63,987 bases of DNA, from positions 1-63,987 of IMG/VR virus record IMGVR_UViG_3300030419_004603, one strand, 5' to 3'. A program made the translations under genes and the position numbers. Under the pieces are notes generated by a model. The model searched no databases, had not been told where the DNA came from, and worked only from the letters and a program-made list of their open reading frames with translations. Below are positions 1-63,987 of this stretch, piece after piece; within the stretch, counting starts at the first letter, position 1, and every line of letters begins with the position of its first letter. Origin of the DNA: a virus.

Positions 1-831
1 ATCATCGTCTTTGATGGTAAGGGTGGGTCTAACCGCCGCCGTAAACTTTATCCTGAATATAAGGCAAAACGAACAACCAAAATTAGACTCAATCGTGTAA
101 ATGAGTTTGAAAACATAGAGGATGAACGGCATTCTATGTTGATGCAATTATCACGATGTGCTGAATATTTGGAAAGACTGCCCGTAAATATCGTTTCAGT
201 TGACAATGTCGAGGCAGATGATGTTATGGCTTATATCGCTAAACAGTTACTACCCGAAAGTAAAACTACAATCATGAGTACCGATAAGGACTTTTTACAA
301 TTGGTTAGTGACAGAATTTCGGTTTGGTCGCCGACAAAAAAGAAACTCTACAATCCTGAAAAAGTATTAGAAGAATACAAGGTTACATCTAAAAACTTAT
401 TGTTGAGTAGAATTTTTGAAGGTGACCAATCTGATAACATTAAGGGTGTTATGGGAATTGGGATTAAGACACTCTTAAAAAACTTTCCACAATTTGGTGA
501 GGATGGAAAGGTAACTCGTGATGAAATCATAAAGGAAGCTCAAAAGAATAAAGGTAGTAGATTTTATGATTTAATTTTGGATGGTATCGATACAATACAT
601 CTGAATCATAAATTAATGCAACTTGAAGAAGTTGACATAAGTGGTGGAGCTAAATTAAAAATTAATAACATAGTAAATGGTAAGATACCTGAACTATCCA
701 AACCGAACTTTCAAAAAATGTTCATAGAGGATAGAATGTTTGGTGCTTTACCTAATATGGATAGTTGGATAATGCAAACTTGGACTAAACTGAATAGATT
801 TGCGAAGATTAACAATGGGAAGAAAGCGTAA
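1..831 (+). CDS. 5'-3' exonuclease / RNase H (FEN-like), 5'-truncated
   Basis: The open frame runs from the first base of the window, so the start lies upstream; the first in-frame ATG at 136 is internal. The first residues read IIVFDGKGGSNRRRKLYPEYKA, the substrate-binding arch seen in T4 RNase H and other FEN/PIN-type 5'-3' exonucleases. Downstream, VEADDVMAY and STDKDFLQLV carry the acidic metal-binding residues, and GDQSDNIKGVMGIGIKT is the helix-hairpin-helix/H3TH segment that grips duplex DNA. The family removes RNA primers and flaps during replication. It sits directly before the helicase, as replication genes do in T4-like phages. The family call is firm; only the N-terminus is missing. 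Confidence 0.9.
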   Translation: MIVFDGKGGSNRRRKLYPEYKAKRTTKIRLNRVNEFENIEDERHSMLMQLSRCAEYLERLPVNIVSVDNVEADDVMAYIAKQLLPESKTTIMSTDKDFLQLVSDRISVWSPTKKKLYNPEKVLEEYKVTSKNLLLSRIFEGDQSDNIKGVMGIGIKTLLKNFPQFGEDGKVTRDEIIKEAQKNKGSRFYDLILDGIDTIHLNHKLMQLEEVDISGGAKLKINNIVNGKIPELSKPNFQKMFIEDRMFGALPNMDSWIMQTWTKLNRFAKINNGKKA

Positions 832-997
832 ATATAATACAGAAGAAGAACGAAGAGATGCTCAACGAAAGTGGCAGATGGAACATTATCAACGCAACAA
901 AGATAAGATTTTGAAGAAGGCTCGTGATAATTACAAGAAGAAGAAAAGAGAAAAAACAAGACAAAATAGAGGTAAGAGCATCTATGGTGACCAATAA
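815..997 (+). CDS. small highly basic protein of unknown function
   Basis: A 60-residue product from ATG 815; a TTG at 800 would add five residues but overlaps the exonuclease more. It is extremely rich in Lys and Arg with a repeating charged helical pattern (KYNTEEERRDAQRKW, then KDKILKKARDNYKKKKREK), so it is probably helical and nucleic-acid binding. The ribosome start overlaps the 3' end of the exonuclease gene by 17 nt, and its TAA overlaps the helicase ATG (TAATG at 995-999), suggesting translational coupling with the replication genes. I recognise no named family. The composition resembles short phage proteins that bind DNA, but a specific role is not shown. Confidence 0.65.
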   Translation: MGRKRKYNTEEERRDAQRKWQMEHYQRNKDKILKKARDNYKKKKREKTRQNRGKSIYGDQ

Positions 998-2364
998 TGA
1001 GTGAGAAAAGCACTTTAATTCAATTCGGACACAAATTCCAAACAAAAATTATATCATCTTTATTAGGTGAAAAGGTATTTCTACAAACCATTTGTGATAT
1101 CTTAGAGCCTGAATATTTTGATTCCGATTCTAATAAATGGATAGCACAAACCATCAGAGACTATTTCTTTGAATACAAAACTTCCCCAACACTTGAAGTG
1201 ATGAAAGTTAGGATAGACGAGATAGAAAACGACATACTAAAAGTTGCTGTGGTGGATGGATTGAAAGAGAGTTGGAGATTAATTCAAAGTACAGACTTGA
1301 AATTCGTACAAGAACAAACCTTAGAGTTCTGTAGGAATCAAGTTATTAAGGCTGCCATTATGGATAGTGTGGACTTATTGGAAGTTGGACAATACGATGA
1401 GATAAAAAAGATGGTTGACGAAGCGATGAAGGCTGGTACTGAACGAGATTTAGGACACGACTATATCGTTGGTATTGAAGAACGACTTACAAAATCTACA
1501 AGAGATACGGTAAAAACAGGTTGGGATCCGATTGATGAGGTCATGGATGGTGGTTTAGGTGGTGGAGAACTTGGTGTTGTAGTAGCTCCAGCAGGTATCG
1601 GTAAAACTTGGTGTTTACAAAGTATGGGAGCTTCAGCCGTGAAAAATGGATTGAATGTTGTACACTATACATTGGAGTTGAACCAAAATTATGTTGGGTT
1701 GAGATACGATACCATATTTAGTGGAGTACCGACAGCCAATATAAAGTTTTACCAAGATGATGTAAAGAAAAAGATTGACCAATTAAAGGGAACATTATTA
1801 ATTAAATATTTCCCAACCAAAAGTGCTACAGTTCAAACTCTCTCCGCTCATCTAAGTCAAATAGAAATACAAGGTACAAAACCTGATTTGGTATTAGTGG
1901 ATTACGCTGATATCTTGAAGGGTATGGGTAGTGAGAAACGCCATGTATTGGAAAATATCTATGAGGATTTAAGAGGATTAGCTGGTGAAATAGAATGTCC
2001 GATATGGACAGCCTCACAGGCTAATCGTAGTTCATTAGAAGAGGATGTGATTGACGCTACAAAAGTTGCTGAGGCTTATTCAAAAGTAATGATAGCAGAT
2101 TTTGTGGTATCGGTGAGTAGAAAGGTCGAAGATAAAATAGCTAACACAGGTAGATTTCATGTTATAAAAAATAGATTTGGATATGATGGAGTTACCTATC
2201 CTTCACAAATAAATACCAATATTGGTAAAATTGAGGTGTTTGAATCCACTTCAAGTGGTGGTGTAGATGCTCAAGGTAAGATGGATAACTCACAAGAGTT
2301 TATGAGAAAAACCTTGGCAGAAAAGAAAAAAATATTTGAAAAAGACCTCGATGGCTTCGAATAG
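997..2364 (+). CDS. replicative DNA helicase (DnaB / T4 gp41-type)
   Basis: A 455-residue RecA-fold SF4 helicase. The N-terminal 150 residues are helical, as in the DnaB/gp41 N-domain. The C-terminal ATPase starts at GWDPIDEVMDGGL, with Walker A APAGIGKTW at about residues 194-202 and Walker B PDLVLVDYAD at about 296-305. IWTASQANRSS corresponds to the family's H3/sensor region. It would unwind the fork 5'-3' as a hexameric ring. It lies between the exonuclease and the ribonucleotide reductase, and its ATG overlaps the stop of the preceding small gene. No separate primase is visible in the window; this protein has no obvious primase domain, so primase is probably encoded elsewhere. Confidence 0.92.
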   Translation: MSEKSTLIQFGHKFQTKIISSLLGEKVFLQTICDILEPEYFDSDSNKWIAQTIRDYFFEYKTSPTLEVMKVRIDEIENDILKVAVVDGLKESWRLIQSTDLKFVQEQTLEFCRNQVIKAAIMDSVDLLEVGQYDEIKKMVDEAMKAGTERDLGHDYIVGIEERLTKSTRDTVKTGWDPIDEVMDGGLGGGELGVVVAPAGIGKTWCLQSMGASAVKNGLNVVHYTLELNQNYVGLRYDTIFSGVPTANIKFYQDDVKKKIDQLKGTLLIKYFPTKSATVQTLSAHLSQIEIQGTKPDLVLVDYADILKGMGSEKRHVLENIYEDLRGLAGEIECPIWTASQANRSSLEEDVIDATKVAEAYSKVMIADFVVSVSRKVEDKIANTGRFHVIKNRFGYDGVTYPSQINTNIGKIEVFESTSSGGVDAQGKMDNSQEFMRKTLAEKKKIFEKDLDGFE

Positions 2365-2439
2365 AATGGAATATATATTATATTTATCAAAGGTCGGGTT
2401 ATACGGCGTTATATATAAAAGATTAAGTAGAGGAGTAAA

Positions 2440-4437
2440 ATGGAAAAATTTCAGTTATCGGATAATTTTATAAAAAAATATAAAAGAAAAAAGGCACCAT
2501 TTGGTTTTAACGGATTAGGTGAATTAGTCTATATGAGGACTTATTCAAGAATCAAAGAAAACGGAAAAAATGAAAGATGGTGGGAGACAGTACAAAGGGT
2601 TGTAGAAGGTACTTATACAATGCAAAAGAATTGGATTGAATCACACCAATTAGGGTGGAACGCGTGGCAAGCTCAAAAGAGTGCTCAAGATATGTATGAG
2701 CGTATTTTTACTATGAAGTTCTTGCCTCCCGGTCGCGGTCTGTGGGCAATGGGTACACCCGTCACAGAAGAAAAGGGATTATATGCCGCCCTAAACAATT
2801 GTGCTTTCGTATCAACAAAAACACTTAAAGAAGATTATGCTAAACCATTTTGTTTTCTGATGGATGCTAGTATGTTAGGTGTTGGAGTTGGTTTTGATAC
2901 AAAAGGTGCAGGAGAAATAGTAGTCAAGGGAGTTGACAAAGATAGGGATGTACAGACATTTCAAATACCTGATACTCGTGAGGGTTGGGTAGAATCTGTT
3001 AAACTACTATTGGAAAGTTACTTTCACGGACAAGCTCCAATGGAGTTTGATTACTCAATAGTAAGACCTGCTGGAGTTCCCATCAAAGGATTTGGTGGTG
3101 TTTCGAGTGGTCCTGAACCATTACAAGAGGTTCACGAAAGTATCACAGATGTTCTTGAAAAGAATAGTGGAGAACCAATAACAATCACAACAATCGTAGA
3201 TATAATGAATCTCATTGGTAAATGTGTTGTAGCAGGTAATGTTAGAAGAACCGCTGAGATTGTATTTGGTGACCCTTATGATGAAGAATATTTAGATTTA
3301 AAAAATTACAAAGTTAATCCACATCGTGACCAATATGGTTGGACATCAAACAACTCAATATTTGCAGAGTTGGGTATGGATTATACTGAAAGTGCTAAAA
3401 GGATTGTTGATAACGGAGAACCTGGTTTCGCTTGGTTGGAGAATATGAGACAATATTCTCGTATGAAAAATGGTGGAGATAACAAAGACCATAGAGCTAT
3501 GGGTGGTAATCCTTGTTTGGAACAAACCTTAGAATCATATGAGTTGTGTTGTTTAGTGGAAACTTTCCCAAGTAATCATGATGACTTTGACGATTATGCT
3601 AGAACATTAAAATACGCATATCTATATGCCAAAACAGTAACACTTGGAAAAACACATTGGAGTGATACCAATAGAGTTATGTTGAGAAACAGAAGAATCG
3701 GTTGTTCTGTTAGTGGTGTAGCACAATTTATTACCAATAGAGGGTTGGGTGTATTAAAAGATTGGTTAAATGATGGTTACGATGTAATACAAGAATGGGA
3801 CAAGATGTATAGTGATTGGTTCGCTGTACCAAAGTCAATCAAAACCACATCGGTAAAACCAAGTGGTACAGTTTCACTATTAGCAGGAGCGACTCCAGGA
3901 TTACACTATCCTGAGAGTCGTTTTTACATTAGGAGAATAAGGTTATCAAAACACTCAGAGTTAATAGAACCTATGAAAAGGGCAGGTTATAAGTTAGAAC
4001 CAGCGTTTGGTTCTGAAGATACGACTATGGTGGTTGAGGTTCCTGTTGATGTAGGAGAAGGAATAAGAACCGTAGGTGAGTTATCAATATGGGAACAATT
4101 TAGTTTAGCAGCTTTCATGCAACGACATTGGGCAGACAATCAAGTAAGTTGTACAGTAACATTCGATCCTGAAAAGGAAGGTAAAGAAATACCACAAGTA
4201 TTGAATTACTATCAATATCATTTAAAGGGTATAAGTTTGTTACCAAGACACGACTTGGGAGCCTATCAACAAATGCCTTATGAAGCAATTGATGAAAAGG
4301 AATATGGTAAACAAGTAAAGAAACTCGGTAAGTTAAGTTTCGGAGTTATTAGTAATGAGGAGGCCAACATAGAAAAGTTCTGTGATGGTGACTTTTGTGA
4401 TGTAGAAGAAGTTACAACTACTAATGACAATGAATAA
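2440..4437 (+). CDS. nrdJ: adenosylcobalamin-dependent ribonucleotide reductase (class II, monomeric type)
   Basis: A 665-residue class II ribonucleotide reductase, reducing ribonucleotides to deoxyribonucleotides with a B12-derived thiyl radical. Landmarks match the Lactobacillus RTPR type. The N-terminus has APFGFNGLGELVYMRTYSR. C121 (LNNCAF) and C370 or C371 (YELCCLV) would form the redox pair. NPCLEQ carries the radical Cys359 and Glu361, and KPSGTVSLLAGATPG is the phosphate-binding loop. C648 and C653 near the C-terminus (FCDGDFCD) would relay electrons, probably from thioredoxin. An 82-aa thioredoxin-like protein is encoded at 30520. The start is set by a GAGGAG Shine-Dalgarno near 2429. 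The enzyme needs cobalamin, which is notable beside a TonB-dependent receptor gene. Confidence 0.93.
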   Translation: MEKFQLSDNFIKKYKRKKAPFGFNGLGELVYMRTYSRIKENGKNERWWETVQRVVEGTYTMQKNWIESHQLGWNAWQAQKSAQDMYERIFTMKFLPPGRGLWAMGTPVTEEKGLYAALNNCAFVSTKTLKEDYAKPFCFLMDASMLGVGVGFDTKGAGEIVVKGVDKDRDVQTFQIPDTREGWVESVKLLLESYFHGQAPMEFDYSIVRPAGVPIKGFGGVSSGPEPLQEVHESITDVLEKNSGEPITITTIVDIMNLIGKCVVAGNVRRTAEIVFGDPYDEEYLDLKNYKVNPHRDQYGWTSNNSIFAELGMDYTESAKRIVDNGEPGFAWLENMRQYSRMKNGGDNKDHRAMGGNPCLEQTLESYELCCLVETFPSNHDDFDDYARTLKYAYLYAKTVTLGKTHWSDTNRVMLRNRRIGCSVSGVAQFITNRGLGVLKDWLNDGYDVIQEWDKMYSDWFAVPKSIKTTSVKPSGTVSLLAGATPGLHYPESRFYIRRIRLSKHSELIEPMKRAGYKLEPAFGSEDTTMVVEVPVDVGEGIRTVGELSIWEQFSLAAFMQRHWADNQVSCTVTFDPEKEGKEIPQVLNYYQYHLKGISLLPRHDLGAYQQMPYEAIDEKEYGKQVKKLGKLSFGVISNEEANIEKFCDGDFCDVEEVTTTNDNE

Positions 4438-4446
4438 AAAAAGCGG

Positions 4447-4480
4447 ACAGGCAGACGACACACCTGTAGAAAAATGTGTC
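4447..4480 (+). promoter_or_regulatory. interleaved inverted repeats in the TonB-receptor leader
   Basis: The 71-nt gap before the receptor gene holds two overlapping inverted repeats. ACAGG (4447-4451) pairs with CCTGT (4463-4467), and GACACA (4457-4462) pairs with TGTGTC (4475-4480). The second left arm lies in the loop of the first stem, so the two could form a pseudoknot or alternate. A strong Shine-Dalgarno AAGGAG follows at 4497-4502, 6 nt before ATG 4509. This could be an RNA control element for the receptor, but the stems are only 5-6 bp and may be chance. Confidence 0.3.
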
Positions 4481-4508
4481 ATTTCACAAACAAAACAAGG
4501 AGATTACT

Positions 4509-7280
4509 ATGAACTATCGTAATCTAATCTTCGGCCTAATATTGTCAGTTGGGGTTGTCTTTGGGCAATCTGTTACTGGTTTTGTTGGAGTCGGAGAACA
4601 ACCACTTGTTGGAGCAAATGTAATAGTAGAAGGTACTGAACTCGGTGGAGTAACAGACGAGACTGGGAAGTTCGTTATTGAAACTGGTACAGGTACTTTT
4701 GGTGTTACTGCTTCATACATCGGTTATGTATCCCAAACTAAAACAGTAAAAGTTGGGGACATAGTTGGGAGTGTTAGTTTCAATTTAGAAACTGATGTTG
4801 TTGCTCTCACGGCACTTGAAGTTTTGGCTTCAAGAGCGGATGAAACAACACCTGTGGCTTACACTAATGTTAGTAAAAAAGAAATGGAAGTAAGACTTGG
4901 TAGTCAAGATATTCCAATGATTCTTAATACTACACCAAGTGTATACGCTACACAACAAGGTGGTGGTGCGGGAGATGCCCGTATTAATGTTCGTGGATTC
5001 AATCAACGGAATGTTGCCGTAATGATTAATGGAGTTCCCCAAAATGATATGGAGAACGGATGGGTCTATTGGTCTAATTGGGATGGAGTGGGAGACGCTA
5101 CTTCCTCGATTCAGATGCAAAGGGGACTATCGGCTGTTAATTTAGCAACACCTTCTATTGGTGGTACTATGAATATTATCACCGACCCAGCAGCTCACGA
5201 GAAAGGTGGGAAGTTGAAACAAGAAGTCGGTGAGGGTGGGTTCTTAAAGACCACTTTGAATTATAACTCAGGTCTAATAAATGATAAACTAGCAGTAAGT
5301 GGAACGATTGTTCGTAAAACCGGAAACGGTTTTATAGATGGAACATGGACGGATGCTTGGGCTTATTATTTAGGTACATCTTATGCTGTATCAGACAAAC
5401 AACGATTTGAGTTATACGCAATAGGAGCACCACAGAGACATGGACAGAACCTATACAAACAGAATATCGCAACTTACTCACAAGAGTTAGCGAGTGATAT
5501 TGGATGGGATGACGAAGGTAATGGATACGACCCAACGGCATTTGCCGAAGGTGAGAAGTTCGAAACTGAAGCTGGTAGGTTCTATAATCAAAATTGGGCA
5601 CCTGTAGACCCATCATACAAAGGCCAACAATATTGGTATATGTATGGTGCTAGAACTACAGATAGGTTCAGTTCTGATTTCTTGAATGAAAGAGAAAACT
5701 TCTTTCATAAACCACTTGTGAACTTGAATCATTTTCTCGATTTAAACGACCAAATGACTTTAAGTTCTGTAGCTTATTGGAGTGGTGGTAGTGGTGGTGG
5801 AACTGGTACTTACGGAAGTGTCAGTAGAAAACCTGCGGTCGAAGGAGAACCTTGGTATGCAAGTTCACCTTGGATGTGGGATTGGGATGCTGAGATTGCA
5901 CAGAACTCTGCTAATGTAGATTCTGCATGGTCAGATGTTGAAAATCGTTCAACTGGTATCCTAAGAAATTCAATCAACAGACAAAACACCTATGGTTTAA
6001 TTTCAAAGTTAAACTATGATGTGAATGATGAACTTGAGGTTCAGATTGGTATTGATTGGAGAACTGCTGGTATAGAACACGCCAGAGAAGTTCGTGATTT
6101 ACTTGGTGGAGACTACTATGTAGATTTCGCCGATGACAACGCTGCCGATGGTAAGAAAGTTGGGTTAGGTGATATTATTGCTTATCACAACGAAACTACC
6201 GTTGATTGGTTTGGTGCTTTCTTACAAGGTAAATACGATACTGAAAAGATTAACCTATATGGTATGGGTGGTATATCCACAATCGGATATACATACGAAG
6301 ACCATTTTGCTATTAACAAAGATGAAGATGGAAATGATATCGATAACTTTGTTGAAGCTGATAACATCACAACTTTTCAAGTAAAAGGTGGTGGTAGGTA
6401 TAATCTTGATGACAGATTATCAGCATTTGCTAATGTTGGTTATGTACAGAAACCACCAATCTTAGATAATGTGATTGATTATGATGGAAATGTATCTACA
6501 AATCCTGATAATGAAAAATTCATATCTACAGAAGTTGGTGGTGAATACAGAAGTGGTTTAGTAGCTGTCAAAGGTAGTTACTATAATACACAATGGAAGG
6601 ATAGAAACCTTACCAAATCAGTAACAACTGGACAAGGTGACTCAGGTGACACAGACATCATTTACCTAACTGGTGTGAATCAAAGTCACAGTGGTTTCGA
6701 GATTGAGTCCAAAGTGGCTCTTCACGAAATGGTTGACTTAGATGTAGCAGTTAGTATTGGTGATTGGTACTTCGATGGAGACGCTACAGGTGATTACACA
6801 GAGATGGAATACAATGATGATAACCAAATCATCGGTCAAACATCTACTGAGTATGAATACGCATTAAACAATCTAAAGGTTGGTGATATGCCACAGACAG
6901 CTTATGTTGGTGGATTAACACTAAAACCAATCGAAGGATTGAGTGTACAAGGTCTTTATAGATGGTATGATAATCACTATTCAGATTGGAGTCCTGATTC
7001 TCGTGAAGTTGAAGGTGATGCTGATAGAGCACAAGTATGGAAAACACCATCATATGGTAAGTTAGACCTACACTTGTCTTATAAGCTACCTGAAGTAGCA
7101 GGACTTGACATGACTATTCATGGTCATTTGTTCAACGCTCTTGATAATGTATACATTCAAGACGCGGTAGATAATAGTAAGTACAATGGGTATGGTGATA
7201 AACTTCACTTAGCTCATAACGCTGAAGTATTCTTGGGTACACCAAGACATTTCAATTTAGGACTTTCTGTTAATTTCTAA
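4509..7280 (+). CDS. TonB-dependent outer-membrane receptor
   Basis: A 923-residue outer-membrane receptor. ATG 4509 is chosen over an upstream GTG at 4476 because AAGGAG sits 6 nt before it and a signal peptide starts there (MNYRNLIFGLILSVGVVFG, cleavage probably near GQS). After the signal peptide comes a carboxypeptidase-regulatory-like beta domain (about residues 20-100, GVTDETGKFVIETG). The TonB plug follows (about 125-230, with VRGFNQRNVAVMINGVPQND), then a long 22-strand-type barrel ending in the aromatic residue F (LSVNF). Such receptors import siderophores, cobalamin or glycans using TonB energy; the substrate is not readable here. It has its own leader and a terminator downstream, so it behaves like an autonomous cargo gene. 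A full-length receptor in a phage replication region is unusual. Confidence 0.88.
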   Translation: MNYRNLIFGLILSVGVVFGQSVTGFVGVGEQPLVGANVIVEGTELGGVTDETGKFVIETGTGTFGVTASYIGYVSQTKTVKVGDIVGSVSFNLETDVVALTALEVLASRADETTPVAYTNVSKKEMEVRLGSQDIPMILNTTPSVYATQQGGGAGDARINVRGFNQRNVAVMINGVPQNDMENGWVYWSNWDGVGDATSSIQMQRGLSAVNLATPSIGGTMNIITDPAAHEKGGKLKQEVGEGGFLKTTLNYNSGLINDKLAVSGTIVRKTGNGFIDGTWTDAWAYYLGTSYAVSDKQRFELYAIGAPQRHGQNLYKQNIATYSQELASDIGWDDEGNGYDPTAFAEGEKFETEAGRFYNQNWAPVDPSYKGQQYWYMYGARTTDRFSSDFLNERENFFHKPLVNLNHFLDLNDQMTLSSVAYWSGGSGGGTGTYGSVSRKPAVEGEPWYASSPWMWDWDAEIAQNSANVDSAWSDVENRSTGILRNSINRQNTYGLISKLNYDVNDELEVQIGIDWRTAGIEHAREVRDLLGGDYYVDFADDNAADGKKVGLGDIIAYHNETTVDWFGAFLQGKYDTEKINLYGMGGISTIGYTYEDHFAINKDEDGNDIDNFVEADNITTFQVKGGGRYNLDDRLSAFANVGYVQKPPILDNVIDYDGNVSTNPDNEKFISTEVGGEYRSGLVAVKGSYYNTQWKDRNLTKSVTTGQGDSGDTDIIYLTGVNQSHSGFEIESKVALHEMVDLDVAVSIGDWYFDGDATGDYTEMEYNDDNQIIGQTSTEYEYALNNLKVGDMPQTAYVGGLTLKPIEGLSVQGLYRWYDNHYSDWSPDSREVEGDADRAQVWKTPSYGKLDLHLSYKLPEVAGLDMTIHGHLFNALDNVYIQDAVDNSKYNGYGDKLHLAHNAEVFLGTPRHFNLGLSVNF

Positions 7281-7292
7281 AATGGTAATTTG

Positions 7293-7319
7293 GGGGAGTT
7301 GAAATATACTCCCCTTTTT
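7293..7319 (+). terminator. Rho-independent terminator after the TonB receptor
   Basis: GGGGAGT (7293-7299) and ACTCCCC (7308-7314) form a perfect 7-bp GC-rich stem with an 8-nt loop, directly followed by TTTTT (7315-7319). It starts 12 nt after the receptor stop. It is the only clear intrinsic terminator I found in the window, and separates the receptor from the glutamine synthetase gene. Confidence 0.85.
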
Positions 7320-7336
7320 ATCAAAGGGTAAATAAA

Positions 7337-8314
7337 ATGCATAAATTAGAATATCTATGGTTGGATGGTTGTACACCAACTCAAATAAGGTACAAAACAA
7401 AAGTTGTAAAAGATTTCGGAAAAAAGGAAGAAGCACCAATATGGGGATTTGATGGAAGTTCAACGGAACAGGCTGATGGTAATAATTCCGATTGTGTTTT
7501 AAAACCAGTTAGGGTTTATCCTAATCCTTTAGAAACAAATAGTTCAATAGTCTTATGTGAAGTATGGAATGTAGATGATACACCACACGAATCAAATACA
7601 AGAAGACTATTAGAAGAGACTATAACCGATGATATCGATGAGTGGGTAGGTTTTGAACAAGAATATACATTATTCAAAGGTGGTAAACCATATGGTTGGC
7701 CTTCTGTTGGACAGCCACCACCACAAGGGGATTACTATTGTGGTAGAAACATCGGTGAAAAGGTATCAAGAGAACATATGAACGCTTGTATTGAAGCTGG
7801 TATCAGTATTTGTGGAACTAACGCAGAAGTTATGTTAGGTCAATGGGAATATCAAATAGGTGCAGGTGGTTCAATACACATGAGTGATGATTTGTGGGTT
7901 GCTCGTTGGTTATTGGAAAGAATCTGTGAAGAACACGAGCTCGTTATCTCATTACATCCAAAACCAATTCAAGGTGATTGGAATGGTGCTGGTTGTCATA
8001 CCAATTTCTCTACAAAGGAGATGAGAGAAGATGGTGGTTATGATGAGATACTTGAAGCCTGTGAAAAATTATCAAAAAATCCACAAGAACATATTGATGC
8101 ATATGGTCAAGACAATGACCAAAGACTTACTGGATTACATGAAACCTGTAGTATTACAGAGTTTAGATATGGTGTTTCAGATAGGGGTGCATCAATTCGT
8201 ATACCTTGGCAGGTAAAACGAGATAAAAAAGGTTACTTGGAAGATAGAAGGCCAGCATCAAATTGTGACCCTTATGTCGTATCACAAAAATTAATCGAAA
8301 CAATCTGCAGTTAA
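7337..8314 (+). CDS. glutamine synthetase, type II (GSII-like)
   Basis: A 325-residue glutamine synthetase that would make glutamine from glutamate, ammonia and ATP. The sequence is of the short GSII class (eukaryotic and some bacterial) rather than the 470-residue GSI: EYLWLDG at the start, IWGFDGSSTEQA near residue 35, and EVWNVDDTPHESNTR. The catalytic NGAGCHTNFS lies near residue 216, with DRRPASNCDPY near the C-terminus. Acidic metal ligands (FEQEYTLF, GTNAEVMLGQWEYQIG) are present, so it looks active. It follows the terminator of the receptor gene, with weak AAGGG before ATG 7337. In a phage it would boost nitrogen supply for nucleotide synthesis, or supply glutamine for amidotransferases. 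This is an unusual auxiliary metabolic gene. Confidence 0.9.
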   Translation: MHKLEYLWLDGCTPTQIRYKTKVVKDFGKKEEAPIWGFDGSSTEQADGNNSDCVLKPVRVYPNPLETNSSIVLCEVWNVDDTPHESNTRRLLEETITDDIDEWVGFEQEYTLFKGGKPYGWPSVGQPPPQGDYYCGRNIGEKVSREHMNACIEAGISICGTNAEVMLGQWEYQIGAGGSIHMSDDLWVARWLLERICEEHELVISLHPKPIQGDWNGAGCHTNFSTKEMREDGGYDEILEACEKLSKNPQEHIDAYGQDNDQRLTGLHETCSITEFRYGVSDRGASIRIPWQVKRDKKGYLEDRRPASNCDPYVVSQKLIETICS

Positions 8315-8317
8315 TAC

Positions 8318-8346
8318 TTGACTTTTAGGTTTTTTGTTCGTAAATT
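8318..8346 (+). promoter_or_regulatory. sigma70-like promoter upstream of DNA polymerase
   Basis: TTGACT at 8318-8323 and TAAATT at 8341-8346 are separated by exactly 17 nt, and the motif continues with CTAATACG. A nearly identical element, same boxes and spacing, occurs at 30057-30085 upstream of the nmad1 gene; about 29 of 37 positions agree. The element starts 4 nt after the glutamine synthetase stop. Repetition in two intergenic gaps makes a genuine promoter likely, perhaps of the early class. Confidence 0.7.
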
Positions 8347-8376
8347 CTAATACGAAAACAAAGGAGAAGTGCTTAA

Positions 8377-10884
8377 TTGTACCAAAATATTTACTACGAT
8401 AGTTCAAAAAGAAAAGTTCACATATGGGATGACAAGAATGGTCATGTTATGGTTCCATTCAAAAAATACGCATATGTAAAAGATAGTTATGGAACTCATG
8501 TTTCCTTGTATGGAGATAAACTCAAAAAGATTTATCGATGGGATAAGGATGTTGAAGGTTTGTTTGAAAGTGATATCAATCCTGAAACAAGAACTCTTAT
8601 CGATATGTATACCGATAGTGACGAACCATCGGTTGGTCATAAGATTATGATAATCGATATCGAGGTTGAAGTAACAGAGGGATTCCCAAATCCTATGAAG
8701 GCCGAAAACAAGATAACATCTATAGCATGTCACGATAATGAAAATGATGTTTATGTCTGTTTTGTCTTAGACGAGGAACACAAACTCGACAAAACTAAAA
8801 AGTGGGGTAAGAGTGAGGTAGTAAAATCTTTCTCTACTGAAGAGAATATGTTGAAGACATTTCTTAAGTATTATCTCAATGTAAAACCTACAATTATAAC
8901 TGGTTGGAACATCGATGGTTTTGACATTCCATATCTTTACAATAGAATTTACAACACGATGGGAGAGGATATTGCTAATTGTCTTTCTCCCATCAATCAT
9001 ATCTACTATAACAAGTATCGAGAACGATATATGATAGCGGGTGTGAGTTGTTTGGATTATCTAGCTCTATATAAAAACTTTACATTTAGTTCTAAACCAA
9101 GTTATAGATTAGATGACATTGGTGTATCTGAAGTTGGAACCTCTAAAATAGAATACAATGGTACACTCAATGACCTGTATGAGAATCATTTAGAAAAGTT
9201 CATTGAATACAACATACACGATGTTAGGATTGTGAAAAAGTTAGATGATAAGTTAGACTTTATAGATGTCGCCAGAGGGATTTGTCATGTAGGTCATGTT
9301 CCGTATGAAGATATACAATATGACTCAAGATTCTTGGAAGGTGCCATATTGGTGTACTTGAAGAAACTTGGTGTTGTAGCTCCTAATAAACCTGAAAGAA
9401 ATGAGGAAGGATTTAAGAAGAAATTTACTGGAGCTTATGTTCAAGACCCACAACGAGGTAAACACGATTGGGTTTATGACTTGGATATTACCTCAATGTA
9501 TCCATCAATTATTATGAGTTTGAATATATCACCTGAAACTAAATTGGGTAAGGTGGTTGGTTGGAAACCTAAAGAATTTATTAGTGGTAAGAATAAAACA
9601 TATAGTATTCAGATGAATGGTAAAACACAAGGTGCATTAACCGAAACCGAACTACAAGATTATTTTGATAAGAATAATGTGTCCATATCCAACAATGGTA
9701 TATTGTATAGAACCGATAAGAAAGGGTTGATACCGACATTGTTATCAAGTTGGTTTGACAAGAGAAAAGAATTTAGAAAGTTAGCCAAGAAGTTTGGTGA
9801 TGAGGGTGACGAAGACCAATATGGATACTTCAATAGACGACAACATATTCAAAAAATTGTGTTGAACTCCATGTATGGTGTTTTGGGTTTACCTGTATTT
9901 AGGTTTTATGATTTGGATAACGCTGAAGCCACTACAAAAACAGGTCAAGAGTTGATTAAGTTTACCAAGAAAATTGGTAATCATTTTTACAATAAGGAGT
10001 TAGGTACTAATAAGGATTATTGTATTTACATTGATACTGATTCGGTATTTTATTCGGCAGTTCCTTTGGTCAAACATAGATTTCCAAATAAAGATTTGAG
10101 TGATGTGATGATGACTCAGAGAATTAACGAGATAGCAACTGAGGTTCAAGGTTATCTCAACAATAGTTATAATTACTTTGCTAAAAAGTTCTGTAATCTT
10201 GATATTCATAGATTTGAGATTAAGCAGGAGATTGTAGCAAAGGCTGGTTTGTTCATCGTGAAGAAACGATATGGTATGAAGATTATATCGGATAATGGTG
10301 TTCAAGTGAATAAAACTATGGTAAAGGGTTTGGACACGGTTCGTAGTAACTTTGCCCCAGCCTTTAGAAAGTTATTGGCTGATGTATTGGATGATATTTT
10401 AATGAGTGTACCAAAGGATAAGATTGACCATAGGATTTTGAGGTTCAAAAAGAATATGAAATATAATCCATTGGATGAGATTTCATCACCAACTGGTGTA
10501 AAGGGGATATGGAAATACTTACAGAGAAATGATGAGTCCACCACCGTATTTAGTGAAACCAAAAAGGGATGTCCTGTTCATGTAAAGGCAGCAATAGCAT
10601 ATAATGATTTGGTTAGACATTTCAAACAAGATAACAAATATGGTTTTATCAACAATGGTGATAAGATTAGGTGGGTGTATTTGAAGAACAATCCGTTGGG
10701 ATTAAAGGTAGTGGCTTACAAGGGTTATGAAGACCCACCTGAGATTATGCAATTTATCAGAGATACGATGGACATAGATAAAATCTACGACCAAGCTATG
10801 ACGAAGAAAATAAAGATGTTCTACGATAGTTTGAATTGGGGAAAACCAGTCGATAAGGAACAAACAATAGAAAGATTTTTTTAA
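8377..10884 (+). CDS. DNA polymerase, family B (T4 gp43-type)
   Basis: An 835-residue replicative polymerase with proofreading. The 3'-5' exonuclease begins with Exo I IIDIEVEV (D94, E96), followed by Exo II-like GWNIDGFDIPYL and Exo III YNIHDVRIV. Polymerase motif A is DLDITSMYPSII (from about residue 368), motif B is around RRQHIQKIVLNSMYGVLG, and motif C is YIDTDSV (from about 551). The start is TTG 8377, because AAGGAG at 8361-8366 lies 10 nt upstream and no ATG is in place. The C-terminus (TIERFF) resembles the clamp-binding tail of gp43-type enzymes. The clamp gene follows directly. Confidence 0.95.
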   Translation: MYQNIYYDSSKRKVHIWDDKNGHVMVPFKKYAYVKDSYGTHVSLYGDKLKKIYRWDKDVEGLFESDINPETRTLIDMYTDSDEPSVGHKIMIIDIEVEVTEGFPNPMKAENKITSIACHDNENDVYVCFVLDEEHKLDKTKKWGKSEVVKSFSTEENMLKTFLKYYLNVKPTIITGWNIDGFDIPYLYNRIYNTMGEDIANCLSPINHIYYNKYRERYMIAGVSCLDYLALYKNFTFSSKPSYRLDDIGVSEVGTSKIEYNGTLNDLYENHLEKFIEYNIHDVRIVKKLDDKLDFIDVARGICHVGHVPYEDIQYDSRFLEGAILVYLKKLGVVAPNKPERNEEGFKKKFTGAYVQDPQRGKHDWVYDLDITSMYPSIIMSLNISPETKLGKVVGWKPKEFISGKNKTYSIQMNGKTQGALTETELQDYFDKNNVSISNNGILYRTDKKGLIPTLLSSWFDKRKEFRKLAKKFGDEGDEDQYGYFNRRQHIQKIVLNSMYGVLGLPVFRFYDLDNAEATTKTGQELIKFTKKIGNHFYNKELGTNKDYCIYIDTDSVFYSAVPLVKHRFPNKDLSDVMMTQRINEIATEVQGYLNNSYNYFAKKFCNLDIHRFEIKQEIVAKAGLFIVKKRYGMKIISDNGVQVNKTMVKGLDTVRSNFAPAFRKLLADVLDDILMSVPKDKIDHRILRFKKNMKYNPLDEISSPTGVKGIWKYLQRNDESTTVFSETKKGCPVHVKAAIAYNDLVRHFKQDNKYGFINNGDKIRWVYLKNNPLGLKVVAYKGYEDPPEIMQFIRDTMDIDKIYDQAMTKKIKMFYDSLNWGKPVDKEQTIERFF

Positions 10885-10898
10885 TTTTGAAGAAACTT

Positions 10899-10914
10899 GT
10901 ATATATGTATATAC
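10899..10914 (+). promoter_or_regulatory. palindromic operator-like element upstream of the sliding clamp gene
   Basis: GTATATA-TG-TATATAC is an inverted repeat with 7-bp arms and a 2-bp centre, in the 54-nt gap before the clamp gene. The 14-mer TATATATGTATATA inside it recurs at 32427-32440, just before a ribbon-helix-helix gene. It may be an operator or part of a promoter. AT-richness raises the chance of coincidence. Confidence 0.4.
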
Positions 10915-10938
10915 AGAATATTAAGGAGAAAATGACAA

Positions 10939-11658
10939 ATGGAAAAAACCAAATTAACTCGGTTTATAGAAAAATACCACTTAAGTGGTAATGTAAATGC
11001 CGTGGTTATTAATAGTAACAATAGTAAATTATCAACTCGATTCATAACAGGTGATAAATCACTTTTAGGTGAATTAAGTTGTGATAAATTTACTTTCGAA
11101 GATACTGAACTTGGTGTTTATGATACAGAACAATTAAGTAAACTTTTAAGTGTACTTAGTGATGATGTGTCTTACAATGTTTCTAAAAGTGGTGATAAGG
11201 CGATAGCTCTTGAGGTCAATGACCAACATTCAAGTGTAAACTTTATGTTGAGTGATAAATCAGTTATCAACCAACCACCAGCATTAAAAACATTACCTGA
11301 GTTTCAAGTCAAAATAAAAGTTGATAGACAATTCATTACAAGGTTTGTAAGTGGTAAAAGTGCTCTAAGTGATACTGAAACATTTACTGTGCTAAGTGAT
11401 GGAACTGATACAAAGGTTGTAATAGGTTACGCTTCAATCAACACAAATAGAGTCACTATTCCTGTTGTTACAACGGAATCATCTGAGATAAAAAATGTTA
11501 GTTTTAACGCTAACTTATTTAAAGATGTATTGGTTGCTAATAAAGAATGTGAAAGTGCTACACTTGAGGTAAGTGAAGGTGGACTAGCTAAAATCAATTT
11601 TAGTGTTGATGATTACGATGTAACTTACTACTTAGTAGCAGTTCAGGATGTCGATTAA
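10939..11658 (+). CDS. DNA polymerase sliding clamp (T4 gp45-type)
   Basis: A 239-residue protein, close to the 228 residues of T4 gp45, placed between the polymerase and upstream of the clamp loader. The sequence is beta-rich with two similar halves (LSTRFITGDKSLLGEL; later TKVVIGYASINTNRV). It includes LSVLSDDVSYNV and YDVTYYLVAVQ, as expected for a trimeric PCNA/gp45-like ring. It tethers the polymerase to DNA, and in T4 it also activates late transcription. ATG 10939 is preceded by AAGGAG (10923-10928) at 10 nt spacing. Identification rests on fold-like pattern, size and position rather than one invariant motif. Confidence 0.8.
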   Translation: MEKTKLTRFIEKYHLSGNVNAVVINSNNSKLSTRFITGDKSLLGELSCDKFTFEDTELGVYDTEQLSKLLSVLSDDVSYNVSKSGDKAIALEVNDQHSSVNFMLSDKSVINQPPALKTLPEFQVKIKVDRQFITRFVSGKSALSDTETFTVLSDGTDTKVVIGYASINTNRVTIPVVTTESSEIKNVSFNANLFKDVLVANKECESATLEVSEGGLAKINFSVDDYDVTYYLVAVQDVD

Positions 11659-12625
11659 TCTTGATAACTTTCCAACTTTTAACGAAGAACATTTCCACGA
11701 TTGGGTAAATCAATTAACTCCAATTGAAGAGTATAAAGGTTATAGATTAAAACGAGATGACCAATTTAATCTTGGTGGTATTAGTGGTGGTAAGGTTAGA
11801 CAATGTGCCAAACTCGTTTATGATAATTTACAACATATAAAAGAAAATTGTAATGGTGGGATACTAACAGCTGCTGGTATTCCATCACCTCAATCTTGTA
11901 TTACAAGTGCGGTAGCAAAATACTTTGGATTAAAGTGTATCATTACTATTCCACATTATCCTGACCATATCAGAGATAGTTACAGAATAAATGCTTCGTT
12001 ATCACAAAAATTAGGGGCTAAAGTTTACGGAGTTGGAAATCCGAACATATCAGGTCCTGAACTTGATGCTAAAAAACTCGTTGGTGAAACAGGTTACTTT
12101 CAGATAAAATTTGGAATGAATGGGTTTCAAGTCATGAATACTGTTGCCCAACAAGTGAAGAATGTACCTGATGATGTAGAAACAATTGTTGGTATAGCAG
12201 GAAGTGGTCTATCAATGTTGGGTGTTGCTATGGGATGTAAAATATGGAACAAGAATGTCAAGACAATCAATCCTGTGGCACTTAGTGATTATGTGAATAA
12301 AAACAAAAAACAATCATACGATAATTTACCTGACAAATATAAATTCGATGGAGATTTCAATGTGGTTCAGAGTTATTATCCATATCAACATAAACTCAAG
12401 TTGGATGAGGAGATACAACTTGACCAAACATATGAAGCGAAAGCTTGGGATTGGATGGTCAAGAATATAAAACCATCTAAAAAGGTATTGTTTTGGGATG
12501 TTGGTATTAAAGAATATGATTTGAATTACATTGAACCCATCAAGTGGTATAAATCTGAATATGAAACTATTATTGATAGAGAAATGAGAAGAAAACATGA
12601 ACAAATCGAACACAACTTTTTCTAA
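11648..12625 (+). CDS. PLP-dependent enzyme, ACC deaminase / D-cysteine desulfhydrase fold
   Basis: A 325-residue fold-type II PLP enzyme. KRDDQFNLGGISGGKVRQ contains the expected Schiff-base lysine (K49), like the GGNKVRK of ACC deaminase and D-cysteine desulfhydrase. Next comes ILTAAGIPSPQSC in the substrate-carboxylate loop, and GIAGSGLSMLG is the PLP-phosphate loop. Family members deaminate or lyse small amino acids. The loop GIPSPQ replaces the usual GxQSNH, so the substrate is probably different. It overlaps the clamp gene end by 11 nt and leads a cassette with a Cys-rich YkgJ-like protein and two SPPY methyltransferases, which hints at a joint modification pathway. The specific reaction is unknown. 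Confidence 0.72.
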   Translation: MSINLDNFPTFNEEHFHDWVNQLTPIEEYKGYRLKRDDQFNLGGISGGKVRQCAKLVYDNLQHIKENCNGGILTAAGIPSPQSCITSAVAKYFGLKCIITIPHYPDHIRDSYRINASLSQKLGAKVYGVGNPNISGPELDAKKLVGETGYFQIKFGMNGFQVMNTVAQQVKNVPDDVETIVGIAGSGLSMLGVAMGCKIWNKNVKTINPVALSDYVNKNKKQSYDNLPDKYKFDGDFNVVQSYYPYQHKLKLDEEIQLDQTYEAKAWDWMVKNIKPSKKVLFWDVGIKEYDLNYIEPIKWYKSEYETIIDREMRRKHEQIEHNFF

Positions 12626-13145
12626 GGCTTGGTTAGAAAAGAAGATAATGTGTGGTTTATGTAACTTCGGTTGTTGCAATCACAAATCTTTCCATGTAGA
12701 GATTACAGAGGAAGAACAAGAAAAGTATAGAAAGAAGTTTGGGTTGGATTTAGAACTTGAGTGGTCACAAGATGGATGTTGTGATTTATTAAGTGATGAT
12801 GGTTCTGGCTGTAGCTTAGGTGATGAGAGACCTGCCTTCTGTAAGATGTATCCATTAGAAGAAAATAAGGCTGGTCGTATTGTGATTGGTAATTGGGCAT
12901 ACCTACATTGTCCGAAACCACAAGATTATGAATTAGATAAAGTGGTCGATGGGAAATATCATTACAAGTTAAAACGGAAACACAAGAATAAACGAGATGA
13001 ATTGATATTGGATGATAAGATAGAAAATGTAGTCACAGAAATATGGTTACAATCTAAGGAGGCACTCGTTGATACCTATGGAGAGGAATTTTACCAAAGG
13101 ATAAAAATAGATATGAAACAAACAATCAAACACGAGTTTTTTTAA
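12597..13145 (+). CDS. YkgJ-like cysteine-rich (zinc/iron-chelating) protein
   Basis: A 182-residue protein whose N-terminus is full of cysteines: MCGLCNFGCCNH near residue 18, then DGCCDLL, GCSLGDERPAFCKMYP and YLHCPKP. The CxxC...CC...C...RPxxCxxYP layout is that of the YkgJ / Fe-S or Zn cluster family (UPF0153), with an added basic C-terminal half (KLKRKHKNKRDE). ATG 12597 overlaps the PLP gene by 29 nt. ATG 12648, starting exactly at MCGLC, is a plausible alternative. Members often accompany modification enzymes, but their chemistry is poorly defined. Its stop overlaps the next ATG (TAATG), tying it to the methyltransferases. Confidence 0.65.
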   Translation: MNKSNTTFSKAWLEKKIMCGLCNFGCCNHKSFHVEITEEEQEKYRKKFGLDLELEWSQDGCCDLLSDDGSGCSLGDERPAFCKMYPLEENKAGRIVIGNWAYLHCPKPQDYELDKVVDGKYHYKLKRKHKNKRDELILDDKIENVVTEIWLQSKEALVDTYGEEFYQRIKIDMKQTIKHEFF

Positions 13146-14362
13146 TGTATTTAGATTACTTTGATAAGTTTTACAATATGAAACCATACCTTGAAATCAA
13201 TGAAAAGGAGTGGGAATATATTAAAGAAACATTTGATAAAGAGGATGTAAAAGAGAGTCTTGCTAAAGTTGCTATGACATACCCACTACCATATCCTGAT
13301 TTGACCGAAAAGAAGGCATACAAGGATTTTCAAAAACTTAAAGGTATGAAGTGGAACGAAATTATGGTCGAGGGTGATTGGTATGCAAGAGAGGGAACCG
13401 AATACTCATATGATTTACTACATGATGGAAAGCCATTATATTTTAAAAGATTAAATGCTGGTAATATATCGAGTAATTACTTTCAAATAAAAAATAGATG
13501 GAGTGTTGATGGTTCGGTTTCACCCGGCCCAAAAAGAACTTGGGAAAGTGAAAAGTTTATGACCACACTTATGGGGAGTGCTTACTCATTGAAGATGCCT
13601 AAGATTACAAAAAATATACTGAGAACCATGATTGGTTTGAGAAAGTACATCTGTAGTCAATTCAAACCTAATGTTGCTAAGATAATTTACGATATGTTCA
13701 AGTCTGAAAATATACTTGATTTTTCAATGGGTTGGGGTGATAGACTTGCTGGATTCTACGCAAGTGAATATGGAAAACATTATGTTGGTTTAGACCCAAG
13801 AAAGGAGAATCACCCTATATACAAGGAACAATCAAAGTTTTACCAAAAACATTTGGGATTCTTTGAACATGATAGAAAGTGTGATTTTCATTGTAGTCCC
13901 GCAGAAGATTTTGACTTCGCCCCGTACAAAGAACATTTTGACATGGTATTTACGAGTCCACCATACTTTAGTGTTGAACGCTATAGTTACGATGATACAC
14001 AAAGTTGGGTTAGATACAAAGACATAGACGATTGGAATAAAGATTTCTTACATTCGACCTTGGGTAAACTTTGGGATAGTGTCAAAAAAGGTGGTTATGT
14101 ATTAATCAATATAAGTGATGTTTATTCAAATGCTAAGTGGAGTACCGACAGAGGATGGTTGGAGATTTGTAATCCAATGAATGATTACCTTTCAAAACTT
14201 GGAACCTATCAAGGTTGTATTGGTATGGAGATGGCTAAGAGACCTAATAGTGGTGGAGCTGGAACGGCTAAAAGTTACGAGGGTTCGGTTTGGACGGAGA
14301 AGTCACTTGAGAATAAAGAAGATAAGAAATTTGGAGAACCTATTTGGGTATGGAAAAAATAA
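13145..14362 (+). CDS. SPPY-type SAM-dependent methyltransferase, paralog A
   Basis: A 405-residue protein. The C-terminal half is an amino-methyltransferase fold: motif I ILDFSMGWGDRLAGF at about 190-204 and catalytic motif IV TSPPYF at about 270-275, typical of N4-cytosine/N6-adenine DNA methyltransferases of order I then IV. The N-terminal 150 residues (FYNMKPYLEINEKEWEYI, then KLKGMKWNEIMVEG) are shared with the next gene and match no family I know. There is no evident long target-recognition domain after motif IV. It overlaps its neighbours by 1 and 13 nt. It may methylate phage DNA or a small base-like substrate; a protein target is not excluded. Confidence 0.72.
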   Translation: MYLDYFDKFYNMKPYLEINEKEWEYIKETFDKEDVKESLAKVAMTYPLPYPDLTEKKAYKDFQKLKGMKWNEIMVEGDWYAREGTEYSYDLLHDGKPLYFKRLNAGNISSNYFQIKNRWSVDGSVSPGPKRTWESEKFMTTLMGSAYSLKMPKITKNILRTMIGLRKYICSQFKPNVAKIIYDMFKSENILDFSMGWGDRLAGFYASEYGKHYVGLDPRKENHPIYKEQSKFYQKHLGFFEHDRKCDFHCSPAEDFDFAPYKEHFDMVFTSPPYFSVERYSYDDTQSWVRYKDIDDWNKDFLHSTLGKLWDSVKKGGYVLINISDVYSNAKWSTDRGWLEICNPMNDYLSKLGTYQGCIGMEMAKRPNSGGAGTAKSYEGSVWTEKSLENKEDKKFGEPIWVWKK

Positions 14363-15561
14363 CTGATTACTTCAAAAAATTCTACAATATGGAACCATAC
14401 CTATTTATTGATGAAAAGGAATGGAAGTATATTTTAGAGACATACGAAAAGGATGATGTTATAGAGGAGTTATCTAAGGCTCTACACACATACCCATGTC
14501 CTATACCTGAGATATCAGAGAAAGATACTTTAAAAAGTTTGAACAAACTAAAGGGTGTGAAATGGCCTGATTTACTAATTGAGGGTAAATGGTTTCCAAG
14601 AAACGAAAGGGATACCAAATATGAACTCACACCAAAGTATTTCAAACGAGATAATAAAGGAAATAATGCTTCCAATCCGTTTCACATAGAGACAAGATGG
14701 AAGGTGGATTGGACAAGGATGCCAAGTGGATGGAAAACATGGCAGACCGTCAAGGGAATAAAAACTATTGTGAGAGCCTACTATACTTTAGACAAGGTGT
14801 TACTCAAGGTGGATTTACAATCAATACGAATGGCAACAACATTGAGAAAGTATGTGGCATCACAATTCAAACCAAGTATAGCAAAGGCATTTTATGACTA
14901 TTTTGGAAGTGTTAATGTACTCGACTTTAGTGCTGGTTGGGGTGATAGGTTGGCTGGGTTTTATTGTGGAGAAACTACAAAATCATTCGTTGGGATTGAC
15001 CCCAACTCTACCAATCATCCAAACTATAAAAGACAAGTTGAGTTTTATAAAAAACATCAAACATTCTTCGAGGAACAAAAACAAGTAGAGTTAATCTGTA
15101 GTCCAGCAGAAGATGTGGATTACTCAAAATATGAAAATTATTTTGATATGATATTCACTTCACCACCTTATTTTGATGTCGAAAAGTATAGTGATGAGGA
15201 TACGCAGAGTTACAAGAGATACACCACAATCGATAGCTGGAATGAGAACTTCTTACACAAGACCATTGGTAAATTGATACCGACATTGAAGAAAGATGGA
15301 ACACTTGCTATAAATATTGCAGATGTCTACCACGAGTCCGTGAAAGGTTATGTTGACATTACAAATTCCATGAATGACTTTATAAAATCACAAGGACTAA
15401 AATATGAAGGGTGTATCGGAATGGAAATGACTAAAAGGTTTAATTCTGCTGGTGCTGGTAAGGCAGTAAGTGATTACTACGCCGATAATTTAAAAGAAAA
15501 GGCAAAGATTACAGAGAATATGGCATTTGGTGAACCGATTTGGATTTGGAAAAAAAAGTGA
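14350..15561 (+). CDS. SPPY-type SAM-dependent methyltransferase, paralog B
   Basis: A 403-residue tandem paralog of the previous gene. The architecture is identical: N-terminal FYNMEPYLFIDEKEWKYI, motif I VLDFSAGWGDRLAGF at residue about 192, motif IV TSPPYF at about 270, and a conserved tail FGEPIWIWKK. Both catalytic motifs are intact. ATG 14350 is preferred over TTG 14344; either overlaps the end of paralog A. The divergence between copies is substantial, so the duplication is old and the two probably differ in target. A third, more distant copy lies at 28366. Function as for paralog A: likely nucleic-acid amino-methyltransferase, target unknown. Confidence 0.72.
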   Translation: MEKITDYFKKFYNMEPYLFIDEKEWKYILETYEKDDVIEELSKALHTYPCPIPEISEKDTLKSLNKLKGVKWPDLLIEGKWFPRNERDTKYELTPKYFKRDNKGNNASNPFHIETRWKVDWTRMPSGWKTWQTVKGIKTIVRAYYTLDKVLLKVDLQSIRMATTLRKYVASQFKPSIAKAFYDYFGSVNVLDFSAGWGDRLAGFYCGETTKSFVGIDPNSTNHPNYKRQVEFYKKHQTFFEEQKQVELICSPAEDVDYSKYENYFDMIFTSPPYFDVEKYSDEDTQSYKRYTTIDSWNENFLHKTIGKLIPTLKKDGTLAINIADVYHESVKGYVDITNSMNDFIKSQGLKYEGCIGMEMTKRFNSAGAGKAVSDYYADNLKEKAKITENMAFGEPIWIWKKK

Positions 15562-15602
15562 TTAACAAGTTGGATGATAATATTTATTAAAAAAGAGGTT
15601 AT

Positions 15603-16520
15603 ATGACAGAACACACATTATGGGTTGAAAAACATCGACCAAAAACACTCGATACATATATTGGAAATGAACAACTGAAAAGTAAAGTTCAAGTTTATTT
15701 GGATAGTGGAGATTTACCACATCTTTTGTTATTTGGTAAGGCTGGAACTGGTAAGACCACATTAGCCAAATTACTCGTCAATAATATAGATTGTGATTAT
15801 CTATACATCAACGCTTCAGATGAAAATAATGTGGAAACCGTCAGAAGTAAGGTCAAGAACTTTGCCTCCACTATGGGATTTAAGGATTACAAGGTTATTA
15901 TCTTGGATGAGTGTGATTACATCACACCTAACGCACAAGCCGCCCTTCGTAATCTAATGGAAACATTTAGTAAACATTGTAGGTTCATCTTGACTTGTAA
16001 TTTCGTAGAGAGAATAATTGACCCGATACAATCTCGTTGTCAATCTTTTCAAGTGATACCACCAAATAAGAATGATGTAGCAAAACATCTACATAATATA
16101 TTGACTCAAGAGAATGTTAGTTACAATAGAGAGGATTTAGGTATATTAGTTAATAGTGGTTATCCTGATATCAGAAGAGTTATCAACGGAGCTCAAAGAC
16201 AATCACTTGGTGGTAAATTAACAATTGATAAACAGAGTATCGTTGAGAATGACTACAAGATGAAGTTGTTGGAGATACTCAAGACACAAGATAGAAAAAA
16301 CGCCTTCAAGAACATTCGTCAGTTGATGGCAGACGCAAAGGTTACAGACTTCGCAGACTTATTTAGACTTTTATATGACGAAGTTGATAGTTATGGTAAA
16401 GGTCATGTAGCTGATTGTATCTTGATTATTGCTAAATATGAATTAAGTGATTCACAAGTGGTGGATAAAGAAATCAACGCCATGGCTATGTTGATAGAAA
16501 TTTTAAGTGTTATTAAATAA
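15603..16520 (+). CDS. sliding-clamp loader large subunit (T4 gp44 / RFC-small-like)
   Basis: A 305-residue AAA+ ATPase. It opens with WVEKHRPKTLDTYIGNE, the RFC-box start. Walker A GKAGTGKTT is at about residues 45-54, the Walker B DECD box at 102-105, the arginine-finger SRC box (IQSRCQSF) follows, and sensor 2 is around YPDIRRVING. It forms the ATPase motor that opens the sliding clamp and loads it on primed DNA. A weak AGAGG precedes ATG 15603. The partner small subunit is about 11 kb downstream at 27923, an unusual separation compared with the adjacent 44-62 genes of T4. Confidence 0.93.
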   Translation: MTEHTLWVEKHRPKTLDTYIGNEQLKSKVQVYLDSGDLPHLLLFGKAGTGKTTLAKLLVNNIDCDYLYINASDENNVETVRSKVKNFASTMGFKDYKVIILDECDYITPNAQAALRNLMETFSKHCRFILTCNFVERIIDPIQSRCQSFQVIPPNKNDVAKHLHNILTQENVSYNREDLGILVNSGYPDIRRVINGAQRQSLGGKLTIDKQSIVENDYKMKLLEILKTQDRKNAFKNIRQLMADAKVTDFADLFRLLYDEVDSYGKGHVADCILIIAKYELSDSQVVDKEINAMAMLIEILSVIK

Positions 16521-16529
16521 GGAGTTATA

Positions 16530-16736
16530 ATGTACTTTGAAGCAACTGTTGTATTCATAGAAGAAATACAAATGAAAAATGGTGTCAAAGAAAAGAAAGT
16601 CAGAAGAAGTTATTTAGTGGAATGTGATTCGGTTAGTGTTGCAGAAGCAAAAGTAAATGAATGGTTAAAAGATTCGGCGTTCGTCTTTGAAACAATCTTA
16701 GTTAAACAATCAAAAATAGTGGATGTAATAGAATAA
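16530..16736 (+). CDS. DUF4494-like small protein
   Basis: A 68-residue protein starting MYFEATVVFIEEIQMKNGVKEKKV, then YLVECDSVSVAEAKVNEWLKD. This matches the pattern of DUF4494 (short protein with an N-terminal [MW]FE-K/T-V strand, a ...YLVDA.S..EAE block, and a following helix). DUF4494 is best known from Bacteroidota and their phages, which supports the host inference. Function unknown. The gene follows the clamp-loader gene by 9 nt with GGAG before ATG, and its TAA overlaps the next ATG. Confidence 0.55.
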   Translation: MYFEATVVFIEEIQMKNGVKEKKVRRSYLVECDSVSVAEAKVNEWLKDSAFVFETILVKQSKIVDVIE

Positions 16737-17338
16737 TGGAAAGACATTGGGGTGAGAAATCACCGAAAAAAACAAGTGTAAACTCGTCTGCCAAATCAGA
16801 GAAACATATTTCGGTTCACGAGAATAAAATTTATTATTATTCAAGTGTCAATCGAGATAGTGCCGTAGAACTTAATAAGAAAATAGGTGAGATTGAATCA
16901 AAGAGTTTAACATTATGTAATACTTTAGATTTAGACCAACCACCTACTTGTAGAATATACATAAATTCAGGTGGTGGTTCAGTTGTAAGTGGTATTTCAT
17001 CTATGGATACAATATTAAGAACAAAAGTTCCAATTCATACATATGTAGATGGATTTGCCGCTAGTGCAGCAACATTCCTATCTGTGGTTGGTAATTATAG
17101 ATTTATGAGTAGAAACTCGTATATGTTGATTCATCAATTATCAAGTTCATTTTGGGGTACATATTCCAATTTTGAAGACGAGAAGCAAAATCTTGATTTG
17201 ATGATGAAAACTATCAAAAATGTGTACAAAAAATACACAAAAGTTCCAATGAAAAAACTTGATGAGATATTAAAACACGATTTACTGTGGGATGCAGAAA
17301 CTTGTTTAAAATTTGGATTGATTGATGAAATTATTTAA
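16736..17338 (+). CDS. ClpP-like serine protease (S14), copy 1
   Basis: A 200-residue ClpP-fold protein. After a 45-residue non-conserved N-terminus come CRIYINSGGGSVVSG, the nucleophile region GFAASAATF (Ser), the His region MLIHQLSS, and the Asp near KHDLLWDAETC before the closing FGLIDEII. All three triad residues can be placed. The family forms tetradecameric chambers or, in phages, often acts as a prohead protease. The head genes are not nearby, so the substrate is open. A second, clearly diverged copy lies at 29458, suggesting either heteromeric assembly or different roles. Confidence 0.85.
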   Translation: MERHWGEKSPKKTSVNSSAKSEKHISVHENKIYYYSSVNRDSAVELNKKIGEIESKSLTLCNTLDLDQPPTCRIYINSGGGSVVSGISSMDTILRTKVPIHTYVDGFAASAATFLSVVGNYRFMSRNSYMLIHQLSSSFWGTYSNFEDEKQNLDLMMKTIKNVYKKYTKVPMKKLDEILKHDLLWDAETCLKFGLIDEII

Positions 17339-17347
17339 GGAGTAAAA

Positions 17348-17629
17348 ATGGCTAAAAGAAAATTTAGACCACAAGGTGGTCAACCCAAACCTGAACCTCA
17401 AGGTGTCAAACTTGATTTATCACAGGCGGATACAATGAAGTGTGAAGATTGTGGAAACTATGTTTGGATAAAGGCAACTATAATTAAACGAATATCTGCA
17501 CTTATGAGTCCAACTGGTCAAGAGGCACTTGCACCAATAGATATCTATAGTTGTGGAAATTGTGGTAAAGTACCATCGAGTATGTTGAAAGATGTTGGAT
17601 TAGAGGTACAACCTAATTTGATGGGGTGA
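17348..17629 (+). CDS. zinc-ribbon hypothetical protein
   Basis: A 93-residue protein with two CxxC knuckles: MKCEDCGNYVW at about residues 30-40 and YSCGNCGKVPS at about 72-82. This is a typical four-Cys zinc ribbon with 35 residues between knuckles. The N-terminus is basic and Pro/Gln-rich. Similar small zinc-ribbon proteins are common in T4-like marine phages, but no function is established. GGAG precedes ATG 17348; the stop overlaps the next start (TGATG). Confidence 0.6.
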   Translation: MAKRKFRPQGGQPKPEPQGVKLDLSQADTMKCEDCGNYVWIKATIIKRISALMSPTGQEALAPIDIYSCGNCGKVPSSMLKDVGLEVQPNLMG

Positions 17630-18171
17630 TGAATAATACTATTGAGTGTCTAACACCAGATGTAAAATGGTTTACAAGAACCTTACCACCATGTGTCATT
17701 AAATACAAAATTAAAGATGAACAATTATTATCGTCTTTGATAGATGCTGTAGATTCAGATGGTGATAGAATGAGACATCAGACAAACCTAGCATGTGCTA
17801 TGACAAGTTATAGGTCACAAGAATACTCAACTCACAAATCATCCTTTGAAAATACAATAAACCTATTTTCGGACATATTCGAACAAAATAACTTAAAGAT
17901 AGAGGTAGTCGATATTTGGGTGGCAAAATATGTTAGTCAAGACTATGCTAAAAAACATAATCATGGTGATGCTTTATGGTCTTTTTGTATTTATTTAAAT
18001 GAAGGTAAAGATTTTCCACCAATAGAATTAGAGGGTTATGGTAAGGTAAAGGCCGAAAGGGGACTTGTAATATTTTTTCCCTCTTGGGTTTTTCATTGGG
18101 TAGAATCTAAAGAATTTGAAGGTGCACGATATGTATGTGCAGGTAATATTTATACTAAAGGTCAAAGATGA
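17629..18171 (+). CDS. 2OG-Fe(II) oxygenase-like protein
   Basis: A 180-residue double-stranded beta-helix oxygenase candidate. The iron triad can be placed as H-x-D in HNHGDALWSF and the distal His in FFPSWVFHWVES, with the 2-oxoglutarate Arg near the C-terminus (GARYVCAGN). FCIYLNEGKDFPPIELEG and GLVIFFPSWVFH are typical core strands. The family hydroxylates proteins, nucleobases or small molecules using O2 and 2-oxoglutarate. ATG 17629 overlaps the preceding TGA; a GTG at 17626 also exists. It is the first of several such oxygenases between 17.6 and 24.9 kb, next to putative structural genes, so virion-protein hydroxylation is a possible role. Confidence 0.68.
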   Translation: MNNTIECLTPDVKWFTRTLPPCVIKYKIKDEQLLSSLIDAVDSDGDRMRHQTNLACAMTSYRSQEYSTHKSSFENTINLFSDIFEQNNLKIEVVDIWVAKYVSQDYAKKHNHGDALWSFCIYLNEGKDFPPIELEGYGKVKAERGLVIFFPSWVFHWVESKEFEGARYVCAGNIYTKGQR

Positions 18172-18704
18172 ATCAAGTTATACCTAATATAATAGGCCCA
18201 TTAATTTATTTAAACGCCGATAATTTTTTATTAGAGGACATTTTATCAAACGAAGATTATTTTGAAAATGATGGATTTCATGAAATAATCGAACATCATT
18301 TGAGTAATTTTGCTCAACACATAATAAAATCAGGTTTCAGTTGGAATTATAAAGAGCATCCTAATTTATCTAAGGATAGAGTATTACAAAAATATAATTT
18401 TTATTATAATTTTAGTGATAAAAAATATAATACAAAAATTTTTTACTATCGTTCATTTTTACAGGATGGTATTGATACATCACGAGGAATGGAGTTCATG
18501 TACAAACCAAAAGGTTTTTTTCAACGAGAGGTTACGATTTTACCCAAATTAAATGACAAATCATTATTTATTTTTGATGATTCTTTTGAGGCCAGTATCA
18601 ATCCAACATATCAATGGAGTTTAGATGTGACATTAGAAAAAAAATCAGGTTATAAAAAAATATATCAAGGAGAACAATATGATAAGAACACAATTAGGAC
18701 TTAG
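18168..18704 (+). CDS. hypothetical protein, possibly oxygenase-related
   Basis: A 178-residue protein I do not recognise. It is acidic and aromatic-rich in the first half (FENDGFHEIIEHHLSNF), with a beta-rich second half (REVTILPKLNDKSLFIFDDS, then YQWSLDVTLEKK). The overlap with its oxygenase neighbours on both sides (4 nt and 26 nt) and the IFDDS/SLDVTL strands make a degenerate beta-helix fold possible. However, no HxD...H triad is evident. Treat as hypothetical. Confidence 0.5.
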   Translation: MNQVIPNIIGPLIYLNADNFLLEDILSNEDYFENDGFHEIIEHHLSNFAQHIIKSGFSWNYKEHPNLSKDRVLQKYNFYYNFSDKKYNTKIFYYRSFLQDGIDTSRGMEFMYKPKGFFQREVTILPKLNDKSLFIFDDSFEASINPTYQWSLDVTLEKKSGYKKIYQGEQYDKNTIRT

Positions 18705-19320
18705 AAACTTATCAGACCCAAATACACATAAAGAACACTTCCCTTTCGCAGTAGAGGCTGCATTTAGTGGATTCGAACTAAAGAGACTTAAAGAAGTTCT
18801 AAAATTTGACCCAAATAACAGAGAAGAACCTGCCATGACAACTGGTGATGCAACATTTGGATTTGTAGGTGAGGAATCTGAACGGAAGGCCCATCAGATT
18901 ACTATTCCATTTGTCGATGAGTTAAATTGGTTTTATGAAAAATTAGAGGAATTAGTATTTCAGGTTAACCAATCGGTTTACAAATACGAACTTTCGACAA
19001 TGATGGAACCATCTATATATTTGAGGTATGATGGTAAAGAGGGTGGTAAATATGACCCACATATGGATATGGGAACAAATTATCCAACTTCTCTGAGAAA
19101 ATTATCATCAACTATTTTTATCAACGATGATTATGAAGGTGGTGAACTAATTTTTGATGGTTTGGGAAAGGATGCCGATGGGAAAGACATTGTCTACTAT
19201 CCGAAAACACCTGGCACAATAGTTTTCTTTCCATCATTTTTGATACATGGTGTAAAACCCGTAACTAAAGGACAGAGGTATTCAATTGTGACTTGGTTCC
19301 ATGGCCCCCCTTTTGTTTAA
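18679..19320 (+). CDS. 2OG-Fe(II) oxygenase, prolyl-4-hydroxylase-like
   Basis: A 213-residue oxygenase with the complete family signature. YLRYDGKEGGKYDPHMDMG gives the H-x-D iron ligands, and FINDDYEGGELIF is the core strand. PGTIVFFPSFLIHGVKPV supplies the distal His, and GQRYSIVTWFHGP the Arg that binds 2-oxoglutarate. The start is fixed by CAAGGAG 7-8 nt before ATG 18679, even though this overlaps the previous gene by 26 nt. It is PiuC/P4H-like and should hydroxylate a peptide side chain. It lies directly upstream of the 910-residue structural protein. Confidence 0.88.
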   Translation: MIRTQLGLRNLSDPNTHKEHFPFAVEAAFSGFELKRLKEVLKFDPNNREEPAMTTGDATFGFVGEESERKAHQITIPFVDELNWFYEKLEELVFQVNQSVYKYELSTMMEPSIYLRYDGKEGGKYDPHMDMGTNYPTSLRKLSSTIFINDDYEGGELIFDGLGKDADGKDIVYYPKTPGTIVFFPSFLIHGVKPVTKGQRYSIVTWFHGPPFV

Positions 19321-19350
19321 TAAATTTATCGTAATCTTATATTTATAGAC

Positions 19351-22083
19351 ATGAAAAACATATTTGATAAATTAGTTTATAAACACATCATTGGTAATTT
19401 TGTAAATCATTTCAATATGGAGTTTTTTGAGGGTATTGTTCAATTAAAGAGAAACGAAGCCCTATTGTTTTGTCATGATATTATACCTCAGAATACTACT
19501 CCATATATTACTGAAATCAATACTAATACAGCCGTTGATGATGACCTTGTAGAATGGTTTGATTACGAACCCATAATTCTTGCCACAAAAAAATGGCAGT
19601 ATGATAATGTAATTGTTTTAGTGGAGAAAAATGAATCCAATATCATTGAAAACGGAAAGTGGTACAAACAACTTCAAAAAGAGTGTGAAAAACATGGTAA
19701 AAATGTTCGTATTAAATCATGTCTAGCAGAAACAGATATTTGGGATTTTGATTACAATAAACAACAAGATTTCATTATAAGAATAGCTTGGGATAAGAAT
19801 TGTCTAATAGATAAATTTGCAGCAAACAAATACAAGTTCAAAAAATTCATGACCGAACAAAGTATAGCAACACCAAAATGGTCAACCGATTCAAGTATTT
19901 ATGAAAAGGATAAATTTTTTGTATTCAAGGATTCTAAGGTTGATAAAAAAGTAGGAATCTCGATAAAAAAATTCTCAACCAAAAAAGAGTTTACAGAATA
20001 TTTAAAAGATTTTGACTATGTTGAGGAGTATATTAAAAGTGATGTAGATTTCCAATGTGGTTCCCAAGTAGAAGTAAAACATTATTCAATGTATTATAGA
20101 AATTTCTTTTACAACATGACTCCAAATATTTACACTCAATTATTCGATTATAAAAAACACGATGACCAATTAGATTTGAATCGTATAGGGTATGCTAACT
20201 TCTTATACAAAGATGACATTGGTAAAGATTATGTAAACTCAAATGTTGATTTAGTGCATCCATTTCATTACAAGTTCATTCGAATAAATGATAAGTTCGA
20301 TTTTTCACATTCCTCATCTATACTTGTTTATCAATATAAAAGAGGAGAATTTAAGCCTGTTCATTTGATAGAAGTAGGTGATGTATTACTTAGAAATGAT
20401 GAAAAAGTTATCGTTGAAACTATTGAAATTATTGAAAAACAAATTAGAGTAAAAGCATTACAACATGAAGATAATGTAATCGAATATAATGGATTTCAAA
20501 TACAAGCAAAACACGAAAATTTTATAAGTGGTGTCGATAGTATAATCACAGACCCATTTAAAGGTCAACAAGTTTTAAGTTCCAAAGAAGAAGAATTAGT
20601 ATCTGCAATAATGGCTAAAGCAAAAGACGCGGAAATGCCAGAAAGAGTTGTGGAAATTACTTTTGAATGTCAAGGAACATTTTTTACAAGTGAATTCTTA
20701 TTCGAAAAACCACTCAAGGTAATAAACTCGATGGACTACGATATCCGTATGGATAGAACTGATGGTAGGGAAGAGTTTGGAACTCATAATACGGCAGGTG
20801 TAGAAAGGAAGGAACCTACTTTTGGTTGGGCTTCTTATGACCCTAAACTTACTTACGAACTAAAACATATGAATGTAATGAAGTTACGACCTGGTATGGT
20901 TTGTTTGACACCAAAAAGAAAGGATATGAAAATTATTCGTGGTCTGTATGGTGGATTTGTACCATGTAAAGTCGTGAGTATCAAAGAGGTGCCAGGTAAA
21001 AAATCACATTGGGATATTTACGATATACTACCTACAGAAAATTATTTTATGAACAGACTTCATGTTCACAATGGGCCAGCAAATTATTCATTAACAAGTG
21101 GGCCAGTTTTGATGGGTCATTGGGATATATCACATCCAAGTAGTTTTAGTTCACCTGACGATACAGTATTTGATTTGACATCACGACTGAATGCGGATTT
21201 GACTATACATCAAAATCTACCAGCACCACAAATAAGTCCCAATCAAACTACGAATGTTTCTTCACAAAATCATAATCCCATAGTGACATCATATTTTCCA
21301 AATCCTGAATTTAAGGCCATTAATTTTACCACAAGTTTAAAGGGTGCGAGACTTACAAGACAACCAAGTAACCCATATCATGAACAATATGCATTTAACT
21401 CACAATATCCAATGTCAGTATTGTGGAGTAACGCTCTATCAGACTTTACAACCAGTGGTACATCATTTCCAGTACCTGGCATTGGAGCACCGAACTCTCC
21501 TACGGCACGAAGATGGAGTACTTGTAATCCTGGTACAAATTGGGATGTTGTCCTATCAGATGGTGGTAATACAACAAACTCAAGATGGATGGTATATAAT
21601 GGAAATGGTTACGAAGCAGTTCCAACAGGTTTTCTTTGGAATGGAACTTCAGACCAAACTGGATACGGACACACCATAGGTGACCCAAAGAGTGGTACTA
21701 CGAATAACTTTGTACAAAAATTTAGATTCACCACTTTGATTTCAGACCAAAGTTCACCATATTATACACTTTATGGAAATTGGAAACAACCTTCAACATT
21801 AGTTGCAGGTTCATTTGGTAATTCTTTCAATGTACCAACACCAGCCGCAAACCCACGAGCTCCAAGTCAAAATTTCGCGTTCGGTGGACATGGATATCCA
21901 AATCCAACCACAAATGAAGGTGCATTTGCTTGGAATATTGTGATGATGTATCATCAAGGTAATACACAAGCTGCAAGTCAATTCCTTCAAATATTTCAAG
22001 GAAGCCCAAATTCAAAAATGTATTATAGGTCTGATAATCCTGGTTTGACTGGTTCACCAACATATGATGGTTCGGGTCCATAA
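19351..22083 (+). CDS. large multidomain protein with Hint-like domain and C-terminal adhesin-like region
   Basis: A 910-residue mosaic. Residues 1-320 weakly resemble an ATP-grasp fold (IRIAWDKNCLIDKF, FVFKDSKVDKKVG, YVEEYI). About 320-575 resembles a Hint/intein domain: it begins near SILVYQYKRGEFKPVHLIEVGDVLL and ends in the intein-like ILPTENYFMNRLHVHN. The C-terminal 335 residues are Ser/Thr/Asn/Pro-rich and beta-like (FDLTSRLNADLTIHQ), with many tryptophans and glycines, as in tail-fibre or receptor-binding proteins. HN is followed by Gly, not Cys/Ser/Thr, so canonical splicing is unlikely; autocleavage is possible. It is probably a virion surface protein, and the next gene looks like a partner. 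Confidence 0.6.
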   Translation: MKNIFDKLVYKHIIGNFVNHFNMEFFEGIVQLKRNEALLFCHDIIPQNTTPYITEINTNTAVDDDLVEWFDYEPIILATKKWQYDNVIVLVEKNESNIIENGKWYKQLQKECEKHGKNVRIKSCLAETDIWDFDYNKQQDFIIRIAWDKNCLIDKFAANKYKFKKFMTEQSIATPKWSTDSSIYEKDKFFVFKDSKVDKKVGISIKKFSTKKEFTEYLKDFDYVEEYIKSDVDFQCGSQVEVKHYSMYYRNFFYNMTPNIYTQLFDYKKHDDQLDLNRIGYANFLYKDDIGKDYVNSNVDLVHPFHYKFIRINDKFDFSHSSSILVYQYKRGEFKPVHLIEVGDVLLRNDEKVIVETIEIIEKQIRVKALQHEDNVIEYNGFQIQAKHENFISGVDSIITDPFKGQQVLSSKEEELVSAIMAKAKDAEMPERVVEITFECQGTFFTSEFLFEKPLKVINSMDYDIRMDRTDGREEFGTHNTAGVERKEPTFGWASYDPKLTYELKHMNVMKLRPGMVCLTPKRKDMKIIRGLYGGFVPCKVVSIKEVPGKKSHWDIYDILPTENYFMNRLHVHNGPANYSLTSGPVLMGHWDISHPSSFSSPDDTVFDLTSRLNADLTIHQNLPAPQISPNQTTNVSSQNHNPIVTSYFPNPEFKAINFTTSLKGARLTRQPSNPYHEQYAFNSQYPMSVLWSNALSDFTTSGTSFPVPGIGAPNSPTARRWSTCNPGTNWDVVLSDGGNTTNSRWMVYNGNGYEAVPTGFLWNGTSDQTGYGHTIGDPKSGTTNNFVQKFRFTTLISDQSSPYYTLYGNWKQPSTLVAGSFGNSFNVPTPAANPRAPSQNFAFGGHGYPNPTTNEGAFAWNIVMMYHQGNTQAASQFLQIFQGSPNSKMYYRSDNPGLTGSPTYDGSGP

Positions 22084-22595
22084 TGAGTAAGAATTTACGC
22101 ATAAGTGGATATGTACTAATGAATACGGCATCATTGGATGATTCAGGTTCAGTTAGTATAGAGGCACAAGATTATGGATATCCTAATTACATTTCAAGTT
22201 CATTTTCAGCTTCGGTTGAATTTCAAGATACACGAACACCAATATTAATTACTGAGGTTATTGACCAAAAACCTGCTGTAAGTTTTGGACATTTTAATTG
22301 GACATTTAGTGATTTGACGGATGTTACTGGTAGTTGGAATTATTATTCTCAATCCATACAAAGTGATGATTTGAAAACTGCAATTATTAGTAGTTCTAAT
22401 ATGAGTGCTTCTCACTTTGGTGAGGTCTACATATTTCGAGTTGAAGATAGCGAACATTACTTTAGTAGTGACACAGATTATGATGTTGGAGATTATAGAA
22501 AGTATAGAAATTTCGAGGATGGTGTACTGTTAGAGAGTTATTTATTACCAGTCACGAAATCAGACGGGCCTTATTCAATACCACCGTGGAGTTAA
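22083..22595 (+). CDS. putative structural (tail/fibre-associated) protein
   Basis: A 170-residue beta-rich protein, low in Lys and high in Ser/Tyr/Asp (YVLMNTASLDDSGSVSIEA; SFSASVEFQDTRTP). It has no cysteine and no signal peptide. The start overlaps the previous stop (TAATG) and it ends 1 nt before the next start. The composition and coupling to the 910-residue protein suggest a small structural partner or chaperone, but no family is recognised. Confidence 0.5.
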   Translation: MSKNLRISGYVLMNTASLDDSGSVSIEAQDYGYPNYISSSFSASVEFQDTRTPILITEVIDQKPAVSFGHFNWTFSDLTDVTGSWNYYSQSIQSDDLKTAIISSSNMSASHFGEVYIFRVEDSEHYFSSDTDYDVGDYRKYRNFEDGVLLESYLLPVTKSDGPYSIPPWS

Positions 22596-22596
22596 T

Positions 22597-23271
22597 GTGT
22601 TTAATAAAAATGGTTATGAAATTCGTAGAGATGCGATAGATACTAAAACACTGGATTTAGTGTATGAGTATCACAAATTAAAAGTAGAAAATAATGAGTT
22701 CGAGATAGATACTGCACAAGTAACTGGAACCATCACAATGTATGGTGATACATTAAATGATTCAATTTTAAGATGGTCATTACCATTTGCTCAAGAAGTG
22801 ATTGGTGAAGAATTATATCCTTGTTATAGTTTCCTAAGAATTTATAATAATGGAGATATTTTAGAACCTCATTGTGATAGACCATCATGTGAGTTTAGTG
22901 CAACATTACCAATATATTTTGATAAAAAATGGCCTATTATGATGAAAAAACACGATTTTGAAAAATATGGTGAGGATTATTTAACCCCATCATTGGAAAA
23001 AAATGAAGATGGTTCAATTGAAAATGATACGATAGCAGTAACACTTAATAGGGGTGATATATGTTTTTATGAAGGCACAAAAATGAATCATTGGAGAGAC
23101 CCATTTATGGGAAATGATTGTGTACAATTATTTATACATTATGTCAGAAAAAATGGTGAACACTCAAATTTCAAATACGACCAAAGAGATAACCTTGGTT
23201 TACCATCTGTAAGTGGACACTCTTTGATGGATGCTAGAAAAAAATACTTAGAATCATTTTTTGATGATTAA
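22597..23271 (+). CDS. 2OG-Fe(II) oxygenase-like protein
   Basis: A 224-residue protein starting at GTG 22597; the ATG at 22595 is out of frame. The core LRIYNNGDILEPHCDRPSCEFSA contains H-x-D, GDICFYEGTKMNHWRD contains the distal His, and the strand VQLFIHYVRK follows. This arrangement fits the 2-oxoglutarate/Fe(II) dioxygenase fold, although the terminal Arg is less clear. ENDTIAVTLNRGD is typical of the jelly-roll turn. Clustering with other oxygenases, an acetyltransferase and a sulfotransferase suggests a side-chain or glycan modification group. Substrate unknown. Confidence 0.68.
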   Translation: MFNKNGYEIRRDAIDTKTLDLVYEYHKLKVENNEFEIDTAQVTGTITMYGDTLNDSILRWSLPFAQEVIGEELYPCYSFLRIYNNGDILEPHCDRPSCEFSATLPIYFDKKWPIMMKKHDFEKYGEDYLTPSLEKNEDGSIENDTIAVTLNRGDICFYEGTKMNHWRDPFMGNDCVQLFIHYVRKNGEHSNFKYDQRDNLGLPSVSGHSLMDARKKYLESFFDD

Positions 23272-23692
23272 ATACCGAAGAGACTTAAAAAATTATCAGT
23301 TTTATAATACACCAAATCAAGTATCGTGTTGGAAGAAAATAGACGAAGTTAAACTTCAATCTGCAATAGACCTTTTCCAAGAGGAACTAAATTGGGATAA
23401 AATGTGGAATGTGGAAGATGCCAAACAGAGATTAGAAGATGGTTGGTTATTTTCGGTTCTTGAAGTAGATGATAAACTTAGAGGTTGGTATTGGTTAAAC
23501 TACGAAACCAAAGAGGGTTTGAACTTGTATGTACATAAAGATTTCAGAGGTCATGGTTATGGGTTTGGATTAATAAGTTATATTATTACTGCAGCAAAAT
23601 TAAGACAATTAGAATATGTGTGGGCACAAGTGGATGAGTGGAATAAGGTAAGTCAAGAATTATTTTTGAGGTGTGGATTTTTAAATGAATAG
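23264..23692 (+). CDS. GNAT-family N-acetyltransferase
   Basis: A 142-residue GNAT protein. The acetyl-CoA pyrophosphate loop is visible in HKDFRGHGYGFGLISYI (R/Q-x-x-G-x-G/A form). It is followed by the helix ITAAKLRQLEYVWAQV and by SQELFLRCGF, the usual NxxAxxxYxxxGF position. It transfers an acetyl group from acetyl-CoA to an amine, with substrate unknown. ATG 23264 is chosen over TTG 23261. It overlaps both neighbours by 8 nt and sits within the oxygenase/sulfotransferase group. Confidence 0.82.
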   Translation: MIKYRRDLKNYQFYNTPNQVSCWKKIDEVKLQSAIDLFQEELNWDKMWNVEDAKQRLEDGWLFSVLEVDDKLRGWYWLNYETKEGLNLYVHKDFRGHGYGFGLISYIITAAKLRQLEYVWAQVDEWNKVSQELFLRCGFLNE

Positions 23693-24383
23693 ATTTATGT
23701 TATTGTCCATGAAAAGGACAGGTTCTAATCATCTATTGAACGCTATACAATCTATTTCCGATAAAAAAATGGTTTGGTTTGACGCACAACCAAAATTTTG
23801 GGAGTCATTTGGTCTATCATTTGGGAAAGACATTTGGAATGCTAAAATAATTGATTGTTTTGATGAGTTATATGATAATTATTTTGGATGTAAGATTAAT
23901 TGGGATGAACCATCATTTTTTGAAATCATAGATGAATTAATTGATTATCCTGTTAAGAAGATTATATTATATCGTGAAAATATTTGGGAAAAAGTTATAT
24001 CAGAAGAATTAGCAATACAAACAAACCATTGGATAGCTCCCATCGGAAGACATAGAGTCTATAAAGAAGGTTATGAGTTTGATGAAATTGATGTTGATGT
24101 TGTAAAAAATAAAATAAAAGATATAGAAAATAAGGTTCAGTATATTCTCAATAAAAAACAAGAATTTATTGTTCTAAAATATGAAGATTTATTTTCGAGG
24201 AATACTTATACAAATACACACAAACAAAATTTTAAAGATTTACTAATAAAATTAGGTGTTAGTTATAATAATCAAGTTTTTGAGAATGTGGTTGGAGATT
24301 TGATGAAACCAAACGCTTGTTATAAAACAGACAATACATATAATTACATAAAGAATATTTCTGAACTCAAAAAGTTAAGATGA
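23685..24383 (+). CDS. sulfotransferase-like protein
   Basis: A 232-residue P-loop protein. The N-terminal MLLSMKRTGSNHLLNAI is the 5'-phosphosulfate loop of PAPS-dependent sulfotransferases. The 3'-phosphate region is KKIILYRENIWEKVISEELA, and FIVLKYEDLFS follows, all in the expected order. It would transfer sulfate from host-made PAPS to a hydroxyl or amine on a sugar, protein or lipid. Another sulfotransferase-like gene is in the glycan island at 48242. It is coupled by short overlaps to the acetyltransferase and the next oxygenase. Confidence 0.75.
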   Translation: MNRFMLLSMKRTGSNHLLNAIQSISDKKMVWFDAQPKFWESFGLSFGKDIWNAKIIDCFDELYDNYFGCKINWDEPSFFEIIDELIDYPVKKIILYRENIWEKVISEELAIQTNHWIAPIGRHRVYKEGYEFDEIDVDVVKNKIKDIENKVQYILNKKQEFIVLKYEDLFSRNTYTNTHKQNFKDLLIKLGVSYNNQVFENVVGDLMKPNACYKTDNTYNYIKNISELKKLR

Positions 24384-24886
24384 AAAAAATTGATAAAAAT
24401 TTTCCTATTTACGAAGTAGAAAACTTATTAAATTATGATAATTACGATATTGAATTATTAAAGAAAAAATATATAGAGGAACATAAGAAAAATTTAAATC
24501 CTGAAAAGGGTTTTAATGCTGTAGTTGATTTTGATTCAGAAATACTTGAAGACTTAATTGTAGAATTCACTAAGCTGGTGAATAAAAAATGGGGTGGAAT
24601 TGATGTCATTAAGAGTTCTTACATAATGGTAAACAATGAAGATTTTTGTCCTATAAATTGGCACAATCATCTTACGACTTCTGATATAGTTGGTGTTTAC
24701 TATTTTAGTGTACCTAAATCAATGAAAGGTGGGAATATATCTTTTCAAACTGATGATTATGATTTATCACACAGACCCAAAGAAAATTCACTTTTAATAT
24801 TTCCTGATTGGATGTTACACACGACTAATTACATTCAAGGAAAAGAACACAGAATATCAATAAACATAGAGGGAATTTATGAATAA
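24380..24886 (+). CDS. 2OG-Fe(II) oxygenase-like protein
   Basis: A 168-residue putative oxygenase. NWHNHLTTSDIVGVYYFSVP carries the proximal His (H-x-H rather than the usual H-x-D, so the acidic ligand is uncertain). GGNISFQTDD, NSLLIFPDWMLHTTNY (distal His) and EHRISINIEG (Arg binding 2-oxoglutarate) complete the fold. It resembles the phage tail-associated oxygenase type common in marine myoviruses. ATGA overlap with the sulfotransferase. The altered first ligand means activity should not be assumed. Confidence 0.65.
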   Translation: MKKIDKNFPIYEVENLLNYDNYDIELLKKKYIEEHKKNLNPEKGFNAVVDFDSEILEDLIVEFTKLVNKKWGGIDVIKSSYIMVNNEDFCPINWHNHLTTSDIVGVYYFSVPKSMKGGNISFQTDDYDLSHRPKENSLLIFPDWMLHTTNYIQGKEHRISINIEGIYE

Positions 24887-25694
24887 GATAATGATAATGT
24901 TTTTGATGATGTTTACTATTGCTTCGTCTCAAACTGCAACAATAACAAATAGTGTAATTGGATACACAACAGTCGGTGATTCTGTATCTTTTGAAAAACC
25001 ATCACTTTGGTCATTCATTAAGGATGATAATTCAAAGTGGATGGCTTCTCTTTGGATTGATGCACCTTGGGCTAGTGAGGTTGTGTATGTAGAGGAATTG
25101 TTCTACAAACCTTATAGTGATAAGTTTACTATTGGTTTAGGTAGACAAGCAATTCCATTTGGTTCTAATGTACCATACTTAGATTTAACAAGAGGCGATA
25201 GATTTACTTACGCTACACCAACATCCAATGATGCTGGACTCTTGTACTTCGGAGATGGTGTTAGTGTCTATGGTGGAGTTGGTAAATGGTTTTTAGAAAC
25301 CTATTATGGTAACGACATCGAAAACGGATATGATGTATTGACTACTGCAAGACTAAGTTATGAGGTAGGTGATGTTCATTTCATCGGTGTATCAGTTGAT
25401 AATCAAGACAGACAAGTTCTTGATGTAAGTGGATATAGTAAATATGTCGACTATGTCACAGAATTTAGAGAAGATTACCAATGGGGTAGAGCTATTATCA
25501 AGAGTGGTAAGTATGGTCTATCAGCCCTAGCAGGTTTTGAAAGAACAGAGGATGAAACACAGGCACTATATGGTCTTGTGTATCAATATGGAGAACCTAA
25601 TCAATTTGTTTCTGCTGAATTTAGTGGAGAAGGTGATTTAAAGGTTAAGTTGTATTATGGTTTTAACTTAAATGTAGGAAATAAAAATGACTAA
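24879..25694 (+). CDS. porin-like outer-membrane beta-barrel protein
   Basis: A 271-residue protein with a signal peptide (MNKIMIMFLMMFTIASS, cleavage near SQT). The rest alternates as in a beta barrel: VVYVEELFYKPYSDKFTIGLG, then RQAIPFGSNVPYLDLTRGD, YGGVGKWFLETYYG and VKLYYGFNLNVG. The RQ-IPFG and DGVSVYGG segments resemble phosphate-selective or OprP-type porin strands. It is short for a 16-strand porin, and ends NKND rather than an aromatic residue, so 12-14 strands are more likely. It overlaps the EamA transporter gene by 8 nt, suggesting a paired uptake or export route. This is the second outer-membrane protein in the window. Confidence 0.6.
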   Translation: MNKIMIMFLMMFTIASSQTATITNSVIGYTTVGDSVSFEKPSLWSFIKDDNSKWMASLWIDAPWASEVVYVEELFYKPYSDKFTIGLGRQAIPFGSNVPYLDLTRGDRFTYATPTSNDAGLLYFGDGVSVYGGVGKWFLETYYGNDIENGYDVLTTARLSYEVGDVHFIGVSVDNQDRQVLDVSGYSKYVDYVTEFREDYQWGRAIIKSGKYGLSALAGFERTEDETQALYGLVYQYGEPNQFVSAEFSGEGDLKVKLYYGFNLNVGNKND

Positions 25695-26595
25695 ATTTTT
25701 AAAAGGATTTATAGCAGCAGCAATTGCAGTATTCGCTTGGTCAACCCTTGAGGTCACTGGTAGTTTTATATTTGCAGAAGGAGCAGGGCCTGTATCGGTT
25801 TTATCGGTTAGGTTTCTAATCGCCACACTATTGTTTGGTGGAGTGATGTTGTGGAAGAAACAGACAACAGGTGAAAATCTGTTTTATGTTGAGAAGGAAG
25901 ATAGAAAACAATTTTTGATTAATGGTGTAATATTGGCAGTACACTTATTGGTGTATTGGTTTGCTTGGGAATTACTTGACCCGAACCTACCTGTTATCTA
26001 CGCAATATTCTATATGTATCCATTTGTACTATGTTTGATTTCCATATTTTACTATGGAGAAAAGTTCAGTAATGGTAGAAAGATAGCATTAGGATTGGGA
26101 ACACTTGGTTGTATGTTTGCTATTGAATTGATACCATCATTCTCAACAGAAGGTTTGAACGCAAAGGGTATATTATTAGATGTAGCAGCCTGTTTGACTT
26201 GGGTAGCGTATCTAATAGTAGGACAAGGTATTATGAAAAAATATAAACCACTTACGATTGTATTTTATGACTTTCTACAAGTGTTTGTATATGTTTCATT
26301 ATTCCAATCACCAATGACAACACTTTCAGAGGTAACATTCAATGGTCTGTTAGCAATCGCATACATTTCAGTAGTTGCAAGTTTTATCGCATACTTCTGT
26401 TATTGGATAGCTGTAAAGAATATTGGAGCTACAAATACAGGTTTAGTTGAATTGGGAACACCAATCTTTGGAGTGACACTTGGTTATTTTTTCTTATCGA
26501 TGACACCATCATTATGGCAGATACTTGGACTTGTAATGATTTCAAGTGGATTGTTTTTAGTTTATAAGGAAAAAGAAGTAGTATATGACCAATAA
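25687..26595 (+). CDS. EamA/DMT-family inner-membrane transporter
   Basis: A 302-residue protein with about ten hydrophobic helices in two EamA repeats. The first starts FIAAAIAVFAWSTLEVTG and the second around GILLDVAACLTWVAYLI, ending LGLVMISSGLFLVYKEKE. EamA members export or import amino acids, nucleotide sugars or other metabolites. Its coupling to the porin-like gene and location within a phage region are unusual. Substrate cannot be read from the sequence. Overlaps of 8 and 11 nt link it to its neighbours. Confidence 0.88.
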   Translation: MTKFLKGFIAAAIAVFAWSTLEVTGSFIFAEGAGPVSVLSVRFLIATLLFGGVMLWKKQTTGENLFYVEKEDRKQFLINGVILAVHLLVYWFAWELLDPNLPVIYAIFYMYPFVLCLISIFYYGEKFSNGRKIALGLGTLGCMFAIELIPSFSTEGLNAKGILLDVAACLTWVAYLIVGQGIMKKYKPLTIVFYDFLQVFVYVSLFQSPMTTLSEVTFNGLLAIAYISVVASFIAYFCYWIAVKNIGATNTGLVELGTPIFGVTLGYFFLSMTPSLWQILGLVMISSGLFLVYKEKEVVYDQ

Positions 26596-27064
26596 AGACT
26601 TCGTAATAGATTGGTTCGAAAATCATATTTGGGCACGACCATGGCCTTCAACAATATGTGATGGTTGTGGTAGTATTGCAATTAGAGACATTCCGAAGGG
26701 TACGAGTGTGTATGACAAATGTGATAGAAGTGTTAGAGTTTGGGTGGATTGGGAAGATATTTCCCATTTCCCCCAAGGTCTAATTCAATGTATTTATGAT
26801 TGTCAAATTAGTGTAGGAACAAAACCAAACAATAAAGACTTCACTTGGAAAAAAGAGTATGGTAAAATATGGATGTATACCACCGAAGGTCTTAATTTTC
26901 AATCAAATTGGTTTTTTCAAAATCACTCAGATACTCCTAATCTTAATGTGGAAGTAGTTGGTAGTAGAGATTTCAAATATGTTACCAATTGTGATATTAA
27001 AAAAGGGGAAGAACTTTTCGAAGACTATACCGATTACAGTAGTTGGAATGGGAAACCAAGTTAG
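26585..27064 (+). CDS. SET-domain protein (putative lysine methyltransferase)
   Basis: A 159-residue protein that fits a minimal SET domain. The N-terminal GSIAIRDIPKGTSVYD matches the G-x-G-like start with K-G-x-x-V/I. FFQNHSDTPNLNVEVVG is the NHSxxPN active-site motif, and NCDIKKGEELFEDYTDY is the GEEL-x-x-DY motif that completes the pseudoknot and carries the catalytic Tyr. SET enzymes methylate lysines using SAM. Phage-encoded SET proteins are uncommon; the target could be a host or phage protein. The post-SET cysteines are absent. It overlaps the transporter gene by 11 nt. Confidence 0.75.
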   Translation: MTNKDFVIDWFENHIWARPWPSTICDGCGSIAIRDIPKGTSVYDKCDRSVRVWVDWEDISHFPQGLIQCIYDCQISVGTKPNNKDFTWKKEYGKIWMYTTEGLNFQSNWFFQNHSDTPNLNVEVVGSRDFKYVTNCDIKKGEELFEDYTDYSSWNGKPS

Positions 27065-27893
27065 ATATATTGACTTAGGATTAGTACCAAAAGAAGTCTA
27101 CACGGGCATTTGGGAATATCAAAATGTAGTTGATGTCCAAGAGCCTACAATAATATCATTTTCATTAGAGAAAAAAATTCCAGTATTCTTTGGTGTTTAT
27201 CCTGATGACATTACACATATCTTAGATGAATTAGACGAAAAAGTTAGGATTTTTGATGCCATAAACTCACCACCAGCCAAAGATGAGAATGGGAAATTAT
27301 TAATCGACCAAGAACTTGGTGTACCAACAACTGCATTTTATCTTGAGGGCCCTAAGATAACAAATATAATGTTATTAACAAAAAGAGACCAAGACCATGT
27401 CTGGCCTTTATTCCAAGATGCTATATCTGAAGAGGCTACTAAATTTAATATACAGACTAAGTGGAACTCAAGAAATGATGGTCTATTTCTGAGTGATGGT
27501 TATTGGAAGAAATTTGTTGGTGGTGGAAAAGTAGATGTGTTCGATTGGACAGAGACAAATATGACAATTAGTTATGATTTAGACATTGACATGGCAAACA
27601 AAATCAGAGAGTTGGATTATAAAAAAATTTTGAAGGCAGTGGTGCTTGATAAAAAAAATTTTACTGGTGATATGGGATTAATCATGGGTGGTTTGTTTGA
27701 TGAGAACCCATCAATAGTCCAAAATAAATTTACATCTGATGTAATCGATAATATTTCTTCAAAGATAAACTATGAGGTAAAAAAAGATAACCTTACTAAT
27801 GAAGAATTGAACAATGTTATTAATAGAGGTAACATTAGGTTGTGGGACAGAGAGTGGATGTATAAGGGTCGTGATATGCATTATAAAGCATAA
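27048..27893 (+). CDS. LplA/BPL-fold protein, lipoate-ligase-like
   Basis: A 281-residue protein starting at ATG 27048, overlapping the SET gene by 17 nt; an ATG at 26958 is in frame but deep inside the SET gene. VRYIDLGLVPKEVYTG resembles the start of lipoyl/octanoyl transferases. KWNSRNDGLFLSDGYWKKFVGGG resembles the RNDxx...DGKKIsG lipoate-binding segment. The rest is divergent (TGDMGLIMGG, a long C-terminus). It may ligate lipoate or a related acyl group to a protein lysine. I rate the family assignment as tentative. Lysine modification beside a SET protein is suggestive, not proof. Confidence 0.5.
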   Translation: MGNQVRYIDLGLVPKEVYTGIWEYQNVVDVQEPTIISFSLEKKIPVFFGVYPDDITHILDELDEKVRIFDAINSPPAKDENGKLLIDQELGVPTTAFYLEGPKITNIMLLTKRDQDHVWPLFQDAISEEATKFNIQTKWNSRNDGLFLSDGYWKKFVGGGKVDVFDWTETNMTISYDLDIDMANKIRELDYKKILKAVVLDKKNFTGDMGLIMGGLFDENPSIVQNKFTSDVIDNISSKINYEVKKDNLTNEELNNVINRGNIRLWDREWMYKGRDMHYKA

Positions 27894-27900
27894 TTTGAAA

Positions 27901-27921
27901 AATTATCTAACTAATTATCTA
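27901..27921 (+). repeat. short direct repeat before the gp62-like gene
   Basis: AATTATCTA occurs at 27901-27909 and again at 27913-27921, 12 nt apart start to start, filling most of the 29-nt gap before ATG 27923. It may be a binding site or chance in AT-rich DNA; there is no Shine-Dalgarno here. Confidence 0.3.
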
Positions 27922-27922
27922 T

Positions 27923-28366
27923 ATGAAAACAAAATCTTTGTTTGACCACATCACCCACATAACATCTAAACAGACTAAAAACTATTGGGAAAACTTAAAT
28001 GATGCCGATAGAAAGACTTGGTCTAATTATATGGTTCATAGGTTTCTTTCCATGAATATGAATTGGGTTGATATCGTCAATGAATTACAAAAATATAAAT
28101 TAAAACCAAAGGACTTATACCGATTGTATACTGAAATACTACCAAAGGGTAAGCAATGGTTACGATACACTAAAGGAAAAAAGGTTATGAAACATCCACA
28201 ATGGGTAGTAGATATAGTTACAAAATATCATCAAGTCAGTACAAAAGAAGCTAACGAGTATTTGGAAATATATTATAGTTCCGAACAAGGAAAGGCCGAA
28301 TTAAAATCCATACTTCAAAAATTTGGAACTGAACCGAAGGAAATTAAAAAACTAAATCTTCCCTAA
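27923..28366 (+). CDS. sliding-clamp loader small subunit (T4 gp62-like)
   Basis: A 147-residue protein resembling gp62-type clamp-loader subunits: KSLFDHITHITSKQTKNYW, then DRKTWSNYMVHRFLSMN corresponds to the conserved ...fmvNRwLSm... segment. The rest is helical with ILPKGKQWLRYTKGKK. Its partner is the gp44-like ATPase at 15603. Such subunits do not bind ATP and complete the pentameric loader. The assignment rests on a short conserved stretch, size and genome logic. The stop overlaps the start of the third SPPY methyltransferase (TAATG). Confidence 0.68.
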   Translation: MKTKSLFDHITHITSKQTKNYWENLNDADRKTWSNYMVHRFLSMNMNWVDIVNELQKYKLKPKDLYRLYTEILPKGKQWLRYTKGKKVMKHPQWVVDIVTKYHQVSTKEANEYLEIYYSSEQGKAELKSILQKFGTEPKEIKKLNLP

Positions 28367-29457
28367 TGGCCAGAGTAAACTATGAAACTCTTGGTAAGCT
28401 CATCGATGTTGATGAGAGAGACTTGGAGTTTGAAAGGGTTACCAATTCAATAGATGTTACAGATAGAGAATATGGTGTTCAAGTCATATTTGATTACTAT
28501 CGTAGACATGGATTCCCCCACTACACAATTCGTGAAGAGGAAAAACACGACCATTTAAAGAAACTGAGAAAGTTTGATGTCGATACGATATTCAAAGATA
28601 ATCAGATTATTCAAACTATGCACGGATTGAGATTATGTTGGACTTACCACCCACACTTTTGGGAAGTAGTATGTGGTAGTTCTAAAAGGTCACCTATGGA
28701 GATTTTCTTAGATGATGATATGTTTAAATCAACGATTCGTAAGTGTTGGAATTGGGAACAGAAACACTACAAGGGTGAAGACCCAAATGGTGAGAGAAAT
28801 GTATTTCATGAAAATAGACTCAGACAATCAATAAAAATTTATAGTGGTACTCAATCCGTTAGTAACTTTAGACCGACAGCTGCAAAATTAATATATGAAA
28901 AGTTCGGTGGAGATGGTGTAGTTTGGGACATGAGTTGTGGTTGGGGTGGACGACTATTGGGTGCACTATCATCCAAAAAAATTCGGCATTATATTGGCAC
29001 AGAACCGAGTTCTAAAACATATAATGGTCTTTTAAAAATGAGCAAGGATTTTGATTATATAAACAAAAAAGTAAATATATATAGACAAGGAAGTGAGGAG
29101 TACACACCCAAAAAAGAATCTTTAGATTTGTGTTTTACCTCACCACCTTACTTCGATACTGAAAAATATTCAGACGAATCAACACAAAGTTATATAAAGT
29201 ATCCTACTCAAGATGAGTGGGTAAATGGTTTTTTAAGACAAACAATTCAAAACTGTCACATAGGACTTAAAAAGGGTGGTTATATGCTATACAATATAGC
29301 AAACACACCAAAGTATAAATTCATAGAAGAGGAAACAATTAATATTTCGAAATCACTTGGATTTATTCAAGAAGAAACAATACAGCTAACATTATCAAGT
29401 GTGATGGGAGCGGGATATAAATACGAACCCATTTTTATTTTTAGAAAAGGAGAATAA
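28366..29457 (+). CDS. SPPY-type SAM-dependent methyltransferase, paralog C
   Basis: A 363-residue third member of the family at 13145 and 14350. Motif I is VWDMSCGWGGRLLGA at about residues 187-201 and motif IV is TSPPYFDTEKYSDESTQSY at about 258-276. A shared pre-motif FRPTAAKLIYEKF precedes motif I. The N-terminal domain is different in sequence but also about 150-180 residues long (YYRRHGFPHYTIREEEK). All catalytic positions are intact. It follows the gp62-like gene by a 1-nt overlap and precedes ClpP-like copy 2. It is probably a nucleic-acid amino-methyltransferase; the differing N-domain may set another specificity. Confidence 0.72.
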   Translation: MARVNYETLGKLIDVDERDLEFERVTNSIDVTDREYGVQVIFDYYRRHGFPHYTIREEEKHDHLKKLRKFDVDTIFKDNQIIQTMHGLRLCWTYHPHFWEVVCGSSKRSPMEIFLDDDMFKSTIRKCWNWEQKHYKGEDPNGERNVFHENRLRQSIKIYSGTQSVSNFRPTAAKLIYEKFGGDGVVWDMSCGWGGRLLGALSSKKIRHYIGTEPSSKTYNGLLKMSKDFDYINKKVNIYRQGSEEYTPKKESLDLCFTSPPYFDTEKYSDESTQSYIKYPTQDEWVNGFLRQTIQNCHIGLKKGGYMLYNIANTPKYKFIEEETINISKSLGFIQEETIQLTLSSVMGAGYKYEPIFIFRKGE

Positions 29458-30060
29458 ATGGAAACAACTAATGTACCAATAAAGGTGAATTACTCAAACG
29501 GATCAAACTTGACACCAAATCAGCAACTACTTTTTAAAAATTTGGAATGGGGTATAAATTTAGAATCAAGCACTATGTATCTAAGTTACGAAATAGACCA
29601 AGACCAATTATATGCGGTGATGACACGATTTGATAATTTTGTAAGGTTAAATCCGAAACAAGATATTAATTTACATATTACATCATATGGTGGAGATGTT
29701 TATGCCATGTTAGGAACCATAGACTTCTTTAAAACTTTACCTGTTAAAGTAAATACTCGATGTATTGGAGCGTGTATGTCAGCAGCCGCGGTAATATTAG
29801 CGTGTGGAACTGGTAATAGAACAATGACCCAAAATTCTACTGTCATGGTTCATGAAGGTTCAGCGTTCGAGGGTGGTAAAACTACAGATGTACTCAAAGG
29901 AGCAGACCATCTTAAAAAATTACAAAAAAATATAAATAGAATACTTGGTGAGGTCACAAAAAAAGACCAACAATTTTGGGAAGGTGTTTCAAAGAATGAT
30001 ACCTATTTGACAGCAGATGAATGTTTAGAATATGGATTAATTGATGAAATTATCTCTTGA
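29458..30060 (+). CDS. ClpP-like serine protease (S14), copy 2
   Basis: A 200-residue ClpP-fold protein. INLHITSYGGDVYAML is the oxyanion region, GACMSAAAVIL the nucleophile (Ser), MVHEGSAFEGG the His segment, and KNDTYLTADECLEYGLIDEII carries the Asp and the closing signature. The N-terminus (PIKVNYSNGSNLTPNQQLL) differs wholly from copy 1 at 16736. As in copy 1, the triad is complete. Role could be virion maturation or host-protein turnover. Its end overlaps the -35 box of a promoter for the next gene. Confidence 0.87.
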   Translation: METTNVPIKVNYSNGSNLTPNQQLLFKNLEWGINLESSTMYLSYEIDQDQLYAVMTRFDNFVRLNPKQDINLHITSYGGDVYAMLGTIDFFKTLPVKVNTRCIGACMSAAAVILACGTGNRTMTQNSTVMVHEGSAFEGGKTTDVLKGADHLKKLQKNINRILGEVTKKDQQFWEGVSKNDTYLTADECLEYGLIDEIIS

Positions 30061-30085
30061 CTTTTATGTATTTTATTGTTAAATT
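30057..30085 (+). promoter_or_regulatory. sigma70-like promoter upstream of nmad1
   Basis: TTGACT at 30057-30062 and TAAATT at 30080-30085 with a 17-nt spacer, followed by CTTATATG and then AGGAG before ATG 30110. It is the second copy of the element at 8318-8346, including the flanking C, the TTTA start of the spacer and the TAAATTCT extension. This repetition is the best promoter evidence in the window. Confidence 0.72.
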
Positions 30086-30109
30086 CTTATATGATATTAG
30101 GAGAAGTAT

Positions 30110-30520
30110 ATGAAAAATGAAAGTTTGATGGACTTAAAAAGAAATTCAATTAAAGATACTCCAAAGTCAGAACCAACAACCGACAATGTTGTTCAGTTGA
30201 TGGAAAAGGAATGGCCTGAGATGACTAAAGAGTTCAAAAAATTACAAAGAGAACAATATGAATTGTTCTGTCACAAACAACATGATTACGGTCCTGGCAA
30301 CATATCAGTTGGTACACAATTGAAGACTAAGGAAGAAATAAAACTATCACTCACAGGTTTATGGTTTCGTATGAATGACAAATTACAACGAGTAAAAACA
30401 CTATTAATGAACGACAGAGAATCAGCTGTTAAGGACGAACCATTAGAAGATGCTTATTTAGATGTATCAAATTATGGAATTATGGCAACTCTTGTTGGTC
30501 GTGGAAAGTGGGGAAAATAA
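30110..30520 (+). CDS. Nmad1 / DUF1599 nucleotide-modification-associated protein
   Basis: A 136-residue helical protein. KQHDYGPGNIS is the diagnostic K-x-x-DYG motif of DUF1599 (Nmad1). Further on, LWFRMNDKLQRVKTLL matches the R-x-x-DK-x-x-R helix, and DEPLEDAYLDVSNYGIMA matches the E-x-x-D-x-x-x-D-x-x-Y helix. The family has been linked by genomic context to modified nucleotides in phages and is related in pattern to MazG-like all-alpha enzymes. AGGAG precedes ATG 30110 and a strong promoter lies upstream. Exact biochemistry is unknown. Confidence 0.82.
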   Translation: MKNESLMDLKRNSIKDTPKSEPTTDNVVQLMEKEWPEMTKEFKKLQREQYELFCHKQHDYGPGNISVGTQLKTKEEIKLSLTGLWFRMNDKLQRVKTLLMNDRESAVKDEPLEDAYLDVSNYGIMATLVGRGKWGK

Positions 30521-30768
30521 TGAAGACAGCAAAATACTTTACAGCCACATGGTGTGGCCCTTGTAAAGCTTTCAAACCTGTAATGACCGAAATTATGAAC
30601 GAAGGTCATTCAGTTCAAATACTTGATGTGGATGAAAACAAAGCATTAGCACAACAATACAATGTAAGGTCAGTACCAACCACAGTTATAGAAGAAAATG
30701 GAGTTGAAATAGACAGATTCGTAGGTGGATTACCTAAACAATCTGTGATTCAAAAACTAAATGGCTAG
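30520..30768 (+). CDS. thioredoxin-like protein
   Basis: An 82-residue thioredoxin-fold protein with the active site TWCGPCKAF near residue 10 and the cis-Pro segment VRSVPTTVI. It starts directly at the first beta strand, so it is a minimal thioredoxin. It could reduce the phage class II ribonucleotide reductase (2440) or other enzymes. ATG 30520 overlaps the previous TAA (TAATG), and a GTG at 30508 is less likely. Overlaps the nuclease gene by 8 nt. Confidence 0.9.
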   Translation: MKTAKYFTATWCGPCKAFKPVMTEIMNEGHSVQILDVDENKALAQQYNVRSVPTTVIEENGVEIDRFVGGLPKQSVIQKLNG

Positions 30769-31615
30769 AAAAAAATCAGTATCGTATAGTCAATTCGCGT
30801 TATGGGAACAATGCCCTTATTCGTGGAAACTACAATATGTGGATAAGGCTATACCTTGGTCGGATAATATCTATACTTTATTTGGTACTGCGATGCATGA
30901 GGTACTACAAGAGTACATCAAAGTAATGTATACCAAAAGTATAGTAGAGGCTGACAAACTACTTCTCAATGAAGAACTTGAAGATAGAATGAAGAAACAA
31001 TTTATGGAAATCATGGCTAAAAATGGTGGTGAAGAATTTTGTACTAAAGATGAGATGACAGAATTTTATAGTGATGGTTTAAAAATTATAGATTTCTTCA
31101 AAAAGAAAAGAGCAATGTACTTCAGTAAGAAAGGTTATGAATTATTAGGAATCGAAACTTCATTAAATTACGATTTACCAAATAATCTTAAATTTAAAGG
31201 GTTCATCGACCTAATTATTAAAGACAACATCCGTAATCGAATCAAGATTATTGATATTAAAACATCATCTTGGGGTTGGAATAAATACGCTAAAGCTGAC
31301 AAGAACAAGACAGACCAACTCCTATTGTACAAATCATTTTATTCAAAACAGCACGATGTTCCATTGGACAGAATCGATGTGGAATATTTTATCGTTAAGA
31401 GGAAACTATACGAGGGTATGGATTTTCCACAAAGAAGGGTTCAAACCTTTGTTCCAGCAAATGGTAAACCTTCAATTAATAAGGTAATCAATAGGTTACA
31501 AAATTTTATGACGAGTTGTTACAATGAAGATGGTTCGTTCAAAGATGTCAATTACGACAAATGTAAAACAAAAAAAGATTGTAAAGCATTTACTAAATGT
31601 AAGGATTTACCATGA
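30761..31615 (+). CDS. PD-(D/E)XK nuclease, Cas4/RecB-like
   Basis: A 284-residue nuclease. SYSQFALWEQCPYSWKLQYV is the typical N-terminal motif, GTAMHEVLQEYI supplies the conserved His, and FKGFIDLIIKD plus KIIDIKTSSWGW give the D...D-x-K metal core. One cysteine near residue 18 (EQCPY) and three at the C-terminus (DKCKTKKDC, FTKC) match the 4Fe-4S layout of Cas4 and AddB-type exonucleases. It probably processes DNA ends in recombination or host-DNA degradation. No Cas1/Cas2 or CRISPR array is nearby, so a CRISPR role is not indicated. Confidence 0.85.
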   Translation: MARKKSVSYSQFALWEQCPYSWKLQYVDKAIPWSDNIYTLFGTAMHEVLQEYIKVMYTKSIVEADKLLLNEELEDRMKKQFMEIMAKNGGEEFCTKDEMTEFYSDGLKIIDFFKKKRAMYFSKKGYELLGIETSLNYDLPNNLKFKGFIDLIIKDNIRNRIKIIDIKTSSWGWNKYAKADKNKTDQLLLYKSFYSKQHDVPLDRIDVEYFIVKRKLYEGMDFPQRRVQTFVPANGKPSINKVINRLQNFMTSCYNEDGSFKDVNYDKCKTKKDCKAFTKCKDLP

Positions 31616-32013
31616 ATGTAGTTAGATTAAGATTGAAAATGAGTGATTGGGTGAAAACTGAAATTGAAGAATATGTAATAAACAGACTAGCTGAATTACA
31701 TAAAATTCATCAATTTAAGTTACACCTTTGGTATGACGATGGTGATTTATCCCCAACTGAATTAAAAAAATTCATAACAAAATACGAAAAACAATTATTT
31801 TTTAGAACCATAATAACACCTACATCTGATATCAAAAGGAATGATTTTATTTGGTATGATATAATACCATCAGAATTAAAACCATTTGACAGAACAAGAT
31901 TTACATATGCTGGAGATGTATTTGGTGGATTATTACAATTTCAGAAAACATTAGAATTTTGTATGAAACCGAGAAGTGAAACACCAATTAGAAAACAAAA
32001 AAGGAATGATTGA
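31612..32013 (+). CDS. hypothetical protein
   Basis: A 133-residue protein with no family I recognise. It opens VVRLRLKMSDWVKTEIEEYV, contains FKLHLWYDDGDLSPTELKKFI and FIWYDIIPSELKPFDRTRF, and ends in a basic tail (RKQKRND). It has one cysteine and no membrane segment. It overlaps the nuclease by 4 nt and the SLOG gene by 1 nt, so it is part of the same operon. No function is assigned. Confidence 0.5.
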   Translation: MNVVRLRLKMSDWVKTEIEEYVINRLAELHKIHQFKLHLWYDDGDLSPTELKKFITKYEKQLFFRTIITPTSDIKRNDFIWYDIIPSELKPFDRTRFTYAGDVFGGLLQFQKTLEFCMKPRSETPIRKQKRND

Positions 32014-32417
32014 TGAAACGAGTTGGAATCGTAGGTTCAAGAGAATATACGAATCGTAGAAAAATTAAAGAATTTGTATTCAAACTCAAGGAACAATTTG
32101 GTGATAAAGTTGAAATTGTAAGTGGTGGACAGAAGAAAGGTGCTGATGGTTACGCTAAAAAGTTTGCATTAGAGTTTGACATGAAATATGTTGAGTTTCC
32201 ACCAAGACACTACACATACAATCAACATTGTATATTAGATGAATCCCATTATGGAAAAAGATATTATCCAAAAAATTTCTTTGATAGAAATAGACAGATT
32301 GCAGAATATAGTGATTATGTCGTAGCCTTTGTACCAGAAGGTGTGATATCTAATGGTACTATGAATACAATTGAACATTCACAAAATTTAAATAAAAAAG
32401 TGATAATTTTAAACTAA
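32013..32417 (+). CDS. DUF2493 / SLOG-family protein
   Basis: A 134-residue Rossmann-like SLOG protein. KRVGIVGSREYTNR is the DUF2493 (YspA/cpYpsA-type) nucleotide-binding start. EIVSGGQKKGADGYAKKFA is the GGxxGADxxA motif, and NRQIAEYSDYVVAFVPEG the second conserved helix-strand. SLOG proteins bind nucleotides or nucleotide-derived signals and appear in phages and defence systems. ATG 32013 overlaps the previous TGA; TTG 32010 is also in frame. Ligand unknown. Confidence 0.8.
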   Translation: MKRVGIVGSREYTNRRKIKEFVFKLKEQFGDKVEIVSGGQKKGADGYAKKFALEFDMKYVEFPPRHYTYNQHCILDESHYGKRYYPKNFFDRNRQIAEYSDYVVAFVPEGVISNGTMNTIEHSQNLNKKVIILN

Positions 32418-32440
32418 GTATATACTTATATATGTATATA
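32418..32440 (+). promoter_or_regulatory. operator-like AT palindromes upstream of the RHH gene
   Basis: GTATATAC (32418-32425) is a perfect 8-bp palindrome, followed at once by a run including TATATATGTATATA (32427-32440). That 14-mer also occurs at 10900-10913 upstream of the clamp gene. The element ends 10 nt before ATG 32451 of a ribbon-helix-helix protein, so an autoregulatory operator is plausible. Weak GGAG follows at 32442-32445. Confidence 0.4.
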
Positions 32441-32450
32441 TGGAGATGTT

Positions 32451-32648
32451 ATGAAAAGTAATACGAAATTAACATCGGTTAAGGTTTTAGATGGGTTATA
32501 TAAAAAGTTTAAGATAAAGTCCTTGAATGAAGATTTTACATTGCAAAAACTTGTTAATCGGTCTATACATAAATTCCTTACTGATGATGATTATAATTTA
32601 ACTATTAAACAACACCGTGACTTAAAAGTTAGTGGAAGTAGGTTTTAA
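32451..32648 (+). CDS. small ribbon-helix-helix (Arc/MetJ-like) DNA-binding protein
   Basis: A 65-residue protein. TKLTSVKVLDGLYKKFKIKSL fits a short beta strand followed by helix A, and FTLQKLVNRSIHKFLTDD fits helix B of the ribbon-helix-helix fold (T/S-x-x-x-L/V-x-x-x-L-x-x-F pattern). Such proteins bind short AT-rich palindromes as dimers. One is placed immediately upstream, and the same 14-mer also lies before the sliding-clamp gene. It may therefore be a phage transcription regulator. Assignment is by pattern and size only. Confidence 0.6.
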   Translation: MKSNTKLTSVKVLDGLYKKFKIKSLNEDFTLQKLVNRSIHKFLTDDDYNLTIKQHRDLKVSGSRF

Positions 32649-32650
32649 TT

Positions 32651-34042
32651 ATGGCAAAGAAAAAAATATTATTGTTATCAGATGACCTCAGAATGAGTAG
32701 TGGAGTGGGTACGGTTTCTAAAAATTTTGTTTTGGGGACACTTAAACACTTCGATTGGGTACAAGTTGCAGGTGCAATCAAACATCCTGAAGAAGGTAAA
32801 GTGGTTGATATGAATGATTCAGTTCGTGAAGAGACTGGAATTGAAGATGCCAATTTGAAGATTTATCCAGTAAGTGGTTATGGTAATCAAGAGTTAATCA
32901 GACAGATAATGAATATTGAGCAACCTAATGCCATTCTACATTATACCGACCCAAGATTTTGGGTTTGGTTATATCAAATGGAACATGAAATTAGACAACA
33001 GATTCCAATATTCTATTACAACATTTGGGATGACTTACCATACCCAAGATACAATGAATTCTTTTACGAGAGTTCTGATTTGATTATGAACATATCAAAA
33101 CAGACCGTAAATATTGTTGAACAAGTTGCTCAGAAAAAACCAAGAACAGATTGGGATTGTACATACATTCCTCATGGTATACCTGAAGAAAAGTTTTATC
33201 CTATTGATGAAAAGGATGAAGAATTCAAACAACTCACTGGATTCAAAAGACAATTAACAAAGGGTAAGGATTACGACTTTATTGTTTTTTGGAATAATAG
33301 AAATATTAGAAGAAAGTTACCTGCTGATGTTATAATGGGTTATAAAACTTTCTGTGATAACTTACCGAAAGAAAAGGCAGAAAAATGTGTATTAGTGATG
33401 CACACCCAACCCGTTGATAAGAATGGAACAGATTTACCTGAAGTCGTATCTAATTTGTGTCCTGATTACGATGTGATATTCTCTCACAATAAATTAGAAG
33501 ATAAACAATTAAACTTTATCTATAATATAGCCGACATTCAAGTCAACATAGCTAGTAACGAAGGTTTTGGTTTAGGAACTGCAGAAGCAGTAATGGCTGG
33601 TACACCAATTATTGTGAATGTTACTGGTGGATTACAAGACCAATGTGGATTTGAGTTAAATGGTAAGCATGTAGGATATGAAGATTACAGAGAGATTGTA
33701 TCGTTTCACGACAGAGATAAATGGGAACATAACGCAGATTTAACTTGGGGTGAATGGGTAAAACCAATTTGGCCAGCATGTCGTTCTGTACAAGGTTCAG
33801 TACCGACACCATACATTTTTGATGATAGACCAAGATGGGAAGATTTAGGAACTCGTATTCGTGAGTGGTATGAAACACCAAAAGAAAAAAGAACTTCATT
33901 CGGAAAAAAAGGTCGAGAATGGATGTTGAAAGAAGAGGTTGGAATGTCTTGTAAAAATATGTGTCAGAGATTTATCGACCATATGAATACAGCATTTGAA
34001 AAATGGAAACCTCGTAAACGATTTACAATGTATCAAGCATAG
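32651..34042 (+). CDS. glycosyltransferase, GT4-like (GT-B fold)
   Basis: A 463-residue GT-B glycosyltransferase. LLSDDLRMSSGVGTVSKNF is the glycine-rich acceptor loop, YIPHGIPEEKFYPI the GT4 linker, and NIASNEGFGLGTAEAVMAGTPIIV the EX7E donor-sugar motif (E-GFGL-x-x-x-E). An inserted segment between about 370 and 420 (TWGEWVKPIWPACRSVQGSV) is unusual. It uses a nucleotide sugar to modify an unknown acceptor. This gene opens the glycan island and lies 3 nt after the RHH gene. Confidence 0.87.
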   Translation: MAKKKILLLSDDLRMSSGVGTVSKNFVLGTLKHFDWVQVAGAIKHPEEGKVVDMNDSVREETGIEDANLKIYPVSGYGNQELIRQIMNIEQPNAILHYTDPRFWVWLYQMEHEIRQQIPIFYYNIWDDLPYPRYNEFFYESSDLIMNISKQTVNIVEQVAQKKPRTDWDCTYIPHGIPEEKFYPIDEKDEEFKQLTGFKRQLTKGKDYDFIVFWNNRNIRRKLPADVIMGYKTFCDNLPKEKAEKCVLVMHTQPVDKNGTDLPEVVSNLCPDYDVIFSHNKLEDKQLNFIYNIADIQVNIASNEGFGLGTAEAVMAGTPIIVNVTGGLQDQCGFELNGKHVGYEDYREIVSFHDRDKWEHNADLTWGEWVKPIWPACRSVQGSVPTPYIFDDRPRWEDLGTRIREWYETPKEKRTSFGKKGREWMLKEEVGMSCKNMCQRFIDHMNTAFEKWKPRKRFTMYQA

Positions 34043-34050
34043 GAGAATTT

Positions 34051-35385
34051 ATGAAACCAATGGTTTTAGTTACAGCACCAGTAGGGACAAGAAGTGGTTA
34101 TGGTGCACATAGTAGAGATATATGTAGAAGTCTTATTGAATTGGATAAATATGATGTTAGAATATGGCCAGTCAGATGGGGAAGTACACCTCAAAATGCA
34201 CTAAGTGAGGATAACCCACAAGACTTACCGATTATCAAAAGATTATTAAAGTCACCTGAGGTTGAGCGTCAACCAGAAGTACACATTCATATTGTGGTTC
34301 CAAACGAATTTAATGCTTTGGGTAAGTACAATATTGGTATTACTGCTGGTATAGAGACAACTGTATGTCCAGCATATTGGATTGAAGGTTTGAATCGTAT
34401 GAATTTAAATATCGTACCTGCAAAATTTGTCAAGGATACGATTGAAAAGACAAGTTTTGATAAGTTTGATGAAAAAACTAAAAAGAAAATAGGTAGAGTT
34501 GTTAGTGAAAAACCAGTGGAAGTATTGTTCGAGGGTTTTGATTCTAATATTTACAAAACAACGAAAGAGTTTTCACTTGATTTAGTCAATGAGATGAAAG
34601 AAGTTAAGGAAGATTTTTGTTTTCTTCATGTAGGTCATTGGTTACAAGGTAATTTAGGTGAGGATAGAAAAGATTTAGGAATGTTGGTAAAGGTATTTTT
34701 AGAAACATTCAAAAATCAAAAAAATCAACCAGCACTAATATTGAAAACAAGTGGTGCTACACCTTGTATATTAGATAGAGAAGACATTTTAAAGAAGATA
34801 AATAATATCAAAAAGGATGTGAAGGGCACATTACCTAATGTGTATGTATTACATGGAGATTTGAGAGATGAGGAAATTAACCAACTCTATAATCATCCAA
34901 AAGTAAAGTCACACATCACATTCACTCATGGTGAAGGTTTTGGTCGTCCATTACTTGAAGCAAGTTTGAGTGAAAAACCTATTATAGCTTCTAATTGGAG
35001 TGGTCAATTAGATTTCCTAAATACTGATGCATTATTACTACCGGGTGGTTTAGTAAATGTCCCCCCAAATTCATTTCCAAAAGAGTTTAATGTTGAAGGA
35101 GCACAATGGTTTCAAGTAAACTATCAATATGCAAGTAATGTCATGAAAGAAGTTTTCAATAACTACGACAAGTATAAAATTAAGGCAAAGAAATTAGCAA
35201 TAGTTAATAAGACCAAATTTACTTTGTCCGATATGACAAAAAAACTTGATGAAATACTCACAAAATATTTACCAAAGTTTGAAGTCCAACCACAGAAGGT
35301 CGACTTAAAATTACCAACACTCAAAAAGGTATCAGAACCAAAACAAAATTTAGGTTTACCTAAATTAAAGAAGGTGGGTGTATAA
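34051..35385 (+). CDS. glycosyltransferase, GT4-like (GT-B fold)
   Basis: A 444-residue second GT-B enzyme. VTAPVGTRSGYGAHSRDI opens it, VLFEGFDSNIYK is in the interdomain region, and THGEGFGRPLLEASLSEKPIIAS is the E-GFGR-x-x-x-E donor motif. The C-terminal 40 residues are Pro/Lys-rich with a repeat (LPTLKKVSEPKQNLGLPKLKKVG), probably a flexible tail. It follows the previous enzyme by 9 nt with AGGAG before ATG 34051. These two enzymes may act in sequence. Donor and acceptor are unknown. Confidence 0.87.
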   Translation: MKPMVLVTAPVGTRSGYGAHSRDICRSLIELDKYDVRIWPVRWGSTPQNALSEDNPQDLPIIKRLLKSPEVERQPEVHIHIVVPNEFNALGKYNIGITAGIETTVCPAYWIEGLNRMNLNIVPAKFVKDTIEKTSFDKFDEKTKKKIGRVVSEKPVEVLFEGFDSNIYKTTKEFSLDLVNEMKEVKEDFCFLHVGHWLQGNLGEDRKDLGMLVKVFLETFKNQKNQPALILKTSGATPCILDREDILKKINNIKKDVKGTLPNVYVLHGDLRDEEINQLYNHPKVKSHITFTHGEGFGRPLLEASLSEKPIIASNWSGQLDFLNTDALLLPGGLVNVPPNSFPKEFNVEGAQWFQVNYQYASNVMKEVFNNYDKYKIKAKKLAIVNKTKFTLSDMTKKLDEILTKYLPKFEVQPQKVDLKLPTLKKVSEPKQNLGLPKLKKVGV

Positions 35386-35852
35386 TGGAAAGAGTAATAA
35401 CTTGCCCACATTGTTTTGATTCGGATAGTTGTTTTGAGGATGTACAAGAAACATTTAGTTCTTATATGTGTTTCAATTGTGGATTTATGAGTAATTCTAA
35501 TTACACAGATGAGAACATTGAAAACATACAACATACTTCACAATTAATAAAAGATTTGTCCTTCAGAGATGAAACAAGAAACATTCATTGGTATCCAAGT
35601 GTGGTCAATATGGGTAAGTTGGGTATAATATATCCTGATGGAACTGTATTCGATTGGAAATGGAAGTTTGCTAGTGTGGTAAAAGTAGATGAGGAAGAAA
35701 GTAAAAATTATCCCATACCTGGTAAGGATGGTGAGTTCTATACGGAAAGACTTGATGTAGAAAATGCTGTAGAATTTGGACAATACGAATTTTTATCAGC
35801 CTGTAAGACTATGGGAATTGTAAACGATGGGTTGAAGAATGGCTTATCTTAG
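35385..35852 (+). CDS. zinc-ribbon hypothetical protein
   Basis: A 155-residue protein with an N-terminal zinc ribbon: ITCPHCFDSDSCF and SSYMCFNCGFMSN give two CxxC knuckles 23 residues apart. The remaining 110 residues (NIHWYPSVVNMGKLGIIYPDG; FLSACKTMGIVNDG) match no family I know. Small zinc-ribbon proteins with this kind of tail are found in marine T4-like phages without known role. It overlaps the glycosyltransferase by 1 nt and the next gene by 14 nt. Confidence 0.6.
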   Translation: MERVITCPHCFDSDSCFEDVQETFSSYMCFNCGFMSNSNYTDENIENIQHTSQLIKDLSFRDETRNIHWYPSVVNMGKLGIIYPDGTVFDWKWKFASVVKVDEEESKNYPIPGKDGEFYTERLDVENAVEFGQYEFLSACKTMGIVNDGLKNGLS

Positions 35853-36336
35853 TCAACATATAAGAAATATAAAAAGAAAGACCACAATTCAACCAGAGAG
35901 GTTAGAGTCAGGACCTATTTACGAAATAAGATATAGGAGTAAGACAGCTACTAAGACTCGATATCTTGTTTTGGCAGTAAATATCTATCCATACGATGCT
36001 GATAGAAAAAATAAAAAATTACATTGTTTGGATATGGATTTTCTACCTATCAGAGAATTTCGATATCTTATCAAGGAAAACTTTGGACTTCAAATTATAG
36101 AAATTAAAAATCAAAAGTATATCGAACTTGCAACGCCAGGTCGAACTAAACAACAACAATTCTATGAAAAAAATATTGGTAATATAATAAGACAAATTCC
36201 TAAATTATATAAAACTCTAACTCTTGGTAACATGAGAAAGATTGAAATTTGTGATTATGATTATACCAAAGTTTTAACAAAGACAGACCAAAGAGACTTA
36301 GGTTTGTTATCTCTGATGGAACAGCAGGACACTTAA
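35839..36336 (+). CDS. hypothetical protein
   Basis: A 165-residue basic protein (IRNIKRKTTIQPERLESG; YRSKTATKTRYLVLAVNIYP) with no recognisable family. YLVLAVNIYPYDADRKNKKLHCLDM looks like two beta strands, followed by helices (FRYLIKENFGLQ; EKNIGNIIRQIPKLYKTL). It is rich in Lys/Arg/Tyr and could bind nucleic acid. It is coupled on both sides, sitting at the boundary between the zinc-ribbon gene and the GT2 gene. Confidence 0.5.
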   Translation: MAYLSQHIRNIKRKTTIQPERLESGPIYEIRYRSKTATKTRYLVLAVNIYPYDADRKNKKLHCLDMDFLPIREFRYLIKENFGLQIIEIKNQKYIELATPGRTKQQQFYEKNIGNIIRQIPKLYKTLTLGNMRKIEICDYDYTKVLTKTDQRDLGLLSLMEQQDT

Positions 36337-36992
36337 TGAAGATAAGTTATGGTATTACTGTTCACAATGAGGCAGATGAACTCAATAAACTATTAGAAAT
36401 ATTAGTACATAAGACAAGACCAAACGATGAAATAATCATAGTTGATGATTATTCCAATCAAGAAACACAAAATGTTATTACGAGCTGGTCTCAACAATAT
36501 TCTGAACTAAAAGTTATAGGACACTACAAAAGAAAACTCAATCGTAATTTCTCAGACCAAAAAAATTATGTAATAGAGAAGTCAAGTGGTGATTATGTTT
36601 TTCACATTGATGCTGACGAATATCCACATGAAACATTACTCGACCAACTACCACAGATAATAGAGATGAACGATGGTATTGATTTAATTTGGATACCAAG
36701 AGTAAATACAATTGATGGTATGGAACAAGAACATATCAATAAATGGGGATGGAGAGTTACAGAAAAAGGTTGGGTGAATTATCCTGATTATCAAGCTCGT
36801 GTATTTCGTAATGATGAAAAAATAAGATGGACAAGACCATTACACGAATATATAAGTGGATGTAAAACATACTCACACTTACCACCACATGAAGAGTTAA
36901 GTTTGTATCATCCTAAAACAATACAACGACAAGAACAACAAAATTTATTTTACAACCAAAATTTCAGTAAAGAGTTAAATGTTAGACGCTAA
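36336..36992 (+). CDS. glycosyltransferase family 2 (GT-A fold)
   Basis: A 218-residue minimal GT2 enzyme. YGITVHNEADELNKLLEIL is the N-terminal strand-helix, EIIIVDDYSNQETQ carries the UDP-binding Asp, DYVFHIDADEYPHETL is the DxD metal site, and LHEYISG lies near the catalytic region. At 218 residues it lacks any C-terminal membrane region, so it is soluble. It overlaps the next gene by 14 nt. Donor and acceptor unknown. Confidence 0.85.
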   Translation: MKISYGITVHNEADELNKLLEILVHKTRPNDEIIIVDDYSNQETQNVITSWSQQYSELKVIGHYKRKLNRNFSDQKNYVIEKSSGDYVFHIDADEYPHETLLDQLPQIIEMNDGIDLIWIPRVNTIDGMEQEHINKWGWRVTEKGWVNYPDYQARVFRNDEKIRWTRPLHEYISGCKTYSHLPPHEELSLYHPKTIQRQEQQNLFYNQNFSKELNVRR

Positions 36993-38454
36993 AACAATAC
37001 TAAAAGATATACCTGATAAAAGACAAGATAAAGATACTACCTCACTTAAGTTTAAGGAACAATTGATTAATTTTTTTGGTGATGAGTGGAAGGATAAAAC
37101 TTGTTTAGAAATCGGAACCAATAAAGGTTATACAACAAGAGTGTTGAGTTTTTTATTCAAAAAAGTGATAACTTGTGAAAATAATTTAGAGTTGTTCCAA
37201 TTTGCCATGAATATCAATCAAGATAGAGATAACATAGAATTTCAACAAAAAGATGTCTATAATACACAATGGGATTTTGAAGATGTAGATGTTGTATTTA
37301 TCGATTGTATACATGAGTATCCTGCAGTAATGATGGATATAAATAATTCATGTCGATTGACCAAACCCAATGAAAGTATGATTCTTGTTTTTGATGATTA
37401 TGGTTTACCTAAACCACCTGGTAGATTAAAAGATGTAAAGGATGCGGTTGATGATGTGGTTGAACAAGAGGAAAGATTCGAAGTTGTAAAATTTATCGGA
37501 GAACCAAAAGGTTCAGATTGTAGACCTGGTAAAATACTTAAAGACCATGAAGGTGTTATATGTAAATTTACCAATACACAATTATCTATATTTCAAAGAG
37601 TAGTCGATAACCAACTTCACAATATAGAAAATAAGTTACACTTGGGATTCGAAGAGTCGGAGGGGTTAAGGATACCTGATGAGTATTTGAATGAGGGAAA
37701 CTTCACAATATTACGAACCGCGAGTGGTATTGGTGATTGGGGTATAATATCTGCGATGCCAAAATTATTAAAAAACAAATATCCTGAGTGTAAAGTAAAT
37801 GTACCATCAAAAAAATTACTCAAAACTATTTTTGGAAAAGACCATAATAATGTAGAGACAATTTTTAGAAATAATCCCTATGTTGATGAGTTCGTTGATT
37901 CTGTTGATGGTGAAATATTCCACGACCACTACAGAGTTTATGATAAAGATAATACCGATATACCATTAATAAAACAAATATTAAAGTTTTGGCAATTCGA
38001 AGAAGAGGAAATGAAAGATTGCCAACCTGAGATGTATTGGTCACCCGAAGAGGAAACACTTGGTAATGCAATAATAAAAGACAGAACAAGTGGTGAAGAT
38101 TTTGGTTGTCTTTTGATGTCGGATAGATTTGGTACTCAATATGGAAAACATCACGAGGATACTTTTGTCAAGGACAAAAAAGTCATGGTAGATGTCTTGA
38201 AGAAAAACCCATTACCTTACTTTTATTACACACATAAACCATTAAATGACACACCATTCGACTTCATAGATAAAGCATTAGATTTAAGAAACATTGACTT
38301 GAGAATACAATTGTATATTAAATCAAAGGCGAAACTTAATGTTTCGAATCAATGTGGTACAAGTCATCTTAGTGTAAGATATTCTGAGTGTTATGAATCA
38401 CAGAGGCAATATCCTATTTCTCACAACTTTGTTGAAGGTATCAAATACATATGA
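36979..38454 (+). CDS. fusion: SAM methyltransferase + GT-B/heptosyltransferase-like domain
   Basis: A 491-residue two-domain protein. Residues 30-190 form a class I methyltransferase, with motif I CLEIGTNKGYTTRVLSF, VVFIDCIHEYPAVMMDI at motif II/III, and DDYGLPKPPGRL. Residues about 245-490 resemble a GT9 / ADP-heptose transferase-like GT-B domain: FTILRTASGIGDWGIISAMPKL is the GxGDxxxxxP start, and VSNQCGTSHLSVRYSEC resembles the nucleotide-binding end. No comparable fusion is known to me. It would both methylate and transfer a sugar on the same glycan. Confidence 0.65.
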   Translation: MLDAKTILKDIPDKRQDKDTTSLKFKEQLINFFGDEWKDKTCLEIGTNKGYTTRVLSFLFKKVITCENNLELFQFAMNINQDRDNIEFQQKDVYNTQWDFEDVDVVFIDCIHEYPAVMMDINNSCRLTKPNESMILVFDDYGLPKPPGRLKDVKDAVDDVVEQEERFEVVKFIGEPKGSDCRPGKILKDHEGVICKFTNTQLSIFQRVVDNQLHNIENKLHLGFEESEGLRIPDEYLNEGNFTILRTASGIGDWGIISAMPKLLKNKYPECKVNVPSKKLLKTIFGKDHNNVETIFRNNPYVDEFVDSVDGEIFHDHYRVYDKDNTDIPLIKQILKFWQFEEEEMKDCQPEMYWSPEEETLGNAIIKDRTSGEDFGCLLMSDRFGTQYGKHHEDTFVKDKKVMVDVLKKNPLPYFYYTHKPLNDTPFDFIDKALDLRNIDLRIQLYIKSKAKLNVSNQCGTSHLSVRYSECYESQRQYPISHNFVEGIKYI

Positions 38455-39134
38455 TTTCAATAGTCCAAAATTTTATATGCACACAACCTGAGAGGTTAAA
38501 GATAATAGAACGAGAGATATCCAAAATGGGGAGTATATTTCGTGACTATCCATTTTATGTAAACTATAATACATCAATCAATGTCAATGAAGTAGAATCT
38601 TTGTATAAGGACAATATACACAAATTAAATTTCTCAAACGATTTGACACAAGATTGGGGACAAGTAACTTTAAATCTCGTTAATAAAGTGGAGACCAAGT
38701 ATTTAATCATCTTGTGTGAGGATTTTGAATACAGGATTGATTATCAAGAATGGAAAAAAATTGAAAATGAAATTATAGAAAACCGAGTGTCATATATGCC
38801 GATTGGAAGACTTTGGAAATACACAGAGGCACCTTATCATGATTTTTATGATGAAGGTGATAGATTGTGGTTTTATCCTGCCTCTCGGTCACCAGGTTCT
38901 TCATTATCGGTGGATGCTTTTTATGAGACTGATACATTTAAATTCAAATTACTTGAGTTAAAAAATCATTCCTCTGTAAGATTTCCATTAAACTTACCTC
39001 ATCATTATGAGGATATTTTCCACGAGTCCAAAAACAATGGAGTCAAAAATTTAGGAGACATCATGTGTGCTATACCAAAACAAGTTATATTGATGCACGA
39101 ACAACCAGAAACAGAAACGAGGTTGAATAAATGA
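38451..39134 (+). CDS. hypothetical protein, glycosyltransferase-like context
   Basis: A 227-residue protein. It starts ISIVQNFICTQPERLKIIEREI, and ETKYLIILCEDFEYRIDYQEW could be a GT-A strand with an acidic pair. YMPIGRLWKYTEAPYHDFYDEG and SRSPGSSLSVDAF follow. No clear DxD or family motif, so it stays hypothetical, though its place among glycosyltransferases and short overlaps (4 nt each side) make a sugar-transfer role likely. Confidence 0.5.
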   Translation: MISIVQNFICTQPERLKIIEREISKMGSIFRDYPFYVNYNTSINVNEVESLYKDNIHKLNFSNDLTQDWGQVTLNLVNKVETKYLIILCEDFEYRIDYQEWKKIENEIIENRVSYMPIGRLWKYTEAPYHDFYDEGDRLWFYPASRSPGSSLSVDAFYETDTFKFKLLELKNHSSVRFPLNLPHHYEDIFHESKNNGVKNLGDIMCAIPKQVILMHEQPETETRLNK

Positions 39135-40036
39135 GTGATATATTAATTACAGGTGGAACTGGTTTAGTAGGTTCTGCAATAAAAAACGGAACAAAGTTAT
39201 CATCAAAGGATGGTGATTTAAGAAAATGGGAAACCACATTAAATATATTTAATCATCACAAACCAAAAAAAGTAATACATTGTGCAGGTAAAGTGGGTGG
39301 ACTCGGTGGTAATATGAACTACAAGGGTGAATATTTTTATGATAATATTATGATGAACACAAATGTAATTGAAGCTTCAAGATTAGTTGGAGTAGAAAAG
39401 TTAGTTTGTTTTTTATCTACTTGTGTTTTTCCTGATAATGTAGAGTTTCCATTGACCGAACAAAAAGTACATCTTGGAGAACCTCACTTTTCTAACTATC
39501 CATACGCATATGCTAAAAGAATGGCTGATATACAAATTAAGGCTTATCGTGAACAATATGGAATTGAATATGTTTCGGTAATACCAACAAATATCTATGG
39601 CCCCCACGATAACTTCAACATTGAGACTGGCCATGTTTTACCATCACTTATCCACAAGTGTTATTTGGCACAAAAAAACAATACTGATTTCGTGGTGTGG
39701 GGTACTGGAAAACCTTTGAGAGAGTTTATTTTTTCTAAAGACATAGCTAAATTAACGGAATGGGTATTAGAAAATTATACAGATAGTGAACCAATTATAT
39801 TTTCTACATCAGATGCAGTACCCATAAAAGATGTGGTTGACTTGATTGTAGAGTATATGAATTTTAAAGGTAATGTTGTATGGGATAAAGATAAACCAGA
39901 TGGTCAGTATAGGAAACCATCGAGTATTGAAAAACTAAACTCACTCCTACCTAATTATGAATTTGTATCGATAGAGGATGGATTAAAAGAAACTGTTGAG
40001 TGGTTTTATGAAAATTATGAGTTGGCAAGAAAATGA
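39131..40036 (+). CDS. NAD(P)-dependent sugar epimerase/reductase, GDP-L-fucose-synthase-like
   Basis: A 301-residue short-chain dehydrogenase. The Rossmann start is ILITGGTGLVGSAI, HCAGKVGGLGGNMNY is the family's distinctive GG-N loop, FLSTCVFPD carries the catalytic Ser/Cys, and YPYAYAKRM is the YxxxK pair. GDP-L-fucose synthases show this same STC-x-FP and YxxAK layout. It would act after GDP-mannose 4,6-dehydratase (44168). A second homolog lies at 53159; one may make GDP-fucose and the other GDP-colitose. The stop overlaps the next start. Confidence 0.82.
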   Translation: MSDILITGGTGLVGSAIKNGTKLSSKDGDLRKWETTLNIFNHHKPKKVIHCAGKVGGLGGNMNYKGEYFYDNIMMNTNVIEASRLVGVEKLVCFLSTCVFPDNVEFPLTEQKVHLGEPHFSNYPYAYAKRMADIQIKAYREQYGIEYVSVIPTNIYGPHDNFNIETGHVLPSLIHKCYLAQKNNTDFVVWGTGKPLREFIFSKDIAKLTEWVLENYTDSEPIIFSTSDAVPIKDVVDLIVEYMNFKGNVVWDKDKPDGQYRKPSSIEKLNSLLPNYEFVSIEDGLKETVEWFYENYELARK

Positions 40037-40842
40037 AAATAAAATTATATATCCCAACTTGTGATAAATATAATTGGTTGATTCAACCTTTTGCCTATAC
40101 ATTTAATAAATTTTGGAGTGAAGATATCGAGGTTGTATATTTAGGGTATACCAATCCGAATTTTGAACTACCAAACAATTTTAAATTCGTATCATTGGGT
40201 AAAAATGATTCCTTAGAAAATTGGTCTACTGATTTAAGAAACTATTTCAATAGTATTAATGATGAGTGGTTAATGATGACCGTAGATGATTCGATGTTAA
40301 CATCTCGTACAGATTCTAAACTATATGACTTAGCTTTAGATTACTTACAAAAAACAGATAGAAAAATAGGAAGGTTTGGATTAGAAAGAGATTTAGTCAC
40401 AAGAGAACATCAGCATTGGGATACACATAAAGGTTTTAATTTAGTCGAAGCAAAAAACGAAGCCACACATAGAATTAGTATGAGGTGGTCTATTTGGAAA
40501 AGGGAATACTTGGTAAAACACTTTGTACAAGGAATGACACCTTGGACATTCGAAGAGGATGGGACTATAAACTCAAAAGGAGATGGTTGGGGTATAATAT
40601 CATACTCTAAAACTAATCCACCAAAACCACCTGATAATAGTGTTGTATTTAATACTAATGCACTTTGGAGAAATTGGTTTAGAGACTATGGTAGATTTAA
40701 TATAATGGATTGTGCACACGAAGACCCATTCAAAAAGATTGATGATGAAACAATAGATGAAATGAAGAAATTAAATTACTTTCCTCAAGGAATAGAATTT
40801 GGTTCAATTTATAATAAAAAATGGTATAAGGTAAGAGTATGA
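40033..40842 (+). CDS. putative glycosyltransferase (GT-A-like)
   Basis: A 269-residue protein: YIPTCDKYNWLIQPFAYTFN, then FVSLGKNDSLENWSTDLRNYF. DEWLMMTVDDSMLTSRTD corresponds to the DxD-type metal site, and INSKGDGWGIISY and ALWRNWFRDYG follow. The layout matches uncharacterised GT-A-like proteins in marine phage and bacterial glycan clusters. No membrane segment. Coupled to both neighbours by ATGA overlaps. The exact family is not certain. Confidence 0.6.
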   Translation: MKIKLYIPTCDKYNWLIQPFAYTFNKFWSEDIEVVYLGYTNPNFELPNNFKFVSLGKNDSLENWSTDLRNYFNSINDEWLMMTVDDSMLTSRTDSKLYDLALDYLQKTDRKIGRFGLERDLVTREHQHWDTHKGFNLVEAKNEATHRISMRWSIWKREYLVKHFVQGMTPWTFEEDGTINSKGDGWGIISYSKTNPPKPPDNSVVFNTNALWRNWFRDYGRFNIMDCAHEDPFKKIDDETIDEMKKLNYFPQGIEFGSIYNKKWYKVRV

Positions 40843-41615
40843 AAAATATTTTGTTTACAACACATTTAGATGACAAGTTCATAGATGGTGCCCTTGTAAT
40901 GATTTATTCTATGAAGAAAAATGTAAAAGATTTTATGGATTACCCAATAAGAGTTTTACATAGTAATGTGATATCTGAATTATCTTTGGAAAATAGGGAG
41001 AGGATAAAAAAATTGGTTCCTCATGTTGAGTTCGTTGACATAAACAATGAAACATATAATAACGCACCAGTACAATATCCAAAACACAGAGTTGCATTTT
41101 TATCATTGGAATGTTTTAGGTCAATACAATATGAAAAAGTATTCTTTTTCGATTGTGATATGTTATGTATTGGGGACATATCAGATATGTTAGAAACTGC
41201 CCCAAGTGATTGGGTATCAGGTTGTGGTGGTTCTCCAACTGATATTAATTGTGGTTTGATGGTAATAGGTAAAAGGTGGTTAGATGATTCGGTTTATGAA
41301 GCGATGGTGGATTCTATTAATTTTATGGGAACCACAAGATTGTTTACTCAGCACATGATAAATGCTATCGTACCTGAATTTAATTTAATATCAGATGATT
41401 ACAATTGGAAAGTTGCACCAACGACAGATTCCAACAGAAAGATAACAGAGTATGGAATCACAGACACTACAAAAATTATTCATTGGGCTGGAGCACTGCC
41501 AGACCAAAACAGAAAACCCTATCCTAAACCTTGGGAAGAAGGTAGAGATTCAAATTCTCTAACTCAACTATGGTATCAATACAAAGACGAGATGTTGGAA
41601 GCCATAAATGAGTAA
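40839..41615 (+). CDS. glycosyltransferase family 8-like
   Basis: A 258-residue GT8-type enzyme. LFTTHLDDKFIDGALVMIYSM is the family start, KVFFFDCDMLCIGDISDM is the DxD metal site, DINCGLMVIGKRW matches the NxGxxxI strand, and KIIHWAGALPDQNRKPYPKPW is the HxxG...KPW motif close to the end. GT8 enzymes are retaining galactosyl/glucosyl or glycogenin-like transferases. It is soluble, with no C-terminal membrane helix. It overlaps the next gene by 8 nt. Confidence 0.82.
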   Translation: MKNILFTTHLDDKFIDGALVMIYSMKKNVKDFMDYPIRVLHSNVISELSLENRERIKKLVPHVEFVDINNETYNNAPVQYPKHRVAFLSLECFRSIQYEKVFFFDCDMLCIGDISDMLETAPSDWVSGCGGSPTDINCGLMVIGKRWLDDSVYEAMVDSINFMGTTRLFTQHMINAIVPEFNLISDDYNWKVAPTTDSNRKITEYGITDTTKIIHWAGALPDQNRKPYPKPWEEGRDSNSLTQLWYQYKDEMLEAINE

Positions 41616-42372
41616 GTGTGTGAACATCGTGTGGAAAAATGGACTTGGGAATCAATTATTTGCATATAGTTATGGTCGTATCTTATCAAAACAATTAGGT
41701 CATAATTTGACTTATAGTGGAACAATGGATTCTTGGAAAGGGACATCTCTTTTGGATTATGAATTTATTAGTGAACCCGAACACATATCAAAACACAATG
41801 GTGAAGAAATCGTTGTCAATATTGATTATAACAGACATCAGGCCGTTGATTTGGAAAATCCACATAGTTATACAAATTACTTAGAACAAATTAAATCGTG
41901 GTTTCCAAAAGTTGAAAAAAGTAATACCGATGATTTAGTTGTTCATTTACGATTAGGAGACAATGGCCCAAATATACACACACCATTTGATTGGTATAAA
42001 AAGGCTATTGAGGATAATGAAATAACATTTGACAAGTTATATTTGATTACAGATGGTAGTGATTCAGAGGACGCGAAATCATTCAAATCATATTATAATG
42101 CTGAAATACCATCGTCTGTAAATGTTAGTACTAATCAAGATTGGAAAAAATATATGTCAGAAACAATATTTGACTTCAATTTCATTCGTAGGTTTGACAA
42201 GATATTATTTTCAAATAGTACATTTTCTTGGTGGGCATCTTTACTTAGTGATGCTACCCAAGTGTGGTTCAATAAGGAATGGCAACCAAATCATTATAAC
42301 GGAATGATTAGACTTGGTGAAACAAATTATCCAAATTGGAAGGGGATTATTCCGTATTCATTAAGGGATTAG
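41608..42372 (+). CDS. fucosyltransferase-like, GT11 family
   Basis: A 254-residue protein with GT11 motifs: NGLGNQLFAYSYGRIL (N-terminal GxGNQxF), VVHLRLGDNGPN (HxRxGD, the motif that binds GDP-fucose), and ILFSNSTFSWWASLLS (SNSxFSWWxA). GT11 enzymes add alpha-1,2-fucose from GDP-L-fucose. That donor would come from gmd (44168) and a GDP-fucose-synthase-like gene (39131 or 53159), so donor and transferase are encoded together. Confidence 0.85.
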   Translation: MSKCVNIVWKNGLGNQLFAYSYGRILSKQLGHNLTYSGTMDSWKGTSLLDYEFISEPEHISKHNGEEIVVNIDYNRHQAVDLENPHSYTNYLEQIKSWFPKVEKSNTDDLVVHLRLGDNGPNIHTPFDWYKKAIEDNEITFDKLYLITDGSDSEDAKSFKSYYNAEIPSSVNVSTNQDWKKYMSETIFDFNFIRRFDKILFSNSTFSWWASLLSDATQVWFNKEWQPNHYNGMIRLGETNYPNWKGIIPYSLRD

Positions 42373-42374
42373 TT

Positions 42375-42797
42375 ATGGAAAAAATTTATTCGAAGTTAGA
42401 ACCAAATAAACTTTTACATATAGTACACAGAGTGCATGAATTTCATACTATTGAATACGACCATAGAAAAGATATTGTTAGTGAAGATGAGTTTTTACAA
42501 TTATCATCTATGAAGTTAGGTAAAGGTCATACCTTCAAACCACATCAGCATGTTTGGAAAGATGGTGAGGATAAAGTTATAGCACAAGAATCATGGGTAG
42601 TGGTGAATGGTAGTGTTGAATGTAGTTTTTACGATACCGATGGAACATTGTTGAGTAAACCAATTTTAAAACAAGGCGATTGTTCTGTGACTTTAGGGGG
42701 TGGACACACCTATTTAATATTAGAAGATAACACATTAGTTTACGAGTACAAGACAGGCCCATATAAAGGTCAAGAATTAGATAAGGTTTTAATATGA
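42375..42797 (+). CDS. cupin-fold protein
   Basis: A 140-residue cupin from ATG 42375. LGKGHTFKPHQHVW gives two metal-binding His, VVVNGSVECSFYDTDG is the first cupin turn, and LKQGDCSVTLGGGHTYLIL supplies the last motif His. The single jelly roll resembles WbuC-like or sugar-modifying cupins of O-antigen clusters. An in-frame ATG at 42336 would overlap the GT11 gene by 37 nt and is less likely. Function probably sugar isomerisation or binding. Stop overlaps the next start. Confidence 0.75.
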   Translation: MEKIYSKLEPNKLLHIVHRVHEFHTIEYDHRKDIVSEDEFLQLSSMKLGKGHTFKPHQHVWKDGEDKVIAQESWVVVNGSVECSFYDTDGTLLSKPILKQGDCSVTLGGGHTYLILEDNTLVYEYKTGPYKGQELDKVLI

Positions 42798-43411
42798 AAT
42801 TCAATATAGGTTGTGGTTGGAGAAACTTTGGAGATGATTGGGTACACATTGATGGTGGGGATTACGACCATCTCGATTCAAAGGATGTTTTTTTAGAATC
42901 CTACTCAAATAATTCTGCCGATTTAATTTACTCTTCTCATTTTATTGAATATTTAGATAGAGAAGAGGTTATACCATTATTAAAAAGGTGGAAAGAAGTT
43001 TTAAAACACAATGGAACTTTAAGATTGGCTGTACCTGATTTCAAATCTATGGCACTATTATATACAGATTATAATTTCGCCTACAAGATAGAAGACTTTT
43101 TAGGACCTCTTTATGGTAAAATGAAAATGGGTGATAAGACAATATACCATAAAACAGCCTATGATTTCAAGAGTCTAAAGAACCTATTGGAAGGTATTGG
43201 TATGGTAGAGGTGGAGATTTATAATTGGAGAGAAACTGAGCACGGAAAATTTGACGACCATTCACAATCTTATTTACCACATATGGACAAGGAAAATGGT
43301 AAACTAATGAGTCTTAATGTAGAATGTAAAAAGAAAGTCCCAATTCAAAGGGGATGGAGAGGACAGAAATTAGGAAGTCATTGGTTAGAAGAGGAGAGTA
43401 ATAATGGGTAA
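42794..43411 (+). CDS. class I SAM-dependent methyltransferase
   Basis: A 205-residue methyltransferase of the short Methyltransf_11 kind. FNIGCGWRNFGDDWVHIDGG is motif I with the acidic ribose-binding residue, ADLIYSSHFIEYL replaces the usual SxHxLEH, and LKHNGTLRLAVPDFKSM is motif VI. Phage and bacterial glycan clusters often carry this type for O-methylation of sugars. It overlaps the cupin and DegT genes. Confidence 0.82.
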   Translation: MKFNIGCGWRNFGDDWVHIDGGDYDHLDSKDVFLESYSNNSADLIYSSHFIEYLDREEVIPLLKRWKEVLKHNGTLRLAVPDFKSMALLYTDYNFAYKIEDFLGPLYGKMKMGDKTIYHKTAYDFKSLKNLLEGIGMVEVEIYNWRETEHGKFDDHSQSYLPHMDKENGKLMSLNVECKKKVPIQRGWRGQKLGSHWLEEESNNG

Positions 43412-44165
43412 TTATCAAGGACTAAAAAAAGAAGAAACAAGAAATGAATATGGAAAAGATATTCATTATACGAGTTGGCCAGTTGGAAAGATTCCAAAGG
43501 AATTCCAAAGACCTGAACTTGACCAACTAACAGAGTTGGGATATGAATGGGATGACCCAAGAGATGTTGTGGATATGTTTGAAGAAAAGGTTGCCAAGTT
43601 TGCTGGTAGTAAATATGCTTGTAGTATAGATTCGTGTTCTAATGGATTATATCTAGCGATGAAATATCTTGAATCTAAAGGTACAATTACAATACCGAGT
43701 AGAACTTATGTTTCACCACCGATGCAGATAATACATGCTGGATGTAAAGTTAAGTTTGAAGATATAGAATGGAGTGGTGTGTATCAACTCAAACCATATA
43801 ATATTTGGGATGGTGCAACAAGATGGTCAAAGGGAATGTATGTTGGTGATGATGCAATACAAGTTGTGTCTTTTCAAATTAAAAAACGAGTCCCAATTGG
43901 TCGTGGTGGAATGATATTAACGGATAGTAAAGAAGCATTTGAATGGTTTAAGTATGCAACATACGATGGTAGAAATCTAAGACAATATTATATGGATGAT
44001 GAGTTTGCAATGATAGGTTGGCATATGTATATGACACCTGAGGATGCGGCTAGAGGAATTATTTTGATGGATTCGGTACCTGAAGAAAATGAAGATACTG
44101 GAAGTTCAAAGACCTATTCGGATTTATCAGATAGAAAAGTATTTAAAAAACATTTAGGGAATTAA
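43404..44165 (+). CDS. DegT/DnrJ/EryC1-family protein, short form
   Basis: A 253-residue protein of the sugar aminotransferase fold. FAGSKYACSIDSCSNGLYLAM is the cofactor-phosphate loop, TITIPSRTYVSPPMQIIHAG follows, and SFQIKKRVPIGRGGMILTD carries the PLP lysine (K160 or K161). Full-length relatives have about 370 residues, so the C-terminal domain is mostly absent here. It may be inactive, need a partner, or be a binding protein. It differs from the full-length DegT protein at 54024, in which the lysine is replaced by His. Confidence 0.72.
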   Translation: MGNYQGLKKEETRNEYGKDIHYTSWPVGKIPKEFQRPELDQLTELGYEWDDPRDVVDMFEEKVAKFAGSKYACSIDSCSNGLYLAMKYLESKGTITIPSRTYVSPPMQIIHAGCKVKFEDIEWSGVYQLKPYNIWDGATRWSKGMYVGDDAIQVVSFQIKKRVPIGRGGMILTDSKEAFEWFKYATYDGRNLRQYYMDDEFAMIGWHMYMTPEDAARGIILMDSVPEENEDTGSSKTYSDLSDRKVFKKHLGN

Positions 44166-44167
44166 TA

Positions 44168-45142
44168 ATGAAGAAAAAAGCTTTTATAACAGGTATAAAT
44201 GGTCAAGATGGTAGTTATCTGGCCGAATTATTACTCGAAAAAGATTATGAGGTATACGGAATCGTAAGGAGAAATTCAGTAGCAGAAAACCAAGAAAATA
44301 GAATTGATGGGTTAGTTGGGAATGGAGTAGAAACTTTCTATGGTGATTTGACAGATATTAGTTCATTGGAAAGATTAATACGAACTATAAAACCAGATGA
44401 AATATATAATATAGCAGCTCAAAGTCATGTTCGTATAAGTTTCGATATACCACAATATACAGTTCAGGCTAACGCACTTGGTATTGTTAATATTTTAGAA
44501 GCATGGAGAAACAATTGTCCAACAGCAAGATTCTATCAGGCATCATCATCAGAGATGTTTGGTCGTTCTGTAGATGAGGATGGATACCAAAGAGAAACCA
44601 CACCGATGCACCCCACAAGTCCTTATGGATGTACAAAGGTATTTGGGTTCAATATGACACAACATTACAGACACGCTTACAAATTATTCGCCTGTAATGG
44701 TATTTTATTCAACCACGAATCACCAAGGCGTGGAGCTAACTTTGTCACTAACAAAGTTGTAAAATCTGCAGTTGAAATTAAAAAAGGATTACGAGATAAG
44801 TTACCACTTGGAAATCTTGAAGCTTATAGAGATTGGGGACATTCAAAAGATTATGTTAGAGCGATGCACATGATTATGAATCATGATACACCTGATGATT
44901 TTGTATGTGCAACAGGTGTAACTAATTCGGTTGGTGATATGTGTGAATATGTTTTTGGTAAATTAGATTTAAATTCCAAAGATTACATTACAATTGACCC
45001 AAGATTTTTTAGAGCTGAAGAATTAAAATATCTTCGTGGTGATTCATCAAAATTGAGAGAGACTTTAGGGTGGGAACCAGAGTTTACTTTTGAAACCTTG
45101 ATGGACGACATGATTCAACATTGGTTAAAAATATATGAGTAA
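44168..45142 (+). CDS. gmd: GDP-mannose 4,6-dehydratase
   Basis: A 324-residue short-chain dehydrogenase. The Rossmann loop is ITGINGQDGSYLAELLLEK, GIVRRNSVAENQENRID contacts NADP, QASSSEMFG supplies the active-site Ser, and TSPYGCTKVFG contains the YxxxK. ESPRRGANFVTNK is the GMD signature. It makes GDP-4-keto-6-deoxymannose, the branch point to GDP-fucose, GDP-perosamine and GDP-colitose. It is slightly shorter than the usual 350-370 residues. It supplies the fucose-synthase-like and ColD-like enzymes downstream. Confidence 0.92.
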   Translation: MKKKAFITGINGQDGSYLAELLLEKDYEVYGIVRRNSVAENQENRIDGLVGNGVETFYGDLTDISSLERLIRTIKPDEIYNIAAQSHVRISFDIPQYTVQANALGIVNILEAWRNNCPTARFYQASSSEMFGRSVDEDGYQRETTPMHPTSPYGCTKVFGFNMTQHYRHAYKLFACNGILFNHESPRRGANFVTNKVVKSAVEIKKGLRDKLPLGNLEAYRDWGHSKDYVRAMHMIMNHDTPDDFVCATGVTNSVGDMCEYVFGKLDLNSKDYITIDPRFFRAEELKYLRGDSSKLRETLGWEPEFTFETLMDDMIQHWLKIYE

Positions 45143-45812
45143 CTTTACCGACACAAAAACAAGTCAGATTTCTGAATTACATAAAATTTATAATGAGTAT
45201 TTTGATTCAGACAAAGGTGGTTTTTTTGTTGAGGTTGGTGCCTACGATGGATATAGATGGAGTAATACCACATCATTAATTGAGTCAGATTGGAGTGGTA
45301 TTTTGGTTGAACCAATTGATGAATATTTCAAATCATGTCAAGATAGATACAAAGATAATCGAAAAATACAGATTTACAATTGTTGTATTGGTTGGGAAAA
45401 TCAACCCTCTAAGAAAGTTTACTTTGGAGGTCCTTGTACCACTATAATGGAAGAGATGATACCGATTTACAATGAGACAGACCCATCGGATAATCATAGT
45501 TTAGATAATTATGAAATCAGAGATATGTTTACATTGGATAAATTTTTAGAAGATAAAAATGTTGAGAAAAACTTTGATGTGTTGTGTATTGATGTTGAAG
45601 GTGCGGAGTGGAAAATACTTGAGGTATTTGAAATTGAAAAATGGAGACCTAAGATGGCCATAATAGAAACTCACGAGAAACACGAAAATTTAAAGAAAAG
45701 AATGTCGGGTAATTCAGAACAAATTAATCAATATTTTTTTGACAATGAATATAAACAAGTCTATGTTGATTGGGTCAATTCAATTTATGTAGATGAAAGA
45801 ATTTGGGGGTAA
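45135..45812 (+). CDS. FkbM-family methyltransferase
   Basis: A 225-residue FkbM protein. GGFFVEVGAYDGYRWSNTTSL is motif I (GA-x-DG-x-x-SNT), DWSGILVEPIDEYF the acidic SAM-ribose residue, and FDVLCIDVEGAEWKILE the FkbM signature (D-x-EG-x-E-x-x-x-L). It methylates a hydroxyl group, probably on a sugar. Another FkbM-like gene is at 52347. Overlaps gmd by 8 nt. Confidence 0.87.
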   Translation: MSNFTDTKTSQISELHKIYNEYFDSDKGGFFVEVGAYDGYRWSNTTSLIESDWSGILVEPIDEYFKSCQDRYKDNRKIQIYNCCIGWENQPSKKVYFGGPCTTIMEEMIPIYNETDPSDNHSLDNYEIRDMFTLDKFLEDKNVEKNFDVLCIDVEGAEWKILEVFEIEKWRPKMAIIETHEKHENLKKRMSGNSEQINQYFFDNEYKQVYVDWVNSIYVDERIWG

Positions 45813-45813
45813 T

Positions 45814-47511
45814 ATGAAAATAGTAGGTTATCAATCAGGTCACGATGTTTCGTATTGTATTTTAGAAGATGGAGTACCAATAATACATGAAGAATTAGAA
45901 AGGTTTACAAGAGAAAAGGAACCACTTGGAGATGGATTAGAATTTGCCTTAAACAATATATCGGATGATGAACTTAATGAAATAAAATATTTTACAGAAG
46001 GTAACCCATTTGATAGAAGTAGTAGATATGGGCCTATATGTTCAAAAGAAATCCCATACCAAAAAATGAAAAATCATGTGAAAGAAAAAAATGGTGGACA
46101 TCATATTGTCAGCCATCATCAATCTCATGCCGCAAACGCTTTCTTTTCAAGTAACCATGATGATGCCTTAATAATCACCATTGATGGTGGTGGAAATGAA
46201 AAACATGATTGGAAAGATACACATAGTGAATTTAAAGGTGGTATAGGAACATCATTTACCGTATGGTCAGGAAGTGGTAATAAAATTAAACCAATCAAAA
46301 TTTATAATGATACATACATAAATTTAGGTGTATTTTACCAATCAATCACAAAACGAATATATAACTTATCTATTGGACATCCATATGGATTTCAAGGTGG
46401 AACCGTAATGGCCATGGCTTGTATGGGTAATCCTGATAAACAGATTCCTGACCGACTTCTCCCCAGCTGGGGTGGTAGTTATTTCGACCTTTTTTATGGG
46501 ATATTGAGAGGTAAGAATACGAGAGCAGGTTTTGACCAACAAATCCGTGATAATAGATTAGATGGTTTAAGAGAACAAAATGGTGATTACAGCAAAGATG
46601 AAAAAGATTTATTTGATGTCGCTGCTGGAGCACAAAAGGCACTTGAAACAAGGGCAAGAGAGATTATAACTCCATATATTGAGGAATATAAACCAAAAAA
46701 CATTTGTCTGTCTGGTGGTGTGGTGTTGAATTCAGTTATGGTGGGTAAAATGTATGATTGGTTTCCAAATATTGAAGATATATATGTCTGTCCAGTACCA
46801 TATGATGCAGGATTGGCCTTAGGTTCAGCACAATACATTTACCACCAAGTCATGGATAAACCAAGAGTAAAGTGGGATGATAATTCTTCACCTTACTTGG
46901 GGAGAACCTACGATGAAAAGAGTGTGTGGTCAGCCCTTGATAAAGTTTCCGATGTACATATCAAGATAGTAGATGATGAATCCGTTGCTAGGTTATTATC
47001 ACAAGATAACAATGTGATTTCAGTATTTGGTGGTGGTTCAGAATCAGGTAGAAGGGCACTTGGTAATCGTAGTATATTGGCAGACCCAAGAAGTCCTAAG
47101 ATGAAGGATATTATAAATGAGAAAGTCAAACATAGACAATGGTTTAGACCATTTGCTCCAAGTATCACACGAGAGGATGTGAAAGATTGGTTTGAAAAGG
47201 ATGTAAATAGTCCTTACATGACCGCTGTAATAAGGTTCAAAGAGGAGATGAGAGACAAAGTACCCGCAGTAGTTCATTTCGATGGGACAGCAAGATTACA
47301 AACTGTAACAGAAAACGATAACGAGTGGTATTATAATTTTATCAAAAAATTCGAATCCGTGTCGGGCGTACCGATTGTCTTAAACACAAGTTTTAACGAT
47401 AGAGAACCTATAGTTGAGACACCTGAACATGCTGTCGGTTGTTTTTTAGGAACGGATATTGATTACTTATACTTTAGAGAGTTTGGAATCTTGGTGAGTA
47501 AAAATGGATAA
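45814..47511 (+). CDS. NodU/TobZ-type carbamoyltransferase
   Basis: A 565-residue carbamoyltransferase from ATG 45814, preceded by GGGGG; an in-frame ATG 45793 lies inside the FkbM gene. VGYQSGHDVSYCILEDG is the N-terminal phosphate loop, HHQSHAANAFFSS holds the metal-binding His, and ITIDGGGNEKHDW the ASKHA core. FGGGSESGRRALGNRSILADPR and FRPFAPSI are the C-terminal carbamoyl-transfer signature. It uses carbamoyl phosphate and ATP to O-carbamoylate a sugar, as NodU does on Nod factor. Phage-encoded examples are known from marine phages but remain little studied. Confidence 0.9.
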   Translation: MKIVGYQSGHDVSYCILEDGVPIIHEELERFTREKEPLGDGLEFALNNISDDELNEIKYFTEGNPFDRSSRYGPICSKEIPYQKMKNHVKEKNGGHHIVSHHQSHAANAFFSSNHDDALIITIDGGGNEKHDWKDTHSEFKGGIGTSFTVWSGSGNKIKPIKIYNDTYINLGVFYQSITKRIYNLSIGHPYGFQGGTVMAMACMGNPDKQIPDRLLPSWGGSYFDLFYGILRGKNTRAGFDQQIRDNRLDGLREQNGDYSKDEKDLFDVAAGAQKALETRAREIITPYIEEYKPKNICLSGGVVLNSVMVGKMYDWFPNIEDIYVCPVPYDAGLALGSAQYIYHQVMDKPRVKWDDNSSPYLGRTYDEKSVWSALDKVSDVHIKIVDDESVARLLSQDNNVISVFGGGSESGRRALGNRSILADPRSPKMKDIINEKVKHRQWFRPFAPSITREDVKDWFEKDVNSPYMTAVIRFKEEMRDKVPAVVHFDGTARLQTVTENDNEWYYNFIKKFESVSGVPIVLNTSFNDREPIVETPEHAVGCFLGTDIDYLYFREFGILVSKNG

Positions 47512-48220
47512 TTTCTTTTATTCAAACGAGGAGATGGAATCATTATTTCGAAGTAGAAGCCTTCAATACCCATCACGATATTCTCTTGATGATTTGATAG
47601 TTAAGATGAAAGAGTTGAATAAATTTGAATCTGAAATTGATTCAAATAAATCGATAGCCGTTGTTGGTAATTCAGGTAAATTATTAGACCAAGATTATGG
47701 TGAACTTATAGATTCTCATGATTTAATTTTTAGATGTAATTTAGCATTGACAGAGGGTTACGAACATAAGGTTGGGAGTAAAACTGATTTAAGATTTATC
47801 GCGGGAAAATCATTTTGGAGGGATTTAACTGGTCAGTTCTCAGGTTATGAAGATAACTTTTTAACCAACCTTAAAAATCAAAGTTTCATAATCAAGGCCG
47901 AACCATTATACGCTGCCATACAAGGTATCATTAAAAACTATAATACTAAATCAAATATATTATTTCTAAGACAAGAAAAAATAAACAATTATGAAAAGAG
48001 TGCCAATCTACACGATATCACACTTGGACTAACCGCTATCTGTACTGCATTAGAGTGGTCTAATAAAGTATCTGTTTTTGGATTTTCATTTTTTCAAGAG
48101 GGTTGGGATAAACAACATTATTTCGAAAGTATTACTCCATATCATCGAGGTCATGACGCTTTAAGTGAAAAACACTTTGTTGAATCGCTGGAAAAAAATG
48201 GTCGATTAAAAACTTATTAA
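47504..48220 (+). CDS. sialyltransferase-like protein, GT29-type
   Basis: A 238-residue protein with sialyl-motif features. SIAVVGNSGKLLDQDYGELIDSH, then DLIFRCN and EHKVGSKTDLRF, match the GT29 large motif (VGN-S, IDxHD-V/I-x-R-x-N, VG-x-KT). ITLGLTAICTALEWS sits at the small motif, and the final HRGHDALSEKHFVE resembles motif III/VS with conserved His and Glu. It probably uses a CMP-nonulosonic acid, and NeuA (55834) and NeuB (51496) supply one in the same operon. GT29 is mostly eukaryotic, with scattered bacterial and viral members. Confidence 0.78.
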   Translation: MDNFFYSNEEMESLFRSRSLQYPSRYSLDDLIVKMKELNKFESEIDSNKSIAVVGNSGKLLDQDYGELIDSHDLIFRCNLALTEGYEHKVGSKTDLRFIAGKSFWRDLTGQFSGYEDNFLTNLKNQSFIIKAEPLYAAIQGIIKNYNTKSNILFLRQEKINNYEKSANLHDITLGLTAICTALEWSNKVSVFGFSFFQEGWDKQHYFESITPYHRGHDALSEKHFVESLEKNGRLKTY

Positions 48221-48241
48221 TAATTATAGTGGGAGAGAAAA

Positions 48242-48946
48242 GTGGCAGTTTATCCTGGCAATATTATAATAGTTGGAATGGGTAGGAGTGGAACCACACT
48301 TTTAAGGGAAATATTACATCGAGCATTCGGTTCTAAAAGGGTTGAATATTACCATTGGCCAAGAAATTACAGTATTCACAGAGGTAGTGGTAAAAAACAT
48401 GAAAAAGATTTTTGGATAATATGTCAAAGAGATTTTCGTGATGTGTTAGCCTCAGGAATTAGAAACATGATTCAAAGGTCACCTCATGTGGATGCTATGG
48501 AAGAATATCGTGTCACAGAAAATCAAATTCCACCTGAAGGATTTAAAAAATTCAGAGTTGATTATCATTATAAAGAAGAGTATTATAATTACGAATACTT
48601 TATACCCGAACATCAAATTTTAAAACAAGGTCATAAGATAATAGAAGATGGTTGGGATTATTGGATTGATAGGGTTGATTATATTTTTTGTTATGAGGAT
48701 TACATGAAGGATAGAAATAAAGTCGTTACAGATTTAATGAATAAAATTCCATTCAATAAAGTTTATGATTATCCAGTAGATGATTTGATTGGACAAACAG
48801 ATGTTTGGTTGGGTGTTAATCCTGAACATGCATCCAATGGTGGAAAAATTAATGGTTGGTCGGATGTCTTTTCCGAAAAACAAGAACAAATAATAATCCG
48901 TGAGTTCGGCGGTTGGTTAAAATCTCAAGGATATATTAAGGAGTAA
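48242..48946 (+). CDS. sulfotransferase-like protein
   Basis: A 234-residue P-loop protein starting at GTG 48242. NIIIVGMGRSGTTLLREIL is the PAPS 5'-phosphate loop, FWIICQRDFRDVLASGIRNMI is the 3'-phosphate helix (R-x-x-x-D-x-x-x-S), and DYIFCYEDYMKD the third conserved block. GGGAG lies before the start, within the 21-nt gap after the GT29 gene. It probably sulfates a sugar in the island glycan, using host PAPS. Confidence 0.8.
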   Translation: MAVYPGNIIIVGMGRSGTTLLREILHRAFGSKRVEYYHWPRNYSIHRGSGKKHEKDFWIICQRDFRDVLASGIRNMIQRSPHVDAMEEYRVTENQIPPEGFKKFRVDYHYKEEYYNYEYFIPEHQILKQGHKIIEDGWDYWIDRVDYIFCYEDYMKDRNKVVTDLMNKIPFNKVYDYPVDDLIGQTDVWLGVNPEHASNGGKINGWSDVFSEKQEQIIIREFGGWLKSQGYIKE

Positions 48947-48949
48947 GAA

Positions 48950-51496
48950 ATGTCAAAAATTGTTATAACAGGTGGTTTAGGATATATTGGAACACAGCTA
49001 TCCAAACTATACATAGAAGAAAATTTATCACACGATGTTCATATCGTTGATAGAAAATTTTTACCTGAAAGAGTAAAAGAATTAAAATCTTGGGGATTTA
49101 AATATCATCAATCAGATTTACTTAATAAAGAATTCTTTGAGGATTTACTCAAAGATGCGGATATAGTTTATCATCTTGGTGGTGTTACTGATGTTGCTTA
49201 TGTGAAATCTGAATCGAATGATGACCAAGACAAAGAGATTCGTGCAGTTGGAGTTGAGGGAACGAATAATATAATTGAGTCGGTTGGTGAAAACACAAAA
49301 GTTATCTTTCCATCTACTCATGTGGTGTATGAAGGATTTGGTGAAACTGCATTTGATATTGAGGAGTCAGTAGAAACTTGTCCTGTATTAACCTATTCGA
49401 AGGGTAAAGTACAATCAGAAGAAGATTTAGAAAACTCATCAGTTAATTATGTGGTCTTAAGGTTAGGTTCAGTATATGGTTATGGTGGTGATTCAATGAG
49501 AATCAATATAATGCCAAATCTATTTTCTAAGATGGCAGCAAATAATCAAACCATAAAACTATTCGGTGGTGGTGTTCAATGGAAATCACTTGTGTCATTA
49601 TTTGATGTAGCAAGATGTATGAAGTTTATGGCAGAACGAGATGATATTAAAAGACAAGTATTTCACTTGAGAAACGAAAACATGACCGTAAAAGATGTGG
49701 CGAATATTTGTAAACTACATAAAAGTGATTTAGAGATAATTGAAACTGATGATGAGATACCAAATAAAGGTTACACATTATCAAATCAGAAATTACTTGA
49801 TGTGGGTTTTGAGTTTCAAAATAATATCAATGATGACATAAAGGAAATGATTGACTCGTGGACAGATACTCCAATCTCAAGAGATGTATTGGAATATAAG
49901 TTTGATGGTGGTAAAGAGTTCATAGATGATAGAGGGAGAATAACTAATTATGAATTACCACAGCCTATTAATTGGATTGGTTGGATTGAATCTAAAAAGG
50001 GTACGGTGAGAGCAAATCATTGGCATCCAATACAACAACAAAAGTGTATCTTGATTAGTGGTAGATATATTAGTGTGTTCCAAGATTTAAAAACACCTAA
50101 CGCTCCAATGACCACACAACTTATGGAGCCAGGTGATGTGGTGGTAACTGAACCTTTAGTTGCACATACAATGGTATTTCTTGAAGATTCGTTATTTCTG
50201 AATCTCGTTAATGGTGAAAGAGAACATGAGAACTATGGTAAACATACATTACCTTACGAGTTAGTAGACGAGCGGATGAGAGTAGAATTACTTGAAAACT
50301 ACAAGGCAGAATGTAGATGTTGTGGTAATACAAGATTAAAGTGTGTGGTTTCACTTGGTAATTCACCATTAGCAAATAACTTGTTAAATGATGAGAACCA
50401 AAAAGATGAGTTATATCCATTACAGATGAACTATTGTCCAAATTGTCACAATGTTCAATTGTCTCATTCAGTTCCAAGAGAGAAGATGTTTAACGATTAT
50501 TTGTATGTATCATCCACTACAGAAGTATTTAAAACTCACTTCAACGACGCAGCAAGAAATCTTACAAGAAAATTTGGTTTGGATGAAAATTCATTTGTGG
50601 TTGATATCGGTAGTAATGATGGAATATTTCTCAATCCACTAAAATGGAAAGGTGTAAAAGTTTGTGGTGTAGAACCTGCTAAAAACCTAGCAAAATTAGC
50701 AAACGATAATGGAATACCGACAATCAATGGATATTTTGAAGACGATGAAACAATTGAACAAATCAAACAAGAAGCAGATTTAGTGACTGCATTTAATGTA
50801 TTCGCTCATTCCGACAAGTTAGAGCAAATAACACGAAATGTATTTAAAATATTAAAACCTGAAGGACAATTTGTAATTGAGGTTCAGTACCTACTTGATA
50901 CATTGAAAGATGTTACTTTTGATAATATTTATCATGAACATTACAATTATTGGAGTGTATTATCACTTAGTAATTTTTTCAAAAGATTGGGGTTACACAT
51001 AACTGATGTTGAACATAAGAAAACACATGGTGGTTCTATCAGAGTTTTTATTGGTAGTCAATCACAAGATGTTAAGCAATCTGTGTCTGAATTTTTACAA
51101 AAAGAAAAAGAATTTGGGTTGGACAAACTTGAAACATATAAGGAGTTTTCTAAAAAAATAGAAAAGTGTAAAGAAGATTCAGTTTCAAAAATACAAAGTC
51201 TAAAAGATGAGGGTAAATCAATCGTTGGTTATGGTTCACCAGCAAAAGCCACAACTGTTTTGAATTATTATGGTATAGATAGTAATTCAATCGATTACAT
51301 TATAGAAGATAATGAAATGAAACATGGAAAGTTATTACCTGGTGTAAGAATACCAATACAAGGTAAAAATGGTCAGTTGGATGAAAATCCACCTGATAAT
51401 GTTTTGGTATTGGCTTGGAACTTCTTTGATTATATCAAGAAAAATAATCAAGAGTTAGTCAATAGGGGTTGTGAATTTATAACACTAAAAGATTAA
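48950..51496 (+). CDS. triple fusion: NAD-epimerase + cupin + C-methyltransferase
   Basis: An 848-residue protein with three enzyme-like parts. Residues 1-300 are an extended short-chain dehydrogenase (ITGGLGYIGTQLS; TYSKGKVQSE with YxxxK). About 310-440 form a cupin/sugar-isomerase-like domain (GTVRANHWHPIQQQKCILISG, GDVVVTEPLVAHTMVF). About 450-848 is a zinc-binding C-methyltransferase of the NovU/TylC3 type: CRCCGNTRLK and MNYCPNCHNVQLSH zinc knuckles, VVDIGSNDGIFL as SAM motif I, YHEHYNYWSVLS, and VGYGSPAKATTVLNYY in the C-terminal domain. It could make a branched deoxysugar in one chain. The frame is continuous, so fusion rather than frameshift. Confidence 0.82.
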   Translation: MSKIVITGGLGYIGTQLSKLYIEENLSHDVHIVDRKFLPERVKELKSWGFKYHQSDLLNKEFFEDLLKDADIVYHLGGVTDVAYVKSESNDDQDKEIRAVGVEGTNNIIESVGENTKVIFPSTHVVYEGFGETAFDIEESVETCPVLTYSKGKVQSEEDLENSSVNYVVLRLGSVYGYGGDSMRINIMPNLFSKMAANNQTIKLFGGGVQWKSLVSLFDVARCMKFMAERDDIKRQVFHLRNENMTVKDVANICKLHKSDLEIIETDDEIPNKGYTLSNQKLLDVGFEFQNNINDDIKEMIDSWTDTPISRDVLEYKFDGGKEFIDDRGRITNYELPQPINWIGWIESKKGTVRANHWHPIQQQKCILISGRYISVFQDLKTPNAPMTTQLMEPGDVVVTEPLVAHTMVFLEDSLFLNLVNGEREHENYGKHTLPYELVDERMRVELLENYKAECRCCGNTRLKCVVSLGNSPLANNLLNDENQKDELYPLQMNYCPNCHNVQLSHSVPREKMFNDYLYVSSTTEVFKTHFNDAARNLTRKFGLDENSFVVDIGSNDGIFLNPLKWKGVKVCGVEPAKNLAKLANDNGIPTINGYFEDDETIEQIKQEADLVTAFNVFAHSDKLEQITRNVFKILKPEGQFVIEVQYLLDTLKDVTFDNIYHEHYNYWSVLSLSNFFKRLGLHITDVEHKKTHGGSIRVFIGSQSQDVKQSVSEFLQKEKEFGLDKLETYKEFSKKIEKCKEDSVSKIQSLKDEGKSIVGYGSPAKATTVLNYYGIDSNSIDYIIEDNEMKHGKLLPGVRIPIQGKNGQLDENPPDNVLVLAWNFFDYIKKNNQELVNRGCEFITLKD

Positions 51497-52350
51497 TGAA
51501 AACACAAGTTATAGCAGAAATAGGAATCAATCACAATGGTGATATGGATATCACTAAAAAATTGATTGATATATCAGTTATTGCTGGATGTGATGTAGTC
51601 AAGTTTCAAAAAAGAAATCCTGATGTGTGTGTACCTGAACACCAAAAAAGTGTGATGAGAAAGACACCTTGGGGTGAGATGACATACTTAGAATACAAAC
51701 ACAAAATAGAGTTTGGTAAAGATGAATATGATGAAATAGACGAATATTGTAAAGGAAGAATTCAATGGACTGCATCACCTTGGGATTTAGATAGTGTTGA
51801 ATTTTTAGAACAATATGATTTACCATTTGTGAAAATACCCTCAGCTTTACTTACTGATTACAAGTTAATCAAAGAGTGTGCACGAAGATATGACAAACTT
51901 ATATTATCTACTGGTATGAGCACAATAGATGAGATAGATGATGCGATAATTGCGATGGGTGGTGAGATTCGTAATTATGATTCACACATGAGACAATGTG
52001 AATATACACTCCTACATTGTAACTCATCATATCCCGCTAAAGTTAATGAGTTAAATTTAAGTTGTATCCAAACACTTAAGGATAGATATAAATGTGAAGT
52101 TGGATATAGTGGTCATGAATATGGATTGACAACAACGATAGCATCTATCTGTTTTGGGGCAACCGTTATAGAAAGACACATAACATTAGACAAATCAATG
52201 TGGGGAACAGACCAAATGGCATCAGTTGAACCACATGGATTGATTAAATTAGTTCGTGGTATTAGGGAACTTGAAAATGCGATAGGTAATGGAAATAAAG
52301 TAGTTACGGAAAGTGAAATACCAATCAAAGATAAATTGAGGAAGTCATGA
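51496..52350 (+). CDS. neuB: NeuB-like sialic/nonulosonic acid synthase, lacking SAF domain
   Basis: A 284-residue TIM-barrel synthase. VIAEIGINHNGDMDITKKLID is the NeuB signature, VVKFQKRNPDVCVP the substrate segment, FVKIPSALLTDYKLI and LILSTGMSTIDEI are the barrel strands that bind PEP and metal, and VGYSGHEYGL and VIERHITLDKSMWGTDQ are the C-side signature. It condenses PEP with a mannosamine-type sugar. Typical NeuB has about 345 residues with a C-terminal antifreeze-like (SAF) domain; here the chain ends shortly after the barrel. SAF contributes to the active site, so another source of it, or an altered substrate, is likely. Confidence 0.9.
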   Translation: MKTQVIAEIGINHNGDMDITKKLIDISVIAGCDVVKFQKRNPDVCVPEHQKSVMRKTPWGEMTYLEYKHKIEFGKDEYDEIDEYCKGRIQWTASPWDLDSVEFLEQYDLPFVKIPSALLTDYKLIKECARRYDKLILSTGMSTIDEIDDAIIAMGGEIRNYDSHMRQCEYTLLHCNSSYPAKVNELNLSCIQTLKDRYKCEVGYSGHEYGLTTTIASICFGATVIERHITLDKSMWGTDQMASVEPHGLIKLVRGIRELENAIGNGNKVVTESEIPIKDKLRKS

Positions 52351-53162
52351 TAAATTTAGATGATTATCGTTGTGGTTATGTAGAAAATCATTGTATTTAC
52401 AATGAGGTTGAAGACGAAAAGGTGACAGACTTTTACAACTATTATAGTCAAAATGGTGAGGATGGTGTATTAGAAAAAATATTCGAGATTCTCGATATTA
52501 AAAAAGGTACATTTGTAAATGGTGGATGTGATGATATACATGACCATAGCAATGTAAGAAGGTTAGTGTCAACTTATGGGTGGGATGGATTGTTTATAGA
52601 ACCTAATGAAAAAATGTTATCTGAAGGGAAAGAAAATTTAGAAAATGATGAAAGAATCAATAATACAAATTTTAATTTTCATAATGGTTTTTTGTCAATA
52701 AATAATGATGACGAGAGAATAACCGATATTATAGGTGACTATTATATAGGAGAAACACAATTTGATTTATTAACCTTACACATAGACTCATATGAATATT
52801 GGGTATTAGAAGATTTTTTGAGTGGACACTATGATGCAAAAGTTATTTTAGTTGGGTATAATTTTAGTAAAAGTGGTTCAGTAACAGCACCAAAAGATTG
52901 TAGTCCTAAGATTGGTCACAATCAAATAAATGATAATTTTTTCTCAGCATCGGCACCCGCCTTGAATAAATTAGCAAAAAAATATGGATTTGAATTGGTC
53001 AGTATTTGTAAACCTAATAATCTAATTTTTATAAATCAATATTACAATGAAGGTCGTTTTAAAGTTTATGAACCATTAAAGGAAGAAGATTATTATTGGG
53101 AAGGAGATAAATTTACAAATAAAAGAAGAACAAATATAACAGAAGGTTGGGTAAGTATATGA
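52347..53162 (+). CDS. FkbM-like methyltransferase
   Basis: A 271-residue protein of the FkbM-related type. YYSQNGEDGVLEKIFEIL is the QxGED start, FVNGGCDDIHDHSNVRRL is motif I (GA-x-DG altered to GG-C-DD), and WDGLFIEPNEKML the ribose-binding acidic residue. FDLLTLHIDSYEYWVLEDFL is the FkbM D-x-D/E-x-x-E-x-W-x-L signature in degraded form. Given the altered loop, activity is not certain. It overlaps neuB and the next gene by 4 nt each. Confidence 0.7.
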   Translation: MINLDDYRCGYVENHCIYNEVEDEKVTDFYNYYSQNGEDGVLEKIFEILDIKKGTFVNGGCDDIHDHSNVRRLVSTYGWDGLFIEPNEKMLSEGKENLENDERINNTNFNFHNGFLSINNDDERITDIIGDYYIGETQFDLLTLHIDSYEYWVLEDFLSGHYDAKVILVGYNFSKSGSVTAPKDCSPKIGHNQINDNFFSASAPALNKLAKKYGFELVSICKPNNLIFINQYYNEGRFKVYEPLKEEDYYWEGDKFTNKRRTNITEGWVSI

Positions 53163-54055
53163 TTTTAGTCACAGGTGGAAGTGGATTAGTCGGAAAACAT
53201 TTAAAGGATGTATTACCAAACGCGGTCTATGTATCATCAAGAGATTTTGATTTGATGGATTTAAATAGAGTAGATGATATGATGGCTTTTTTTAAACCTA
53301 ATATAGTTATTCATTTAGCAGCAAGAGTTGGAAACTTGTTTGATAATATGACATATCCAGTTGATTATTTGGAACAAAATATTACAATGTCAAGTAATGT
53401 TTTGAGAAAATGTCACGAGTATAATGTTGAAAGGGTAGTATCAATGTTAAGTACTTGTATATATCCTGATATAGTTGAGACTTACCCCATGACCGAAAAA
53501 GATTTATTTAACGGGCCACCACCACCAACAAATTTTTCATATGGTATAGCAAAAAGATGTATGGCTACCCACATCGACTCTTATGTAAAACAATACAATA
53601 AGAAGTGGTCTTATATGATTCCTTGTAACTTGTACGGAGAATATGATAAATATGGTGAACATCATAGTCACTTTGTTTCAGCACTAATCAAAAAGATTTA
53701 CGAATCCAATGAAACCCTAAGTTTATGGGGAAGTGGTACACCACTTAGACAATATATGTATGGTGGTGATTTGGCAAGGATTATAAAATATGTTATTGAA
53801 AATGATATTAATGAAAATTTAAATGTTGCACCAAAAGAGGTCTACACAATCCGACAAATGGCAGAAATAGGTAAAAAGGCATGTGATAAAGATTTTCTAA
53901 ATTTAGAATTTGATAAAACTAAGCCTGATGGTCAATTTAGAAAAGATGTTGATTCGTCTAAACTTTTGTCTTTCTTAAGAGATTTCAAATTCACACCTTT
54001 GGATATAGGTATAAGGAGAGTTTATGATAACTTTAGTCAAAGATACCATAGATAA
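53159..54055 (+). CDS. GDP-fucose/colitose-synthase-like epimerase-reductase
   Basis: A 298-residue homolog of the gene at 39131. ILVTGGSGLVGKHLKDVL is the Rossmann loop, HLAARVGNLFDNMTYP the GDP-fucose-synthase-type loop, MLSTCIYPDIVETYP the active-site segment, and FSYGIAKRCM the YxxxK. ATG 53159 overlaps the preceding TGA; TTG 53147 is in frame but less likely. It directly precedes the ColD-like gene (32-nt overlap). This suggests it is the ColC-type reductase that finishes GDP-L-colitose, though GDP-L-fucose synthesis is equally possible from the sequence alone. Confidence 0.8.
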   Translation: MILVTGGSGLVGKHLKDVLPNAVYVSSRDFDLMDLNRVDDMMAFFKPNIVIHLAARVGNLFDNMTYPVDYLEQNITMSSNVLRKCHEYNVERVVSMLSTCIYPDIVETYPMTEKDLFNGPPPPTNFSYGIAKRCMATHIDSYVKQYNKKWSYMIPCNLYGEYDKYGEHHSHFVSALIKKIYESNETLSLWGSGTPLRQYMYGGDLARIIKYVIENDINENLNVAPKEVYTIRQMAEIGKKACDKDFLNLEFDKTKPDGQFRKDVDSSKLLSFLRDFKFTPLDIGIRRVYDNFSQRYHR

Positions 54056-55172
54056 ATCAGATATAGATAGATTAATCGAATGGTTGAAAACTTATCCACG
54101 ATTAACAAAAGGTGAAGTGACATTACAATTAGAGGAAAAGTTTTCGAAGTGGTTGGGTAGGAAATATTCAGTATTCGTTAATTCAGGTTCATCTGCAAAT
54201 TTATTGATGTTATCGGCATTACAACAAGGTGATTATCTTAAGAACAACAAGGTGGTGGTTCCATCTACATCTTGGGCAACAGACCTCGCCCCAGTTATTC
54301 AATTGGGTATGGAACCATTATTATGTGATTCTAACTTAAAAGACTTATCTGTTGATTTACTACACTTAGAAGAAATATTCAAAGAAGAATCACCATCAGT
54401 ATTAATGTTTGTATCTGTTTTGGGTTTAGTACCTGACATGGAATCTTTAGTCGATTTGTGTAGTAAATACGATGTAATATTATTAGAGGATACCTGTGAG
54501 TCAATGGGTTGTGAATTTGATAATAAGAAGTTAGGAACATTTGGTAAAATGTCGAGTTTCTCTACATTTTTCGGACACCACATATCAACAATTGAGGGTG
54601 GTATCATTGGGACTGATGATTTCAAACTTTATGAATTATTAAAATCCATAAGGAGTCATGGTTGGGATAGAGATTTAAGTAAAGATACACAATTGAAATT
54701 ACAGAAAGATTGGGATGTTTCTGAATTTGATGCCATGTATACTTTTTATTATTCTGGTTTCAATATGAGGTCTACTGATTTACAGGCATATATAGGACTA
54801 TCTCAAATTGATAAAATTGATGATTGGGGGAAAAGGAGAGAACATAATTACTATGAATACCAAAACTTAGTAAAGAATGATTATTGGAAACCAACATCTT
54901 GGTTGGATTCATTGACATCAAATTTTGCATATCCTATCATTCACCCTAATAGAGAAAATATAGTTAGAAAATTACTTGATAATGGTGTCGAAGTCAGGCC
55001 TATGATTTGTGGGTCAATGGGTACTCAACCTTTTTATGTTAAAAAGTATGGTAGAGTTGAACTACCAAAGGTATCTGTAATAGATGAGTTCGGATGTTAT
55101 GTACCAAATAACCCATCACTAACTCAAGATGATATTGTAAAGGTATCTGATTTAATTAATTCGGAGATATAA
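54024..55172 (+). CDS. ColD-like PLP/PMP-dependent GDP-sugar 3-dehydratase (DegT family with active-site His)
   Basis: A 382-residue DegT/DnrJ/EryC1 protein. VFVNSGSSANLLMLSAL binds the cofactor phosphate and VVVPSTSWATDLAPVIQ follows. LLEDTCESMGCEFDN is the Asp that pairs with the pyridine nitrogen. STFFGHHISTIEGGIIGT holds H185-H186 where aminotransferases have Lys. This Lys-to-His change is the hallmark of ColD, the GDP-4-keto-6-deoxymannose 3-dehydratase, and of related E1 dehydratases. With gmd (44168) and the reductase at 53159 it would give a GDP-3,6-dideoxyhexose such as GDP-colitose. Full-length and intact. Confidence 0.85.
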   Translation: MITLVKDTIDKSDIDRLIEWLKTYPRLTKGEVTLQLEEKFSKWLGRKYSVFVNSGSSANLLMLSALQQGDYLKNNKVVVPSTSWATDLAPVIQLGMEPLLCDSNLKDLSVDLLHLEEIFKEESPSVLMFVSVLGLVPDMESLVDLCSKYDVILLEDTCESMGCEFDNKKLGTFGKMSSFSTFFGHHISTIEGGIIGTDDFKLYELLKSIRSHGWDRDLSKDTQLKLQKDWDVSEFDAMYTFYYSGFNMRSTDLQAYIGLSQIDKIDDWGKRREHNYYEYQNLVKNDYWKPTSWLDSLTSNFAYPIIHPNRENIVRKLLDNGVEVRPMICGSMGTQPFYVKKYGRVELPKVSVIDEFGCYVPNNPSLTQDDIVKVSDLINSEI

Positions 55173-55834
55173 TGAAAAAGTTTACATATGATACAGACAG
55201 ATACAAATTCCGTGAGCTAGTTTCGGAAATTTATGATGTTGAAAATTTAGAAAAAATACACGAAATAAAACCTAATATGGTTAGGGATGAGTACAAAAAA
55301 ATGTACATTGATACCGAGAACACTACAGACTTCCATGATTTATTTTACAAGAGATTAAATGATAATTGGACTGAAATGTATGAGTCTTATGAAAGGTTTA
55401 TAAAAGAAGAAATACTACCTATAATGGATGAAGAATTCCATTATCAATATCTTCCATCATTTCGTATTCAGTTACCAGACGAGAACCAAGCCGTTCATAC
55501 TTGGCATTGTGATTCTGACCCGTTACACAAACATCCAAAGGGTGAAATAAATATTTGGTTACCATTGACGAAGTGTTATAATACAAACACAATGTGGATT
55601 GAATCAGAACCATTTAAATTAGATTTTCAACCATTAGAGGGAGATTATGGGAATTTTTGGACTAATAATGGTAATGTTTGTATGCATGGAAACAAACCAA
55701 ATGTAGAGGTTGATACGAGAATGAGTTTTGATTTTCGAATAATTCCTCTATCAAAGTATGACCCAAATTACTCGGTCACATCAGCCAACACTACGAGTAA
55801 ATTTGTAGTTGGTGGATACTACAAAGAGTTATAG
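55172..55834 (+). CDS. 2OG-Fe(II) oxygenase, StrG/phytanoyl-CoA-hydroxylase-like
   Basis: A 220-residue oxygenase of the kind found in sugar and antibiotic clusters. VHTWHCDSDPLHKHPKGEI gives the H-x-D iron ligands, INIWLPLTKCYNTNTMWIES is the family strand, NNGNVCMHGNKPN the distal His, and VDTRMSFDFRIIP the Arg for 2-oxoglutarate. It may hydroxylate a sugar or lipid in the glycan pathway. It is coupled tightly between the ColD-like gene and neuA. Confidence 0.82.
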   Translation: MKKFTYDTDRYKFRELVSEIYDVENLEKIHEIKPNMVRDEYKKMYIDTENTTDFHDLFYKRLNDNWTEMYESYERFIKEEILPIMDEEFHYQYLPSFRIQLPDENQAVHTWHCDSDPLHKHPKGEINIWLPLTKCYNTNTMWIESEPFKLDFQPLEGDYGNFWTNNGNVCMHGNKPNVEVDTRMSFDFRIIPLSKYDPNYSVTSANTTSKFVVGGYYKEL

Positions 55835-56466
55835 TGAAAGTAGTATCGGTTATACCCGCACGAGGTGGTAGTAAAGGAATTCCACTAAAGAACATAGTAG
55901 AACTTGGTGGTAAACCATTAATATCATATACCATAGAGGCATCCAAACAATCCAATGTAGATGAAACTTGGGTATCCACAGATTCAATGAAGATAGGAAC
56001 AATTGCTGGAGCATTTGGTGCTAAGATTGTATTGAGACCAGATGATATATCAACAGACACTTCACAATCAGAGGAAGCCCTACTCCACGCCGCCCGTGAT
56101 GGAGACTTTGATGTGATGGTTTTTATTCAACCAACTTCACCCTTGATAAATTCGGAAGATATAAATAAAGGTTTAGAAATGATGAATGAGTATGATTCTG
56201 TTTTTAGTGTTACCAAAGAACATTGGATTCCGAGATGGACAATGGATGTAAAGCCATTTGAATGGGAAATTGACAATAGACCTATGAGACAAGACAAACC
56301 AGAAACCTATATTGAAAATGGTGCATTTTATATTACCAAAAGAAAGAATTTGTTAGAATCTAAATTAAGGTATAGTGGTAAGATAGGTGTGGTGGAGATG
56401 CCACTTTCAAGGAGTTTTCAAATAGATACAAAAGAAGATTTAGAATTAATAGAGAAATTAATATGA
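55834..56466 (+). CDS. neuA: CMP-sialic/nonulosonic acid synthetase
   Basis: A 210-residue cytidylyltransferase. VSVIPARGGSKGIPLKNI is the CTP-binding signature, GKPLISYTIEASKQS the helix after it, WVSTDSMKI follows, VFIQPTSPL is the conserved metal strand, and YIENGAFYITKR the sugar-acid site. It activates a nonulosonic acid to its CMP form. It starts at GTG 55834 overlapping the previous TAG. With NeuB (51496) and the GT29-type transferase (47504) it forms a partial sialic-acid pathway. The epimerase (NeuC) step is not seen here and may be hosted. Confidence 0.92.
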   Translation: MKVVSVIPARGGSKGIPLKNIVELGGKPLISYTIEASKQSNVDETWVSTDSMKIGTIAGAFGAKIVLRPDDISTDTSQSEEALLHAARDGDFDVMVFIQPTSPLINSEDINKGLEMMNEYDSVFSVTKEHWIPRWTMDVKPFEWEIDNRPMRQDKPETYIENGAFYITKRKNLLESKLRYSGKIGVVEMPLSRSFQIDTKEDLELIEKLI

Positions 56467-57407
56467 ATTTTGTAGTATTATATTGTATTAAAAATCAGTA
56501 CGAAATGATTGAGGAGTATGTATTCAAGCATTCAACCTGTGACTTTTCAAAGGTTGATATATTAATTTATGATGATGGTTCGGAATCCGAACAGATAAAC
56601 AAACTTAAAAAATTATGTGATGATTTTAAAAATATATCTTGGATTAATGAAAATGAAGAACTAACTACCAACCCAGTTTTATCATCTTTTGAGAGAGCAG
56701 ACAACTATTTAAATATAGTAGATAAAAAAGTTGATTGGATATTATTTTTTGAAAATGATGTATTTCCATTTCAAGAAAATTTTTGGGATGAATTAGAAAT
56801 AAGATTACAAGAAAGTAAATTCATTGAACAAGTTGGTTTCATCGGTTTTAGTAGCTATCAAAATTTTTCTATTGGTGTTAACAGAAGTAATGGTAGTCCA
56901 ACAATAGGTAGGGGATGTATCTTAGATGAGATATTAAACCCACCTCATTCAGGTTGGTACAAGGATTTACCAAATGAATGGTACGATACCGATTACTTTG
57001 TAGTTGAGGTTCCAAACTGGCAAAGTGTTTGTGTCAATAGAAAGTTATTCAGAGAAAATATTGAAATAGATTATAACCACGAAGATAGGTTATTGTCGGT
57101 AGATTCCGCTTCACATCAGTTTATGATTAAGGGAATTTATAATATCGTAATACCTAAGTTATCAGTTTATCACGATAGTGGAGAATTGAAGAAAAATATT
57201 AACTTGAAGTCTGATTCCAATTACTCAAGGGGTGATATTTCACATAGAGTTTTTAAAGACACATGGGGTTGGTCTTGGGGTTTTAGAAATCAAAATTTAA
57301 GACAAGAATTTAATATGAATTTTAATTTATATACAAATAGTATACAGAGTAAAATGTTCAATATGAAAGTATCAGATGGGCCGAAAAGGATAGAAGACTT
57401 TGAGTAA
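56463..57407 (+). CDS. putative glycosyltransferase (GT-A-like)
   Basis: A 314-residue protein. VVLYCIKNQYEMIEEYVFKH and KVDILIYDDGSESEQINKL open like a GT-A nucleotide-binding half (the GT2 IxDDGSxD motif). VDWILFFENDVFPFQENFW is the DxD-like metal site (E-N-D). NWQSVCVNRKLFRENIEID resembles the acceptor helix, and KTWGWSWGF-like aromatic residues lie near the C-terminus. It is soluble. ATGA overlap with neuA. Confidence 0.68.
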   Translation: MNFVVLYCIKNQYEMIEEYVFKHSTCDFSKVDILIYDDGSESEQINKLKKLCDDFKNISWINENEELTTNPVLSSFERADNYLNIVDKKVDWILFFENDVFPFQENFWDELEIRLQESKFIEQVGFIGFSSYQNFSIGVNRSNGSPTIGRGCILDEILNPPHSGWYKDLPNEWYDTDYFVVEVPNWQSVCVNRKLFRENIEIDYNHEDRLLSVDSASHQFMIKGIYNIVIPKLSVYHDSGELKKNINLKSDSNYSRGDISHRVFKDTWGWSWGFRNQNLRQEFNMNFNLYTNSIQSKMFNMKVSDGPKRIEDFE

Positions 57408-58089
57408 AGTTATCTATACTGCCATAATTGGTGGGTATGATGAGTTAGTTGAACCGAGTTATAAACCTGAAGGTTGGGAATTTGTATGTTTTTCTGATAG
57501 AGAACTCAAGTCTGATACTTGGGAAGTTAGACCTACATTACCTTTATATACCGATAACACAAGAACTGCTCGTAAACATAAATTATTGGCACATAGGTTA
57601 TTTCCCAAACATGAGTATAGTTTATGGATTGATGGTAACATTCAAGTTGTAGGTGATGTTAATAAATTACTACCATATTTGGATAATTGTAATTATTCGA
57701 CCTATGACCACTCACAAAATCAATTAGACCCAAGAAGTTGTATTTATGATGAGGGAAAAACAATTTTAGATTTGGGTATGAAAAATGGTGGGAATTACAA
57801 AGACGACCCAAATATAATATCAAGACAAATGAAAAGATATCGTGACGAAGGATATCCAGCACAAAATGGATTGGTGGTTCAAATGGAAGTTTTGAGGAGA
57901 CATAATCAAGTGGATGTACTTGATGCTATGGAACATCATTGGGTTGAGTTAAAGTATAATAGTAAGAGAGAACAATTAAGTTTTAACTACATAGCGTGGA
58001 AAAATAATTTAAAATTTAGTTATATTCAAGGTGATTCAAGACACAATGAATATTTTTTAAATACTGGAGCACACAAAGGTAAGAAATGA
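57400..58089 (+). CDS. DUF616/MUCI70-like glycosyltransferase
   Basis: A 229-residue protein starting at TTG 57400, as there is no ATG in frame upstream. VIYTAIIGGYDELVEPSYKPEG is the diagnostic start of DUF616 (TOD1/MUCI70-type). TARKHKLLAHRLFPKHEYSLWIDGN is the core with its Asp, and GYPAQNGLVVQMEVLRRHN follows. These are glycosyltransferase-like proteins of poorly known specificity in plants and bacterial clusters. It overlaps both neighbours. Confidence 0.8.
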   Translation: MSKVIYTAIIGGYDELVEPSYKPEGWEFVCFSDRELKSDTWEVRPTLPLYTDNTRTARKHKLLAHRLFPKHEYSLWIDGNIQVVGDVNKLLPYLDNCNYSTYDHSQNQLDPRSCIYDEGKTILDLGMKNGGNYKDDPNIISRQMKRYRDEGYPAQNGLVVQMEVLRRHNQVDVLDAMEHHWVELKYNSKREQLSFNYIAWKNNLKFSYIQGDSRHNEYFLNTGAHKGKK

Positions 58090-58856
58090 AAAATGTTATA
58101 TTCATACCAAATATAGACTTGGGTGATGGTAGAAATAAATGTTATCAATATTCGGTAGATAGTTGGAGTCATTTTGCCAAGAAACATGATTGTGAGTTAT
58201 TAGTTTGGGAAGATTTACTATGTCCAGTTGAACAAATGAAAATTACTTGGCAAAGATACTATATGTTTGATATTTTGGATTCGAATAATATAGATTACGA
58301 CCAAATACTGATAGTAGATGCTGATACAATTGTTCATCCTAATTGTCCAAACTTTTTTGAACTAACTAACAATCAATATAGTGTTGTCAAAAATAATGGA
58401 AGTTTCGAGTGGACAAGAAGGTCAATGGATGGATTTTCTAAGTTATTGTTTGATGGTAATGTTCCATTTGATGTTTGGGATTATTTCAATTGTGGATTTC
58501 AAATTGTGAATAAATCACATAGAAAATTTTATGAGTTTGTTAAGAAATATTATGAAACCAATAGATTACAAGTACAATCTGCTATTGAACAAGTAAGAGC
58601 AGGAACAGACCAAACCCTTTTAAATTTCTTAGTCAGGCAACAAGGAATTCAACTAAACTATTTACCTATAGAATATAACTTACAAGACCTTTATAGTAAA
58701 CAACTTTTGTATATTCATGATAATTGTTGGTGGCCAGATGAGTTGATATTTGAAAATTGTGGTTGGGTGTTTCACTTTAATGCAATACCTCAAAACCCAA
58801 AGGGTCGAGATGCAAATTATTGGTTAGAAAGAACATATAAGGAGTTTTATAAATGA
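58086..58856 (+). CDS. glycosyltransferase (GT-A fold, GT8-like)
   Basis: A 256-residue protein. MKNVIFIPNIDLGDGRNKC, and YDQILIVDADTIVHPNCPNFF carries the DxD metal site. DVWDYFNCGFQIVNKSHRKF matches the nNxGfxi strand, and RAGTDQTLLNFLV is the D-Q-x-x-x-N motif. CGWVFHFNAIPQNPKGRD resembles the H-x-x motif before the end. Probably a retaining transferase. It belongs to the coupled string of glycosyltransferases (57.4-61.8 kb). Confidence 0.75.
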   Translation: MKNVIFIPNIDLGDGRNKCYQYSVDSWSHFAKKHDCELLVWEDLLCPVEQMKITWQRYYMFDILDSNNIDYDQILIVDADTIVHPNCPNFFELTNNQYSVVKNNGSFEWTRRSMDGFSKLLFDGNVPFDVWDYFNCGFQIVNKSHRKFYEFVKKYYETNRLQVQSAIEQVRAGTDQTLLNFLVRQQGIQLNYLPIEYNLQDLYSKQLLYIHDNCWWPDELIFENCGWVFHFNAIPQNPKGRDANYWLERTYKEFYK

Positions 58857-59698
58857 AAATAGGGGTTATAGGTCAAGGTTATGTAGGAAGTGCCATAAAA
58901 ATTGGTTTGGAATCTTACTATGATTTAGAAACATATGATAAGTATAGTGAAGAAAAAAGCACTATGCAACTTGCCGATATGGTTGAGTCTTGTGAAGTAA
59001 TTTTTGTTTGTGTACCAACACCAATGAATAAAAATGGAAGTTGTAATATTGATGTGGTCGAGGGTGTTATAAAACAAATAAATACATTATTAACAGATTG
59101 GAAAAGTGATAAGAAACCAATAGTCGTAATCAAATCTACCGTACCACCGGGTACAACAGAGAAACTACATAAAAAATTCAAGAAGGTAAATGTAATTTTT
59201 AATCCTGAATTCTTAACTGAGGCAAACTTCATTGAGGATTTTAAAAATCAAACTCGTATAATTTTAGGTGGAACGAGAAATGGGACAAATAAATTAAGAC
59301 AAATTTACAATAAAGTGTTTCCAACAGCCCACATAATAAAGACTCACTCTACCATTGCGGAACTTGTAAAGTACATGACTAACTCATATTTAGCAACAAA
59401 GGTATCATTTGCAAACGAAATGTATTCTATATGTGAGAAATTTAATATGGATTATGATAAAGTCGTGGAATATGCCACACTTGATGAAAGATTAGGAGTG
59501 ACTCATTGGTCTGTGCCAGGACCTGATGGTGATTTTGGATTTGGTGGACATTGTTTTCCAAAAGATTTAAATGCATTAATTAGTGTCGCTGATAAATTTG
59601 ATTTGGATGTGGATGTGTTAAGGTCTGTATTGAATACCAATGATAAAGTGAGAAAAGATAGAGATTGGGAAAAGATGAAAGGAAGGGCAGTCGTATGA
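58853..59698 (+). CDS. UDP-glucose/GDP-mannose dehydrogenase-like protein, lacking C-terminal domain
   Basis: A 281-residue protein. IGVIGQGYVGSAIKIGLE is the NAD-binding start, EVIFVCVPTPMNKNGSCN the cofactor loop, VIKSTVPPGTTEKL the family signature, FNPEFLTEANFIEDF follows, and FGFGGHCFPKDLNAL carries the catalytic Cys (C234). Full enzymes have about 400-450 residues, including a C-terminal UDP-binding domain that is absent here. It may use another substrate-binding arrangement or be specialised. It would oxidise a nucleotide sugar to the uronic acid. Confidence 0.83.
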   Translation: MKIGVIGQGYVGSAIKIGLESYYDLETYDKYSEEKSTMQLADMVESCEVIFVCVPTPMNKNGSCNIDVVEGVIKQINTLLTDWKSDKKPIVVIKSTVPPGTTEKLHKKFKKVNVIFNPEFLTEANFIEDFKNQTRIILGGTRNGTNKLRQIYNKVFPTAHIIKTHSTIAELVKYMTNSYLATKVSFANEMYSICEKFNMDYDKVVEYATLDERLGVTHWSVPGPDGDFGFGGHCFPKDLNALISVADKFDLDVDVLRSVLNTNDKVRKDRDWEKMKGRAVV

Positions 59699-60606
59699 AG
59701 ATAGCATTTTTCTCTGAAACAGGTAATAATCAAAAGTATCCACGAGACTTTCCAAACGCAAGAACCGAAGTTGCTTGGTGTTTAGCATTAGACGCTCCAA
59801 TGTGTAGTTTAACAAATCTACCAAGTGAGAGTTTCGATTTAGGAATCGTTATCATACCCAAGAATAATCCCAACATAGATTTAAACCACATCAGAAAAGT
59901 ATGTGATAAAGTTACGATAATGCAAGAAGGGCCACATTGGTATTTTCAAGATTACGAACTACCAAAACAATTTCATTACTATAATAATTTACTTGAAGCA
60001 GATTGGGTATATTGTCATAATGAGTCAGATGTGAGTTACTATAAAGGGTTGGGTTGTAAAGATGTAAGGGTGATGAGAAGTCTTATGCTACCTGATGGAT
60101 TGATTCCAAGAAATGAATGGGGTGACGCAACAATCATCGGTGGGAACATGGTGAGTTGGTATGGTGGTTTCGATTCATTTGTTGTGGCAAGACAGATAGG
60201 TGACCCGATAGTAGCACCATCGATGGGAAGAAAGCAAAAATTAGAGGATTCTATTGAAGAAATAAACTATTTACCTTATATGAGTTGGAGAGATTGGATA
60301 ATGAGTCTATCTCAATTCAATATAGGTATACATCTGATGAGAACACATGCCGCTGGTACATTCGCTATGAATTGTGGGTTTCACGGAATACCTTGTATTG
60401 GTTATAAAGGATTGGACACACAACAATTAATATTTCCAAATACTACAATAGAAATAGGTGACTTAGATGGGGCTGTTGAGATAGCAAAGAAACTCAAAAC
60501 TGATGATAAATTTTATGATGAGTGTAGTAAAGAAGCCCTATATAGATTTAGTGAATACTATACAGAAGAGAAATGGTTAGAAAATTGGAGAGTTATTAAT
60601 GGATGA
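59695..60606 (+). CDS. putative glycosyltransferase (GT-B-like)
   Basis: A 303-residue protein from ATG 59695 (ATGA overlap with the dehydrogenase); an in-frame ATG at 59665 lies inside the previous gene. IAFFSETGNNQKYPRDFPN and VTIMQEGPHWYFQDYELPK form the N-domain, WYGGFDSFVVARQIGDPI the linker, and FNIGIHLMRTHAAGTFAMNCGFHGIPCIGY resembles the donor-binding E-x-x-G...P motif of GT-B enzymes. The C-terminal helix (EALYRFSEYYTEEKWLENW) is typical. Family number not resolved. Confidence 0.7.
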   Translation: MKIAFFSETGNNQKYPRDFPNARTEVAWCLALDAPMCSLTNLPSESFDLGIVIIPKNNPNIDLNHIRKVCDKVTIMQEGPHWYFQDYELPKQFHYYNNLLEADWVYCHNESDVSYYKGLGCKDVRVMRSLMLPDGLIPRNEWGDATIIGGNMVSWYGGFDSFVVARQIGDPIVAPSMGRKQKLEDSIEEINYLPYMSWRDWIMSLSQFNIGIHLMRTHAAGTFAMNCGFHGIPCIGYKGLDTQQLIFPNTTIEIGDLDGAVEIAKKLKTDDKFYDECSKEALYRFSEYYTEEKWLENWRVING

Positions 60607-61816
60607 CAGAAAAATAAGTTTCATACAACCATCACGAAATAATAAAAAATATTTAGAGTGGTCTTATAAAAGTATCAGAAGAAACTTAGGTCCTGACCAC
60701 GAGATTTGTTGGGCTGATGATTTCTCTGATGATGGAACTTGGGAGTGGATGAATAGTGTTTGTTTTTTAGACCCAAATGTTAAGATACATCGTAACGAAG
60801 GGCCAACAAGATTAGGACACACAATACTATACGATACATTAGTGGATATGGCTACAAATGATATCGTGATGATATACCACGCAGATATGTACGCTTGTCC
60901 TGATATGGATAAGGAAGTATTAAAACATTTGGAACGAGGTAAGGTAGTAAGTGCAACACGAATAGAACCACCACTACATCCTGACGGGCCAGAAAAAGTA
61001 TTAAAAGACTTCGGTATAGAACCTGAAGAGTTTGATGAGTTAGGATTATTACAATGTGTTAGTCAATTAAAGAGTGAAGATAAACCCATGACAAATGGAA
61101 TCTTTGCTCCGTGGGCAATATATAAGGATGACTTCCTATCTATTGGTGGACATGACCCATTATACGCCCCACAATCAAAAGAGGACTCGGACATTTTCAA
61201 CAGATTCGTTTTGAATGGTTACGAATTAATACAGACTTGGAAAGGTTTTGTTTATCATATGACTTGTAGGGGTAGTAGATTTGCTGATGGAGCAAAGAGA
61301 AATCCTGATGGTCAAGTCTTCATGAAGAACAGAGAAACCGATGAGTGGTTGAAACAGAATCAAAGGTCAACTCGTAATTTTATTCGTAAATGGGGACATA
61401 TGGTAAAACACGATTCCCTACTACATCCAATCATTCCACCAAAATACGATGTAGGGTTTGTCGTTGAGAACTGTAATGTTAATTTATTACGAGAAATTGA
61501 ACCTTGGTGTTCTGATGTCTATGGAGATTGGGTCGGACATAAAGGATTTGGAGTAAACAATTATGTCAAAGAGGAACAACCAAATACTCGATTCGACTTA
61601 TCAACTAAAATACACTCAGACCACATTGAACCAACAAATGATATAGTTGTCAAGTTTGATGCAAGTAAACTGAATAATGAGAACTTTAAAATATTAGTAG
61701 AGTTATCATCCATACTTAAAGAAAGTGGTGAAGTTGGTGAGATGGAATATGATATATTCAAATTTAATATTAAGAAATTAGACACATATGAAAAGGAGTT
61801 AATAAATGTCGTATAA
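60599..61816 (+). CDS. glycosyltransferase family 2-like
   Basis: A 405-residue protein. ISFIQPSRNNKKYLEWSYKSI is a GT2 start, EICWADDFSDDGTWEWM the UDP site, IVMIYHADMYACPDMDKEVL the DxD equivalent (HAD), and SKEDSDIFNRFVLNGYELIQTW the catalytic ED motif. Residues 280-405 (KWGHMVKHDSLLHP, YDVGFVVENCNVNLL) are an added domain without clear match. ATG 60599 overlaps the previous gene by 8 nt. It is the last gene of the island. Confidence 0.82.
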   Translation: MDDRKISFIQPSRNNKKYLEWSYKSIRRNLGPDHEICWADDFSDDGTWEWMNSVCFLDPNVKIHRNEGPTRLGHTILYDTLVDMATNDIVMIYHADMYACPDMDKEVLKHLERGKVVSATRIEPPLHPDGPEKVLKDFGIEPEEFDELGLLQCVSQLKSEDKPMTNGIFAPWAIYKDDFLSIGGHDPLYAPQSKEDSDIFNRFVLNGYELIQTWKGFVYHMTCRGSRFADGAKRNPDGQVFMKNRETDEWLKQNQRSTRNFIRKWGHMVKHDSLLHPIIPPKYDVGFVVENCNVNLLREIEPWCSDVYGDWVGHKGFGVNNYVKEEQPNTRFDLSTKIHSDHIEPTNDIVVKFDASKLNNENFKILVELSSILKESGEVGEMEYDIFKFNIKKLDTYEKELINVV

Positions 61817-62321
61817 AGATTTTATAAAAGAAGTACCTGACTTCCCAATTGAGGGAGTAAATTTTAAAGACATATCACCACTATTGGCTGACCAAGAAAC
61901 ATTTAGGTCAGCACTTGTAGATATGGGTGGACATTTTGATGATGACCTACCTAATTATTGGATTGGTATAGATTCACGAGGATATTTATTTTCTGCAGGA
62001 TTAGGAACATACTTTGGTGGTGGTGTTGTATGTGCAAGAAAGGAAGGAAAGACAGCGGGTGATAAGGTATCACTTAGTTATGATTTGGAATATGGAAGTG
62101 CGACATTAGAATTACAGCCTTGGAGTGGCCCAATTGGTAAAAATAAAGTTGTGATTGTTGATGATGTGTTGGCAACTGGTGGGACACTCAAAGCTACTAA
62201 TGAATTAGCAGAAACTGCAGGTTATGAGGTAATAGGTAATTTGGTATTAGTGGATTTAAAATTTGTTCCGAGAGTAAAAGATTTTAATTTAAATGTAAGG
62301 AGTGTAATACAATATGATTAG
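61806..62321 (+). CDS. apt: adenine phosphoribosyltransferase
   Basis: A 171-residue type I PRTase of the Apt kind. VPDFPIEGVNFKDISPLLAD is the Apt-specific N-terminus, WIGIDSRGYLFSAGLGTYFGGG the ExRG-like segment, VCARKEGKTAG follows, and KVVIVDDVLATGGTLKATNEL is the PRPP-binding motif. It turns adenine plus PRPP into AMP. It lies next to metK and a nucleosidase gene. Adenine released by the nucleosidase could be recycled here. AAGGAG lies 8-10 nt before ATG 61806. Confidence 0.9.
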   Translation: MSYKDFIKEVPDFPIEGVNFKDISPLLADQETFRSALVDMGGHFDDDLPNYWIGIDSRGYLFSAGLGTYFGGGVVCARKEGKTAGDKVSLSYDLEYGSATLELQPWSGPIGKNKVVIVDDVLATGGTLKATNELAETAGYEVIGNLVLVDLKFVPRVKDFNLNVRSVIQYD

Positions 62322-63267
62322 AACGGCAGAATTCGTATCACCAGGACATCCTGATAAGATATGTGACCAAATATCAGATAAGATTTTGGATATTTGTTTA
62401 GAACAAGATTCTGAATCAAGGGTAGCAATAGAAACGGCAGGTGGTCATGGTTCAGTTCATTTGACTGGTGAGATAACCACAAACGCTGAGTTAGACTACG
62501 AATCAATAGTAAAAGAGGTGAGTGGTATTGAAAGGGTTACTCACAACATAGTAAAACAATCTAACTTTATCAAACAAGGTGTTGATATTGGTGGAGCAGG
62601 TGACCAAGGTATTATGGTTGGTTATGCATGTGATGAGAATGACCAATATGTTCCACAGGAATATTATATAGCGAGGGATTTATGTAGACATCTATATGAT
62701 AAATTCCCTTACGATGGTAAAACTCAAATCACAACAGATGACCATTGGATAACACACATCGTCACGAGTTTTCAAAATACAACTACTGATGAACTAAAAA
62801 CAGCAGTAAATGATTATATGGAATGGGAGACCGATGATATCAAAATCCATTGTAATCCAGCTGGGGATTGGACACAAGGTGGTTTCGATGCAGATGCTGG
62901 ATTGACTGGTAGAAAATTAGTCGTGGATAATTATGGGCCACGAGTACCAATTGGTGGTGGAGCATATAGTGGTAAAGACCCAAGTAAAGTTGATAGAAGT
63001 GCGGCATACATGGCAAGGTATATTGCTGTTAGTGAGATGAAGTCTAAGAGATTAGGTGAGTGTTGGGTTTACTTGAGTTATGCCATAGGTGAGAAAGAAC
63101 CACTACAGGCTACTGCGACAGATGGTAAAAAGATTTGGGATATATCTGATAAATACGATGTATATCCTAATGATATAATTGAATATTTAGATTTAAAGAA
63201 ACCAATATATTATGAAACCTCACAATGGGGAGCATATGGAAATGGTTTTAGTTGGGATTTATTATGA
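62314..63267 (+). CDS. metK: S-adenosylmethionine synthetase
   Basis: A 317-residue SAM synthetase. TAEFVSPGHPDKICDQISDKIL is the ATP/methionine signature, and VDIGGAGDQGIMVGYACDE the second conserved loop. RVPIGGGAYSGKDPSKVDRSAAY is the P-loop-like GGGAFSGKDxxKVDRSAAY motif. The usual length is about 384 residues; the shortage is in the middle and C-terminal regions while the catalytic motifs remain. It makes SAM from methionine and ATP, probably for the many phage methyltransferases. ATG 62314 overlaps apt by 8 nt. Confidence 0.95.
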   Translation: MIRTAEFVSPGHPDKICDQISDKILDICLEQDSESRVAIETAGGHGSVHLTGEITTNAELDYESIVKEVSGIERVTHNIVKQSNFIKQGVDIGGAGDQGIMVGYACDENDQYVPQEYYIARDLCRHLYDKFPYDGKTQITTDDHWITHIVTSFQNTTTDELKTAVNDYMEWETDDIKIHCNPAGDWTQGGFDADAGLTGRKLVVDNYGPRVPIGGGAYSGKDPSKVDRSAAYMARYIAVSEMKSKRLGECWVYLSYAIGEKEPLQATATDGKKIWDISDKYDVYPNDIIEYLDLKKPIYYETSQWGAYGNGFSWDLL

Positions 63268-63683
63268 GTAAAAGAAAAATGTGGAAAGATGCAGATGTAT
63301 CACTTCTGAAATCTTTACCAAACTTAGATGGTGAAAATCCATACGAATTAAAAATGAAACAACCTGAATTAACATTCTTGGGAGTATATGAACAACCTGA
63401 TTTCGCTACATTGTATATTTTAATGCACCCTAATGGTAAAATAGTTGAACTAAAATCTCTAAAGATATACCTACAACAATATAGGGATATTATAATATCG
63501 TATGAGAGATTGACAAATGTTATTTACGACCATATGATGGAAGTTTATTCACCACAAAGATTACGACTTGTATTGGATTGTATGCCACGAGGTGGTATAA
63601 TGTCAAGGGTTACTATTGATTCTGATTGGGGAGTAAAGGGTGGAGATGAAAAATACAATAGTTGGGGTGAAGATGTCTGGTAA
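63264..63683 (+). CDS. QueF-like T-fold protein lacking the catalytic Cys
   Basis: A 139-residue protein from ATG 63264. LGVYEQPDFATLYILMHPNG, then VELKSLKIYLQQYRDIIISYERLTNVIYDHM and MPRGGIMSRVTID, line up with QueF (QPDFATxYI, ESKSLKLYLxSFR, HEDCxNxIxxD, PRGGI). The catalytic Cys of the SLCP motif is replaced by Gly (FLGV) and the conserved His by Tyr, but the substrate-binding Glu (YER) and the QPD Asp stay. QueF reduces preQ0 to preQ1 through that Cys, so this protein should not use the same chemistry. It may bind a 7-deazaguanine base or do a different reaction. Confidence 0.78.
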   Translation: MSKRKMWKDADVSLLKSLPNLDGENPYELKMKQPELTFLGVYEQPDFATLYILMHPNGKIVELKSLKIYLQQYRDIIISYERLTNVIYDHMMEVYSPQRLRLVLDCMPRGGIMSRVTIDSDWGVKGGDEKYNSWGEDVW

Positions 63684-63987
63684 TGTTATCAAGGGAATTT
63701 TTAACAGAACGAGGTTATTGTTGTGGACATGGTTGTTTGATGTGTCCATACGAACCCAAACACACAAAAGGAAATACTAAATTAATGAGTGATTCATATG
63801 GTTCAGCAAAAGAGTTAGGTAAAAAAACACTTATAGTTTGTGCACTTGAAGTAGAAACACAAGGTTTATTGAAAGATTATGATGTTCTTTATACGGGTGT
63901 TGGTAAGGTTAATGCCACATTTGAACTCACAAGAAAGTTTGGTAAATATGGTAGTTACATTCCATACGATTCAGTAATCAATTATGG
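63683..63987 (+). CDS. fusion of DUF5522-like Cys-rich segment and MTA/SAH nucleosidase-like domain, 3'-truncated
   Basis: The frame opens at ATG 63683, overlapping the QueF-like stop (TAATG), and runs off the window end. The first 35 residues contain RGYCCGHGCLMCPYEPKH, the DUF5522 cysteine motif. After a short linker, KTLIVCALEVETQGLLKDYD and VLYTGVGKVNATFEL resemble the start of 5'-methylthioadenosine/SAH nucleosidases (VCAxxxE, xxTGVGKVNA). It would cleave SAH or MTA and release adenine. Next to metK and apt this suggests a SAM recycling block. Only 101 codons are visible, so the domain cannot be confirmed to its end. Confidence 0.68.
   Translation, partial: MLSREFLTERGYCCGHGCLMCPYEPKHTKGNTKLMSDSYGSAKELGKKTLIVCALEVETQGLLKDYDVLYTGVGKVNATFELTRKFGKYGSYIPYDSVINY

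Follow-up and report, generated by a model that had tools for sequence, protein, structure and literature searches.

The window, a stretch of 63,987 nucleotides of marine phage DNA, carries four genes between a gp45-like sliding clamp (10939..11658, + strand) and the gp44-like AAA+ large subunit of the clamp loader (15603..16520, +). The clamp gene has no Pfam match at an E-value of 0.01; it adjoins PolB and has homologs in related phages. The loader subunit matches AAA (E 3.3e-18) and DNA_pol3_delta2 (E 2.4e-11). The four genes, a PLP-dependent enzyme, a Cys-rich protein and two methyltransferases (MT1 and MT2), lie at the coordinates given in the first-pass annotation, and neighbors overlap by 11, 29, 1 and 19 bases, counted from the clamp/PLP junction. 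Purifying selection on them is strong (dN/dS 0.02-0.11), so they are not chance open reading frames. A glutamine synthetase gene is found near this cassette.

The first gene (11648..12625, +) encodes a fold type II enzyme of 325 amino acids, with matches to phrog_3650 (E 3.8e-20) and, over residues 29-286, to phrog_7093 (E 1.4e-9). K49 corresponds to the catalytic PLP lysine in the alignment, and the C-terminus carries the signature YEAKAWDWM..LFWDVG. The previously noted resemblance to ACC deaminase and D-cysteine desulfhydrase, with an altered substrate loop, is borne out by the AF2 model (pLDDT 85), which has D-cysteine desulfhydrase 4d8t as its best fold match in the PDB (TM 0.66). Fold and PLP lysine are common to these enzymes and the phage protein, but identity is only about 19%, the loop reads IPSPQS instead of the QSN type of ACC deaminases, and the KAW..FW C-terminus is distinct. 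D-cysteine desulfhydrase proper was rejected as an identification, as the scores for TIGR01275 (38 bits, cut-off 289.4) and TIGR01274 (13.6 bits, cut-off 392) are far below the curated thresholds.

Profile comparison places the enzyme in a phage-specific branch of this fold, together with gp052 from the thymidine-hypermodification cassette of Pseudomonas phage M6 (hhalign 99.8%, E 1.2e-27); the two have the signature KAW..FW.(V/I)G in common. It also has the features of phrog_7093, namely an HMM match that spans most of the protein, the PLP lysine and the KAW..FW(N/D)(V/I)G C-terminus. Among the relatives, K49, K265, W267, F282 and W283 are conserved or nearly so. A single pattern search identified 574 relatives, and the branch is present in hundreds of viral contigs. 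The M6 protein, reportedly assigned as a decarboxylase by Lee and colleagues in 2022, is to our knowledge its only member with an assigned role. In one relative (L037), the aligned region is interrupted by two in-frame stops, and this protein entered the analysis only as a partial sequence; a scan for relatives of a high-GC member (L036) found only L036 itself.

The second gene (12597..13145, +; 182 amino acids) encodes a YkgJ-like CxxCxxCC protein. Its assignment to PF03692 is marginal (23.1 bits, cut-off 23) and is accompanied by the cysteine pattern C19-x2-C22-x3-C26-C27 plus C61, C72, C82 and C105. The pattern is kept in 19 distinct proteins (C62 in 18/19), and the protein probably carries an Fe-S or zinc site. 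In the flagellin lysine methylase FliB, a CX4CX3CC cluster holds a [4Fe-4S] center, and the authors compare it with PF03692 (PMC8598068). The phage protein has CX2CX3CC, and the cysteine motif is all that the two have in common; the phage protein shows no sign of SAM binding. A tblastn search of the phage collection with the Cys-rich protein gave no match.

MT1 (13145..14362, +) and MT2 (14344..15561, +; alternative ATG start at 14350) are class I SAM methyltransferases of the exocyclic-amine type, each of 405 amino acids with an N-terminal domain. They are tandem paralogs, as the first-pass annotation recognized, with about 50% identity overall and 41% in the N-domain. The catalytic motifs are equally spaced but not, as claimed, at identical positions: motif I (D192-F-S-M-G-W-G) and motif IV (S271-P-P-Y-F) of MT1 correspond to residues 194 and 273 (SPPY) of MT2. 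For PF01555, with a cut-off of 26.7 bits, MT2 scores above the threshold (31.4 bits, E 2.3e-7) and MT1 just below it (26.6 bits, E 7e-6). PADLOC reports Type II MTase/mad2 matches for MT1, and both cassette enzymes match amino-methylase and not C5 models. From family and motifs, they are predicted to alkylate a base amine in DNA.

The N-domain, which had been described as novel and for which structure prediction was proposed, is common to MT1 and MT2 but not confined to the paralogs in the window. MT2 could be modeled with AF2 at a pLDDT of 91, and near-full-length fold matches were to other viral proteins only, including proteins of pithoviruses and a poxvirus; several full-length matches are annotated as DNA (cytosine-N4) methyltransferases. 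A Foldseek search of the PDB with MT2 yielded no solved structure for the N-domain, and its best match, the tRNA m2G10 enzyme Trm11, covers about the catalytic half only. Searches of the PDB with MT2 by phmmer and profiles gave no useful match.

A third copy, MT3 (28366..29457, +; 363 amino acids), does exist but is a distant paralog, about 24% identical to the cassette enzymes. Its motifs are intact, with a PF01555 score below the cut-off (24 bits, E 4.4e-5), and it shares 41% identity with a Vibrio phage 2.058.O protein annotated as 'N-4 cytosine-specific DNA methylase'. MT3 stands apart from the cassette, directly 3' of the gp62-like clamp-loader small subunit (27923..28366, +; PF16790 E 9.8e-5, below the cut-off). 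It is not next to nmad1 as had been stated, since a ClpP gene separates it from this DUF1599 gene (nucleotide modification associated domain 1; 30110..30520, +; PF07659 27.5 bits, cut-off 25), which we regard as context only.

The PLP enzyme and (S/C)PPY methylases recur together, adjacent or fused, in numerous unrelated phages and prophages. Among 17 viral contigs of at least 49 kb that carry both the PLP and the SPPY methyltransferase families, the two genes are at most 150 bp apart in 7 (0.15 expected for random placement) and at most 2.5 kb apart in 14 (1.9 expected); after dereplication, the counts are 4/9 and 8/9. None of 20,000 random placements matched the observed nearness, under a model that ignores the functional clustering of phage genes. 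The PLP gene may lie upstream or downstream of the methyltransferase gene, and the partner may be either of two methyltransferase types. All six contigs of at least 70 kb that were chosen solely for the methyltransferase have one PLP gene, and 12 control contigs picked by an unrelated gene have methyltransferases in five cases and the PLP gene in none.

The association extends to a different branch of methylases (hhalign 97%, E 1e-10, 170 columns), which have CPPY in place of SPPY and a ParB-like domain that distinguishes them from MT1 and MT2. In the Erythrobacter phages R6L and ZS04, Microcystis phage Mae-JY30 (JY30) and alphaproteobacterial genomes, a PLP relative is paired with or located inside such a methylase, in which motif I precedes motif IV. 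The ZS04 gene, read directly, has the PLP domain inserted between these two motifs. The methylase and PLP genes are consecutive in Mae-JY30 and in Rhizobium, Rhodobacter, Sinorhizobium, Devosia, Flavobacteriaceae, Kiloniella and Leptolyngbya contigs, and in several bacterial genomes PLP is directly 3' of the methylase. The PLP part of these systems is a short form of about 225-270 amino acids, compared with 325 in the window. Further neighbors of PLP relatives include a TET-associated glycosyltransferase (TAGT, L075), Asn_synthase/AsnB-like genes (adjoining in L107, two genes before PLP in L096) and TS-like genes (near PLP in L107 and L269, between PLP and a long methyltransferase in G004 and G006). 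PAPS-reductase-like genes separate PLP from the methyltransferase in L266 and, in R6L/ZS04, occur close to the fused gene; none was seen near the window cassette.

The repeated location of PLP relatives beside or inside DNA-methyltransferase genes points to an undescribed viral DNA decoration. With roughly even confidence, we propose a post-replicative system for modification of phage DNA bases, made up of the PLP enzyme and SPPY methyltransferases and encoded beside replisome genes. MT1 and MT2 would use bound SAM to alkylate an exocyclic amine of DNA, either cytosine N4 or adenine N6; the N-terminal domain probably provides DNA recognition, and the two tandem enzymes probably have different target sequences or strands. 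An external aldimine may then form between the PLP enzyme and a base-attached alpha-amino acid, leading to removal or rearrangement of the latter, for which decarboxylation in M6 is a precedent. Since methyltransferases can act without it, PLP editing would be a later and optional step. The Cys-rich protein may have an accessory redox or Fe-S function in one lineage. A nucleic-acid modification pathway using an amino-acid or sulfur donor had been suggested for all four genes; the relation to M6 gp052, the adjacency and fusion, and the modification-gene neighbors support a place in nucleic-acid modification for the PLP enzyme and the methyltransferases, but not an obligate four-gene pathway. 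By analogy with M6, the amino-acid link is plausible, while a sulfur donor is only hinted at by the PAPS-reductase-like neighbors in three other loci.

It is also conceivable, though we consider it unlikely, that the methyltransferases make m4C or m6A against host restriction, that the PLP enzyme is a small-molecule deaminase or desulfhydrase for nitrogen, sulfur or SAM metabolism, and that nearness reflects shared early/middle expression. The methyltransferase signatures are those of amino-methyltransferases, these enzymes occur without PLP in relatives and control contigs, the nearest PLP fold is D-cysteine desulfhydrase, and a glutamine synthetase gene is nearby, all of which would fit. However, adjacency on both sides of different methyltransferases is far above random placement, ZS04 has the PLP domain inside a methylase, the PLP enzyme is related to M6 gp052, and its scores for the ACC-deaminase and desulfhydrase models fall far short of the cut-offs.

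The four genes are not the single coupled unit that had been proposed, and the full set is not obligate in other phages, where it is the PLP-methyltransferase pair that recurs. In five relatives (L048-L050, L053, L054), the order is clamp-MT1-MT2-loader and both PLP and Cys are missing; L030 has clamp-PLP-MT1-loader without the Cys gene, and several relatives have other genes that separate MT1 from Cys or flank MT2. The absence from L030 rules out the Cys-rich protein as an obligate component; none was seen in PLP-methylase pairs outside the window clade, and the protein is a lineage-specific accessory. The clamp-to-loader interval is a cargo hotspot, and nearness within the window clade alone is therefore weak evidence. 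The variable insertions, and the intervals lacking PLP and Cys, could mean that these two genes are unrelated cargo without a joint function with MT1 and MT2 in the window phage. We regard this as improbable, as PLP still follows the clamp, despite changes in other cargo, in those close relatives whose sequence extends to this point, and as the pairing recurs outside the interval and outside the phage group. Modification of RNA (tRNA or mRNA) or protein instead of DNA is very improbable: the N2 of guanosine in tRNA is also a substrate of class I methyltransferases with a proline pair in motif IV, and Trm11 is the best PDB match of MT2, but that half-length match is generic Rossmann, the sequence families are DNA methylases, several full-length fold matches are annotated as DNA (cytosine-N4) methyltransferases, and the neighbors are replication genes.

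If the proposed DNA-modification system exists, phages with a PLP-methyltransferase pair should hold either an uncatalogued amino-acid-derived base or a new DNA-methylase chemistry, which would broaden the set of base modifications that protect phages from restriction, and the pair would be a genomic signature for locating such modifications. A more specific version, which we put forward as a rather doubtful speculation, is that PLP-paired SPPY/CPPY enzymes, rather than acting as plain methyltransferases, load the base amine with a group bearing an alpha-amino acid (such as the 3-amino-3-carboxypropyl moiety of SAM), and that this group is then a substrate for decarboxylation or cleavage by the M6-like PLP enzyme. 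Amino-acid-derived bases would then arise without a 5-hydroxymethyl pyrimidine or an amino-acid:DNA transferase, by a route widespread in marine phages and prophages.

Two known phage DNA-modification pathways bear comparison with the one proposed. M6 DNA holds hypermodified thymines, and the M6-like SN1 modification cassette contains a PLP enzyme of the gp052 type (PMC9476957). Like the window enzyme, gp052 belongs to the phrog_7093 branch and is encoded beside other DNA-modification enzymes, but the partner in its pathway differs: in M6, the gene for ADDT, an amino-acid:DNA transferase, is directly 5' of PLP and there is no SPPY methyltransferase, whereas the window enzyme is encoded close to SPPY methyltransferases. 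A search that detected the M6 ADDT gave no ADDT or TS/hydroxymethylase match for the window or for 91-kb and 132-kb relatives (contigs that are possibly incomplete). The TS-like hydroxymethylase and ADDT of M6-type 5-hmdU thymidine hypermodification are thus not seen in these sequences, nor is the way in which M6 links an amino acid to DNA. In Synechococcus phage S-B43, a methyltransferase-fold enzyme performs the first step of a multi-step DNA modification (CmoA/CmoX/CmoY), and the system includes an asparagine-synthetase-like ligase (PMC12783734), a likeness to the AsnB-like genes near PLP relatives in L107 and L096. CmoX is a C5-cytosine enzyme that uses Cx-SAM, whereas the methyltransferases in the window are of the amino type and are accompanied by a PLP enzyme.

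The window, a viral contig of 63,987 bases, encodes a replisome of T4-like type (5'-3' exonuclease, DnaB-like helicase, class II RNR, PolB, clamp, and a clamp loader with its small subunit at 27923). The genes for the PLP enzyme (11648-12625), the Cys-rich protein (12597-13145), MT1 (13145-14362) and MT2 (14344-15561) lie between clamp and loader, overlap one another, and are all under strong purifying selection (dN/dS 0.02-0.11). Elsewhere in the window, a 934-aa TonB-dependent receptor in SusC/RagA style, carrying CarbopepD_reg_2 and Plug domains (4476-7280), is found between class II RNR and a glutamine synthetase gene (7337-8314), which adjoins the DNA polymerase and is retained in many relatives. 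A 910-aa, apparently structural protein (19351-22083) contains, as judged by eye, a Hint/intein-like segment ending in HN, and ferrochelatase-like (phrog_2954), SET-domain and three 2OG-Fe(II) oxygenase genes are clustered (22597-23271, 26585-27064, 17626, 18679 and 24380).

The first-pass annotation regarded the four genes as one coupled unit. Gene order in the clamp-to-loader interval, compared across 135 loci, does not bear out an obligate unit. In close relatives reaching that far, PLP and Cys-rich genes stay after the clamp; MT1 comes next, and MT2 is present in some and missing from others. In locus L030 (PLP 65% identical) the Cys-rich gene is absent and PLP directly precedes MT1, and five loci (L048-L050, L053, L054) have clamp, MT1, MT2 and loader without PLP and Cys-rich genes. 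Other relatives carry SGNH-hydrolase, radical-SAM, glycosyltransferase, amidinotransferase or other cargo (named by eye), inserted at the Cys/MT1, MT1/MT2 or MT2/loader junctions. This marks the interval as a cargo hotspot, so that proximity within the clade says little. By eye, the interval (window 10939-15603; loci L012, L020, L024, L043, L097) holds SGNH-like hydrolase, glycosyltransferase, radical SAM/SPASM-like, amidinotransferase-like and shikimate-kinase-like genes; in L014 (10823-13122) an intein-like segment, itself containing an endonuclease-like ORF, interrupts the clamp loader.

One alignment-based scan of viral contigs identified 574 sequences related to the short PLP form. After clustering at 70% identity, 11 or 12 of 16 PLP clusters had an SPPY methyltransferase within the examined stretch, in varying order. 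In L141 a long MT directly precedes PLP; in others PLP comes first, followed by a long MT (L219), by MT1 (L030) or, immediately, by a 409-aa MT (L209). Whole contigs of at least 49 kb with both families (n = 17, dereplicated to nine) each had a single PLP and at least one MT. In 7 of the 17, no more than 150 bp separated PLP from an MT (0.15 expected by random placement), and in 14 the distance was at most 2.5 kb (1.9 expected); in the reduced set the counts were 4 (0.09 expected) and 8 (1.08 expected). Across 20,000 random placements such nearness never arose. Because phage genes also cluster by function, which the null leaves out, the test overstates the surprise. Among contigs of at least 70 kb picked solely by an MT, PLP was present in 6 of 6 (10 of 20 once shorter contigs were added). 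Of 12 contigs picked by an unrelated gene of the same phage group, 5 had an MT and none had PLP. MTs thus occur without PLP, and PLP usually with an MT, which fits MT action first and PLP editing later. Exceptions, with PLP and no such MT, are M6, Aeromonas phage phiA8-29 and one 84-kb contig (G018). In phiA8-29, whose genome is without an SPPY methyltransferase, the PLP relative (L002, 4776-7110) follows NADAR-like and HAD-like genes (by eye).

The pairing extends beyond this phage group. In the translated sequence of Erythrobacter phage ZS04, read directly, a PLP domain is inserted between motifs I and IV of a ParB-CPPY methylase; Erythrobacter phage R6L has the corresponding single fused gene, spanning the record start, and Microcystis phage JY30 encodes ParB, methylase and PLP separately, as three overlapping genes in a row. 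A ParB-CPPY-type methylase directly precedes PLP in cellular contigs of Rhizobium, Rhodobacter, Sinorhizobium, Devosia, a Flavobacteriaceae MAG, Kiloniella and a Leptolyngbya MAG (PLP positions in Rhizobium, Rhodobacter and Devosia are tblastn matches, not called ORFs).

Sequence families put the PLP enzyme in the fold-type-II superfamily, not far from D-cysteine desulfhydrase and ACC deaminase. The AF2 model (pLDDT 85; best solved structure 4d8t, TM 0.66, 19% identity) agrees, upholding the resemblance proposed in the first-pass annotation. Neither enzyme proper is an acceptable identity, as the score is far below both families' cut-offs. More informative than the solved structure are the phage families phrog_3650 (E 3.8e-20) and phrog_7093 (E 1.4e-9, residues 29-286). 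Short phrog_7093-type proteins in turn match gp052 of Pseudomonas phage M6, as does a profile of the PLP branch (99.8%, E 1.2e-27). Common to the branch are a C-terminal KAW..FW(N/D/V)(V/I)G signature and the PLP lysine. Lee et al. reportedly found in 2022 that the M6 PLP enzyme decarboxylates a DNA-attached amino-acid moiety. The M6-like thymidine-modification cassette in the SN1 announcement comprises pyrimidine hydroxymethylase, Nmad5, aGPT-Pplase1, nucleotide kinase, radical SAM, PLP enzyme and aGPT-Pplase2 (PMC9476957).

METHYLTRANSFERASES MT1, MT2 and MT3 have intact amino-methylase motifs. MT1 and MT2 are about 50% identical, and their catalytic motifs, previously described as identically positioned, have equal spacing but are offset by two residues; the third copy is present at 28366, as a distant paralog. 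MT2 exceeds the PF01555 cut-off and MT1 is 0.1 bit under it; Type II MTase and mad2 models also match. The MT2 model has high confidence (pLDDT 91). Its PDB matches are poor when the full length is considered; the best is Trm11, over about 240 columns. Viral proteins match the fold over nearly its full length: several are pithovirus proteins annotated as cytosine-N4 methyltransferases, and one is an uncharacterized protein of salmon gill poxvirus. The architecture is thus more widespread among viruses. Satyrvirus is also among the matches, one architecture being common to phages and large eukaryotic viruses. The N-terminal domain probably recognises DNA.

The Cys-rich protein exceeds the PF03692 cut-off by 0.1 bit, and its cysteines are kept across 19 distinct proteins. 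It is not a constant partner of PLP and MT, being absent from L030; one relative was found outside the clade (L135, 41%), two genes from an MT. In FliB, a similar cysteine cluster can bind [4Fe-4S] and assist a SAM-dependent reaction (PMC8598068); a redox or radical role of the Cys-rich protein is possible.

We give an even chance to DNA base modification that uses both the PLP enzyme and the methyltransferases. MT1 and MT2 would modify base amines of newly replicated DNA, and the PLP enzyme would then, by analogy with M6, act on a base-linked amino-acid group. ADDT and TS/hydroxymethylase families were not found in the window or in the 91- and 132-kb relatives, contigs that may be incomplete. 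Given this absence, the amino-acid group could be supplied by another gene, or PLP could act on something else. That the SPPY enzymes themselves transfer an amino-acid-bearing group to the base, a novel chemistry, seems unlikely.

Other genes near PLP include a TET-associated glycosyltransferase and a GT-B protein (L075), an Asp/Arg hydroxylase (directly upstream in L070 and L266, nearby in L057) and, between PLP and MT, TS-like genes (before the long MT in G006/L107 and G004) or a PAPS reductase (L266, 3716-4393). PAPS-reductase-like genes also lie close to the PLP-methylase fusion in R6L and ZS04 (L136, L137), a possible sulfur link.

Separately, the PLP family and the amino-methylases have both been described before; the recurrent pair, its fusion and its breadth were not found in a literature search of partial coverage. 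Locus L269, which lacks a ParB-CPPY-type methylase, resembles M6 in that TS-like, kinase-like and dCMP-deaminase genes adjoin PLP. Together with the methylase pairs, this M6-like setting suggests that the branch serves at least two modification contexts. An Asn_synthase gene (L096) and an AsnB-like gene (L107; by phrog and sequence) near PLP recall the CmoA/X/Y system, in which an Asn-synthetase-like ligase adds glycine to carboxymethylated cytosine (PMC12783734).
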